In this document: positions 1 to 64,000 of the stretch, piece by piece
Position numbering within the stretch: the first letter of the stretch is position 1
Layout: each line of letters opens with the position of its first letter
NCBI RefSeq assembly: GCF_019649055.1
Contig: NW_026570394.1
Span: forward strand, 1-64,000
Length of the DNA: 64,000 nucleotides
Direction of reading: 5' to 3'
From: Paramacrobiotus metropolitanus
Lineage: Eukaryota > Tardigrada > Eutardigrada > Parachela > Macrobiotidae
Notes under the pieces: generated by a model
What the model was told of the DNA's origin: nothing
Databases searched by the model: none
The model's input: only the letters and a program-made list of their open reading frames with translations
Translations under genes and position numbers: made by a program

Positions 1-867
1 ATCTCAATAACTACGTGGTGAAACTGCTCCAAAGTCTGCTTTTAAGGGTTATTCGATGCGCTGAGCACGAATTTCAAGTCGGTTTGCAAAAAAATTTCAC
101 CGAAAAAGTTATGGAAAACTTGACTTTTCACCGGCATTTTGGATCTCAATAACTACGTGGTGAAACTGCTCCAAAGTCTGCTTTTAAGGGTTATTCGATG
201 CGCTGAGCACGAATCTGAAATCAGTTTGCAAAAAAATTTCACCGAAAAAGTTACTGTCAGACGTGTCACATTTTCGCCATGTTGTCAGAACTCAATAACT
301 ACGTGGTGAAACTGCTCCAAGAATCTGCTTTTAAGGGTTATTCGATGCGCTGAGCACGAATTTCAAGTCGGTTTGCAAAAAAATTTCACCGAAAAAGTTA
401 TGGAAAACTTGACTTTTCACCGGCATTTTGGATCTCAATAACTACGTGGGTGAAACTGCTCCAAAGTCTGCTTTTAAGGGTTATTCGATGCGCTGAGCAC
501 GAATTTCAGAATCAGTTTACCAAAAAAATTTCACCGAAAAAGTTATGGAAAACTTGACTTTTCACCGGCATTTTTGGATCTCAATAACTACGTGGTGAAA
601 CTGCTCCAAAGTCTGCTTTTAAGGGTTATTCGATGCGCTGAGCACGAATCTGAAATCGGTTGCAAAAAAATTTCACCGAAAAAGTTACTGTCAGACGTGT
701 CACATTTTCGCCATGTTGTCAGAACTCAATAACTACGTGGTGAAACTGCTCCAAAGTCTGCTTTTAAGGGTTATTCGATGCGCTGAGCACGAATTTCAAG
801 TCGGTTTGCAAAAAAAATTTCACCGAAAAAGTTATGGAAAACTTGACTTTTCACCGGCATTTTGGAT

Positions 868-1009
868 CTCAATAACTACGTGGTGAAACTGCTCCAAAGT
901 CTGCTTTTAAGGGTTATTCGATGCGCTGAGCACGAATTTCAAGTCGGTTTGCAAAAAAATTTCACCGAAAAAGTTATGGAAAACTTGACTTTTCACCGGC
1001 ATTTTGGAT
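868..1009 (+). repeat. Representative type A monomer (142 bp)
   Basis: Measured from one CTCAATAAC to the next. The order is: invariant core; TTTCAAGTCGG; an A-run ending in TTTCACCGAAAAA; then the A cassette GTTATGGAAAACTTGACTTT followed by TCACCGGCATTTTGGAT. Type A copies in this window usually pair TTTCAAG or TTTTAAG with CACCGAAAAA. Common variants have GCATTTTC in place of GACTTTTC, or one extra A or T, giving 143-144 bp. Confidence 0.95.
916..937 (+). other. Conserved dyad (potential hairpin) in the monomer core, representative copy
   Basis: ATTCG and CGAAT form inverted arms around A-TGC-GCTGA-GCA. The inner TGC and GCA also pair, so an eight-pair stem with one bulged A and a five-base loop can be drawn. 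The element recurs in most monomers. A minority read GCACAGAT in place of GCACGAAT, which weakens the outer arm. Folding in vivo and any protein binding are inference. Confidence 0.6.
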
Positions 1010-1030
1010 CTCAATAACTACGTGGTGAAA
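991..1030 (+). other. Inverted repeat TTTCACC / GGTGAAA spanning the monomer junction, representative copy
   Basis: A perfect 7-bp inverted repeat with a 26-base spacer joins the A cassette to the next core. The right arm GGTGAAA is present in nearly every monomer. The left arm belongs to the A and A' cassettes; B cassettes read GTCACATTTT there, so the pairing is type-specific. Its functional meaning is unknown. Confidence 0.5.
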
Positions 1031-1156
1031 CTGCTCCAAAGTCTGCTTTTAAGGGTTATTCGATGCGCTGAGCACGAATCTGAAATCGGTTTGCAAAAAA
1101 ATTTCACCAGAAAAAGTTACTGTCAGACGTGTCACATTTTCGCCATGTTGTCAGAA
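1010..1156 (+). repeat. Representative type B monomer (147 bp)
   Basis: Same core as type A, then CTGAAATCGG, an A-run, CACCAGAAAAA and the B cassette GTTACTGTCAGACGTG followed by TCACATTTTCGCCATGTTGTCAGAA. The cassette is diverged from the A cassette but still alignable (both keep a TTTTC-x-CC-GCAT-like stretch). CTGAAAT, CCAGAAAAA and the B cassette usually travel together. The 147-bp length is 49 codons, so neighbouring B units keep the same plus-strand frame. Confidence 0.95.
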
Positions 1157-3954
1157 CTCAATAACTACGTGGTGAAACTGCTCCAAAGTCTGCTTTTAAG
1201 GGTTATTCGATGCGCTGAGCACGAATTTTAAGAATCGGTTTGCAAAAAAATTTCACCGAAAAAGTTATGGAAAACTTGACTTTTCACCGGCATTTTGGAT
1301 CTCAATAACTACGTGGTGAAACTGCTCCAAGAGTCTGCTTTTAAAGTTATTCGATGCGCTGAGCACGAATTTCAAGTCAGTTTGCAAAAAATTTCACCGA
1401 AAAAGTTATGGAAAACTTGACTTTTCACCGGCATTTTGGATCTCAATAACTACGTGGTGAAACTGCTCCAAAGTCTGCTTTAAGGGTTATTCGATGCGCT
1501 GAGCACGAATCTGAGATCGGTTTGCAAAAAAATTTCACCAGAAAAAGTTACTGTCAGACGTGTCACATTTTCGCCATGTTGTCAGAACTCAATAACTACG
1601 TGGTGAAACTGCTCCAAAGTCTGCTTTTAAGGGTTATTCGATGCGCTGAGCACGAATTTCAAGTCAGTTTGCAAAAAAATTTCACCGAAAAAGTTATGGA
1701 AAACTTGACTTTCACCGGCATTTTGGATCTCAATAACTACGTGGTGAAACTGCTCCAAAGTCTGCTTTTAAGGGTTATTCGATGCGCTGAGCACGAATTT
1801 CAAGTCAGTTTGCAAAAAAATTTCACCGAAAAAGTTATGGAAAACTTGCATTTTCACCGGCATTTTGGATCTCAATAACTACGTGGTGAAACTGCTCCAA
1901 AGTCTGCTTTTAAGGGTTATTCGATGCGCTGAGCACGAATCTGAGATCGGTTTGCAAAAAAATTTCACCGAAAAAGTTACTGTCAGACGTGTCACATTTT
2001 CGCCATGTTGTCAGAACTCAATAACTACGTGGTGAAACTGCTCCAAAGTCTGCTTTTAAGGGTTATTCGATGCGCTGAGCACAGATTTTAAATCGGTTTG
2101 CAAAAAATTTCACCAGAAAAAGTTATGGAAAACTTGACTTTCTGCGGCATTTTGGATCTCAATAACTACGTGGTGAAACTGCTCCAAAGTCTGCTTTTAA
2201 GGGTTATTCGATGCGCTGAGCACGAATTTCAAGTCGGTTTGCAAAAAATTTCACCGAAAAAGTTATGGAAAACTTGACTTTTCTCCGGCATTTTTTGGAT
2301 CTCAATAACATTGAGTGAAACTGCTCCAAAGATCTGCTTTAAAGGGTTATTCGATGCGCTGAGCACAGATCTGAAATCAGTTTGCAAAAAATTTCATGAA
2401 AAAGTTACTGTCAGACGTGTCACATTTTCGCCATGTTGTGAGAACTCAATAACTACGTGGTGAAACTGCTCCAAAGTCTGCTTTTAAGGGTTATTCGATG
2501 CGCTGAGCACGAATTTTAAGTCAGTTTGCAAAAAAAATTTCACCGAAAAAAGTTATGGAAAACTTGACTTTTCACCGGCATTTTGGATCTCAATAACTAC
2601 GTGGTGAAACTGCTCCAAAGTCTGCTTTTAAAGTTATTCGATGCGCTGAGCACGAATTTCAAGTCGGTTTGCAAAAAATTTCACCGAAAAAAGTTATGGA
2701 AAACTTGACTTTTCACCGGCATTTTTGGATCTCAATAACTACGTGGTGAAACTGCTCCAAAGTCTGCTTTAAGGGGTTATTCGATGCGCTGAGCACGAAT
2801 CTGAAATCGGTTTGCAAAAAATTTCACCAGAAAAAGTTACTGTCAGACGTGTCACATTTTCGCCATGTTGTCAGAACTCAATAACTACGTGGTGAAACTG
2901 CTCCAAAGTCTGCTTTTAAGGGTTATTCGATGCGCTGAGCACGAATTTTAAGTCGGTTTGCAAAAAATTTCACCGAAAAAGTTATGGAAAACTTGACTTT
3001 CACCGGCATTTTGGATCTCAATAACTACGTGGTGAAACTGCTCCAAAGTCTGCTTTTAAGGGTTATTCGATGCGCTGAGCACGAATTTCAAGTCGGTTTG
3101 CAAAAAAAATTTCACCGAAAAAGTTATGGAAAACTTGACTTTTCACCGGCATTTTGGATCTCAATAACTACGTGGTGAAACTGCTCCAAAGTCTGCTTTT
3201 AAGGGTTATTCGATGCGCTGAGCACGAATCTGAAATCGGTTGCAAAAAAATTTCACCAGAAAAAGTTACTGTCAGACTTGTCACATTTTCGCCATGGTTG
3301 TCAGAACTCAATAACTACGTGGTGAAACTGCTCCAAAGTCTGCTTTTAAGGGTTATTCGATGCGCTGAGCACGAATTTTAAGTCGGTTTGCAAAAAAATT
3401 TCACCGAAAAAGTTATGGAAAACTTGACATTTTCACCGGCATTTTGGATCTCAATAACTACGTGGTGAAACTGCTCCAAAGTCTGCTTTTAAAGGGTTAT
3501 TCGATGCGCTGAGCACGAATTTCAAGTCGGTTTGCAAAAAAATTTCACCGAAAAAGTTATGGAAAACTTGACTTTTCACCGGCATTTTGGATCTCAATAA
3601 CTACGTGGTGAAACTGCTCCAAAGTCTGCTTTTAAGGGTTATTCGATGCGCTGAGCACGAATCTGAAATCGGTTTGCAAAAAAATTTCACCAGAAAAAGT
3701 TACTGTCAGACGTGTCACATTTTCGCCATGTTGTCAGAACTCAATAACTACGTGGTGAAACTGCTCCAAAGTCTGCTTTTAAGGGTTATTCGATGCGCTG
3801 AGCACGAATTTCAAGTCGGTTTGCAAAAAAATTTCACCGAAAAAAGTTATGGAAAACTTGCATTTTCACCGGCATTTTGGATCTCAATAACTACGTGGTG
3901 AAACTGCTCCAAAGTCTGCTTTTAAGGGTTATTCGATGCGCTGAGCACGAATCT

Positions 3955-6900
3955 GAAATTGGTTGCAAAAAAATTTCACCAGAAAAAGTTACTGTCAGAC
4001 GTGTCACATTTTCGCCATGTTGTCAGAACTCAATAACTACGTGGTGAAACTGCTCCAAAGTCTGCTTTTAAGGGTTATTCGATGCGCTGAGCACGAATTT
4101 TAAGTCGGTTTGCAAAAAATTTCACCAGAAAAAGTTATGGAAAACTTGTATTTTCACCGGCATTTTGGATCTCAATAACTACGTGGTGAAACTGCTCCAA
4201 AGTCTGCTTTTAAGGGTTATTCGATGCGCTGAGCACAGATCTGAAATCGGTTTGCAAAAAAATTTCACCGAAAAAGTTACTGTCAAACGTTGCATTTTTC
4301 GCCATGTTGTGAGAACTCAATAACTACGTGGTGAAACTGCTCAAAGTCTGCTTTTAAAGTTATTCGATGCGCTGAGCACGAATTTCAAGTCGGTTTGCAA
4401 AAAATTTCACCGAAAAAGTTATGGAAAACTTGACTTTTCACCGGCATTTGGATCTCAATAACTACGTGGTGAAACTGCTCCAAAGTCTGCTTTTAAGGGT
4501 TATTCGATGCGCTGAGCACGAATTTCAAGTCGGTTTGCAAAAAAATTTCACCGAAAAAGTTATGGAAAACTTACATTTTCACCGGCATTTTGGATCTCAA
4601 TAACTACGTGGTGAAACTGCTCCAAAGTCTGCTTTTAAGAGGTTATTCGATGCGCTGAGCACGAATCTGAAATTGGTTGCAAAAAATTTCACCAGAAAAG
4701 TTACTGTCAGACGTGTCACATTTTCGCCATGGTGTCAGAACTCAATAACTACGTGGTGAAACTGCTCCAAAGTCTGCTTTTAAGGGTTATTCGATGCGCT
4801 GAGCACAGATTTTAAGTCGGTTTGCAAAAAAAATTTCACCGAAAAAGTTATGGAAAACTTGCATTTTCACCGGCATTTTGGATCTCAATAACTACGTGGT
4901 GAAACTGCTCCAAAGTCTGCTTTTAAGGGTTATTCGATGCGCTGAGCACGAATTTCAAATCAGTTTGCAAAAAAATTTCACCAGAAAAAGTTATGGAAAA
5001 CTTGACTTTTCACCGGCATTTTTGGATCTCAATAACTACGTGGTGAAACTGCTCCAAAAGTCTGCTTTTAAGGGTTATTCGATGCGCTGAGCACGAATCT
5101 GAAATCGGTTTGCAAAAAAAATTTCACCGAAAAAGTTATGGAAAACTTGACTTTTCACCGGCATTTTGGATCTCAATAACTACGTGGTGAAACTGCTCCA
5201 AAGTCTGCTTTTAAGGGGTTATTCGATGCGCTGAGCACGAATCTGAAATCGGTTTGCAAAAAAATTTCACCAGAAAAAGTTACTGTCAGACGTGTCACAT
5301 TTTCGCCATGTTGGATCTCAATAACTACGTGGTGAAACTGCTCCAAAGTCTGCTTTTAAGGGTTATTCGATGCGCTGAGCACGAATTTTAAGTCGGTTTG
5401 CAAAAAAATTTCACCAGAAAAAGTTATGGAAAACTTGACTTTTCACCGGCATTTTGGATCTCAATAACTACGTGGTGAAACTGCTCCAAAGTCTGCTTTT
5501 AAAGTTATTCGATGCGCTGAGCACGAATTTCAAGAATCGGTTTGCAAAAAATTTCACCGAAAAAGTTATGGAAAACTTGACTTTTCACCGGCATTTTGGA
5601 TCTCAATAACTACGTGGTGAAACTGCTCCAAAAGTCTGCTTTAAGGGTTATTCGATGCGCTGAGCACGAATCTGAAATCGGTTTGCAAAAAAATTTCACC
5701 AGAAAAAGTTACTGTCAGACGTGTCACATTTTCGCCATGTTGTGAACTCAATAACTACGTGGTGAAACTGCTCCAAAGTCTGCTTTTAAGGGTTATTCGA
5801 TGCGCTGAGCACGAATTTTAAGAATCGGTTTGCAAAAAAATTTCACCGAAAAAGTTATGGAAAACTTGACTTTTCACCGGCATTTTGGATCTCAATAACT
5901 ACGTGGTGAAACTGCTCCAAAGTCTGCTTTTAAGGGTTATTCGATGCGCTGAGCACGAATTTCAAGTCGGTTTGCAAAAAAATTTCACCGAAAAAGTTAT
6001 GGAAAACTTGCATTTTCACCGGCATTTTGGATCTCAATAACTACGTGGTGAAACTGCTCCAAAGTCTGCTTTTAAGGGTTATTCGATGCGCTGAGCACAG
6101 ATCTGAAATTGGTTGCAAAAAAATTTCACCAGAAAAAGTTACTGTCAGACGTGTCACATTTTCGCCATGGTTGTCAGAACTCAATAACTACGTGGTGAAA
6201 CTGCTCCAAAGTCTGCTTTTAAGGGTTATTCGATGCGCTGAGCACGAATTTTAAGTCGGTTTGCAAAAAAATTTCACCGAAAAAGTTATGGAAAACTTGC
6301 ATTTTCACCGGCATTTTTGGATCTCAATAACTACGTGGTGAAACTGCTCCAAAGTCTGCTTTTAAAGTTATTCGATGCGCTGAGCACAGAATTTCAAGTC
6401 GGTTTGCAAAAAAATTTCACCGAAAAAAGTTATGGAAAACTTGACTTTTCACCGGCATTTTGGATCTCAATAACTACGTGGTGAAACTGCTCAAAGTCTG
6501 CTTTTAAGGGTTATTCGATGCGCTGAGCACAGATCTGAAATCGGTTTGCAAAAAAATTTCACCAGAAAAAGTTACTGTCAGACGTGTCACATTTTCGCCA
6601 TGTTGTGAGAACTCAATAACTACGTGGTGAAACTGCTCCAAAGTCTGCTTTTAAGGGTTATTCGATGCGCTGAGCACGAATTTCAAGTCGGTTTGCAAAA
6701 AAATTTCACCGAAAAAAGTTATGGAAAACTTGCATTTTTCACCGGCATTTTGGATCTCAATAACTACGTGGTGAAACAGCTCCAAAGTCTGCTTTTAAGG
6801 GTTATTCGATGCGCTGAGCACGAATCTGAAATTGGTTGCAAAAAAATTTCACCAGAAAAAGTTACTGTCAGACGTGTCACATTTTGCCATGGTGTCAGAA

Positions 6901-9900
6901 CTCAATAACTACGTGGTGAAACTGCTCCAAAGTCTGCTTTTAAGGGGTATTCGATGCGCTGAGCACGAATTTTAAGTCGGTTTGCAAAAAATTTCACCGA
7001 AAAAGTTATGGAAAACTTGCATTTTCACCGGCATTTTTGGATCTCAATAACTACGTGGTGAAACTGCTAAAAAGTCTGCTTTAAATGGTTATTCGATGCG
7101 CTGAGCACGAATCTGAAATCGGTTTGCAAAAAAAATTTCACCAGAAAAAGTTACTGTCAGACGTGTCACATTTTCGCCATGTTGTGAGAACTCAATAACT
7201 ACGTGGTGAAACTGCTCCAAAGTCTGCTTTTAAGGGTTATTCGATGCGCTGAGCACGAATTTTAAGTCGGTTTGCAAAAAAATTTCACCGAAAAAGTTAT
7301 GGAAAACTTGACTTTTCACCGGCATTTTGGATCTCCAATAACTACGTGGTGAAACTGCTCCAAAGTCTGCTTTTAAGGGTTATTCGATGCGCTGAGCACG
7401 AATTTCAAGTCGGTTTGCAAAAAAATTTCACCGAAAAAGTTATGGAAAACTTGCATTTTCACCGGCATTTTGGATCTCAATAACTACGTGGTGAAACTGC
7501 TCCAAAGTCTGCTTTTAAGAGTTATTCGATGCGCTGAGCACGAATCTGAAATTGGTTGCAAAAAAATTTCACCAGAAAAAGTTACTGTCAGACGTGTCAC
7601 ATTTTCGCCATGGTGTCAGAACTCAATAACTACGTGGTGAAACTGCTCCAAAGTCTGCTTTTAAGGGTTATTCGATGCGCTGAGCACGAATTTTAAGAAT
7701 CGGTTTGCAAAAAAATTTCACCGAAAAAGTTATGGAAAACTTGCATTTTCACCGGCATTTTGGATCTCAATAACTACGTGGTGAAACTGCTCCAAAGTCT
7801 GCTTTTAAAAGTTATTCGATGCGCTGAGCACGAATTTCAAGTCGGTTGCAAAAAAATTTCACCGAAAAAGTTATGGAAAACTTGACTTTTCACCGGCATT
7901 TTGGATCTCAATAACTACGTGGTGAAACTGCTCCAAAGTCTGCTTTTAAAGGGTTATTCGATGCGCTGAGCACGAATCTGAAATCGGTTTGCAAAAAAAT
8001 TTCACCAGAAAAAGTTACTGTCAGACGTGTCACATTTTCGCCATGTTGTGAGAACTCAATAACTACGTGGTGAAACTGCTCCAAAGTCTGCTTTTAAGGG
8101 TTATTCGATGCGCTGAGCACAGATTTTAAGTCGGTTTGCAAAAAAATTTCAACGAAAAAAGTTATGGAAAACTTGCATTTTCGCCGGCATTTTTGGATCT
8201 CAATAACTACGTGGTGAAACAGCTCCAAAGTCTGCTTTTAAGAGTTATTCAATGCGCTGAGCACGAATCTGAAATTGGTTCGCAAAAAAAATTTCACCAG
8301 AAAAAGTTACTGTCAGACGTGTCACATTTTGCCATGGTGTCAGAACTCAATAACTACGTGGTGAAACTGCTCCAAAGTCTGCTTTTAAGGGTTATTCGAT
8401 GCGCTGAGCACGAATTTTAAGTCGGTTTGCAAAAAAATTTCACCGAAAAAGTTATGGAAAACTTGCATTTTCACCGGCATTTTGGATCTCAATAACTACG
8501 TGGTGAAACTGCTCCAAAGTCTGCTTTTAAAAGTTATTCGATGCGCTGAGCACGAATTTCAAGTCGGTTGCAAAAAAATTTCACCGAAAAAAGTTATGGA
8601 AAACTTGACTTTTCACCGGCATTTTGGATCTCAATAACTACGTGGTGAAACTGCTCCAAAAGTCTGCTTTTAAGGGTTATTCGATGCGCTGAGCACGAAT
8701 CTGAAATCGGTTTGCAAAAAAATTTCACCGAAAAAGTTACTGTCAGACGTGTCACATTTTCGCCATGTTGTGAGAACTCAATAACTACGTGGTGAAACTG
8801 CTCCAAAGTCTGCTTTTAAGGGTTATTCGATGCGCTGAGCACGAATCTGAAGTCGGTTTGCAAAAAAATTTCACCAGAAAAAGTTACTGTCAGACGTGTC
8901 ACATTTTCGCCATGTTGTGAGAACTCAATAACTACGTGGTGAAACTGCTCCAAAGTCTGCTTTTAAGGGTTATTCGATGCGCTGAGCACGAATTTTAAAT
9001 CAGTTTTGCAAAAAAATTTCACCGAAAAAGTTATGGAAAACTTGACTTTTCACCGGCATTTTGGATCTCAATAACTACGTGGTGAAACTGCTCCAAAGTC
9101 TGCTTTTAAGGGTTATTCGATGCGCTGAGCACGAATCTGAAATCAGTTTGCAAAAAAATTTCACCAGAAAAAGTTACTGTCAGACGTGTCACATTTTCGC
9201 CATGTTGAGAACTCAATAACTACGTGGTGAAACTGCTCCAAAGTCTGCTTTTAAGGGTTATTCGATGCGCTGAGCACGAATTTCAAGTCGGTTTGCAAAA
9301 AAATTTCACCGAAAAAGTTATGGAAAACTTGCATTTTCACCGGCATTTTGGATCTCAATAACTACGTGGTGAAACTGCTCCAAAGTCTGCTTTAAGGGTT
9401 ATTCGATGCGCTGAGCACGAATCTGAAATCGGTTTGCAAAAAATTTCACCAGAAAAAGTTACTGTCAGACGTGTCACATTTTCGCCATGTTGTGAGAACT
9501 CAATAACTACGTGGTGAAACTGCTCCAAAGTCTGCTTTTAAGGGTTATTCGATGCGCTGAGCACGAATTTTAAGTCGGTTTGCAAAAAAATTTCACCGAA
9601 AAAAGTTATGGAAAACTTGACTTTTCACCGGCATTTTTGGATCTCAATAACTACGTGGTGAAACTGCTCCAAAGTCTGCTTTTAAGGGTTATTCGATGCG
9701 CTGAGCACGAATCTGAAGTGGTTGCAAAAAAATTTCACCAGAAAAAGTTACTGTCAGACGTGTCACATTTTCGCCATGTTGTCAGAACTCAATAACTACG
9801 TGGTGAAACTGCTCCAAAGTCTGCTTTTAAGGGTTATTCGATGCGCTGAGCACGAATTTTAAGTCGGTTTGCAAAAAAAATTTCACCGAAAAAGTTATGG

Positions 9901-10435
9901 AAAACTTGCATTTTCACCGGCATTTTGGATCTCAATAACTACGTGGTGAAACTGCTCCAAAGTCTGCTTTTAAAGGGTTATTCGATGCGCTGAGCACGAA
10001 TTTCAAGTCGGTTTGCAAAAAAATTTCACCGAAAAAGTTATGGAAAACTTGACTTTTCACCGGCATTTTGGATCTCAATAACTACGTGGTGAAACTGCTC
10101 CAAAGTCTGCTTTAAAGGGTTATTCGATGCGCTGAGCACGAATCTGAAATCGGTTTGCAAAAAAATTTCACCAGAAAAAGTTACTGTCAGACGTGTCACA
10201 TTTTCGCCATGTTGTGAGAACTCAATAACTACGTGGTGAAACTGCTCCAAAGTCTGCTTTTAAGGGTTATTCGATGCGCTGAGCACGAATTTTAAGTCGG
10301 TTTGCAAAAAAATTTCACCGAAAAAGTTATGGAAAACTTGACTTTTCACCGGCATTTTGGATCTCAATAACTACGTGGTGAAACAGCTCCAAAGTCTGCT
10401 TTTAAGAGTTATTCGATGCGCTGAGCACGAATCTG
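3955..10435 (+). repeat. Pentameric higher-order repeat, 720 bp
   Basis: A distinctive B subtype, marked by GAAATTGGTTGC or close variants (GGTTCGC, GAAGTGGTTGC, GAAGTCGGTTGC) and often by CCATGGTGTCAG, occurs at 3955, 4669, 6105, 6828, 7548, 8271, 9715 and 10435. The total span of 6480 is nine times 720, and the gaps are one or two periods (714, 1436, 723, 720, 723, 1444, 720). Five monomers lie between single-period markers, usually three A and two B, though the exact order varies. Associated variants are GCATTTTCACC, a shortened CTTTTAAAGTTATTCG and GAAACAGCTCC. Confidence 0.82.
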
Positions 10436-13400
10436 AAGTCGGTTGCAAAAAAATTTCACCAGAAAAAGTTACTGTCAGACGTGTCACATTTTCGCCATGG
10501 TGTCAGAACTCAATAACTACGTGGTGAAACTGCTCCAAAGTCTGCTTTTAAGGGTTATTCGATGCGCTGAGCACGAATTTTAAGTCGGTTGCAAAAAAAT
10601 TTCAACGAAAAAGTTATGGAAAACTTGCATTTTCACCGGCATTTTGGATCTCAATAACTACGTGGTGAAACTGCTCCAAAGTCTGCTTTTAAAGGGTTAT
10701 TCGATGCGCTGAGCACGAATTTCAAGTCAGTTTGCAAAAAAATTTCACCGAAAAAGTTATGGAAAACTTGACTTTTCACCGGCATTTTGGATCTCAATAA
10801 CTACGTGGTGAAACTGCTCCAAAGTCTGCTTTTAAGGGTTATTCGATGCGCTGAGCACGAATCTGAAATCGGTTTGCAAAAAAAATTTCACCGAAAAAAG
10901 TTATGAAACTTGACTTTTCACCGGCATTTTGGATCTCAATAACTACGTGGTGAAACTGCTCCAAAGTCTGCTTTTAAGGGTTATTCGATGCGCTGAGCAC
11001 GAATCTGAAATCAGTTTGCAAAAAAATTTCACCAGAAAAGTTACTGTCAGACGTCGCATTTTCGCCATGTTGTGAGAACTCAATAACTACGTGGTGAAAC
11101 TGCTCCAAAGTCTGCTTTTAAGGGTTATTCGATGCGCTGAGCACGAATTTCAAGTCGGTTGCAAAAAAATTTCACCGAAAAAAGTTATGGAAAACTTGAC
11201 TTTCACCGGCATTTTGGATCTCAATAACTACGTGGTGAAACAGCTCCAAAGTCTGCTTTTAAGGGTTATTCGATGCGCTGAGCACGAATCTGAAATCAGT
11301 TTGCAAAAAAATTTCACCAGAAAAAGTTACTGTCAGACGTGTCACATTTTCGCCATGTTGTCAGAACTCAATAACTACGTGGTGAAACTGCTCCAAAGTC
11401 TGCTTTTAAGGGTTATTCGATGCGCTGAGCACGAATTTCAAGTCGGTTTGCAAAAAAATTTCACCGAAAAAGTTATGGAAAACTTGACTTTTCACCGGCA
11501 TTTTTGGATCTCAATAACAACGTGGTGAAACTGCTCCAAAGTCTGCTTTTTAGGGTTATTTGATGCGCTGAGCACGAATCTGAAATCAGTTTGCAAAAAA
11601 AATTTCACCAGAAAAAGTTACTGTCAGACGTGTCACATTTTCGCCGGCATTGTGAGAACTCAATAACTACGTGGTGAAACTGCTCCAAAGTCTGCTTTTA
11701 AGGGTTATTCGATGCGCTGAGCACGAATTTTAAGTCGGTTTGCAAAAAATTTCACCGAAAAAGTTATGGAAAACTTGACTTTTCACCGGCATTTTGGATC
11801 TCAATAACTACGTGGTGAAACTGCTCCAAAGTCTGCTTTTAAGGGTTATTCGATGCGCTGAGCACGAATCTGAAATCGGTTTGCAAAAAAATTTCACCAG
11901 AAAAAGTTACTGTCAGACGTGTCACATTTTCGCCATGTTGTGAGAACTCAATAACTACGTGGTGAAACTGCTCCAAAGTCTGCTTTTAAGGGGTTATTCG
12001 ATGCGCTGAGCACGAATTTTAAGTCGGTTGCAAAAAAAATTTCACCGAAAAAAGTTATGGAAAACTTGACATTTTCACCGGCATTTTGGATCTCAATAAC
12101 TACGTGGTGAAACTGCTCCAAAGTCTGCTTTTAAAGAGTTATTCGATGCGCTGAGCACGAATTTCAAGTCAGTTTGCAAAAAAATTTCACCGAAAAAGTT
12201 ATGGAAAACTTGACTTTTCACCGGCATTTTGGATCTCAATAACTACGTGGTGGGGTTGCTTATTCGATGCGCTGAGCACGAATTTTAAGTCGGTTTGCAA
12301 AAAAATTTCACCGAAAAAGTTATGGAAAACTTGACTTTCACCGGCATTTTGGATCTCAATAACTACGTGGTGAAACTGCTCCAAAGTCTGCTTTTAAGGG
12401 TTATTCGATGCGCTGAGCACAGATCTGAAATTGGTTGCAAAAAAATTTCACCAGAAAAAGTTACTGTCAGACGTGTCACATTTTCGCCATGTTGAGAACT
12501 CAATAACTACGTGGTGAAACTGCTCCAAAGTCTGCTTTTAAGGGTTATTCGATGCGCTGAGCACGAATTTCAAGTCGGTTTGCAAAAAAATTTCACCGAA
12601 AAAGTTATGGAAAACTTGCATTTTCACCGGCATTTTTGGATCTCAATAACTACGTGGTGAAACTGCTCCAAAGTCTGCTTTTAAGGGTTATTCGATGCGC
12701 TGAGCACGAATCTGAAATCAGTTTGCAAAAAAATTTCACCAGAAAAAGTTACTGTCAGACGTGTCACATTTTCGCCATGTTGTGAGAACTCAATAACTAC
12801 GTGGTGAAACTGCTCCAAAGTCTGCTTTTAAGGGTTATTCGATGCGCTGAGCACGAATTTTAAGTCGGTTTGCAAAAAATTTCACCGAAAAAGTTATGGA
12901 AAACTTGACTTTTCACCGGCATTTTGGATCTCAATAACTACGTGGTGAAACTGCTCCAAAAGTCTGCTTTTAAGGGTTATTCGATGCGCTGAGCACGAAT
13001 CTGAAATTGGTTTGCAAAAAAATTTCACCGAAAAAGTTACTGTCAGACGTGTCACATTTTCGCCATGTTGTCAGAACTCAATAACTACGTGGTGAAACTG
13101 CTCCAAAGTCTGCTTTTAAGGGTTATTCGATGCGCTGAGCACGAATCTGAATCGGTTTGCAAAAAAAATTTCACCGAAAAGTTATGGAAAACTTGCATTT
13201 TCACCGGCATTTTGGATCTCAATAACTACGTGGTGAAACTGCTCCAAAGTCTGCTTTTAAAAGTTATTCGATGCGCTGAGCACGAATTTCAAGTCAGTTT
13301 GCAAAAAAAGCTTTCACCGAAAAAGTTATGGAAAACTTGACTTTTCACCCGCATTTTGGATCTCAATAACTACGTGGTGAAACTGCTCCAAAGTCTGCTT

Positions 13401-16400
13401 TAAGGGTTATTCGATGCGCTGAGCACGAATCTGAAATCGGTTTGCAAAAAAAATTTCACCAGAAAAAGTTACTGTCAGACGTGTCACATTTTCGCCATGT
13501 TGTGAGAACTCAATAACTACGTGGTGAAACTGCTCCAAAGTCTGCTTTTAAGGGTTATTCGATGCGCTGAGCACGAATTTTAAGTCGGTTTGCAAAAAAA
13601 TTTCACCGAAAAAGTTATGGAAAACTTGACTTTCACCGGCATTTTGGATCTCAATAACTACGTGGTGAAACTGCTCCAAAGTCTGCTTTTAAGGGTTATT
13701 CGATGCGCTGAGCACGAATCTGAAATCGGTTTGCAAAAAAATTTCACCAGAAAAAGTTACTGTCAGACGTGTCACATTTTCGCCATGTTGTGAGAACTCA
13801 ATAACTACGTGGTGAAACTGCTCCAAAGTCTGCTTTTAAGGGTTATTCGATGCGCTGAGCACGAATTTCAAGTCGGTTTGCAAAAAAATTTCACCGAAAA
13901 AGTTATGGAAAACTTGCATTTTCACCGGCATTTTGGATCTCAATAACTACGTGGTGAAACTGCTCCAAAGTCTGCTTTTAAGGGTTATTCGATGCGCTGA
14001 GCACGAATCGTTCAGAATCGGTTTGCAAAAAAATTTCACCGAAAAAAGTTATGGAAAACTTGACTTTTCACCGGCATTTTGGATCTCAATAACTACGTGG
14101 TGAAACTGCTCCAAAGTCTGCTTTTAAGGGTTATTCGATGCGCTGAGCACGAATCTGAAATCGGTTTGCAAAAAAATTTCACCGAAAAAGTTATGGAAAC
14201 TTGACTTTTCACCGGCATTTTGGATCTCAATAACTACGTGGTGAAACTGCTCCAAAGTCTGCTTTTAAGGGTTATTCGATGCGCTGAGCACGAATCTGAA
14301 ATCGGTTTGCAAAAAAATTTCACCAGAAAAAGTTACTGTCAGACGTGTCACATTTTCGCCATGTTGTGAGAACTCAATAACTACGTGGTGAAACTGCTCC
14401 AAAGTCTGCTTTTAAGGGTTATTCGATGCGCTGAGCACGAATTTTAAGTCGGTTTGCAAAAAATTTCAACGAAAAAGTTATGGAAAACTTGACTTTTCAC
14501 CGGCATTTTGGATCTCAATAACTACGTGGTGAAACTGCTCCAAAGTCTGCTTTTAAGAGTTATTCGATGCGCTGAGCACGAATCTGAAATCAGTTTGCAA
14601 AAAAATTTCACCAGAAAAAGTTACTGTCAGACGTGTCACATTTTCGCCATGTTGTGAGAACTCAATAACTACGTGGTGAAACTGCTCCAAAGTCTGCTTT
14701 TAAGGGTTATTCGATGCGCTGAGCACGAATTTTAAGTCGGTTTGCAAAAAAATTTCACCGAAAAAAGTTATGGAAAACTTGCATTTTCACCGGCATTTTG
14801 GATCTCAATAACTACGTGGTGAAACTGCTCCAAAGTCTGCTTTTAAGAGGTTATTCGATGCGCTGAGCACGAATTTCAAGTCGGGTTGCAAAAAAAATTT
14901 CACCGAAAAAGTTATGGAAAACTTGACTTTTCACCGGCATTTTTGGATCTCAATAACTACGTGGTGAAACTGCTAAAAAGTCTGCTTTTAAGGGGTTATT
15001 CGATGCGCTGAGCACGAATCTGAAATCAGTTTGCAAAAAAATTTCACCAGAAAAAGTTACTGTCAGACGTGTCACATTTTCGCCATGTTGTGAGAACTCA
15101 ATAACTACGTGGTGAAACTGCTCCAAAGTCTGCTTTTAAGGGTTATTCGATGCGCTGAGCACGAATTTCAAGTCGGTTTGCAAAAAAAATTTCACCGAAA
15201 AAAGTTATGGAAAACTTGACTTTTCACCGGCATTTTTGGATCTCAATAACTACGTGGTGAAACTGCTCCAAAGTCTGCTTTTAAGGGTTATTCGATGCGC
15301 TGAGCACGAATCTGAAGTCAGTTTGCAAAAAAATTTCACCAGAAAAAGTTACTGTCAGACGTGTCACATTTTCGCCATGTTGTGAGAACTCAATAACTAC
15401 GTGGTGAAACTGCTCCAAAGTCTGCTTTTAAGGGTTATTCGATGCGCTGAGCACGAATTTTAAGTCGGTTTGCAAAAAAATTTCAACGAAAAAGTTATGG
15501 AAAACTTGCATTTTCACCGGCATTTTGGATCTCAATAACTACGTGGTGAAACTGCTCCAAAGTCTGCTTTTAAGGGTTATTCGATGCGCTGAGCACGAAT
15601 CTCAAGTGGTTTGCAAAAAAATTTCACCAGAAAAAGTTATGGAAAACTTGACTTTCACCGGCATTTGGATCTCAATAACTACGTGGTGAAACTGCTCCAA
15701 AGTCTGCTTTTAAGGGTTATTCGATGCGCTGAGCACGAATCTGAAATCGGTTTGCAAAAAAATTTCACCGAAAAAGTTATGGAAAACTTGACTTTTCACC
15801 GGCATTTTGGATCTCAATAACTACGTGGTGAAACTGGCTCCAAAGTCTGCTTTTAAGGGGTTATTCGATGCGCTGAGCACGAATCTGAAATCGGTTTGCA
15901 AAAAAATTTCACCAGAAAAAGTTACTGTCAGACGTGTCACATTTTCGCCATGTTGTGAGAACTCAATAACTACGTGGTGAAACTGCTCCAAAGTCTGCTT
16001 TTAAGGGTTATTCGATGCGCTGAGCACGAATTTTAAGTCGGTTTGCAAAAAAAATTTCACCGAAAAAAGTTATGGAAAACTTGACTTTTCACCGGCATTT
16101 TGGATCTCAATAACTACGTGGTGAAACTGCTCCAAAGTCTGCTTTTAAGGGTTATTCGATGCGCTGAGCACGAATCTGAAATTGGTTTGCAAAAAAATTT
16201 CACCAGAAAAAGTTACTGTCAGACGTGTCACATTTTCGCCATGTTGTGAGAACTCAATAACTACGTGGTGAAACTGCTCCAAAGTCTGCTTTTAAGGGTT
16301 ATTCGATGCGCTGAGCACGAATTTTAAGTCAGTTTGCAAAAAAATTTCACCGAAAAAGTTATGGAAAACTTGCATTTTCACCGGCATTTTGGATCTCAAT

Positions 16401-19400
16401 AACTACGTGGTGAAACTGGCTCAAAGTCTGCTTTTAAAGTTATTCGATGCGCTGAGCACGAATCTTCAAGTCGGTTGCAAAAAAAAATTTCACCGAAAAG
16501 TTATGGAAAACTTGACTTTTTCACCGGCATTTTGGATCTCAATAACTACGTGGTGAAACTGCTCCAAAGTCTGCTTTAAAGGGTTATTCGATGCGCTGAG
16601 CACGAATCTGAAATCGGTTTGCAAAAAAATTTCACCGAAAAAGTTATGGAAAACTTGACTTTTCACCGGCATTTTGGATCTCAATAACTACGTGGTGAAA
16701 CTGCTCCAAAGTCTGCTTTTAAGGGTTATTCGATGCGCTGAGCACGAATCTGAAATCAGTTTGCAAAAAAAATTTCACCAGAAAAAGTTACTGTCAGACG
16801 TGTCACATTTTCGCCATGTTGTGAGAACTCAATAACTACGTGGTGAAACTGCTCCAAAGTCTGCTTTTAAGGGTTATTCGATGCGCTGAGCACGAATTTC
16901 AAGTCAGTTTGCAAAAAAATTTCACCGAAAAAGTTATGGAAAACTTGACTTTCACCGGCATTTTGGATCTCAATAACTACGTGGTGAAACTGCTCCAAAG
17001 TCTGCTTTTAAGGGTTATTCGATGCGCTGAGCACGAATCTGAAATCGGTTGCAAAAAAATTTCACCAGAAAAAGTTACTGTCAGACGTGTCACATTTTCG
17101 CCATGTTGAGAACTCAATAACTACGTGGTGAAACTGCTCCAAAGTCTGCTTTTAAGGGTTATTCGATGCGCTGAGCACGAATTTCAAGAATCGGTTGCAA
17201 AAAAATTTCACCGAAAAAGTTATGGAAAACTTGCATTTTCACCGGCATTTTGGATCTCAATAACTACGTGGTGAAACTGCTCCAAAGTCTGCTTTTAAGG
17301 GTTATTCGATGCGCTGAGCACGAATTTTAAGTCAGTTTGCAAAAAAATTTCACCGAAAAAGTTATGGAAAACTTGACTTTTCACCGGCATTTTGGATCTC
17401 AATAACTACGTGGTGAAACTGCTCCAAAGTCTGCTTTTAAGGGTTATTCGATGCGCTGAGCACGAATTTCAAGTCGGTTGCAAAAAAATTTCACCGAAAA
17501 AAGTTATGGAAAACTTGACTTTTCACCGGCATTTTGGATCTCAATAACTACGTGGTGAAACTGCTCCAAAGTCTGCTTTTAAAGGGTTATTCGATGCGCT
17601 GAGCACGAATTTTAAGTCAGTTTGCAAAAAAAATTTCACCGAAAAAAGTTATGGAAAACTTGACTTTTCACCGGCATTTTGGATCTCAATAACTACGTGG
17701 TGAAACTGCTCCAAAGTCTGCTTTTAAGGGTTATTCGATGCGCTGAGCACAGATCTGAAGTCGGTTGCAAAAAAATTTCACCAGAAAAAGTTACTGTCAG
17801 ACGTGTCACATTTTCGCCATGTTGTCAGAACTCAATAACTACGTGGTGAAACTGCTCCAAAGTCTGCTTTTAAGGGTTATTCGATGCGCTGAGCACGAAT
17901 TTTAAGTCGGTTTGCAAAAAAAATTTCACCGAAAAAGTTATGGAAAACTTGACTTTTCACCGGCATTTTGGATCTCAATAACTACGTGGTGAAACTGCTC
18001 CAAAGTCTGCTTTTAAGGGTTATTCGATGCGCTGAGCACGAATCTGAAATCAGTTTGCAAAAAAATTTCACCAGAAAAAGTTACTGTCAGACGTGTCACA
18101 TTTTCGCCATGTTGTGAGAACTCAATAACTACGTGGTGAAACTGCTCCAAAGTCTGCTTTTAAGGGTTATTCGATGCGCTGAGCACGAATTTTAAGTCAG
18201 TTTGCAAAAAAAAATTTCACCGAAAAAGTTATGGAAAACTTGACTTTTCACCGGCATTTTGGATCTCAATAACTACGTGGTGAAACTGCTCCAAAGTCTG
18301 CTTTTAAGGGTTATTCGATGCGCTGAGCACGAATTTCAAGTCGGTTGCAAAAAATTTCACCGAAAAAGTTATGGAAAACTTGTTTCACCGGCATTTTGGA
18401 TCTCAATAACTACGTGGTGAAACTGCTCCAAAGTCTGCTTTTAAGGGTTATTCGATGCGCTGAGCACGAATCTGAAATCAGTTTGCAAAAAAAATTTCAC
18501 CGAAAAAAGTTACTGTCAGACGTGTCACATTTTCGCCATGTTGTCAGAACTCAATAACTACGTGGTGAAACTGCTCCAAAGTCTGCTTTTAAGGGTTATT
18601 CGATGCGCTGAGCACGAATTTCAGAATCAGTTTGCAAAAAAATTTCACCGAAAAAGTTATGGAAAACTTGACTTTTCACCGGCATTTTGGATCTCAATAA
18701 CTACGTGGTGAAACTGCTCCAAAGTCTGCTTTTAAGGGTTATTCGATGCGCTGAGCACGAATCTGAAATCAGTTTGCAAAAAAAATTTCACCAGAAAAAG
18801 TTACTGTCAGACGTGTCACATTTTCGCCATGTTGTGAGAACTCAATAACTACGTGGTGAAACTGCTCCAAAGTCTGCTTTTAAGGGTTATTCGATGCGCT
18901 GAGCACGAATTTTAAGTCGGTTTGCAAAAAAAATTTCACCGAAAAAGTTATGGAAAACTTGACTTTTCACCGGCATTTTGGATCTCAATAACTACGTGGT
19001 GAAACTGGCTCCAAAGTCTGCTTTTAAGAGTTATTCGATGCGCTGAGCACGAATCTGAAATTGGTTGCAAAAAAATTTCACCAGAAAAAGTTACTGTCAG
19101 ACGTGTCACATTTTCGCCATGTTGTCAGAACTCAATAACTACGTGGTGAAACTGCTCCAAAGTCTGCTTTTAAGGGTTATTCGATGCGCTGAGCACGAAT
19201 TTTAAGTCGGTTTGCAAAAAAATTTCACCGAAAAAGTTATGGAAAACTTGACTTTTCACCGGCATTTTGGATCTCAATAACTACGTGGTGAAACTGCTCA
19301 AAGTCTGCTTTTAAAGGGTTATTCGATGCGCTGAGCACGAATTTTAAGTCGGTTTGCAAAAAAATTTCACCGAAAAAGTTATGGAAAACTTGCATTTTCA

Positions 19401-20417
19401 CCGGCATTTTGGATCTCAATAACTACGTGGTGAAACTGCTCCAAAGTCTGCTTTTAAGGGTTATTCGATGCGCTGAGCACGAATTTCTGAATCGGTTGCA
19501 AAAAAAATTTCACCGAAAAAGTTATGGAAAACTTGCATTTTCACCGGCATTTTGGATCTCAATAACTACGTGGTGAAACTGCTCAAAGTCTGCTTTTAAG
19601 GGTTATTCGATGCGCTGAGCACGAATTTCAGAATCGGTTTGCAAAAAAATTTCACCGAAAAAGTTATGGAAAACTTGCATTTTCACCGGCATTTTTGGAT
19701 CTCAATAACTACGTGGTGAAACTGCTCCAAAGTCTGCTTTTAAGGGTTATTCGATGCGCTGAGCACGAATCTGAAATCGGTTGCAAAAAAATTTCACCGA
19801 AAAAGTTACTGTCAGACGTGTCACATTTTCGCCATGTTGTCAGAACTCAATAACTACGTGGTGAAACTGCTCCAAAGTCTGCTTTTAAGGGTTATTCGAT
19901 GCGCTGAGCACGAATTTTAAGTCGGTTTGCAAAAAAATTTCACCAGAAAAAGTTATGGAAAACTTGACTTTTCACCGGCATTTTGGATCTCAATAACTAC
20001 GTGGTGAAACTGCTCCAAAGTCTGCTTTTAAGGGTTATTCGATGCGCTGAGCACGAATCTGAAATCGGTTTGCAAAAAATTTCACCAGAAAAAGTTACTG
20101 TCAGACGTGTCACATTTTCGCCATGTTGTGAGATCTCAATAACTACGTGGTGAAACTGCTCCAAAGTCTGCTTTTAAGGGTTATTCGATGCGCTGAGCAC
20201 GAATCTGAAATCGGTTTGCAAAAAAATTTCACCGAAAAAGTTATGGAAAACTTGACTTTTCACCGGCATTTTGGATCTCAATAACTACGTGGTGAAACTG
20301 CTCCAAAGTCTGCTTTTAAGGGTTATTCGATGCGCTGAGCACGAATTTTAAGTCAGTTTGCAAAAAAAATTTCACCGAAAAAGTTATGGAAAACTTGCAT
20401 TTTCACCGGCATTTTGG
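10436..20417 (+). repeat. Mixed satellite domain, irregular A/B order
   Basis: Only satellite monomers are present. Runs of two to four A cassettes alternate with single B cassettes without a stable period (for example A-A-A-A-B near 17.2-17.8 kb and A-B-A-A-B near 13.0-13.5 kb). The region mixes variants of the pentamer domain on its left and the dimer domain on its right, as expected of a zone of repeated unequal exchange. No non-satellite DNA was seen. Confidence 0.75.
12248..12265 (+). repeat. Monomer with internal ~21-bp deletion
   Basis: Between GTGGTG and TATTCGATGC the usual run (AAACTGCTCC...TTTTAAGGGT) is replaced by GGGGTTGCT-like sequence, shortening the core by about 21 bases. 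This is the clearest large indel I noticed inside the normally invariant core. It could be a real recombination scar or an assembly artefact. Confidence 0.7.
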
Positions 20418-23400
20418 ATCTCAATAACTACGTGGTGAAACTGGCTCCAAAGTCTGCTTTTAAGGGTTATTCGATGCGCTGAGCACAGATCTGAAATCGG
20501 TTTGCAAAAAAATTTCACCAGAAAAAGTTACTGTCAGACGTGTCACATTTTCGCCATGTTGTCAGAACTCAATAACTACGTGGTGAAACTGCTCCAAAGT
20601 CTGCTTTTAAGGGTTATTCGATGCGCTGAGCACGAATTTTAAGTCGGTTTGCAAAAAAATTTCACCGAAAAAGTTATGGAAAACTTGACTTTTCACCGGC
20701 ATTTTGGATCTCAATAACTACGTGGTGAAACTGCTCCAAAGTCTGCTTTTAAGGGTTATTCGATGCGCTGAGCACGAATCTGAAATCAGTTTGCAAAAAA
20801 AATTTCACCAGAAAAAGTTACTGTCAGACGTGTCACATTTTCGCCATGTTGTGAGAACTCAATAACTACGTGGTGAAACTGCTCCAAAGTCTGCTTTTAA
20901 GGGTTATTCGATGCGCTGAGCACGAATTTTAAGTCGGTTTGCAAAAAAAATTTCACCGAAAAAGTTATGGAAAACTTGACTTTTCACCGGCATTTTGGAT
21001 CTCAATAACTACGTGGTGAAACTGCTCCAAAGTCTGCTTTTAAGGGTTATTCGATGCGCTGAGCACGAATCTGAAATCGGTTTGCAAAAAAATTTCACCA
21101 GAAAAAGTTACTGTCAGACGTGTCACATTTTCGCCATGTTGTCAGAACTCAATAACTACGTGGTGAAACTGCTCCAAAGTCTGCTTTTAAGGGTTATTCG
21201 ATGCGCTGAGCACAATTTCAGTCAGTTTGCAAAAAAATTTCACCGAAAAAAGTTATGGAAAACTTGACTTTTCACCGGCATTTTGGATCTCAATAACTAC
21301 GTGGTGAAACTGCTCAAAGTCTGCTTTTAAGGGTTATTCGATGCGCTGAGCACGAATCTGAAGTCAGTTTGCAAAAAAAATTTCACCAGAAAAAGTTACT
21401 GTCAGACGTGTCACATTTTCGCCATGTTGTGAGAACTCAATAACTACGTGGTGAAACTGCTCCAAAGTCTGCTTTTAAGGGTTATTCGATGCGCTGAGCA
21501 CAGATTTTAAGTCAGTTTGCAAAAAAATTTCACGAAAAAGTTATGGAAAACTTGACTTTTCACCGGCATTTTGGATCTCAATAACTACGTGGTGAAACTG
21601 CTCCAAAGTCTGCTTTTAAGGGTTATTCGATGCGCTGAGCACGAATCTGAAATTCAGTTTGCAAAAAAATTTCACCAGAAAAAGTTACTGTCAGACGTGT
21701 CACATTTTCGCCATGTTGAGAACTCAATAACTACGTGGTGAAACTGCTCCAAAGTCTGCTTTTAAGGGTTATTCGATGCGCTGAGCACGAATTTTAAGTC
21801 GGTTGCAAAAAAATTTCACCGAAAAAGTTATGGAAAACTTGACTTTTCACCGGCATTTTTGGATCTCAATAACTACGTGGTGAAACTGCTCCAAAGTCTG
21901 CTTTTAAGGGTTATTCGATGCGCTGAGCACGAATCTGAAATCGGTTTGCAAAAAAATTTCACCAGAAAAAGTTACTGTCAGACGTGTCACATTTTCGCCA
22001 TGTTGTGAGAACTCAATAACTACGTGGTGAAACTGCTCCAAAGTCTGCTTTTAAGGGTTATTCGATGCGCTGAGCACGAATTTCAAGTCAGTTTGCAAAA
22101 AATTTCACCGAAAAAAGTTATGGAAAACTTGACTTTTCACCGGCATTTTTGGATCTCAATAACTACGTGGTGAAACTGCTCCAAAGTCTGCTTTTAAGGG
22201 TTATTCGATGCGCTGAGCACGAATCTGAAATCAGTTTGCAAAAAAATTTCACCAGAAAAAGTTACTGTCAGACGTGTCACATTTTCGCCATGTTGTCAGA
22301 ACTCAATAACTACGTGGTGAAACTGCTCCAAAGTCTGCTTTTAAGGGTTATTCGATGCGCTGAGCACGAATTTTAAGTCAGTTTGCAAAAAAATTTCACC
22401 GAAAAAGTTATGGAAAACTTGACATTTTCACCGGCATTTTGGATCTCAATAACTACGTGGTGAAACTGCTCCAAAGTCTGCTTTTAAGGGTTATTCGATG
22501 CGCTGAGCACGAATCTGAAATCGGTTTGCAAAAAAATTTCACCAGAAAAAGTTACTGTCAGACGTGTCACATTTTCGCCATGTTGTGAGAACTCAATAAC
22601 TACGTGGTGAAACTGCTCCAAAGTCTGCTTTTAAGGGTTATTCGATGCGCTGAGCACGAATTTTAAGTCGGTTTGCAAAAAAATTTCACCAGAAAAAGTT
22701 ATGGAAAACTTGACTTTTCACCGGCATTTTGGATCTCAATAACTACGTGGTGAAACTGCTCCAAAGTCTGCTTTTAAGGGTTATTCGATGCGCTGAGCAC
22801 GAATCTGAAATCGGTTTGCAAAAAAATTTCACCAGAAAAAGTTACTGTCAGACGTGTCACATTTTCGCCATGTTGTGAGAACTCAATAACTACGTGGTGA
22901 AACTGCTCCAAAGTCTGCTTTTAAGGGTTATTCGATGCGCTGAGCACGAATTTTAAGTCAGTTTGCAAAAAATTTCACCGAAAAAGTTATGGAAAACTTG
23001 ACTTTTCACCGGCATTTTGGATCTCAATAACTACGTGGTGAAACTGCTCCAAAGTCTGCTTTTAAGGGTTATTCGATGCGCTGAGCACGAATCTGAAATC
23101 AGTTTGCAAAAAAATTTCACCGAAAAAGTTATGGAAAACTTGACTTTTCACCGGCATTTTTGGATCTCAATAACTACGTGGTGAAACTGCTCCAAAGTCT
23201 GCTTTTAAGGGTTATTCGATGCGCTGAGCACGAATCTGAAATTGGTTTGCAAAAAAATTTCACCAGAAAAAGTTACTGTCAGACGTGTCACATTTTCGCC
23301 ATGGTGTCAGAACTCAATAACTACGTGGTGAAACTGCTCCAAAGTCTGCTTTTAAGGGTTATTCGATGCGCTGAGCACGAATTTTAAGTCGGTTTGCAAA

Positions 23401-26400
23401 AAAAATTTCACCGAAAAAGTTATGGAAAACTTGACTTTTCACCGGCATTTTGGATCTCAATAACTACGTGGTGAAACTGCTCAAAGTCTGCTTTTAAGGG
23501 TTATTCGATGCGCTGAGCACGAATCTGAAATCAGTTTGCAAAAAAATTTCACCAGAAAAAGTTACTGTCAGACGTGTCACATTTTCGCCATGTTGTCAGA
23601 ACTCAATAACTACGTGGTGAAACTGCTCCAAAGTCTGCTTTTAAGGGTTATTCGATGCGCTGAGCACGAATTTTAAGTCGGTTTGCAAAAAAATTTCACC
23701 GAAAAAGTTATGGAAAACTTGACTTTTCACCGGCATTTTGGATCTCAATAACTACGTGGTGAAACTGCTCAAAGTCTGCTTTTAAGGGTTATTCGATGCG
23801 CTGAGCACGAATCTGAAATCGGTTTGCAAAAAAATTTCACCAGAAAAAGTTACTGTCAGACGTGTCACATTTTCGCCATGTTGTGAGAACTCAATAACTA
23901 CGTGGTGAAACTGCTCCAAAGTCTGCTTTTAAGGGTTATTCGATGCGCTGAGCACGAATTTTAAGTCAGTTTGCAAAAAAAATTTCACCGAAAAAGTTAT
24001 GGAAAACTTGACTTTTCACCGGCATTTTGGATCTCAATAACTACGTGGTGAAACAGCTCCAAAGTCTGCTTTTAAGGGTTATTCGATGCGCTGAGCACGA
24101 ATCTGAAATCAGTTTGCAAAAAAATTTCACCAGAAAAAGTTACTGTCAGACGTGTCACATTTTCGCCATGTTGTCAGAACTCAATAACTACGTGGTGAAA
24201 CTGCTCCAAAGTCTGCTTTTAAGGGTTATTCGATGCGCTGAGCACGAATTTTAAGTCGGTTTGCAAAAAAAATTTCACCGAAAAAGTTATGGAAAACTTG
24301 ACTTTTCACCGGCATTTTGGATCTCAATAACTACGTGGTGAAACTGCTCCAAAGTCTGCTTTTAAGGGTTATTCGATGCGCTGAGCACGAATCTGAAATT
24401 GGTTTGCAAAAAAATTTCACCAGAAAAAGTTACTGTCAGACGTGTCACATTTTCGCCATGTTGTGAGAACTCAATAACTACGTGGTGAAACTGCTCCAAA
24501 GTCTGCTTTTAAGGGTTATTCGATGCGCTGAGCACGAATTTTAAGTCGGTTTGCAAAAAAATTTCACCGAAAAAGTTATGGAAAACTTGACTTTTCACCG
24601 GCATTTTGGATCTCAATAACTACGTGGTGAAACTGCTCCAAAGTCTGCTTTTAAGGGTTATTCGATGCGCTGAGCACGAATCTGAAATTGGTTTGCAAAA
24701 AAATTTCACCAGAAAAAGTTACTGTCAGACGTGTCACATTTTCGCCATGTTGTCAGAACTCAATAACTACGTGGTGAAACTGCTCCAAAGTCTGCTTTTA
24801 AGGGGTTATTCGATGCGCTGAGCACGAATCTCAAAATCGGTTTGCAAAAAAATTTCACCGAAAAAAAGTTATGGAAAACTTGACTTTTCACCGGCATTTT
24901 GGATCTCAATAACTACGTGGTGAAACTGCTCCAAAGTCTGCTTTTAAGGGGTTATTCGATGCGCTGAGCACGAATCTGAAATCGGTTGCAAAAAAATTTC
25001 ACCAGAAAAAGTTACTGTCAGACGTGTCACATTTTCGCCATGTTGTCAGAACTCAATAACTACGTGGTGAAACTGCTCCAAAGTCTGCTTTTAAGGGTTA
25101 TTCGATGCGCTGAGCACGAATCTGAAATCGGTTTGCAAAAAAAATTTCACCGAAAAAGTTACTGTCAGACGTACATTTTCGCCATGTTTGAGATCTCAAT
25201 AACTACGTGGTGAAACTGCTCCAAAGTCTGCTTTTAAGGGTTATTCGATGCGCTGAGCACGAATCTGAAATCGGTTGCAAAAAAATTTCACCAGAAAAAG
25301 TTACTGTCAGACGTGTCACATTTCGCCATGTTGTGGAACTCAATAACTACGTGGTGAAACTGCTCCAAAGTCTGCTTTTAAGGGTTATTCGATGCGCTGA
25401 GCACGAATTTTAAGTCGGTTTGCAAAAAAATTTCACCGAAAAAGTTATGGAAAACTTGACTTTTCACCGGCATTTTGGATCTCAATAACTACGTGGTGAA
25501 ACTGCTCCAAAGTCTGCTTTTAAGGGTTATTCGATGCGCTGAGCACGAATCTGAAATGGTTTGCAAAAAAAATTTCACCAGAAAAAGTTACTGTCAGACG
25601 TGTCACATTTTCGCCATGTTGTGAGAACTCAATAACTACGTGGTGAAACTGCTCCAAAGTCTGCTTTTAAGGGTTATTCGATGCGCTGAGCACGAATTTT
25701 AAGTCGGTTTGCAAAAAAATTTCACCGAAAAAGTTATGGAAAACTTGACTTTTCACCGGCATTTTGGATCTCAATAACTACGTGGTGAAACTGCTCCAAA
25801 GTCTGCTTTTAAGGGTTATTCGATGCGCTGAGCACGAATCTGAAATCGGTTTGCAAAAAAATTTCACCAGAAAAAGTTACTGTCAGACGTGTCACATTTT
25901 CGCCATGTTGTCAGAACTCAATAACTACGTGGTGAAACTGCTCCAAAGTCTGCTTTTAAGGGTTATTCGATGCGCTGAGCACGAATTTTAAGTCGGTTTG
26001 CAAAAAAATTTCACCGAAAAAGTTATGGAAAACTTGACATTTTCACCGGCATTTTGGATCTCAATAACTACGTGGTGAAACTGCTCCAAAGTCTGCTTTT
26101 AAGGGTTATTCGATGCGCTGAGCACGAATCTGAAATCAGTTTGCAAAAAAATTTCACCAGAAAAAGTTACTGTCAGACGTGTCACATTTTCGCCATGTTG
26201 TGAGAACTCAATAACTACGTGGTGAAACTGCTCCAAAGTCTGCTTTTAAGGGTTATTCGATGCGCTGAGCACGAATTTCAAGTCGGTTTGCAAAAAAATT
26301 TCACCGAAAAAGTTATGGAAAACTTGACTTTCACCGGCATTTTGGATCTCAATAACTACGTGGTGAAACTGCTCCAAAGTCTGCTTTTTAAGGGGTTATT

Positions 26401-29400
26401 CGATGCGCTGAGCACGAATCTGAAATCAGTTTGCAAAAAAAATTTCACCAGAAAAGTTACTGTCAGACGTGTCACATTTTCGCCATGTTGTCAGAACTCA
26501 ATAACTACGTGGTGAAACTGCTCCAAAGTCTGCTTTTAAGGGTTATTCGATGCGCTGAGCACGAATTTTAAGTCGGTTTGCAAAAAAAATTTCACCGAAA
26601 AAAGTTATGGAAAACTTGACTTTTCACCGGCATTTTGGATCTCAATAACTACGTGGTGAAACTGCTAAAAAGTCTGCTTTTAAGGGTTATTCGATGCGCT
26701 GAGCACGAATCTGAAATCAGTTTGCAAAAAAATTTCACCAGAAAAAGTTACTGTCAGACGTGTCACATTTTCGCCATGTTGTGAGAACTCAATAACTACG
26801 TGGTGAAACTGCTCCAAAGTCTGCTTTTAAGGGTTATTCGATGCGCTGAGCACGAATCTGAAATCGGTTTGCAAAAAAATTTCACCAGAAAAAGTTACTG
26901 TCAGACGTGTCACATTTTCGCCATGTTGTGAGAACTCAATAACTACGTGGTGAAACTGCTCCAAAGTCTGCTTTTAAGGGTTATTCGATGCGCTGAGCAC
27001 GAATTTCAAGTCAGTTTGCAAAAAAATTTCACCAGAAAAAGTTATGGAAAACTTGACTTTTCACCGGCATTTTGGATCTCAATAACTACGTGGTGAAACT
27101 GCTCCAAAGTCTGCTTTTAAGGGTTATTCGATGCGCTGAGCACGAATCTGAAATCGGTTTGCAAAAAAATTTCACCGAAAAAGTTACTGTCAGACGTGTC
27201 ACATTTTCGCCATGTTGTCAGAACTCAATAACTACGTGGTGAAACTGCTCCAAAGTCTGCTTTTAAGGGTTATTCGATGCGCTGAGCACGAATTTTAAGT
27301 CGGTTTGCAAAAAAATTTCACCGAAAAAGTTATGGAAAACTTGACTTTTCACCGGCATTTTTGGATCTCAATAACTACGTGGTGAAACTGGCTCCAAAGT
27401 CTGCTTTTAAGGGTTATTCGATGCGCTGAGCACGAATCTGAAATCAGTTTGCAAAAAAATTTCACCAGAAAAAGTTACTGTCAGACGTGTCACATTTTCG
27501 CCATGTTGTGAGAACTCAATAACTACGTGGTGAAACTGCTCCAAAGTCTGCTTTTAAGGGTTATTCGATGCGCTGAGCACGAATTTTAAGTCAGTTTGCA
27601 AAAAAAATTTCACCGAAAAAGTTATGGAAAACTTGACTTTTCACCGGCATTTTTGGATCTCAATAACTACGTGGTGAAACTGCTCAAAGTCTGCTTTTAA
27701 GGGTTATTCGATGCGCTGAGCACGAATCTGAAATTGGTTTGCAAAAAAATTTCACCAGAAAAAGTTACTGTCAGACGTGTCACATTTTCGCCATGTTGTC
27801 AGAACTCAATAACTACGTGGTGAAACTGCTCCAAAGTCTGCTTTTAAGGGTTATTCGATGCGCTGAGCACGAATTTTAAGTCAGTTTGCAAAAAAAATTT
27901 CACCGAAAAAGTTATGGAAAACTTGACTTTTCACCGGCATTTTGGATCTCAATAACTACGTGGTGAAACTGCTCCAAAGTCTGCTTTTAAGGGTTATTCG
28001 ATGCGCTGAGCACGAATCTGAAATCGGTTTGCAAAAAAATTTCACCGAAAAAGTTACTGTCAGACGTGTCACATTTTCGCCATGTTGTCAGAACTCAATA
28101 ACTACGTGGTGAAACTGCTCCAAAGTCTGCTTTTAAGGGTTATTCGATGCGCTGAGCACGAATTTTAAGTCGGTTTGCAAAAAAAATTTCACCGAAAAAA
28201 GTTATGGAAAACTTGACTTTTCACCGGCATTTTGGATCTCAATAACTACGTGGTGAAACTGGCTCCAAAGTCTGCTTTTTAAGGGGTTATTCGATGCGCT
28301 GAGCACGAATCTGAAATCGGTTTGCAAAAAAAATTTCACCAGAAAAAGTTACTGTCAGACGTGTCACATTTTCGCCATGTTGTCAGAACTCAATAACTAC
28401 GTGGTGAAACTGCTCCAAAGTCTGCTTTTAAGGGTTATTCGATGCGCTGAGCACGAATTTTAAGTCGGTTCGCAAAAAAAATTTCACCGAAAAAGTTATG
28501 GAAAACTTGACTTTTCACCGGCATTTTGGATCTCAATAACTACGTGGTGAAACTGCTCCAAAGTCTGCTTTTAAGGGTTATTCGATGCGCTGAGCACAGA
28601 TCTGAGATCGGTTTGCATAAAAAATTTCACCAGAAGAAGTTACTGTCAGACGTGTCACATTTTCGCCATGTTGTCAGATCTCAATAACTACGTGGTGAAA
28701 CTGCTCCAAAGTCTGCTTTTAAGGGTTATTCGATGCGCTGAGCACGAATTTTAAGTCGGTTTGCAAAAAAAATTTCACCGAAAAAAGTTATGGAAAACTT
28801 GACTTTTCACCGGCATTTTGGATCTCAATAACTACGTGGTGAAACTGCTCCAAAGTCTGCTTTTAAGGGTTATTCGATGCGCTGAGCACGAATTTTAAGT
28901 CAGTTTGCAAAAAAATTTCACCGAAAAAGTTATGGAAAACTTGACATGTTTCACCGGCATTTGGATCTCAATAACTACGTGGTGAAACTGCTCCAAAGTC
29001 TGCTTTTAAGGGTTATTCGATGCGCTGAGCACGAATTTTAAGTCGGTTTGCAAAAAAATTTCACCGAAAAAAGTTATGGAAAACTTGACTTTTCACCGGC
29101 ATTTTGGATCTCAATAACTACGTGGTGAAACGGCTCCAAAGTCTGCTTTTAAGGGTTATTCGATGCGCTGAGCACGAATCTGAAATTCGGTTTGCAAAAA
29201 AATTTCACCAGAAAAAGTTACTGTCAGACGTGTCACATTTTCGCCATGTTGTCAGAACTCAATAACTACGTGGTGAAACTGCTCCAAAGTCTGCTTTTAA
29301 GGGTTATTCGATGCGCTGAGCACGAATTTTAAGTCGGTTTGCAAAAAAAATTTCACCGAAAAAAGTTATGGAAAACTTGACATTTTCACCGGCATTTTGG

Positions 29401-32400
29401 ATCTCAATAACTACGTGGTGAAACTGCTCCAAAGTCTGCTTTTAAGGGTTATTCGATGCGCTGAGCACGAATCCTGAAGTCGGTTTGCAAAAAAATTTCA
29501 CCAGAAAAAAGTTACTGTCAGACGTGTCACATTTTCGCCATGTTGTCAGAACTCAATAACTACGTGGTGAAACTGCTCAAAGTCTGCTTTTAAGGGTTAT
29601 TCGATGCGCTGAGCACGAATTTTAAAGTCAGTTTGCAAAAAAATTTCACCGAAAAAGTTATGGAAAACTTGACTTTTCACCGGCATTTTGGATCTCAATA
29701 ACTACGTGGTGAAACTGCTCCAAAGTCTGCTTTTAAGGGTTATTCGATGCGCTGAGCACGAATCTGAAATCGGTTTGCAAAAAAATTTCACCAGAAAAAG
29801 TTACTGTCAGACGTGTCACATTTTCGCCATGTTGTCAGAACTCAATAACTACGTGGTGAAACTGCTCCAAAGTCTGCTTTTAAGGGTTATTCGATGCGCT
29901 GAGCACGAATTTCAAGTCGGTTTGCAAAAAAAATTTCACCGAAAAAGTTATGGAAAACTTGACTTTTCACCGGCATTTTGGATCTCAATAACTACGTGGT
30001 GAAACTGCTCCAAAGTCTGCTTTTAAGGGTTATTCGATGCGCTGAGCACGAATCTGAAATTGGTTTGCAAAAAAATTTCACCAGAAAAAGTTACTGTCAG
30101 ACGTGTCACATTTTCGCCATGTTGTGAGAACTCAATAACTACGTGGTGAAACTGCTCCAAAGTCTGCTTTTAAGGGTTATTCGATGCGCTGAGCACGAAT
30201 TTTAAGTCAGTTTGCAAAAAAAATTTCACCGAAAAAGTTATGGAAAACTTGACTTTTCACCGGCATTTTGGATCTCAATAACTACGTGGTGAAACTGCTC
30301 CAAAGTCTGCTTTTAAGGGTTATTCGATGCGCTGAGTACGAATCTGAAGTCGGTTTGCAAAAAAAATTTCACCGAAAAAGTTATGGAAAACTTGACATTT
30401 TCACCGGCATTTTGGATCTCAATAACTACGTGGTGAAACTGCTCCAAAAGTCTGCTTTTAAGGGTTATTCGATGCGCTGAGCACGAATCTGAGATCGGTT
30501 GCAAAAAAATTTCACCGAAAAGTTATGGAAAACTTGACATTTTCACCGGCATTTTGGATCTCAATAACTACGTGGTGAAACTGGCTCCAAAGTCTGCTTT
30601 TAAGGGGTTATTCGATGCGCTGAGTACGAATCTGAAGTCGGTTTGCAAAAAAATTTCACCAGAAAAAGTTACTGTCAGACGTGTCACATTTTCGCCATGT
30701 TGTCAGAACTCAATAACTACGTGGTGAAACTGCTCCAAAGTCTGCTTTTAAGGGTTATTCGATGCGCTGAGCACGAATTTCAAGTCGGTTGCAAAAAAAT
30801 TTCACCGAAAAAAGTTATGGAAAACTTGACTTTTCACCGGCATTTTGGATCTCAATAACTACGTGGTGAAACTGCTCAAAGTCTGCTTTTAAGGGTTATT
30901 CGATGCGCTGAGCACGAATTTTAAGTCGGTTTGCAAAAAAATTTCACCGAAAAAAGTTATGGAAAACTTGACATTTTCACCGGCATTTTGGATCTCAATA
31001 ACTACGTGGTGAAACTGCTCCAAAGTCTGCTTTTAAGGGTTATTCGATGCGCTGAGCACGAATCTGAAGTCGGTTTGCAAAAAAATTTCACCGAAAAAGT
31101 TACTGTCAGACGTGTCACATTTCGCCATGTTGTGAGATCTCAATAACTACGTGGTGAAACTGCTCCAAAGTCTGCTTTTAAAGGGTTATTCGATGCGCTG
31201 AGCACGAATCTGAAATCGGTTTGCAAAAAAAATTTCACCAGAAAAAGTTACTGTCAGACGTGTCACATTTTCGCCATGTTGTCAGAACTCAATAACTACG
31301 TGGTGAAACTGCTCCAAAGTCTGCTTTTAAGGGTTATTCGATGCGCTGAGCACGAATTTTAAGTCGGTTTGCAAAAAAAATTTCACCGAAAAAGTTATGG
31401 AAAACTTGACTTTTCACCGGCATTTTGGATCTCAATAACTACGTGGTGAAACTGCTCAAAGTCTGCTTTTAAGGGTTATTCGATGCGCTGAGCACGAATC
31501 TGAAATCGGTTTGCAAAAAAATTTCACCAGAAAAAGTTACTGTCAGACGTGTCACATTTTCGCCATGTTGTCAGAACTCAATAACTACGTGGTGAAACTG
31601 CTCCAAAGTCTGCTTTTAAGGGTTATTCGATGCGCTGAGCACGAATTTTAAGTCGGTTTGCAAAAAAATTTCACCGAAAAAAGTTATGGAAAACTTGACT
31701 TTTCACCGGCATTTTGGATCTCAATAACTACGTGGTGAAACTGCTCCAAAGTCTGCTTTTAAGGGTTATTCGATGCGCTGAGCACAGAATCTGAAATCAG
31801 TTTGCAAAAAAAATTTCACCAGAAAAAGTTACTGTCAGACGTGTCACATTTTCGCCATGTTGTCAGAACTCAATAACTACGTGGTGAAACTGCTCCAAAG
31901 TCTGCTTTTAAGGGTTATTCGATGCGCTGAGCACGAATTTCAAGAAATCGGTTGCAAAAAAATTTCACCGAAAAAGTTATGGAAAACTTGACTTTTCACC
32001 GGCATTTTGGATCTCAATAACTACGTGGTGAAACAGCTCCAAAGTCTGCTTTTAAGAGTTATTCGATGCGCTGAGCACGAATCTGAAATCGGTTTGCAAA
32101 AAAATTTCACCAGAAAAGTTACTGTCAGACGTGTCACATTTTCGCCATGTTGTCAGAACTCAATAACTACGTGGTGAAACTGCTCCAAAGTCTGCTTTTA
32201 AGGGTTATTCGATGCGCTGAGCACGAATTTGAAGTCAGTTTGCAAAAAAAATTTCACCGAAAAAAGTTACGGAAAACTTGACTTTTCACCGGCATTTTTG
32301 GATCTCAATAACTACGTGGTGAAACTGCTCCAAAGTCTGCTTTTAAGAGTTATTCGATGCGCTGAGCACGAATCTGAAATCGGTTTGCAAAAAAAATTTC

Positions 32401-33100
32401 ACCAGAAAAAGTTACTGTCAGACGTGTCACATTTTCGCCATGTTGTCAGAACTCAATAACTACGTGGTGAAACTGCTCCAAAGTCTGCTTTTAAGGGTTA
32501 TTCGATGCGCTGAGCACGAATTTTAAGTCGGTTTGCAAAAAAAATTTCACCGAAAAAAGTTATGGAAAACTTGACTTTTCACCGGCATTTTTGGATCTCA
32601 ATAACTACGTGGTGAAACTACTCCAAAGTCTGCTTTTAAGGGTTATTCGATGCGCTGAGCACGAATCTGAAATCGGTTTGCAAAAAAAATTTCACCAGAA
32701 AAAGTTACTGTCAGACGTGTCACATTTTCGCCATGTTGTGAGAACTCAATAACTACGTGGTGAAACTGCTCCAAAGTCTGCTTTTAAGGGTTATTCGATG
32801 CGCTGAGCACGAATTTTAAGTCGGTTTGCAAAAAAAAATTTCACCGAAAAAAGTTATGGAAAACTTGACTTTTCACCGGCATTTTTGGATCTCAATAACT
32901 ACGTGGTGAAACTGCTCCAAAGTCTGCTTTTAAGAGTTATTCGATGCGCTGAGCACGAATCTGAAATCGGTTTGCAAAAAAATTTCACCAGAAAAAGTTA
33001 CTGTCAGACGTGTCACATTTTCGCCATGTTGTGAGAACTCAATAACTACGTGGTGAAACTGCTCCAAAGTCTGCTTTTAAGGGTTATTCGATGCGCTGAG
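20418..33100 (+). repeat. Dimeric higher-order repeat A-B, ~290 bp
   Basis: A and B cassettes alternate almost strictly for about 12.7 kb. For instance B-linked cores start at about 31869, 32159, 32452, 32745 and 33038 (spacings 290-293). The A that follows a B typically starts TTTTAAGTC, so the short variable stretch is also position-specific inside the dimer. Exceptions are few: an extra A near 23.17 kb, three B in a row near 25.05-25.34 kb, and A-A-A near 28.8-29.1 and 30.3-30.6 kb. Confidence 0.85.
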
Positions 33101-36100
33101 CACAATTTAAGTCGGTTTGCAAAAAAATTTCACCGAAAAAAGTTATGGAAAACTTGACTTTCACCGGCATTTTTGGATCTCAATAACTACGTGGTGAAAC
33201 TGCTCCAAAGTCTGCTTTTAAGGGTTATTCGATGCGCTGAGCACGAATTTCAAGTCGGTTGCAAAAAAAATTTCACCGAAAAAGTTATGGAAAACTTGAT
33301 TTTTCACCGGCATTTTGGATCTCAATAACTACGTGGTGAAACTGCTCCAAAGTCTGCTTTTAAGGGTTATTCGATGCGCTGAGCACGAATCTGAAATCGG
33401 TTTGCAAAAAAATTTCACCAGAAAAAGTTACTGTCAGACGTGTCACATTTTCGCCATGTTGTCAGAACTCAATAACTACGTGGTGAAACTGCTCCAAAGT
33501 CTGCTTTTAAGGGTTATTCGATGCGCTGAGCACGAATCTGAGAATCGGTTTGCAAAAAAATTTCACCGAAAAAGTTACTGTCAGACGTGTCACATTTTCG
33601 CCATGTGTCAGATCTCCAATAACTACGTGGTGAAACTGCTCCAAAGTCTGCTTTTAAGGGTTATTCGATGCGCTGAGCACGAATTTCAAGTCGGTTTGCA
33701 AAAAAATTTCACCGAAAAAAGTTATGGAAAACTTGACATTTTCACCGGCATTTTGGATCTCAATAACTACGTGGTGAAACTGCTCCAAAGTCTGCTTTTA
33801 AGGGTTATTCGATGCGCTGAGCACGAATCTGAAATCGGTTGCAAAAAAAATTTCACCAGAAAAAGTTACTGTCAGACGTGTCACATTTTCGCCATGTTGT
33901 CAGAACTCAATAACTACGTGGTGAAACTGCTCCAAAGTCTGCTTTTAAGGGTTATTCGATGCGCTGAGCACGAATCTCTGAAGTCGGTTTGCAAAAAAAT
34001 TTCACCAGAAAAAGTTACTGTCAGACGTGTCACATTTTCGCCATGTTGTCAGAACTCAATAACTACGTGGTGAAACTGCTCCAAAGTCTGCTTTTAAGGG
34101 TTATTCGATGCGCTGAGCACGAATTTCAAGTCGGTTTGCAAAAAAAATTTCGCCGAAAAAAGTTATGGAAAACTTGACATTTTCACCGGCATTTTTGGAT
34201 CTCAATAACTACGTGGTGAAACTGCTCCAAAGTCTGCTTTTAAGGGTTATTCGATGCGCTGAGCACGAATCGTTCAAATCGGTTTGCAAAAAAATTTCAC
34301 CGAAAAAGTTATGGAAAACTTGACTTTCACCGGCATTTTGGATCTCAATAACTACGTGGTGAAACTGCTCCAAAGTCTGCTTTTAAGGGTTATTCGATGC
34401 GCTGAGCACGAATTTTAAATCGGTTTGCAAAAAAAATTTCACCGAAAAAGTTATGGAAAACTTGACTTTCACCGGCATTTTGGATCTCAATAACTACGTG
34501 GTGAAACTGCTCCAAAGTCTGCTTTTAAGGGTTATTCGATGCGCTGAGCACGAATTTTAAAGTCGGTTTGCAAAAAAATTTCACCGAAAAAAGTTATGGA
34601 AAACTTGACTTTTCACCGGCATTTTTGGATCTCAATAACTACGTGGTGAAACTGCTCAAAGTCTGCTTTTAAGGGTTATTCGATGCGCTGAGCACGAATT
34701 TCAAGTCAGTTTGCAAAAAAATTTCACCGAAAAAGTTATGGAAAACTTGACTTTCACCGGCATTTTGGATCTCAATAACTACGTGGTGAAACTGCTCCAA
34801 AGTCTGCTTTTAAGGGTTATTCGATGCGCTGAGCACGAATCTGAAGTCGGTTTGCAAAAAAATTTCACCAGAAAAAGTTACTGTCAGACGTGTCACATTT
34901 TCGCCATGTTGTCAGAACTCAATAACTACGTGGTGAAACTGCTCCAAAGTCTGCTTTTAAGAGTTATTCGATGCGCTGAGCACGAATTTCAAGTCGGTTT
35001 GCAAAAAAAATTTCACCGAAAAAAGTTATGGAAAACTTGACTTTTCACCGGCATTTTTGGATCTCAATAACTACGTGGTGAAACTGCTCCAAAGTCTGCT
35101 TTTAAGGGTTATTCGATGCGCTGAGCACGAATTTTAAGTCGGTTGCAAAAAAAATTTCACCGAAAAAAGTTATGGAAAACTTGACTTTTCACCGGCATTT
35201 TTTGGATCTCAATAACTACGTGGTGAAACTGCTCCAAAGTCTGCTTTTAAGGGTTATTCGATGCGCTGAGCACGAATCTGAAATCGGTTTGCAAAAAAAT
35301 TTCACCGAAAAAGTTACTGTCAGACGTGTCACATTTTCGCCATGTTGTCAGAACTCAATAACTACGTGGTGAAACTGCTCCAAAGTCTGCTTTTAAGGGT
35401 TATTCGATGCGCTGAGCACGAATCTGAAATCGGTTTGCAAAAAAATTTCACCGAAAAAAGTTACTGTCAGACGTGTCACATTTTCGCCATGTTGTCAGAT
35501 CTCAATAACTACGTGGTGAAACTGCTCCAAAGTCTGCTTTTAAGGGTTATTCGATGCGCTGAGCACGAATTTCAGAATCGGTTTGCAAAAAAAATTTCAC
35601 CGAAAAAGTTATGGAAAACTTGACTATTCACCGGCATTTTAGATCTCAATAACTACGTGGTGAAACTGCTCCAAAGTCTGCTTTTAAGGGTTATTCGATG
35701 CGCTGAGCACGAATCTGAAGTCGGTTTGCAAAAAAATTTCACCGAAAAAAGTTATGTCAGACGTGTCACATTTTCGCCATGTTGGATCTCAATAACTACG
35801 TGGTGAAACTGCTCCAAAGTCTGCTTTTAAGGGTTATTCGATGCGCTGAGCACGAATCTGAAGTCGGTTTGCAAAAAATTTCACCAGAAAAAGTTACTGT
35901 CAGACGTGTCACATTTTCGCCATGTTGTCAGAACTCAATAACTACGTGGTGAAACTGCTCCAAAGTCTGCTTTTAAGGGTTATTCGATGCGCTGAGCACG
36001 AATTTCAAGTCGGTTTGCAAAAAAATTTCACCGAAAAAGTTATGGAAAACTTGACTTTTCACCGGCATTTTGGATCTCAATAACTACGTGGTGAAACTGC

Positions 36101-37085
36101 TCCAAAGTCTGCTTTTAAGGGTTATTCGATGCGCTGAGCACGAATTTCAAGTCGGTTTGCAAAAAAATTTCACCAGAAAAAGTTATGGAAAACTTGACTA
36201 TTCACCGGCATTTTAGATCTCAATAACTACGTGGTGAAACTGCTCCAAAGTCTGCTTTTAAGGGTTATTCGATGCGCTGAGCACGAATTTCAAGTCGGTT
36301 TGCAAAAAAATTTCACCGAAAAAAGTTACCGTCAGACGTGTCACATTTTCGCCATGTTGTCAGAACTCAATAACTACGTGGTGAAACTGCTCCAAAGTCT
36401 GCTTTTAAGGGTTATTCGATGCGCTGAGCACGAATTTCAAGTCGGTTTGCAAAAAAATTTCACCGAAAAAAGTTATGGAAAACTTGACTTTTCACCGGCA
36501 TTTTAGATCTCAATAACTACGTGGTGAAACTGCTCCAAAGTCTGCTTTTAAGGGTTATTCGATGCGCTGAGCACGAATCTCAAGTCGGTTTGCAAAAAAA
36601 TTTCACCGAAAAAGTTATGGAAAACTTGACTATTCACCGGCATTTTTAGATCTCAATAACTACGTGGTGAAACTGCTCCAAAGTCTGCTTTTAAGGGTTA
36701 TTCGATGCGCTGAGCACGAATTTCAAGTCGGTTTGCAAAAAAATTTCACCGAAAAAGTTATGGAAAACTTGACTATTCACCGGCATTTTTAGATCTCAAT
36801 AACTACGTGGTGAAACTGCTCCCAAAGTCTGCTTTTAAGGGTTATTCGATGCGCTGAGCACGAATCTGAAATCGGTTTGCAAAAAAATTTCACCAGAAAA
36901 GTTACTGTCAGACGTGTCACATTTTCGCCATGTTGTCAGAACTCAATAACTACGTGGTGAAACTGCTCCAAAGTCTGCTTTTAAGGGTTATTTTCGATGC
37001 GCTGAGCACGAATTTCAAGTCGGTTTGCAAAAAAATTTCACCGAAAAAGTTATGGAAAACTTGACTATTCACCGGCATTTTAGAT

Positions 37086-37227
37086 CTCAATAACTACGTG
37101 GTGAAACTGCTCCAAAGTCTGCTTTTAAGGGTTATTCGATGCGCTGAGCACGAATTTCAAGTCGGTTTGCAAAAAAATTTCACCGAAAAAGTTATGGAAA
37201 ACTTGACTATTCACCGGCATTTTAGAT
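37086..37227 (+). repeat. Representative type A' monomer (142 bp)
   Basis: Derived form of type A in which the cassette reads GACTATTCACC and ends TTTTAGATCTC, creating a BglII site (AGATCT) where type A has GGATCT. Sub-variants end TTTAGGTCTC (before 37371, 38097, 39541 and 40258) or CTTAGATCTC (42.3 and 45.9 kb). I first see A' near 35.63 kb. It is the prevailing A form up to 51.76 kb and returns just left of every LINE copy. Confidence 0.92.
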
Positions 37228-40200
37228 CTCAATAACTACGTGGTGAAACTGCTCCAAAGTCTGCTTTTAAGGGTTATTCGATGCGCTGAGCACGAATTTC
37301 AAGTCGGTTTGCAAAAAAATTTCACCGAAAAAATTATGGAAAACCTGACTATTCACCGGCATTTTTAGGTCTCAATAACTACGTGGTGAAACTGCTCCAA
37401 AGTCTGTTTTAAGGGTTATTCGATGCGCTGAGCACGAATTTCAAGTCGGTTTGCAAAAAAATTTCACCGAAAAAGTTATGGAAAACTTGACTATTCACCG
37501 GCATTTTAGATCTCAATAACTACGTGGTGAAACTGCTCCCAAAAGTCTGCTTTTAAAGGTTATTCGATGCGCTGAGCACGAATCTGAAATCGGTTTGCAA
37601 AAAAAATTTCACCAGAAAAAGTTACTGTCAGACGTGTCACATTTTCGCCATGTTGTCAGAACTCAATAACTACGTGGTGAAACTGCTCCAAAGTCTGCTT
37701 TTAAGGGTTATTCGATGCGCTGAGCACGAATTTCAAGTCGGTTTGCAAAAAAAATTTCACCGAAAAAAGTTATGGAAAACTTGACTATTCACCGGCATTT
37801 TTAGATCTCAATAACTACGTGGTGAAACTGCTCCAAAGTCTGCTTTTAAGGGTTATTCGATGCGCTGAGCACGAATCTGAAATCGGTTTGCAAAAAAATT
37901 TCACCAGAAAAAGTTACTGTCAGACGTGTCACATTTTCGCCATGTTGTCAGAACTCAATAACTACGTGGTGAAACTGCTCCAAAGTCTGCTTTTAAGGGT
38001 TATTCGATGCGCTGAGCACGAATTTCAAGTCGGTTTGCAAAAAAAATTTCACCGAAAAAATTATGGAAAACTTGACTATTCACCGGCATTTTAGGTCTCA
38101 ATAACTACGTGGTGAAACTGCTCCAAAGTCTGCTTTTAAGGGTTATTTGATGCGCTGAGCACGAATTTCAAGTCGGTTTGCAAAAAAATTTCACCGAAAA
38201 AAGTTATGGAAAACTTGACTATTCACCGGCATTTTTAGATCTCAATAACTACGTGGTGAAACTGCCCAAAGTCTGCTTTTAAGGGTTATCTGATGCGCTG
38301 AGCACGAATCTGAAATCGGTTTGCAAAAAAATTTCACCGAAAAAAGTTACTGTCAGACGTGTCACATTTTCGCCATGTTGTCAGAACTCAATAACTACGT
38401 GGTGAAACTGCTCCAAAGTCTGCTTTTGAAGGTTATTCGATGCGCTGAGCACGAATTTCAAGTCGGTTTGCAAAAAAATTTCACCGAAAAAGTTATGGAA
38501 AACTTGACTATTCACCGGCATTTTAGATCTCAATAACTACGTGGTGAAACTGCTCCAAAGTCTGCTTTTAAGGGTTATTCGATGCGCTGAGCACGAATCT
38601 GAGATCGGTTTGCAAAAAAATTTCACCGAAAAAAGTTACTGTCAGACGTGTCACATTTTCGCCATGTTGTCAGAACTCAATAACTACGTGGTGAAACTGC
38701 TCCAAAGTCTGCTTTTAAGGGTTATTCGATGCGCTGAGCACGAATCCGAAATCGGTTTGCAAAAAAAATTCACCGAAAAGTTACTGTCAGACGTGTCACA
38801 TTTTCGCCATGTTGTCAGAACTCAATAACTACGTGGTGAAACTGCTCCAAAGTCTGCTTTTAAGGGTTATTCGATGCGCTGAGCACGAATTTCAAGTCGG
38901 TTTGCAAAAAAATTTCACCGAAAAAGTTATGGAAAACTTGACTATTCACCGGCATTTTAGATCTCAATAACTACGTGGTGAAACTGCTCCAAAGTCTGCT
39001 TTTAAGGGTTATTCGATGCGCTGAGCACGAATCTGAAATCGGTTTGCAAAAAAATTTCACCAGAAAAAGTTACTGTCAGACGTGTCACATTTTCGCCATG
39101 TTGTCAGAACTCAATAACTACGTGGTGAAACTGCTCCAAAGTCTGCTTTTAAAGGGTTATTCGATGCGCTGAGCACGAATTTCAAGTCGGTTTGCAAAAA
39201 AATTTCACCGAAAAAAGTTATGGAAAACTTGACTATTCACCGGCATTTTAGATCTCAATAACTACGTGGTGAAACTGCTCCAAAGTCTGCTTTTAAGGGT
39301 TATTCGATGCGCTGAGCACGAATTTCAAGTCGGTTTGCAAAAAAATTTCACCGAAAAAAGTTATGGAAAACTTGACTATTCACCGGCATTTTGGATCTCA
39401 ATAACTACGTGGTGAAACTGCTCCAAAGTCTGCTTTTAAGGGTTATTCGATGCGCTGAGCACGAATCTCAGAAGTCGGTTTGCAAAAAAATTTCACCGAA
39501 AAAGTTATGGAAAACCTGACTATTCACCGGCATTTTAGGTCTCAATAACTACGTGGTGAAACTGCTCCAAAGTCTGCTTTTAAGGGTTATTCGATGCGCT
39601 GAGCACGAATTTCAAGTCGGTTTGCAAAAAAATTTCACCGAAAAAAGTTATGGAAAACTTGACTATTCACCGGCATTTTGGATCTCAATAACTACGTGGT
39701 GAAACTGCTCCAAAGTCTGCTTTAAGGGTTATTTGATGCGCTGAGCACGAATCTGAAATCGGTTTGCAAAAAAATTTCACCAGAAAAAGTTACTGTCAGA
39801 CGTGTCACATTTTCGCCATGTTGTCAGAACTCAATAACTACGTGGTGAAACTGCTCCAAAGTCTGCTTTTAAGGGTTATTCGATGCGCTGAGCACGAATT
39901 TCAAGTCGGTTTGCAAAAAAATTTCACCGAAAAAGTTATGGAAAACTTGACTATTCACCGGCATTTTAGATCTCAATAACTACGTGGTGAAACTGCTCCA
40001 AAGTCTGCTTTTAAGGGTTATTCGATGCGCTGAGCACGAATTTCAAGTCGGTTTGCAAAAAAATTTCACCGAAAAAGTTATGGAAAACTTGACTATTCAC
40101 CGGCATTTTTAGATCTCAATAACTACGTGGTGAAACTGCTCCAAAGTCTGCTTTTAAGGGTTATTCGATGCGCTGAGCACGAAATTCAAAGTCGGTTTGC

Positions 40201-42077
40201 AAAAAAATTTCACCGAAAAAGTTATGGAAAACCTGACTATTCACCGGCATTTTAGGTCTCAATAACTACGTGGTGAAACTGCTTCAAAGTCTGCTTTTAA
40301 GGGTTATTTGATGCGCTGAGCACGAATTTCAAGTCGGTTTGCAAAAAAAATTTCACCGAAAAAAGTTATGGAAAACTTGACTATTCACCGGCATTTTTAG
40401 ATCTCAATAACTACGTGGTGAAACTCCTCCAAAGTCTGCTTTTAAGGGTTATTTGATGCGCTGAGCACGAATCTGAAATCGGTTTGCAAAAAAAATTTCA
40501 CCAGAAAAAGTTACTGTCAGACGTGTCACATTTTCGCCATGTTGTCAGAACTCAATAACTACGTGGTGAAACTGCTCCAAAGTCTGCTTTTAAAGGTTAT
40601 TCGATGCGCTGAGCACAAATTTCAAGTCGGTTTGCAAAAAAATTTCACCGAAAAAAGTTATGGAAAACTTGACTATTCACCGGCATTTTTGGATCTCAAT
40701 AACTACGTGGTGAAACTGCTCCAAAGTCTGCTTTTAAGGGTTATTCGATGCGCTGAGCACGAATCTGAGATCGGTTTGCAAAAAAATTTCACCAGAAAAA
40801 GTTACTGTCAGACGTGTCACATTTTCGCCATGTTGTCAGAACTCAATAACTACGTGGTGAAACTGCTCCAAAGTCTGCTTTTAAGGGTTATTCGATGCGC
40901 TGAGCACGAATCTGAAATCGGTTTGCAAAAAAATTTCACCAGAAAAGTTACTGTCAGGCGTGTCACATTTTCGCCATGTTGTCAGAACTCAATAACTACG
41001 TGGTGAAACTGCTCCAAAGTCTGCTTTTAAGGGTTATTCGATGCGCTGAGCACGAATTTCAAGTCGGTTTGCAGAAAAAAATTTCACCGAAAAAAGTTAT
41101 GGAAAACTTGACTATTCACCGGCATTTTAGATCTCAATAACTACGTGGTGAAACTGCTCAAAGTCTGCTTTTAAGGGTTATTCGATGCGCTGAGCACGAA
41201 TCTGAGATCGGTTTGCAAAAAAATTTCACCAGAAAAAGTTACTGTCAGACGTGTCACATTTTCGCCATGTTGTCAGAACTCAATAACTGCGTGGTGAAAC
41301 TGCTCCAAAGTCTGCTTTTAATAGTTATTCGATGCGCTGAGCACGAATCTGAAATTGGTTTGCAAAAAAAATTTCACCAGAAAAAGTTACTGTCAGACGT
41401 GTCACATTTTCGGTATGTTGTCAGAACTCAATAACTACGTGGTGAAACTGCTCCAAAGTCTGCTTTTAAGGGTTATTTCTTGCGCTGAGCACGAATCTGA
41501 AATTGGTTTGCAAAAAAAATTTCCCCAGAAAAAGTTACTGTCAGACGTGTCACATTTTCGCCATGTTGTCAGAACTCAATAACCACGTGGTGAAACTGCT
41601 CCAAAGTCTGCTTTTAAGGGTTATTCGATGCGTTGAGCACGAATTTCAAGTCGGTTTGCAAAAAAAATTTCACCGAAAAAAGTTATGGAAAACTTGACTT
41701 TTCACCGGCATTTTTGGATCTCAATAACAACGTGGTGAAACTCCTCCAAAGTCTGCTTTTAAGGGTTATTTGATGCGCTGAGCACGAATCTGATTTCGGT
41801 TTGCAAAAAAAATTTTACCAGAAGAAGTTACTGTCAGACGTGTCACATTTTCGCCATGTTGTCGGAACTCAATAACTACGTGGTGAAACTGCTCCAAAGT
41901 CTGCTTTTAAGCGTTTCTCGATGCGCTGAGCACGAATTTCAAGTCGGTTTGCAAAAAAAATTTCACCGAAAAAAGTTATGGAAAACTTGACTATTCACCG
42001 GCATTTTTAGATCTCAATAACTACGTGGTGAAACTGCTCCAAAGTCTGCTTTTAAGGGTTATTCGATGCGCTGAGCA

Positions 42078-42620
42078 CGAAATTCAAGTCGGTTTGCAGA
42101 AAAAATTTCACCGAAAAAAGTTATGGAAAACCTGACTATTCACCGGCATTTTTAGGTCTCAATAACTACGTGGTGAGACTGCTCCAAAGTCTGTTTTTAA
42201 GGGTTATTCGATGCGCTGAGCACGAATTTCAAGTCGGTTTGCAAAAAAAATTTCACCGAAAAAAGTTATGGAAAACTTGACTATTCACCGGCATTCTTAG
42301 ATCTCAATAACTACGTGGTGTAACTGCTCAAAAGTCTGCTTTTAAGGGTTATTTGATGCGCTGAGCACGAATCTGAGATCGGTTTGCAAAAAAAATTTCA
42401 CCAGAAAAAGTTACTGTCAGACGTGTCACATTTTCGCCATGTTGTCAGAACTCAATAACTGCGTGGTGAAACTGCTCCAAAGTCTGCTTTTAATGGTTAT
42501 TCGATGCGCTGAGCACGAATCTGAAATTGGTTTGCAAAAAAATTTCACCAGAAAAAGTTACTGTCAGACGTGTCACATTTTCGCCATGTTGTCAGAACTC
42601 AATAACTACGTGGTGAAACT
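42078..42620 (+). repeat. Segmental duplication inside the array, copy 1
   Basis: A run of rare variants occurs here in fixed order: GCAGAAAAAATTTC, TTAGGTCTC, GGTGAGACTGC, GTCTGTTTTTAAG, ATTCTTAGATC, GTGTAACTGCTCAAAAG, CTGAGATCGG, AACTGCGTGG, then GAAATTGG. The same run recurs about 3621 bases to the right. The outer limits are approximate. The first half of the run is also repeated once at about 42.80-42.95 kb. Confidence 0.85.
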
Positions 42621-45600
42621 GCTCCAAAGTCTGCTTTTGAAGGTTATTCGATGCGCTGAGCACGAATTTCAAGTCGGTTTGCAAAAAAAATTTCACCGAA
42701 AAAAGTTATGGAAAACTTGACTATTCACCGGCATTTTTAGATCTCAATAACTACGTGGTGAAACTGCTCCAAAGTCTGCTTTTAAGGGTTATTCGATGCG
42801 CTGAGCACGAAATTCAAGTCGGTTTGCAGAAAAAATTTCACCGAAAAAAGTTATGGAAAACCTGACTATTCACCGGCATTTTTAGGTCTCAATAACTACG
42901 TGGTGAGACTGCTCCAAAGTCTGTTTTTAAGGGTTATTCGATGCGCTGAGCACGAATTTCAAGTCGGTTTGCAAAAAATTTCACCGAAAAAAGTTACTGT
43001 CAGACGTGTCACATTTTCGCCATGTTGTCAGAACTCAATAACTACGTGGTGAAACTGCTCCAAAGTCTGCTTTTGAGGGTTATTCGATGCGCTGAGCACG
43101 AATTTCAAGTCGGTTTGCAAAAAAAATTTCACCGAAAAAGTTATGGAAAACTTGACTATTCACCGGCATTTTTAGATCTCAATAACTACGTGGTGAAACT
43201 GCTCCAAAGTCTGCTTTTAAGGGTTATTCGATGCGCTGAGCACGAAATTCAAGTCGGTTTGCAAAAAAATTTCACCGAAAAAGTTATGGAAAACTTGACT
43301 ATTCACCGGCATTTTTAGGTCTCAATAACTACGTGGTGAAACTGCTCCAAAGTCTGCTTTTAAGGGTTATTCGATGCGCTGAGCACGAATTTCAAGTCGG
43401 TTTGCAAAAAAATTTCACCGAAAAAGTTACTGTCAGACGTGTCACATTTTCGCCATGTTGTCAGAACTCAATAACTACGTGGTGAAACTGCTCCAAAGTC
43501 TGCTTTTAAGGGTTATTCGATGCGCTGAGCACGAATTTCAAGTCGGTTTGCAAAAAAATTTCACCGAAAAAGTTATGGAAAACTTGACTATTCACCGGCA
43601 TTTTTAGATCTCAATAACTACGTGGTGAAACTGCTCCAAAGTCTGCTTTTAAGGGTTATTCGATGCGCTGAGCACGAATTTCAAGTCGGTTTGCAAAAAA
43701 ATTTCACCGAAAAAGTTATGGAAAACTTGACTATTCACCGGCATTTTTAGATCTCAATAACTACGTGGTGAAACTGCTCCAAAGTCTGCTTTTAAGGGTT
43801 ATTCGATGCGCTGAGCACGAATTTCAAGTCGGTTTGCAAAAAAATTTCACCGAAAAAAGTTATGGAAAACTTGACTATTCACCGGCATTTTAGATCTCAA
43901 TAACTACGTGGTGAAACTGCTCCAAAGTCTGCTTTTAAGGGTTATTCGATGCGCTGAGCACGAATCTGAGGTCGGTTTGCAAAAAAATTTCACCGAAAAA
44001 GTTACTGTCAGACGTGTCACATTTTCGCCATGTTGTCAGATCTCAATAACTACGTGGTGAAACTGCTCCAAAGTCTGCTTTTAAGGGTTATTCGATGCGC
44101 TGAGCACGAATTTCTGAAGTCGGTTTGCAAAAAAATTTCACCGAAAAAGTTACTGTCAGACGTGTCACATTTTCGCCATGTTGTCAGAACTCAATAACTA
44201 CGTGGTGAAACTGCTCCAAAGTCTGCTTTTAAGGGTTATTCGATGCGCTGAGCACGAATTTCAAGTCGGTTTGCAAAAAAATTTCACCGAAAAAAGTTAT
44301 GGAAAACTTGACTATTCACCGGCATTTTAGATCTCAATAACTACGTGGTGAAACTGCTCCAAAGTCTGCTTTTAAGGGTTATTCGATGCGCTGAGCACGA
44401 ATTTCAAGTCGGTTTGCAAAAAAATTTCACCGAAAAAAGTTATGGAAAACTTGACTATTCACCGGCATTTTTAGATCTCAATAACTACGTGGTGAAACTG
44501 CTCCAAAGTCTGCTTTTAAGGGTTATTCGATGCGCTGAGCACGAATTTCAAGTCGGTTTGCAAAAAAATTTCACCGAAAAAAGTTACTGTCAGACGTGTC
44601 ACATTTTCGCCATGTTGTCAGAACTCAATAACTACGTGGTGAAACTGCTCCAAAGTCTGCTTTTAAGGGTTATTCGATGCGCTGAGCACGAATTTCAAGT
44701 CGGTTTGCAAAAAAATTTCACCGAAAAAGTTATGGAAAACTTGACTATTCACCGGCATTTTAGATCTCAATAACTACGTGGTGAAACTGCTCCAAAGTCT
44801 GCTTTTAAGGGTTATTCGATGCGCTGAGCACGAATTTCAAGTCGGTTTGCAAAAAAATTTCACCGAAAAAAGTTATGGAAAACTTGACTATTCACCGGCA
44901 TTTTTAGATCTCAATAACTACGTGGTGAAACTGCTCCAAAGTCTGCTTTTAAGGGTTATTCGATGCGCTGAGCACGAATCTGAAATCGGTTTGCAAAAAA
45001 ATTTCACCGAAAAAGTTACTGTCAGACGTGTCACATTTTCGCCATGTTGTCAGAACTCAATAACTACGTGGTGAAACTGCTCCAAAGTCTGCTTTTAAGG
45101 GTTATTCGATGCGCTGAGCACGAATTTCAAGTCGGTTTGCAAAAAAAATTTCACCGAAAAAGTTATGGAAAACTTGACTATTCACCGGCATTTTTAGATC
45201 TCAATAACTGCGTGGTCAAACTGCTCCAAAGTCTGCTTTTAAGGGTTATTTGATGCGCTGAGCACGAATTTCAAGTCGGTTTGCAAAAAAATTTCACCGA
45301 AAAAAGTTATGGAAAACTTGACTATTCACCGGCATTTTTAGATCTCAATAACTACGTGGTGAAACTGCTCCAAAGTCTGCTTTTAAGGGTTATTCGATGC
45401 GCTGAGCACGAATCTGAAATTGGTTTGCAAAAAAAATTCACCAGAAAAAGTTACTGTCAGACGTGTCACATTTTCGCCATGTTGTCAGAACTCAATAACT
45501 ACGTGGTGAAACTGCTCCAAAGTCTGCTTTTAAAGGTTATTCGATGCGCTGAGCACGAATTTCAAGTCGGTTTGCAAAAAAATTTCACCGAAAAAAGTTA

Positions 45601-45698
45601 TGGAAAACTTGACTATTCACCGGCATTTTTAGATCTCAATAACTACGTGGTGAAACTGCTCCAAAGTCTGCTTTTAAGGGTTATTCGATGCGCTGAGC

Positions 45699-46240
45699 AC
45701 GAAATTTCAAGTCGGTTTGCAGAAAAAATTTCACCGAAAAAGTTATGGAAAACTTGACTATTCACCGGCATTTTAGGTCTCAATAACTACGTGGTGAGAC
45801 TGCTCCAAAGTCTGTTTTTAAGGGTTATTCGATGCGCTGAGCACGAATTTCAAGTCGGTTTGCAAAAAAAATTTCACCGAAAAAAGTTATGGAAAACTTG
45901 ACTATTCACCGGCATTCTTAGATCTCAATAACTACGTGGTGTAACTGCTCAAAAGTCTGCTTTTAAGGGTTATTTGATGCGCTGAGCACGAATCTGAGAT
46001 CGGTTTGCAAAAAAAATTTCACCAGAAAAAGTTACTGTCAGACGTGTCACATTTTCGCCATGTTGTCAGAACTCAATAACTGCGTGGTGAAACTGCTCCA
46101 AAGTCTGCTTTTAATAGTTATTCGATGCGCTGAGCACGAATCTGAAATTGGTTTGCAAAAAAATTTCACCAGAAAAAGTTACTGTCAGACGTGTCACATT
46201 TTCGCCATGTTGTCAGAACTCAATAACTACGTGGTGAAAC
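45699..46240 (+). repeat. Segmental duplication inside the array, copy 2
   Basis: This carries the same ordered rare variants as the block at 42.08 kb. GTGTAACTGCTC lies at 45939 here and 42318 there, an offset of 3621, which is 25 monomers or five 724-bp pentamers. Small differences (AATTTCAAG against AATTCAAG, TAATAGTT against TAATGGTT) show that the copies have begun to diverge or contain errors. Confidence 0.85.
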
Positions 46241-49200
46241 TGCTCCAAAGTCTGCTTTTAAGGGTTATTCGATGCGCTGAGCACGAATTCTGAAATCGGT
46301 TTGCAAAAAAATTTCACCAGAAAAAGTTACTGTCAGACGTGTCACATTTTCGCCATGTTGTCAGAACTCAATAACTACGTGGTGAAACTGCTCCAAAGTC
46401 TGCTTTTAAGGGTTATTCGATGCGCTGAGCACGAATTTCAAGTCAGTTTGCAAAAAAATTTCACCGAAAAAAGTTATGGAAAACTTGACTATTCACCGGC
46501 ATTTTTAGATCTCAATAACTACGTGGTGAAACTGCTCCAAAGTCTGCTTTTTAAGGGTTATTCGATGCGCTGAGCACGAATTTCAAGTCGGTTTGCAAAA
46601 AAATTTCACCGAAAAAAGTTATGGAAAACTTGACTTTTCACCGGCATTTTTGGATCTCAATAACTACGTGGTGAAACTGCTCCAAAGTCTGCTTTTAAGG
46701 GTTATTCGATGCGCTGAGCACGAATCTCAAGTCGGTTTGCAAAAAAATTTCACCAGAAAAAGTTACTGTCAGACGTGTCACATTTTCGCCATGTTGTCAG
46801 ATCTCAATAACTACGTGGTGAAACTGCTCCAAAGTCTGCTTTTAAGGGTTATTCGATGCGCTGAGCACGAATTTCAAGTCGGTTTGCAAAAAAATTTCAC
46901 CGAAAAAAGTTATGGAAAACTTGACTATTCACCGGCATTTTAGATCTCAATAACTACGTGGTGAAACTGCTCCAAAGTCTGCTTTTAAGGGTTATTCGAT
47001 GCGCTGAGCACGAATTTCAAGTCGGTTTGCAAAAAAATTTCACCGAAAAAGTTATGGAAAACTTGACTATTCACCGGCATTTTAGATCTCAATAACTACG
47101 TGGTGAAACTGCTCCAAAGTCTGCTTTTAAGGGTTATTCGATGCGCTGAGCACGAATCTGAGATCGGTTTGCAAAAAAATTTCACCAGAAAAAGTTACTG
47201 TCAGACGTGTCACATTTTCGCCATGTTGTCAGAACTCAATAACTGCGTGGTGAAACTGCTCCAAAGTCTGCTTTTAAGGGTTATTCGATGCGCTGAGCAC
47301 GAATCTGAAATCGGTTTGCAAAAAAAATTTCACCAGAAAAAGTTACTGTCAGACGTGTCACATTTTCGCCATGTTGTCAGAACTCAATAACTACGTGGTG
47401 AAACTGCTCCAAAGTCTGCTTTTAAGGGTTATTCGATGCGCTGAGCACGAATCTGAAATCGGTTTGCAAAAAAAATTTCACCAGAAAAAGTTACTGTCAG
47501 ACGTGTCACATTTTCGCCATGTTGTCAGAACTCAATAACTACGTGGTGAAACTGCTCCAAAGTCTGCTTTTAAGGGTTATTCGATGCGCTGAGCACGAAT
47601 TTCAAGTCGGTTTGCAAAAAAATTTCACCGAAAAAGTTATGGAAAACTTGACTATTCACCGGCATTTTAGATCTCAATAACTACGTGGTGAAACTGCTCC
47701 AAAGTCTGCTTTTAAGGGTTATTCGATGCGCTGAGCACGAATCTCAAGTCGGTTTGCAAAAAAATTTCACCGAAAAAGTTATGGAAAACTGACTATTCAC
47801 CGGCATTTTTAGGATCTCAATAACTACGTGGTGAAACTGCTCCAAAGTCTGCTTTTAAGGGTTATTCGATGCGCTGAGCACGAATTTCAAGTCGGTTTGC
47901 AAAAAAATTTCACCGAAAAAGTTACTGTCAGACGTGTCACATTTTCGCCATGTTGTCAGAACTCAATAACTACGTGGTGAAACTGCTCCAAAGTCTGCTT
48001 TTAAGGGTTATTCGATGCGCTGAGCACGAATTTCAAGTCGGTTTGCAAAAAAATTTCACCGAAAAAAGTTATGGAAAACTTGACTATTCACCGGCATTTT
48101 AGATCTCAATAACTACGTGGTGAAACTGCTCCAAAGTCTGCTTTTAAGGGTTATTCGATGCGCTGAGCACGAATTTCAAGTCGGTTTGCAAAAAAATTTC
48201 ACCGAAAAAGTTATGGAAAACTTGACTTTTCACCGGCATTTTTAGATCTCAATAACTACGTGGTGAAACTGCTCCAAAGTCTGCTTTTAAGGGTTATTCG
48301 ATGCGCTGAGCACGAATCTGATATCGGTTTGCAAAAAAATTTCACCAGAAGAAGTTACTGTCAGACGTGTCACATTTTCGCCATGTTGTCAGAACTCAAT
48401 AACTACGTGGTGAAACTGCTCCAAAGTCTGCTTTTAAGGGTTATTCGATGCGCTGAGCACGAATTTCAAGTCGGTTTGCAAAAAAATTTCACCGAAAAAA
48501 GTTATGGAAAACTTGACTATTCACCGGCATTTTAGATCTCAATAACTACGTGGTGAAACTGCTCCAAAGTCTGCTTTTAAGGGTTATTCGATGCGCTGAG
48601 CACGAATTTCAAGTCGGTTTGCAAAAAAATTTCACCGAAAAAGTTATGGAAAACTTGACTATTCACCGGCATTTTTAGATCTCAATAACTACGTGGTGAA
48701 ACTGCTCCAAAGTCTGTTTTTAAGGGTTATTCGATGCGCTGAGCACGAATTTCAAGTCGGTTTGCAAAAAAATTTCACCGAAAAAAGTTATGGAAAACTT
48801 GACTATTCACCGGCATTTTAGATCTCAATAACTACGTGGTGAAACTGCTCCAAAGTCTGCTTTTAAGGGTTATTCGATGCGCTGAGCACGAATCTGAGAT
48901 CGGTTTGCAAAAAAATTTCACCAGAAAAGTTACTGTCAGACGTGTCACATTTTCGCCATGTTGTCAGAACTCAATAACTACGTGGTGAAACTGCTCCAAA
49001 GTCTGCTTTTAATAGTTATTCGATGCGCTGAGCACGAATTTCTGAAGTCGGTTTGCAAAAAAATTTCACCAGAAAAAGTTACTGTCAGACGTGTCACATT
49101 TTCGCCATGTTGTCAGAACTCAATAACTACGTGGTGAAACTGCTCCAAAGTCTGCTTTTAAGGGTTATTCGATGCGCTGAGCACGAATCTGAAATCGGTT

Positions 49201-51769
49201 TGCAAAAAAATTTCACCAGAAGAAGTTACTGTCAGACGTGTCACATTTTCGCCATGTTGTCAGAACTCAATAACTACGTGGTGAAACTGCTCCAAAGTCT
49301 GCTTTTAAGGGTTATTCGATGCGCTGAGCACGAATTTCAAGTCGGTTTGCAAAAAAATTTCACCGAAAAAAGTTATGGAAAACTTGACTATTCACCGGCA
49401 TTTTTAGATCTCAATAACTACGTGGTGAAACTGCTCCAAAGTCTGCTTTTAAGGGTTATTCGATGCGCTGAGCACGAATTTCAAGTCGGTTTGCGAAAAA
49501 AATTTCACCGAAAAAAGTTATGGAAAACTTGACTATTCACCGGCATTTTAGATCTCAATAACTACGTGGTGAAACTGCTCCAAAGTCTGCTTTTAAGGGT
49601 TATTCGATGCGCTGAGCACGAATTTCAAGTCGGTTTGCAAAAAAAATTTCACCGAAAAAAGTTACTGTCAGACGTGTCACATTTTCGCCATGTTGTCAGA
49701 ACTCAATAACTACGTGGTGAAACTGCTCCAAAGTCTGCTTTTAAGGGTTATTCGATGCGCTGAGCACGAATTTCAAGTCGGTTTGCAAAAAAATTTCACC
49801 GAAAAAGTTATGGAAAACTTGACTATTCACCGGCATTTTAGATCTCAATAACTACGTGGTGAAACTGCTCCAAAGTCTGCTTTTAAGGGTTATTCGATGC
49901 GCTGAGCACGAATTTCAAGTCGGTTTGCAAAAAAAATTTCACCGAAAAAAGTTATGGAAAACTTGACTATTCACCGGCATTTTTAGATCTCAATAACTAC
50001 GTGGTGAAACTGCCCCAAAGTCTGCTTTTAAGGGTTATTTGATGCGCTGAGCACGAATCTGATATCGGTTTGCAAAAAAATTTCACCAGAAGAAGTTACT
50101 GTCAGACGTGTCACATTTTCGCCATGTTGTCAGAACTCAATAACTACGTGGTGAAACTGCTCCAAAGTCTGCTTTTAAGGGTTATTCGATGCGCTGAGCA
50201 CGAATTTCAAATCGGTTTGCAAAAAAATTTCACCGAAAAAAGTTATGGAAAACTTGACTATTCACCGGCATTTTTAGATCTCAATAACTACGTGGTGAAA
50301 CTGCCCAAAGTCTGCTTTTAAGGGTTATTCGATGCGCTGAGCACGAATCTGAAATCGGTTTGCAAAAAAATTTCACCAGAAAAAGTTACTGTCAGACGTG
50401 TCACATTTTCGCCATGTTGTCAGAACTCAATAACTACGTGGTGAAACTGCTCCCAAAGTCTGCTTTTGAAGGTTATTCGATGCGCTGAGCACGAATTTCA
50501 AATCGGTTTGCAAAAAAAATTTCACCGAAAAAGTTATGGAAAACTTGACTATTCACCGGCATTTTAGATCTCAATAACTACGTGGTGAAACTGCTCCAAA
50601 GTCTGCTTTTTAAGGGTTATTCGATGCGCTGAGCACGAATTTCAAGTCGGTTTGCAAAAAAATTTCACCGAAAAAAGTTATGGAAAACTTGACTATTCAC
50701 CGGCATTTTAGATCTCAATAACTACGTGGTGAAACTGCCCAAAGTCTGCTTTTAAGGGTTATTCGATGCGTTGAGCACGAATCTGAAATCGGTTTGCAAA
50801 AAAATTTCACCAGAAAAAGTTACTGTCAGACGTATCACATTTCGCCATGTTGTCAGAACTCAATAACTACGTGGTGAAACTGCTCCAAAGTCTGCTTTTA
50901 AGGGTTATTCGATGCGCTGAGCACGAATTTCAAGTCGGTTTGCAAAAAAAATTTCACCGAAAAAGTTATGGAAAACTTGACTATTCACCGGCATTTTTAG
51001 ATCTCAATAACTACGTGGTGAAACTGCTCCAAAGTCTGCTTTTAAAGGTTATTCGATGCGCTGAGCACGAATTTCAGAATCGGTTTGCAAAAAAATTTCA
51101 CCGAAAAAGTTATGGAAAACTTGACTTTTCACCGGCATTTTAGATCTCAATAACTACGTGGTGAAACTGCTCCAAAGTCTGCTTTTAAGGGTTATTCGAT
51201 GCGCTGAGCACGAAATTTCAAGTCGGTTTGCAAAAAAAATTTCAACGAAAAGTTATGGAAAACTTGACTTTTCACCGGCATTTTAGATCTCAATAACTAC
51301 GTGGTGAAACTGCTCCAAAGTCTGCTTTTGAAAGTTTTTCGATGCGCTGAGCACGAATTTCAAGTCGGTTTGCAAAAAAATTTCACCGAAAAAGTTATGG
51401 AAAACTTGACTATTCACCGGCATTTTAGATCTCAATAACTACGTGGTGAAACTGCTCCAAAGTCTGTTTTAAGGGTTATTCGATGCGCTGAGCACGAATT
51501 TCAAGTCGGTTTGCAAAAAAATTTCACCGAAAAAGTTATGGAAAACTTGACTATTCACCGGCATTTTTAGATCTCAATAACTACGTGGTGAAACTGCCCA
51601 AAGTCTGCTTTTAAAGGTTATTTGATGCGTTGAGCACGAATCTGAAATCGGTTTGCAAAAAAATTTCACCGAAAAAAGTTATGGAAAACTTGACTATTCA
51701 CCGGCATTTTTAGATCTCAATAACTACGTGGTGAAACTGCTCCAAAGTCTGCTTTTATAATAATGGAAG

Positions 51770-51775
51770 TTTATT
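51770..51775 (-). promoter_or_regulatory. Polyadenylation signal AATAAA of LINE copy 1
   Basis: AATAAA on the minus strand (TTTATT on the plus strand) lies 12 bases before the 3' junction of the element. That is where a retrotransposon 3' end would carry it. There is no long poly(A) tail after it, only CATTATTAT. Confidence 0.65.
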
Positions 51776-52177
51776 GTCCTTGCAACGGGCGGTTGCCCCT
51801 CTAGGCTTCAGACAGCGGGAAGAAACAGAACGTAACAACAACACCAAGGAATAATGACATGTAAACATCAAGGTCATCGTTATGTAAAACACAGAAGGAA
51901 ACGTGGCAAAACGACAAGCATTAGCCATCAACATCACACGAAGAGACAGGAACAGAGTAGGAAGTAGGAACTTATGTTGCGATTGCGAATAGTATAGTGT
52001 TACCTATGTGGAAAAAGGGAGGAGACGATCGCGCTGGGGTCGATGCATAAAACCAAAACCCACATACTAATAAAGTAATTATTGAATTTCACAGAAATTT
52101 TCAAAAAATAAAAACCGTGGGGAAAAGGAAAGCACCGACACTTACGCACGTAATTGCCTTGTAATGTCGTCTGACAA

Positions 52178-52750
52178 CTAATTCGCAATCACCGTGAAGT
52201 TTAGTACGTAGGAAACAATGTACAGTACGCAGTGACCATGACAACAACAATAATAGCTGCACTAAACAATTTTTTGATTTTTTGACGATTTTAGCAGAAG
52301 GTAGATCCTGTAGATTCACCGTCTTCAGGGCTTCGGTGAAGGTATTCAACGTGATGTAAGCAGCAGATGGCAGCGGAAGTTCGTTCCAGACTGATACAAG
52401 GCTGTTGAGATGCGATTCGTGGGTAGTGATAACTGTTCGCCCACAGATGGTTGTCGGTGCCGGTTTGATAGGACACGGGTGCTTCATAAGACGTTCTGAT
52501 GTCCTGGTGTTTCCTGCAACAGACTCAAGCACCGCAGCCGAGAATCGAAGTGGTAATACAACCATTTCACCCATCGGAATTACCCGAAATACTAATTTAT
52601 ACATGAACAACAAAGCTTTTTTCATACATCGGGTGCGGAGATCATCCCATTTAAGTTCTTTCAGACGTTCACTGTAAATCAAGACATTGCTGCCGAGTCG
52701 TAGAGTTTTGGTGAACCTCCTTTTGCATCGTTCAATTTCATTTGTCGACT
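52178..52750 (-). pseudogene. Reverse-transcriptase ORF C-terminal remnant, copy 1
   Basis: This is the least damaged of the four remnants. Read on the minus strand, the frame is open from the truncation point and begins with the hallmark IERCKRRFTKTL (52736 to 52701), followed by YSERLKELKW, a YK-containing helix, a TSERLM segment, then SVWNELP and TFTEALK. This order (IE-x-QRRFTK-like, ERLK-x-L-W, late WN-x-LP, F-x-x-L) is typical of the region after the RT domain in CR1/L2/Jockey-type non-LTR elements; the family is recognised from memory and not searched. After about 155 codons a one-base-shorter T-run at about 52267-52284, compared with copies 2 and 3, shifts the frame. Without that shift it would stop at 52178. 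No catalytic residues remain, so it cannot be active. Confidence 0.85.
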
Positions 52751-54854
52751 TTTCAACGAAAAAAGTTATGGAAAACTTGACTTTTCACCGGCATTTTGGA
52801 TCTCAATAACTACGTGGTGAAACTGCTCCAAAGTCTGCTTTTAAAGTTATTCGATGCGCTGAGCACGAATTTCAAATCGGTTTGCAAAAAAATTTCACCG
52901 AAAAAGTTATGGAAAACTTGACTTTTCACCGGCATTTTGGATCTCAATAACTACGTGGTGAAACTGCTCCAAAGTCTGCTTTTAAGGGTTATTCGATGCG
53001 CTGAGCACGAATCTGAAATCGGTTTGCAAAAAAATTTCACCAGAAAAAGTTACTGTCAGACGTGTCACATTTTCGCCATGTTGAGAACTCAATAACTACG
53101 TGGTGAAACTGCTCCAAAGTCTGCTTTTAAGGGTTATTCGATGCGCTGAGCACGAATTTTAAGTCGGTTTGCAAAAAAAAATTTCACCGAAAAAGTTATG
53201 GAAAACTTGACTTTTCACCGGCATTTTGGATCTCAATAACTACGTGGTGAAACTGGCTCCAAAGTCTGCTTTTAAGGGTTTATTCGATGCGCTGAGCACG
53301 AATCTGAAATCTGGTTCGCAAAAAAATTTCACCGAAAAAGTTACTGTCAGACGTGTCACATCTTCGCCATGGTGTCAGAACTCAATAACTACGTGGTGAA
53401 ACTGCTCCAAAGTCTGCTTTTTAAGGGTTATTCGATGCGCTGAGCACGAATTTTAAATCGGTTTGCAAAAAAAATTTCACCGAAAAAAGTTATGGAAAAC
53501 TTGCATTTTCACCGGCATTTTTGGATCTCAATAACTACGTGGTGAAACTGCTCCAAAGTCTGCTTTTAAAGTTATTCGATGCGCTGAGCACGAATTTCAA
53601 GTCAGGTTGCAAAAAAATTTCACCGAAAAAGTTATGGAAAACTTGCATTTTCACCGGCATTTTGGATCTCAATAACTACGTGGTGAAACCAGCTCCAAAG
53701 TCTGCTTTTAAGGGTTATTCGATGCGCTGAGCACGAATCTGAAATCGGTTTGCAAAAAAAATTTCACCAGAAAAAGTTACTGTCAGACGTGTCACATTTT
53801 CGCCGTTGTCAGAACTCAATAACTACGTGGTGAAACTGCTCCAAAGTCTGCTTTAAGGGTTATTCGATGCGCTGAGCACGAATTTTAAATCGGTTTGCAA
53901 AAAAAATTTCACCGAAAAAAGTTATGGAAAACTTGCATTTTCACCGGCATTTTGGATCTCAATAACTACGTGGTGAAACTGCTCCAAAGTCTGCTTTTAA
54001 AGTTATTCGATGCGCTGAGCACGAATTTTAAGTCAGGTTGCAAAAAAATTTCACCGAAAAAGTTATGGAAAACTTGACTTTTCACCGGCATTTTGGATCT
54101 CAATAACTACGTGGTGAAACTGCTCCAAAGTCTGCTTTAAAGGTTATTCGATGCGCTGAGCACGAATCTGAAGTGGTTTGCAAAAAAAATTTCACCGAAA
54201 AAGTTACTGTCAGACGTGTCACATTTTCGCCATGTTGTGAGAACTCAATAACTACGTGGTGAAACTGCTCCAAAGTCTGCTTTTAAGGGTTATTCGATGC
54301 GCTGAGCACGAATTTCAAGTCGGTTTGCAAAAAAATTTCACCGAAAAAAGTTATGGAAAACTTGACTTTCACCGGCATTTTAGATCTCAATAACTACGTG
54401 GTGAAACTGCTCCAAAGTCTGCTTTTAAGGGTTATTCGATGCGCTGAGCACGAATTTCAAATCGGTTTGCAAAAAATTTCAACGAAAAAAGTTATGGAAA
54501 ACTTGACTTTTCACCGGCATTTTAGATCTCAATAACTACGTGGTGAAACTGCTCCAAAGTCTGCTTTTAAGGGTTATTCGATGCGCTGAGCACGAATTTC
54601 AAGTCGGTTTGCAAAAAATTTCACCGAAAAAAGTTATGGAAAACTTGACTATTCACCGGCATTTTTAGATCTCAATAACTACGTGGTGAAACTGCTCCAA
54701 AGTCTGTTTTTAAGGGTTATTCGATGCGCTGAGCACGAATTTCAAGTCGGTTTGCAAAAAAATTTCACCGAAAAAGTTATGGAAAACTTGACTATTCACC
54801 GGCATTTTAGATCTCAATAACTACGTGGTGAAACTGCTCCAAAGTCTGCTTTTA
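52751..54854 (+). repeat. Satellite block between LINE copies 1 and 2
   Basis: About 14-15 monomers. It starts with GGATCT-type A units, including the shortened CTTTTAAAGTTATTCG form and a B with GGTTCGC and CCATGGTGTCAG (about 53.31-53.38 kb), all features of the pentamer domain at 4-10 kb. From about 54.38 kb it switches to TAGATCT-type units and ends with GTCTGTTTTTAAGGG plus one A' unit before the LINE. Confidence 0.93.
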
Positions 54855-54866
54855 TAATAATGGAAG

Positions 54867-54872
54867 TTTATT
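54867..54872 (-). promoter_or_regulatory. Polyadenylation signal AATAAA of LINE copy 2
   Basis: AATAAA sits at the same distance (12 bases) from the 3' junction as in copy 1 and is followed by the same CATTATTAT end. Confidence 0.65.
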
Positions 54873-55270
54873 GTCCTTGCAACGGAGCGGTTGCCCCCTC
54901 TAGGCTTCAGACAGCGGGAAGAAACAGAACGTAACAACAACACCAAGGAATAATGACATGTAAACATCAAGGTCATCGTTATGTAAAACACAGAGAACGT
55001 GGCAAAACGACAAGCATTAGCCATCAACATCACACGAAGAGACAGGAACAGAGTAGGAAGTAGGAACTTATGTTGCGATTGCGAATAGTATAGTGTTACC
55101 TATGTGGAAAAAGGGAGGAGACGATCGCGCTGGGGTCGATGCATAAAACCAAAACCCATACTAATAAAGTAATTATTGAATTTCACAGAAATTTTCAAAA
55201 AATAAAAACCGTGGGAAAAGGAAAGCACCGACACTTACGCACGTAATTGCCTTGTAATGTCGTCTGACAA

Positions 55271-55839
55271 CTAATTCGCAATCACCGTGAAGTTTAGTAC
55301 GTGAAACAATGTACAGTACGCAGTGACCATGACAACAACAATAATAGCTGCACTAAACAATTTTTTGATTTTTTTGACGATTTTAGCAGAAGGTAGATCC
55401 TGTAGATTCACCGTCTTCAGGGCTTCGGTGAAGGTATTCAACGTGATGTAAGCAGCAGATGGCAGCGGAAGTTCGTTCAGACTGATACAAGGCTGTTGAG
55501 ATGCGATTCGTGGGTAGTGATAACTGTTCGCCCACAGATGGTTGTCGGTGCCGGTTTGATAGGACACGGGTGCTTCATAAGACGTTCTGATGTCCTGGTG
55601 TTTCCTGCAACAGACTCAAGCACCGCAGCCGAGAATCGAAGTGGTAATACAACCATTTCACCCATCAGATTACGAAATACTAATTTATACATGAACAACA
55701 AAGCTTTTTTTCATACATCGGGTGCGGAGATCATCCCATTTAAGTTCTTTCAGACGTTCACTGTAATTCAAGACATTGCTGCCGAGTCGTAGAGTTTTGG
55801 TGAACCTCCTTTTGCATCGTTCAATTTCATTTGTCGACT
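55271..55839 (-). pseudogene. Reverse-transcriptase ORF C-terminal remnant, copy 2
   Basis: This has the same LINE RT tail as copy 1, with the frame broken at several points: a seven-base T-run after AAAGC near 55.70 kb (six in copy 1), a three-base net loss near 55.67 kb, and a missing C in GTTCGTTCAG near 55.478 kb that breaks the frame just before the WNELP motif. Downstream the frame reads NELPLPSAAYITLNTF and ends at a stop at 55271-55273 after a hydrophobic stretch containing AAIIVVVMV. That C-terminal end is shared with copy 3, so it is probably the original reading. Confidence 0.82.
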
Positions 55840-57669
55840 TTTCAACGAAAAAAAGTTATGGAAAACTTGACTTTTCACCGGCATTTTGGATCTCAATAAC
55901 TACGTGGTGAAACTGCTCCAAAGTCTGCTTTTAAAGTTATTCGATGCGCTGAGCACGAATTTCAAGTCGGTTTGCAAAAAAATTTCACCGAAAAAAGTTA
56001 TGGAAAACTTGACTTTTCACCGGCATTTTGGATCTCAATAACTACGTGGTGAAACTGCTCCAAAGTCTGCTTTTAAAGTTATTCGATGCGCTGAGCACGA
56101 ATTTCAGAATCGGTTTGCAAAAAAATTTCACCGAAAAAAGTTATGGAAAACTTGCACATTTTCACCGGCATTTTGGATCTCAATAACTACGTGGTGAAAC
56201 TGCTCAAAGTCTGCTTTTGAAAGTTGTTTTCGATGCGCTGAGCACGAATTTCAAGAAGTCGGTTTGCAAAAAAATTTCACCGAAAAAGTTATGGAAAACT
56301 TGACTATTCACCGGCATTTTTAGATCTCAATAACTACGTGGTGAAACTGCTCCAAAGTCTGCTTTTAAAGTTATTCGATGCGCTGAGCACGAATTTCAAA
56401 TCGGGTTGCAAAAAAATTTCACCGAAAAAAGTTATGGAAAACTTGCATTTTCACCGGCATTTTGGATCTCAATAACTACGTGGTGAAACTGGCTCCAAAG
56501 TCTGCTTTTTAAGGGTTATTCGATGCGCTGAGCACGAATCTGAAATCGGTTTGCAAAAAAATTTCACCAGAAAAAGTTACTGTCAGACGTGTCACATTTT
56601 CGCCTTGGTGTCAGAACTCAATAACTACGTGGTGAAACTGCTCCGAAGTCTGCTTTTAAGGGTTATTCGATGCGCTGAGCACGAATTTTAAGTCGGTTTG
56701 CAAAAAAATTTCAACGAAAAAAGTTATGGAAAACTTGCATTTTCACCGGCATTTTGGATCTCAATAACTACGTGGTGAAACTGCTCCAAAGTCTGCTTTT
56801 AAAAGTTATTCGATGCGCTGAGCACGAATTTTAGAATCGGGTTGCAAAAAAAATTTCACCGAAAAAGTTATGGAAAACTTGACTTTTCACCGGCATTTTG
56901 GATCTCAATAACTACGTGGTGAAACTGCTAAAAAGTCTGCTTTTAAGTAAGGTTATTCGATGCGCTGAGCACGAATCTGAAATTGGTTTGCAAAAAAAAT
57001 TTCACCGAAAAAGTTACTGTCAGACGTGTCACATTTTCGCCATGTTGTGAGAACTCAATAACTACGTGGTGAAACTGCTCCAAGAATCTGCTTTTAAGGG
57101 TTTTTCGATGCGCTGAGCACGAATTTCAAGTCGGTTTGCAAAAAAATTTCACCGAAAAAGTTATGGAAAACTTGACTATTCACCGGCATTTTAGATCTCA
57201 ATAACTACGTGGTGAAACTGCTCCAAAGTCTGCTTTTAAGGGTTATTCGATGCGCTGAGCACGAAATTCAAGTCGGTTTGCAAAAAAATTTCAGCAGAAA
57301 AAGTTATGGAAAACTTGACTTTTCACCGGCATTTTTAGATCTCAATAACTACGTGGTGAAACTGCTCCAAAGTCTGCTTTTAAAGTTTTTCGATGCGCTG
57401 AGCACGAATTTCAAGTCGGTTTGCAAAAAAATTTCACCGAAAAAAGTTATGGAAAACTTGACTATTCACCGGCATTTTAGATCTCAATAACTACGTGGTG
57501 AAACTGCTCCAAAGTCTGTTTTTAAAGGGGTTATTCGATGCGCTGAGCACGAATTTCAAGTCAGTTTGCAAAAAAATTTCATGAAAAAAGTTATGGAAAA
57601 CTTGACTATTCACCGGCATTTTTAGATCTCAATAACTACGTGGTGAAACTGCTCCAAAGTCTGCTTTTA
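55840..57669 (+). repeat. Satellite block between LINE copies 2 and 3
   Basis: About 12-13 monomers. GGATCT-type units come first, with one TAGATCT unit near 56.32 kb preceded by a TTTTGAAAGTTGTTTTCG variant. GGATCT units with a CCTTGGTGTCAG-type B (about 56.60 kb) follow, then A' units from about 57.19 kb to the LINE. The last unit has ATTTCATGAAAAAAG where CACCG is usual. Confidence 0.93.
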
Positions 57670-57681
57670 TAATAATGGAAG

Positions 57682-57687
57682 TTTATT
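57682..57687 (-). promoter_or_regulatory. Polyadenylation signal AATAAA of LINE copy 3
   Basis: Same hexamer at the same offset from the 3' junction as in the other copies. Confidence 0.65.
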
Positions 57688-58067
57688 GTCCTTGCAACGG
57701 AGCAGACAGCGGGAAGAAACAGAACGTAACAACAACACCAAGGAATAATGACATGTAAACATCAAGGTCATCGTTATGTAAAACACAGAAGGAAACGTGG
57801 CAAAACGACAAGCATTAGCCATCAACATCACACGAAGAGACAGGAACAGAGTAGGAAGTAGGAACTTATGTTGCGATTGCGAATAGTATAGTGTTACCTA
57901 TGTGGAAAAGGGAGGGGAGACGATCGCGCTGGGGTCGATGCATAAAACCAAAACCCACATACTAATAAAGTAATTGAATTTCACAGAAATTTTCAAAAAA
58001 TAAAAACCGTGGGAAAGGAAAGCACCGACACTTACGCACGTAATTGCCTTGTAATGTCGTCTGACAA

Positions 58068-58638
58068 CTAATTCGCAATCACCGTGAAGTTTAGTACGTA
58101 GGGAAACAATGTACAGTACGCAGTGACCATGACAACAACAATAATAGCTGCACTAAACAATTTTTTGATTTTTTTGACGATTTTAGCAGAAGGTAGATCC
58201 TGTAGATTCACCGTCTTCAGGGCTTCGGTGAAGGTATTCAACGTGATGTAAGCAGCAGATGGCAGCGGAAGTTCGTTCCAGACTGATACAAGGCTGTTGA
58301 GATGCGATTCGTGGGTAGTGATAACTGTTCGCCCACAGATGGTTGTCAGTGCCGGTTTGATAGGACACGGGTGCTTCATAAGACGTTCTGATGTCTGGTG
58401 TTTCCTGCAACAGACTCAAGCACCGCAGCCGAGAATCGAAGTGGTAATACAACCATTTCACCCATCGGAATTGCGAAATACTAATTTATACATGAACAAC
58501 AAAGCTTTTTCATACATCGGGTGCGGAGATCATCCCATTTAAGTTCTTTCAGACGTTCACTGTAATTCAAGACATTGCTGCCGAGTCGTAGAGTTTTGGT
58601 GAACCTCCTTTTGCATCGTTCAATTTCATTTGTCGACT
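58068..58638 (-). pseudogene. Reverse-transcriptase ORF C-terminal remnant, copy 3
   Basis: LINE RT tail with frameshifts near 58.51 kb (five-base T-run against six in copy 1), 58.47 kb (two-base net loss in the GGAATT region) and 58.395 kb (GTCTGG in place of GTCCTGG). From the start of the MKHPCPIKPA segment the frame is intact through SVWNELP, TFTEALK and a hydrophobic tail to the stop at 58068-58070, giving the cleanest view of the original C-terminus. Upstream motifs (IERCKRRFTKTL, ERLKELKW) are still readable in other frames. Confidence 0.83.
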
Positions 58639-59442
58639 TTTTCAGCGAAAAAGTTATGGAAAACTTGACTTTTCACCGGCATTTTGGATCTCAATAACTA
58701 CGTGGTGAAACTGCTCCAAAGTCTGCTTTTAAAGTTATTCGATGCGCTGAGCACGAATTTCAAGTCGGTTTGCAAAAAAATTTCACCGAAAAAAGTTATG
58801 GAAAACTTGACTTTTCACCGGCATTTTGGATCTCAATAACTACGTGGTGAAACTGCTCAAAGTCTGCTTTTAAAGTTATTCGATGCGCTGAGCACGAATT
58901 TCAAGTCAGGTTTGCAAAAAAAATTTCACCGAAAAAGTTATGGAAAACTTGCATTTTTCACCGGCATTTTGGATCTCAATAACTACGTGGTGAAACTGCT
59001 CCAAAGTCTGCTTTTGAAAGTTTTCGATGCGCTGAGCACGAATTTCAAGTCGGTTTGCAAAAAAATTTCACCGAAAAAGTTATGGAAAACTTGACTATTC
59101 ACCGGCATTTTAGATCTCAATAACTACGTGGTGAAACTGGTCCAAAGTCTGTTTTTAAGGGTTATTCGATGCGCTGAGCACGAATTTCAAGTCGGTTTGC
59201 AAAAAAATTTCACCGAAAAAGTTATGGAAAACTTGACTATTCACCGGCATTTTAGATCTCAATAACTACGTGGTGAAACTGCCCCAAAGTCTGCTTTTAA
59301 AGGTTATTTGATGCGTTGAGCACGAATCTGAAATCGGTTTGCAAAAAAATTTCACCGAAAAAGTTATGGAAAACTTGACTATTCACCGGCATTTTTAGAT
59401 CTCAATAACTACGTGGTGAAACTGCTCCAAAGTCTGCTTTTA
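58639..59442 (+). repeat. Satellite block between LINE copies 3 and 4
   Basis: The shortest inter-LINE block, five full monomers plus partial units. Three GGATCT-type units are followed by A' units carrying, in order, TTTTGAAAGTTTTCG (59013), GTCTGTTTTTAAGGG, and GCCCCAAAG with TTTGATGCGTTGAGC. This three-unit order is the same as left of LINE copy 1 (51327 onward). Confidence 0.93.
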
Positions 59443-59454
59443 TAATAATGGAAG

Positions 59455-59460
59455 TTTATT
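59455..59460 (-). promoter_or_regulatory. Polyadenylation signal AATAAA of LINE copy 4
   Basis: Same hexamer at the same offset from the 3' junction as in the other copies. Confidence 0.65.
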
Positions 59461-59862
59461 GTCCTTGCAACGGAGCGGTTGCCCCCTCTAGGCTTCAGAC
59501 AGCGGGAAGAAACAGAACGTAACAACAACACCAAGGAATAATGACATGTAAACATCAAGGTCATCGTTATGTAAAACACAGAAGGAAACGTGGCAAAACG
59601 ACAAGCATTAGCCATCAACATCACACGAAGAGACAGGAACAGAGTAGGAAGTAGGAACTTATGTTGCGATTGCGAATAGTATAGTGTTACCTATGTGGAA
59701 AAAGGGAGGAGACGATCGCGCTGGGGTCGATGCATAAAACCAAAACCCACATACTAATAAAGTAATTATTGAATTTCACAGAAATTTTCAAAATAAAAAC
59801 CGTGGGGAAAAGGAAAGCACCGACACTTACGCACGTAATTGCCTTGTAATGTCGTCTGACAA

Positions 59863-60436
59863 CTAATTCGCAATCACCGTGAAGTTTAGTACGTAGGAAA
59901 CAATGTACAGTACGCAGTGACCATGACAACAACAATAATAGCTGCACTAAACAATTTTTTTGATTTTTTTGACGATTTTAGCAGAAGGTAGATCCTGTAG
60001 ATTCACCGTCTTCAGGGCTTCGGTGAAGGTATTCAACGTGATGTAAGCAGCAGATGGCAGCGGAAGTTCGTTCCAGACTGATACAAGGCTGTTGAGATGC
60101 GATTCGTGGGTAGTGATAACTGTTCGCCCACAGATGGTTGTCGGTGCCGGTTTGATAGGACACGGGTGCTTCATAAGACGTTCTGATGTCCTGGTGTTTC
60201 CTGCAACAGACTCAAGCACCGCAGCCGAGAATCGAAGTGGTAATACAACCATTTCACCCATCGGAATTACCCGAAATACTAATTTATACATGAACAACAA
60301 AGCTTTTTCATACATCGGGTGCGGAGATCATCCCATTTAAGTTCTTTCAGACGTTCACTGTAATTCAAGACATTGCTGCCGAGTCGTAGAGTTTTGGTGA
60401 ACCTCCTTTTGCATCGTTCAATTTCATTTGTCGACT
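59863..60436 (-). pseudogene. Reverse-transcriptase ORF C-terminal remnant, copy 4
   Basis: LINE RT tail with a five-base T-run after AAAGC near 60.305 kb that breaks the frame between ERLKELKW and the YK helix, and a longer T-run (seven) near 59.955 kb that breaks it after KIVKKIKK. Between these, about 120 codons are open and include TSERLM, SVWNELP and TFTEALK. The in-register ancestral stop corresponds to 59863-59865. The frame breaks are all in homopolymers. Confidence 0.83.
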
Positions 60437-63400
60437 TTTCAACGAAAAAAGTTATGGAAAACTTGACTTTTCACCGGCATTTTTGGATCTCAATAACTAC
60501 GTGGTGAAACTGCTCCAAAGTCTGCTTTTAAAAGTTATTCGATGCGCTGAGCACGAATTTCAAGTCGGTTTGCAAAAAAATTTCACCGAAAAAGTTATGG
60601 AAAACTTGACTTTTCACCGGCATTTTGGATCTCAATAACTACGTGGTGAAACAACTCCAAAGTCTGCTTTTTAAGGGGTTGTTCGATGCGCTGAGCACGA
60701 ATCTGAAATCGGTTTGCAAAAAAATTTCACCAGAAAAAGTTACTGTCAGACGTGTCACATTTTCGCCATGTTGTGAGAACTCAATAACTACGTGGTGAAA
60801 CTGCTCCAAAGTCTGCTTTTAAGGGTTATTCGATGCGCTGAGCACGAATTTTAAGTCGGTTTGCAAAAAAAATTCACCGAAAAAGTTATGGAAAACTTGA
60901 CTTTTCACCGGCATTTTGGATCTCAATAACTACGTGGTGAAACAGCTCCAAAGTCTGCTTTTAAGAGTTATTCGATGCGCTGAGCACGAATCTGAAATTG
61001 GTTCGCAAAAAAATTTCACCAGAAAAGTTTCTGTCAGACGTGTCACATCTTCGCCATTGTGTCAGAACTCAATAACTACGTGGTGAAACTGCTCCAAAGT
61101 CTGCTTTTAAGGGTTATTCGATGCGCTGAGCACGAATTTTAAGTCGGTTTGCAAAAAAATTTCAACGAAAAAGTTATGGAAAACTTGCATTTTCACCGGC
61201 ATTTTGGATCTCAATAACTACGTGGTGAAACTGCTCCAAAGTCTGCTTTTAAAGTTATTCGATGCGCTGAGCACGAATTTCAAGTCAGGTTGCAAAAAAA
61301 ATTTCACCGAAAAAAGTTATGGAAAACTTGCATTTTCACCGGCATTTTGGATCTCAATAACTACGTGGTGAAACAGCTCCAAAGTCTGCTTTTAAGGGTT
61401 ATTCGATGCGCTGAGCACGAATCTGAAATTGGTTAGCAAAAAAAATTTCACCAGAAAAAGTTACTGTCAGACGTGTCACATTTCGCCATGGTGTCCGAAC
61501 TCAATAACTACGTGGTGAAACTGCTCCAAAGTCTGCTTTTAAGGGTTATTCGATGCGCTGAGCACGAATTTCAAGTTGGGTTGCAAAAAAAATTTCACCG
61601 AAAAAAGTTATGGAAAACTTGACTTTTCACCGGCATTTTTGGATCTCAATAACTACGTGGTGAAACTGCTAAAAAGTCTGCTTTAAATGGTTATTCGATG
61701 CGCTGAGCACGAATCTGAAATTGGTTTGCAAAAAAAATTTCACCAGAAAAAGTTACTGTCAGACGTGTCACATTTTCGCCATGTTGTGAGAACTCAATAA
61801 CTACGTGGTGAAACTGCTCCAAAGATCTGCTTTAAGGGTTATTCGATGCGCTGAGCACGAATTTTAAGTCAGTTTGCAAAAAAAATTTCAACGCAAAAAG
61901 TTATGGAAAACTTGACATTTTCACCGGCATTTTGGATCTCAATAACTACGTGGTGAAACTGCTCCAAAGTCTGCTTTTAAAGTTATTCGATGCGCTGAGC
62001 ACGAATTTTAAGTCAGGTTGCAAAAAAAATTTCACCGAAAAAAGTTATGGAAAACTTGACTTTTCACCCGGCATTTTTGGATCTCAATAACTACGTGGTG
62101 AAACTGCTCCAAAAGTCTGCTTTTAAGTGGTTATTCGATGCGCTGAGCACGAATCTGAAATCGGTTTGCAAAAAAAATTTCACCAGAAAAAGTTACTGTC
62201 AGACGTGTCACATTTTCGCCATGTTGTCAGAACTCAATAACTACGTGGTGAAACTGCTCAAAGTCTGCTTTTAAGGGTTATTCGATGCGCTGAGCACGAA
62301 TTTTAAGTCAGTTTGCAAAAAAATTTCAACGAAAAAAGTTATGGAAAACTTGACTTTTCACCGGCATTTTGGATCTCAATAACTACGTGGTGAAACAGCT
62401 CCAAAGTCTGCTTTTAAGGGTTGTTCGATGCGCTGAGCACGAATCTGAAATCGGTTTGCAAAAAAAATTTCACCAGAAAAAGTTACTGTCAGACGTGTCA
62501 CATTTTCGCCATGTTGTGACAACTCAATAACTACGTGGTGAAACTGCTCCAAAGTCTGCTTTTAAGGGTTATTCGATGCGCTGAGCACGAATTTTAAGTC
62601 GGTTGCAAAAAAAATTTCACCGAAAAAGTTATGGAAAACTTGACTTTTCACCGGCATTTTGGATCTCAATAACTACGTGGTGAAACAGCTCCAAAGTCTG
62701 CTTTTAAGGTTATTCGATGCGCTGAGCACGAATCTGAAATTGGTTCGCAGAAAAAAATTTCACCAGAAAAAGTTACTGTCAGACGTGTCACATTTTCGCC
62801 ATGGTGTCAGAACTCAATAACTACGTGGTGAAACTGCTCCAAAGTCTGCTTTTAAGGGTTATTCGATGCGCTGAGCACGAATTTTAAGTCAGTTTGCAAA
62901 AAAATTTCAACGCGAAAAAGTTATGGAAAACTTGCATTTTCACCGGCATTTTTGGATCTCCAATAACTACGTGGTGAAACTGCTCCAAAGTCTGCTTTTA
63001 AAGTTATTCGATGCGCTGAGCACGAATTTCAAGTCGGGTTGCAAAAAAATTTTACCGAAAAAGTTATGGAAAACTTGCATTTTTCACCGGCATTTTGGAT
63101 CTCAATAACTACGTGGTGAAACTGGCTCAAAGTCTGCTTTTAAGGGTTATTCGATGCGCTGAGCACGAATCTGAAATTGGTTAGCAAAAAAATTTCACCA
63201 GAAAAGTTACTGTCAGACGTGTCACATTTTCGCCATGTTGTCAGAACTCAATAACTACGTGGTGAAACTGCTCCAAAGTCTGCTTTTAAGGGTTATTCGA
63301 TGCGCTGAGCACGAATTTTAAGTCAGTTTGCAAAAAAATTTCAACGAAAAAGTTATGGAAAACTTGACTTTTCACCGGCATTTTGGATCTCAATAACTAC

Positions 63401-64000
63401 GTGGTGAAACAGCTCCAAAGTCTGCTTTTAAGGGTTATTCGATGCGCTGAGCACGAATCTGAAATCAGTTTGCAAAAAAAATTTCACCAGAAAAAGTTAC
63501 TGTCAGACGTGTCACATTTTCGCCATGTTGTGAGAACTCAATAACTACGTGGTGAAACTGCTCCAAAGTCTGCTTTTAAGGGTTATTCGATGCGCTGAGC
63601 ACGAATTTTAAGTCAGTTTGCAAAAAAATTTCACCGAAAAAGTTATGGAAAACTTGACTTTTCACCGGCATTTTGGATCTCAATAACTACGTGGTGAAAC
63701 AGCTCCAAAGTCTGCTTTTAAGGGTTATTCGATGCGCTGAGCACGAATCTGAAATCGGTTTGCAAAAAAATTTCACCAGAAAAAGTTACTGTCAGACGTG
63801 TCACATTTCGCCATGTTGTAGAACTCAATAACTACGTGGTGAAACTGCTCCAAAGTCTGCTTTTAAGGGTTATTCGATGCGCTGAGCACGAATTTTAAGT
63901 CGGTTTGCAAAAAAATTTCACCGAAAAGTTATGGAAAACTTGACTTTTCACCGGCATTTTGGATCTCAATAACTACGTGGTGAAACAGCTCCAAAAGTCT
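60437..64000 (+). repeat. Right-hand satellite block, pentamer-like variants
   Basis: About 24-25 GGATCT-type A and B monomers running off the window edge; I saw no TAGATCT units. Marker variants GAAACAGCTCC, GGTTCGC, GGTTAGC, TTCAACG and GCATTTTC link it to the pentamer domain at 4-10 kb. Marked B units start at 60994 (GGTTCGC), 61425 (GGTTAGC), 62735 (GGTTCGC) and 63173 (GGTTAGC), so a block recurs at an offset of about 1745 (12 monomers). Confidence 0.92.

Follow-up and report, generated by a model that had tools for sequence, protein, structure and literature searches.

At least twelve copies of one truncated LINE fragment lie in a satellite array; they share their breakpoints and a common origin, occur in tandem and block duplications, and have reassorted flanks. 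We consider it very probable (about 0.93) that a single 5'-truncated LINE insertion into one monomer by target-primed reverse transcription, followed by copying together with the neighbouring monomers through unequal crossover and/or gene conversion, gave rise to all of them. The earlier note had read the arrangement as one insertion amplified with the satellite. This is strongly supported by the common breakpoints, truncation point and ~50-bp loss, by the grouping of the copies in one tree group, and by a chimeric monomer that adjoins 8 of the 12 copies.

LINE fragments within the satellite array

The window, i.e. the whole 64-kb stretch of DNA that was analysed, is satellite throughout, with monomers of ~143 bp that are in part organized as ~290-bp dimers (TRF periods 143/290). 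Its domains (Table 1) differ in motif counts per 2 kb: from 36 kb onward AGAT occurs 3-9 times and GGAT 0-2 times, and upstream of this position AGAT occurs 0-2 times and GGAT 6-10 times. The array sequence was read in C174:1-193000 and C226:10001-121202 of an assembly of 169.8 Mb in 533 contigs. On C226 the array extends from ~37 kb to the contig end, and in total it covers ~277 kb over C174 and C226. A pattern search of the assembly with a satellite probe gave 3461 matches (3385 + 76). An Rfam search of the window gave no match, and several literature searches returned chiefly general papers and none on this satellite. Searches for COX1, SL1 RNA and the telomere motifs TTAGG and TTAGGN likewise gave no match; the SL1 result carries little weight, as its controls were negative too. 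A small satellite block close to the left array edge, at C226:19051-19629, is separated by ~17 kb of other DNA from the main array (36969 onward). A related satellite with ~149-bp spacing, in which ~64 bp are ~82% identical to the ~143-bp monomer, occupies C184:1600-65400.

Table 1. Positions of LINE fragments, spacers, duplicated block and satellite domains in the window
Feature	Position	Strand	Description	Basis
G-type satellite domain	1..35500	+	GGATCT monomers alternating with b-type GTCAGACG monomers, ~290-bp dimers	TRF periods, monomer typing
A-type satellite domain	36000..51756	+	TAGATCT / CTATTCACC monomers mixed with b-type	2-kb motif counts
Private chimeric monomer left of a1	51573..51715	+	b-type first half with TTTGATGCGTTGAGC, A-type second half; precedes 8/12 LINE copies	
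LINE fragment a1	51757..52753	-	3' end of ORF2 and 3' UTR, 5'-truncated; interrupted monomer 51716-52801	blastn, junctions, ORF
Spacer a1-a2	52802..54812	+	14 monomers: G-type, then four A-type before next LINE	monomer typing
LINE fragment a2	54854..55842	-	interrupted monomer 54813-55891	blastn, junctions
Spacer a2-a3	55892..57627	+	12 monomers; apparently recombined from the two other kinds of spacer	
Two-LINE block	56760..63000	+	duplicated at C174:71349-77630, 2.0% substitutions over 6.2 kb, 14.6 kb away	
LINE fragment a3	57669..58641	-	~20-bp internal deletion near 3' end; interrupted monomer 57628-58689	blastn, junctions
Spacer a3-a4	58690..59400	+	5 monomers: G1t G1 A1a A1a A2a	monomer typing
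LINE fragment a4	59442..60439	-	interrupted monomer 59401-60488	blastn, junctions
G-type satellite domain, resumed right of LINE cluster	60489..64000	+		monomer typing, 2-kb counts

Four fragments (a1-a4) of 973-998 bp lie in the window, all in a single orientation on the minus strand, with start-to-start spacings of 3097, 2815 and 1773 bp. Four ~1-kb LINE fragments with one orientation, matching junctions and these spacings had been described in the earlier note, and both coordinates and junctions could be verified; the common monomer phase claimed there was confirmed as well, every copy breaking the ~143-bp monomer at the identical base. On the minus strand, a1 contains an open C-terminal part of the LINE ORF2. 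A Pfam search with the 165-aa fragment by itself gave nothing above the cut-off.

The left junction consists of CTGCTTTT followed by ATAATAATGGAAG in all four window copies (also written as CTGCTTTT followed by ATAATAATGG). At the right junction the window copies read GTCGACTTTT(T)CA[AG]CGAAAAA, i.e. GTCGACTTTT is followed by CAACG with one or two additional T in some copies. In a genome-wide pattern search the left junction was found 12 times (11 exact matches, one with one mismatch) and the right junction 11 times exactly, the twelfth, that of a3 at 57669, being off by one base. The matches are confined to C174 (7) and C226 (5), all on the plus strand, and reversed control patterns for both junctions gave no match genome-wide.

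All 12 copies possess the same breakpoints on both sides and the same 5' truncation point, and they lack the same monomer segment: relative to the uninterrupted monomer, ~50 bp (AGGGTTATTC...GCAAAAAAA) are absent at the insertion. The sequences flanking the insertion on the left and on the right do not repeat each other, i.e. no target-site duplication was found here. Deletion of the target site is a known minority outcome of LINE insertion, and the junctions would fit priming at TTTT/AA of an insertion that was 5'-truncated and accompanied by such a deletion. Since the exact pre-insertion site was not found in a LINE-free state, the target may have been lost either at insertion or by a later deletion.

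In the four window copies the monomer immediately to the left ends with AGATCT and the half monomer immediately to the right ends with GGATCT, and over all 12 copies the immediate pieces are of the AGAT kind on the left and of the GGAT kind on the right. Beyond the half monomer on the right, the first full monomer belongs to the shared G-type in only 10 of them. The flank polarity proposed earlier (A' units on the left, GGATCT units on the right) thus holds for the immediate pieces and, on the right, only in part for the full monomer beyond.

Relatives of the LINE

In a relative on C45, ORF2 is 1014 aa long and contains RVT_1 (1.4e-32) and Exo_endo_phos_2 (8.7e-9), so that the full-length element combines the AP-type endonuclease and the reverse transcriptase by which a LINE is recognized. 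Over 1 kb, the window fragments show ~73% identity to the 3' end of this relative. Other family members are dispersed in the assembly, most of them with 71-75% identity and two with 92-95%. The nearest relatives of the 12 copies outside the array were found on C19 (~2% diverged) and C57 (~7%), both in non-tandem DNA and with flanks unlike those of the 12 copies. The C19 relative matches over a shorter length and carries a TTA-repeat tail of its own; the 3' end of the element can carry TTA repeats. In the C57 relative the sequence continues differently past the 5' truncation point.

We calculated a tree from the 12 copies, the C19 and C57 relatives and four further relatives. The 12 copies form one star-like group (82/82), with C19 next to it (90/93), and at four sites they differ from both C19 and C57. 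Differences among the copies are largely small indels, mostly private, together with a few local scrambles; isolated substitutions are rare and again mostly private, and most of the fragments carry frame-breaking indels. Small scrambled indels in single LINE copies are located at 54990-55000 and 57700 of the window and at C174:72297-72326. A single variant is clearly shared, by a1, a7 and b2, which come from three separate clusters. We read most of the indels and scrambles as assembly consensus error in repeats, and one must keep in mind that such likely error leaves the true divergence, the exact number of copies and part of the long-range joins provisional.

A natural control is present in the same array. 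The array is interrupted at C174:177752-182640 by a LINE of the same family, full-length but with a broken frame, in the opposite orientation and at another monomer phase than the 12 copies, and with little or no target-site duplication. Its junction was found once; it is 70% identical over the shared part and forms the longest branch of the tree. As this relative stayed single-copy, insertion into the satellite does not automatically bring amplification, and frequent insertion does not explain the 12 copies. LINE copies at other phases with their own target-site duplications had been named in the earlier note as evidence that would speak against a single insertion. Such a copy exists here in a weak form; being a distinct element with far greater divergence, it does not refute the single-insertion reading.

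Duplicated units and reassorted flanks

The spacers between LINE copies contain 3, 4, 5, 12, 14 and ~24 monomers in differing orders. Spacers like that between a3 and a4 are found between a5 and a6 (C174:73301-74015) and between b3 and b4 (C226:100111-100833), and the latter two differ at 3 of 712 sites. Between the b1-b2 spacer and the four monomers left of b1 there is 1 substitution in 570, compared to 8% for a control stretch, so that b1-b2 represents a tandem duplication of the LINE plus its left flank. Among the unit pairs that are comparable, which are only some of them, spacers of the same class differ by 0.4-3.2%, against the 8% of the four-monomer control stretch. In addition to the two-LINE block of Table 1, C174:74016-78463 is collinear with C226:102358-106795 at 2.8% substitutions.

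A unit of ~1.8 kb (the LINE plus 5 monomers) recurs three times and never twice in a row; unit lengths and spacings range from 1.5 to 4.6 kb, with at most five copies per cluster. A higher-order repeat has a fixed number and order of monomers, arranged head to tail, and this arrangement was not found. The recurrent 1.8-kb unit and the duplicated 6.2-kb block agree with the earlier suggestion of a new, larger higher-order repeat; the variable spacings, the short runs and the reshuffled flanks do not. The term is too strong for the LINE-satellite unit, which is an irregular, nested compound repeat. It has the features of a composite satellite, as the same segment of a transposable element (TE) recurs with the same breakpoints and phase in 12/12 copies and as element and flanking satellite were duplicated together.

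A further hint towards a common history arises from the chimeric monomer, which is the left neighbour of a1, a4, a6, a7 and b1-b4. Its first half is otherwise known from b-type monomers of C226. The 25-bp tag of the chimera has 15 exact matches: 8 adjoin the LINE, 6 are LINE-free on C226 and 1 is LINE-free on C432, and the LINE-free ones all have a b-type second half. The full chimeric monomer was not found without an adjoining LINE, and LINE-free monomers with its first half lie 1-5 kb upstream of b1. The copies with this neighbour (left class I) pair with three or more kinds of right flank, and two kinds of left flank accompany the commonest right one. Repeated unequal exchange or conversion would be expected to mix the flank classes in this way, whereas one duplication of a block would not.

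Origin of the copies and known composite satellites

The sequence of events may be pictured as follows. A LINE of the AP-endonuclease and reverse-transcriptase type with a TTA-repeat 3' tail would have inserted once, 5'-truncated, into one ~143-bp monomer. The details of target-primed reverse transcription are those we infer from the junctions, with a probable nick at CTGCTTTT/AA on the plus strand and a loss of ~50 bp of target. The LINE-bearing monomer would have stayed in the satellite register, and unequal crossover and/or gene conversion would have copied it together with adjacent monomers, the copied segments comprising local tandem units of 1.5-4.6 kb and blocks of several kb. Probably blocks of tens of kb were copied as well, which would have taken the border of A-domain, LINE and G-domain to three places. 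This order of events, and exchange in preference to other ways of copying (e.g. rolling-circle or break-induced replication), is what we infer from the arrangement. There is no indication that the compound unit has a function; it behaves as a passenger and as a marker of array turnover.

Independent insertions of a site-specific LINE at the same monomer position can practically be dismissed. Site-specific LINEs are known (R1/R2-like elements) and the one monomer position of all copies would suit such an element, but 12/12 also agree in their 5' truncation point and in the ~50 bp of lost target, and the flanking chimeric monomers are common to copies. Neither is the family restricted to one target sequence: its C19 and C57 members sit in unrelated, non-tandem DNA and the in-array relative occupies another phase. 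The common 5' truncation point and flanks refute independent or site-specific insertion in practice. It is also very improbable that one or a few LINE-bearing units were multiplied in the assembly only, by the assembler or through unmerged haplotypes. While both C174 and C226 start and stop within the satellite array, and most differences between the copies are indels of the kind left by residual consensus error, the combinations of left and right flanks differ between copies. The collinear blocks moreover differ by 2.0-2.8% substitutions, which exceeds the isolated substitutions among the LINE copies, and C174 by itself holds 7 copies across 91 kb.

A variant of the single-insertion reading, not exclusive of it, concerns the large-scale order of the array. 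The LINE might have inserted where A-type meets G-type satellite, or have come to lie there later, and multiplication might mainly have concerned a block of tens of kb with this border, the local units being secondary; we regard this as possible but give it somewhat less than even odds. From left to right, A-to-G transitions occur at ~52 kb and ~142 kb of C174 and at ~93 kb of C226, with LINE copies at 3/3, and G-to-A transitions at ~36 kb and ~125 kb of C174, with a LINE at 0/2. The G-type stretches right of the LINE clusters are closer to one another than to the stretches at 90-123 kb, which also favours a multiplied border. Against it, several copies have only about four A-type monomers in an otherwise G-type array, which indicates that small cassettes moved too, and the collinearity of large blocks is weak. 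A decayed ~90-kb duplication that carried the border is suggested, with modest support (Fisher p 0.02, calculated on overlapping, hence non-independent, blocks). Rather unlikely, in our opinion, is that the LINE itself acts as a preferred exchange site, its ~1 kb of near-identical non-satellite sequence directing recombination between distant parts of the array. If true, this would explain both the flanks reassorted around an unchanged core and the location of every A-to-G border at a LINE.

The single insertion followed by copying with the satellite has counterparts in other organisms. Composite satellites that contain TEs include the human LSAU-beta-satellite composites and the bovine 1.711b satellite with its inserted element. 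As in these, a mobile-element segment has a fixed place in the satellite unit and is copied along with it; the human and bovine composites consist of many regular copies, whereas here we find 12 assembled copies with irregular spacing in short runs. ATHILA elements in Arabidopsis were duplicated after integration within the centromeric satellite. The same is reported for the CRM retrotransposon in the centromeric satellite of Brachypodium (PMC10910784). The present insertion was likewise multiplied after integration inside the surrounding satellite, although CRM and ATHILA are LTR elements of plant centromeres and here a 5'-truncated non-LTR element is concerned. In the Drosophila histone cluster, the insertion position and the type of TE identify units of the array, and units marked in this way can spread by duplication or gene conversion (PMC12400953). 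There the rare marked units serve as anchors, whereas here the marked unit has spread. A unique mark in a satellite reveals what parts were copied and how large they were, both of which plain monomers hide. The case is a further instance of the known duplication of TEs within satellites, at an irregular, low-copy stage, and a clear new LINE-satellite example of a known route by which repetitive DNA gains complexity.
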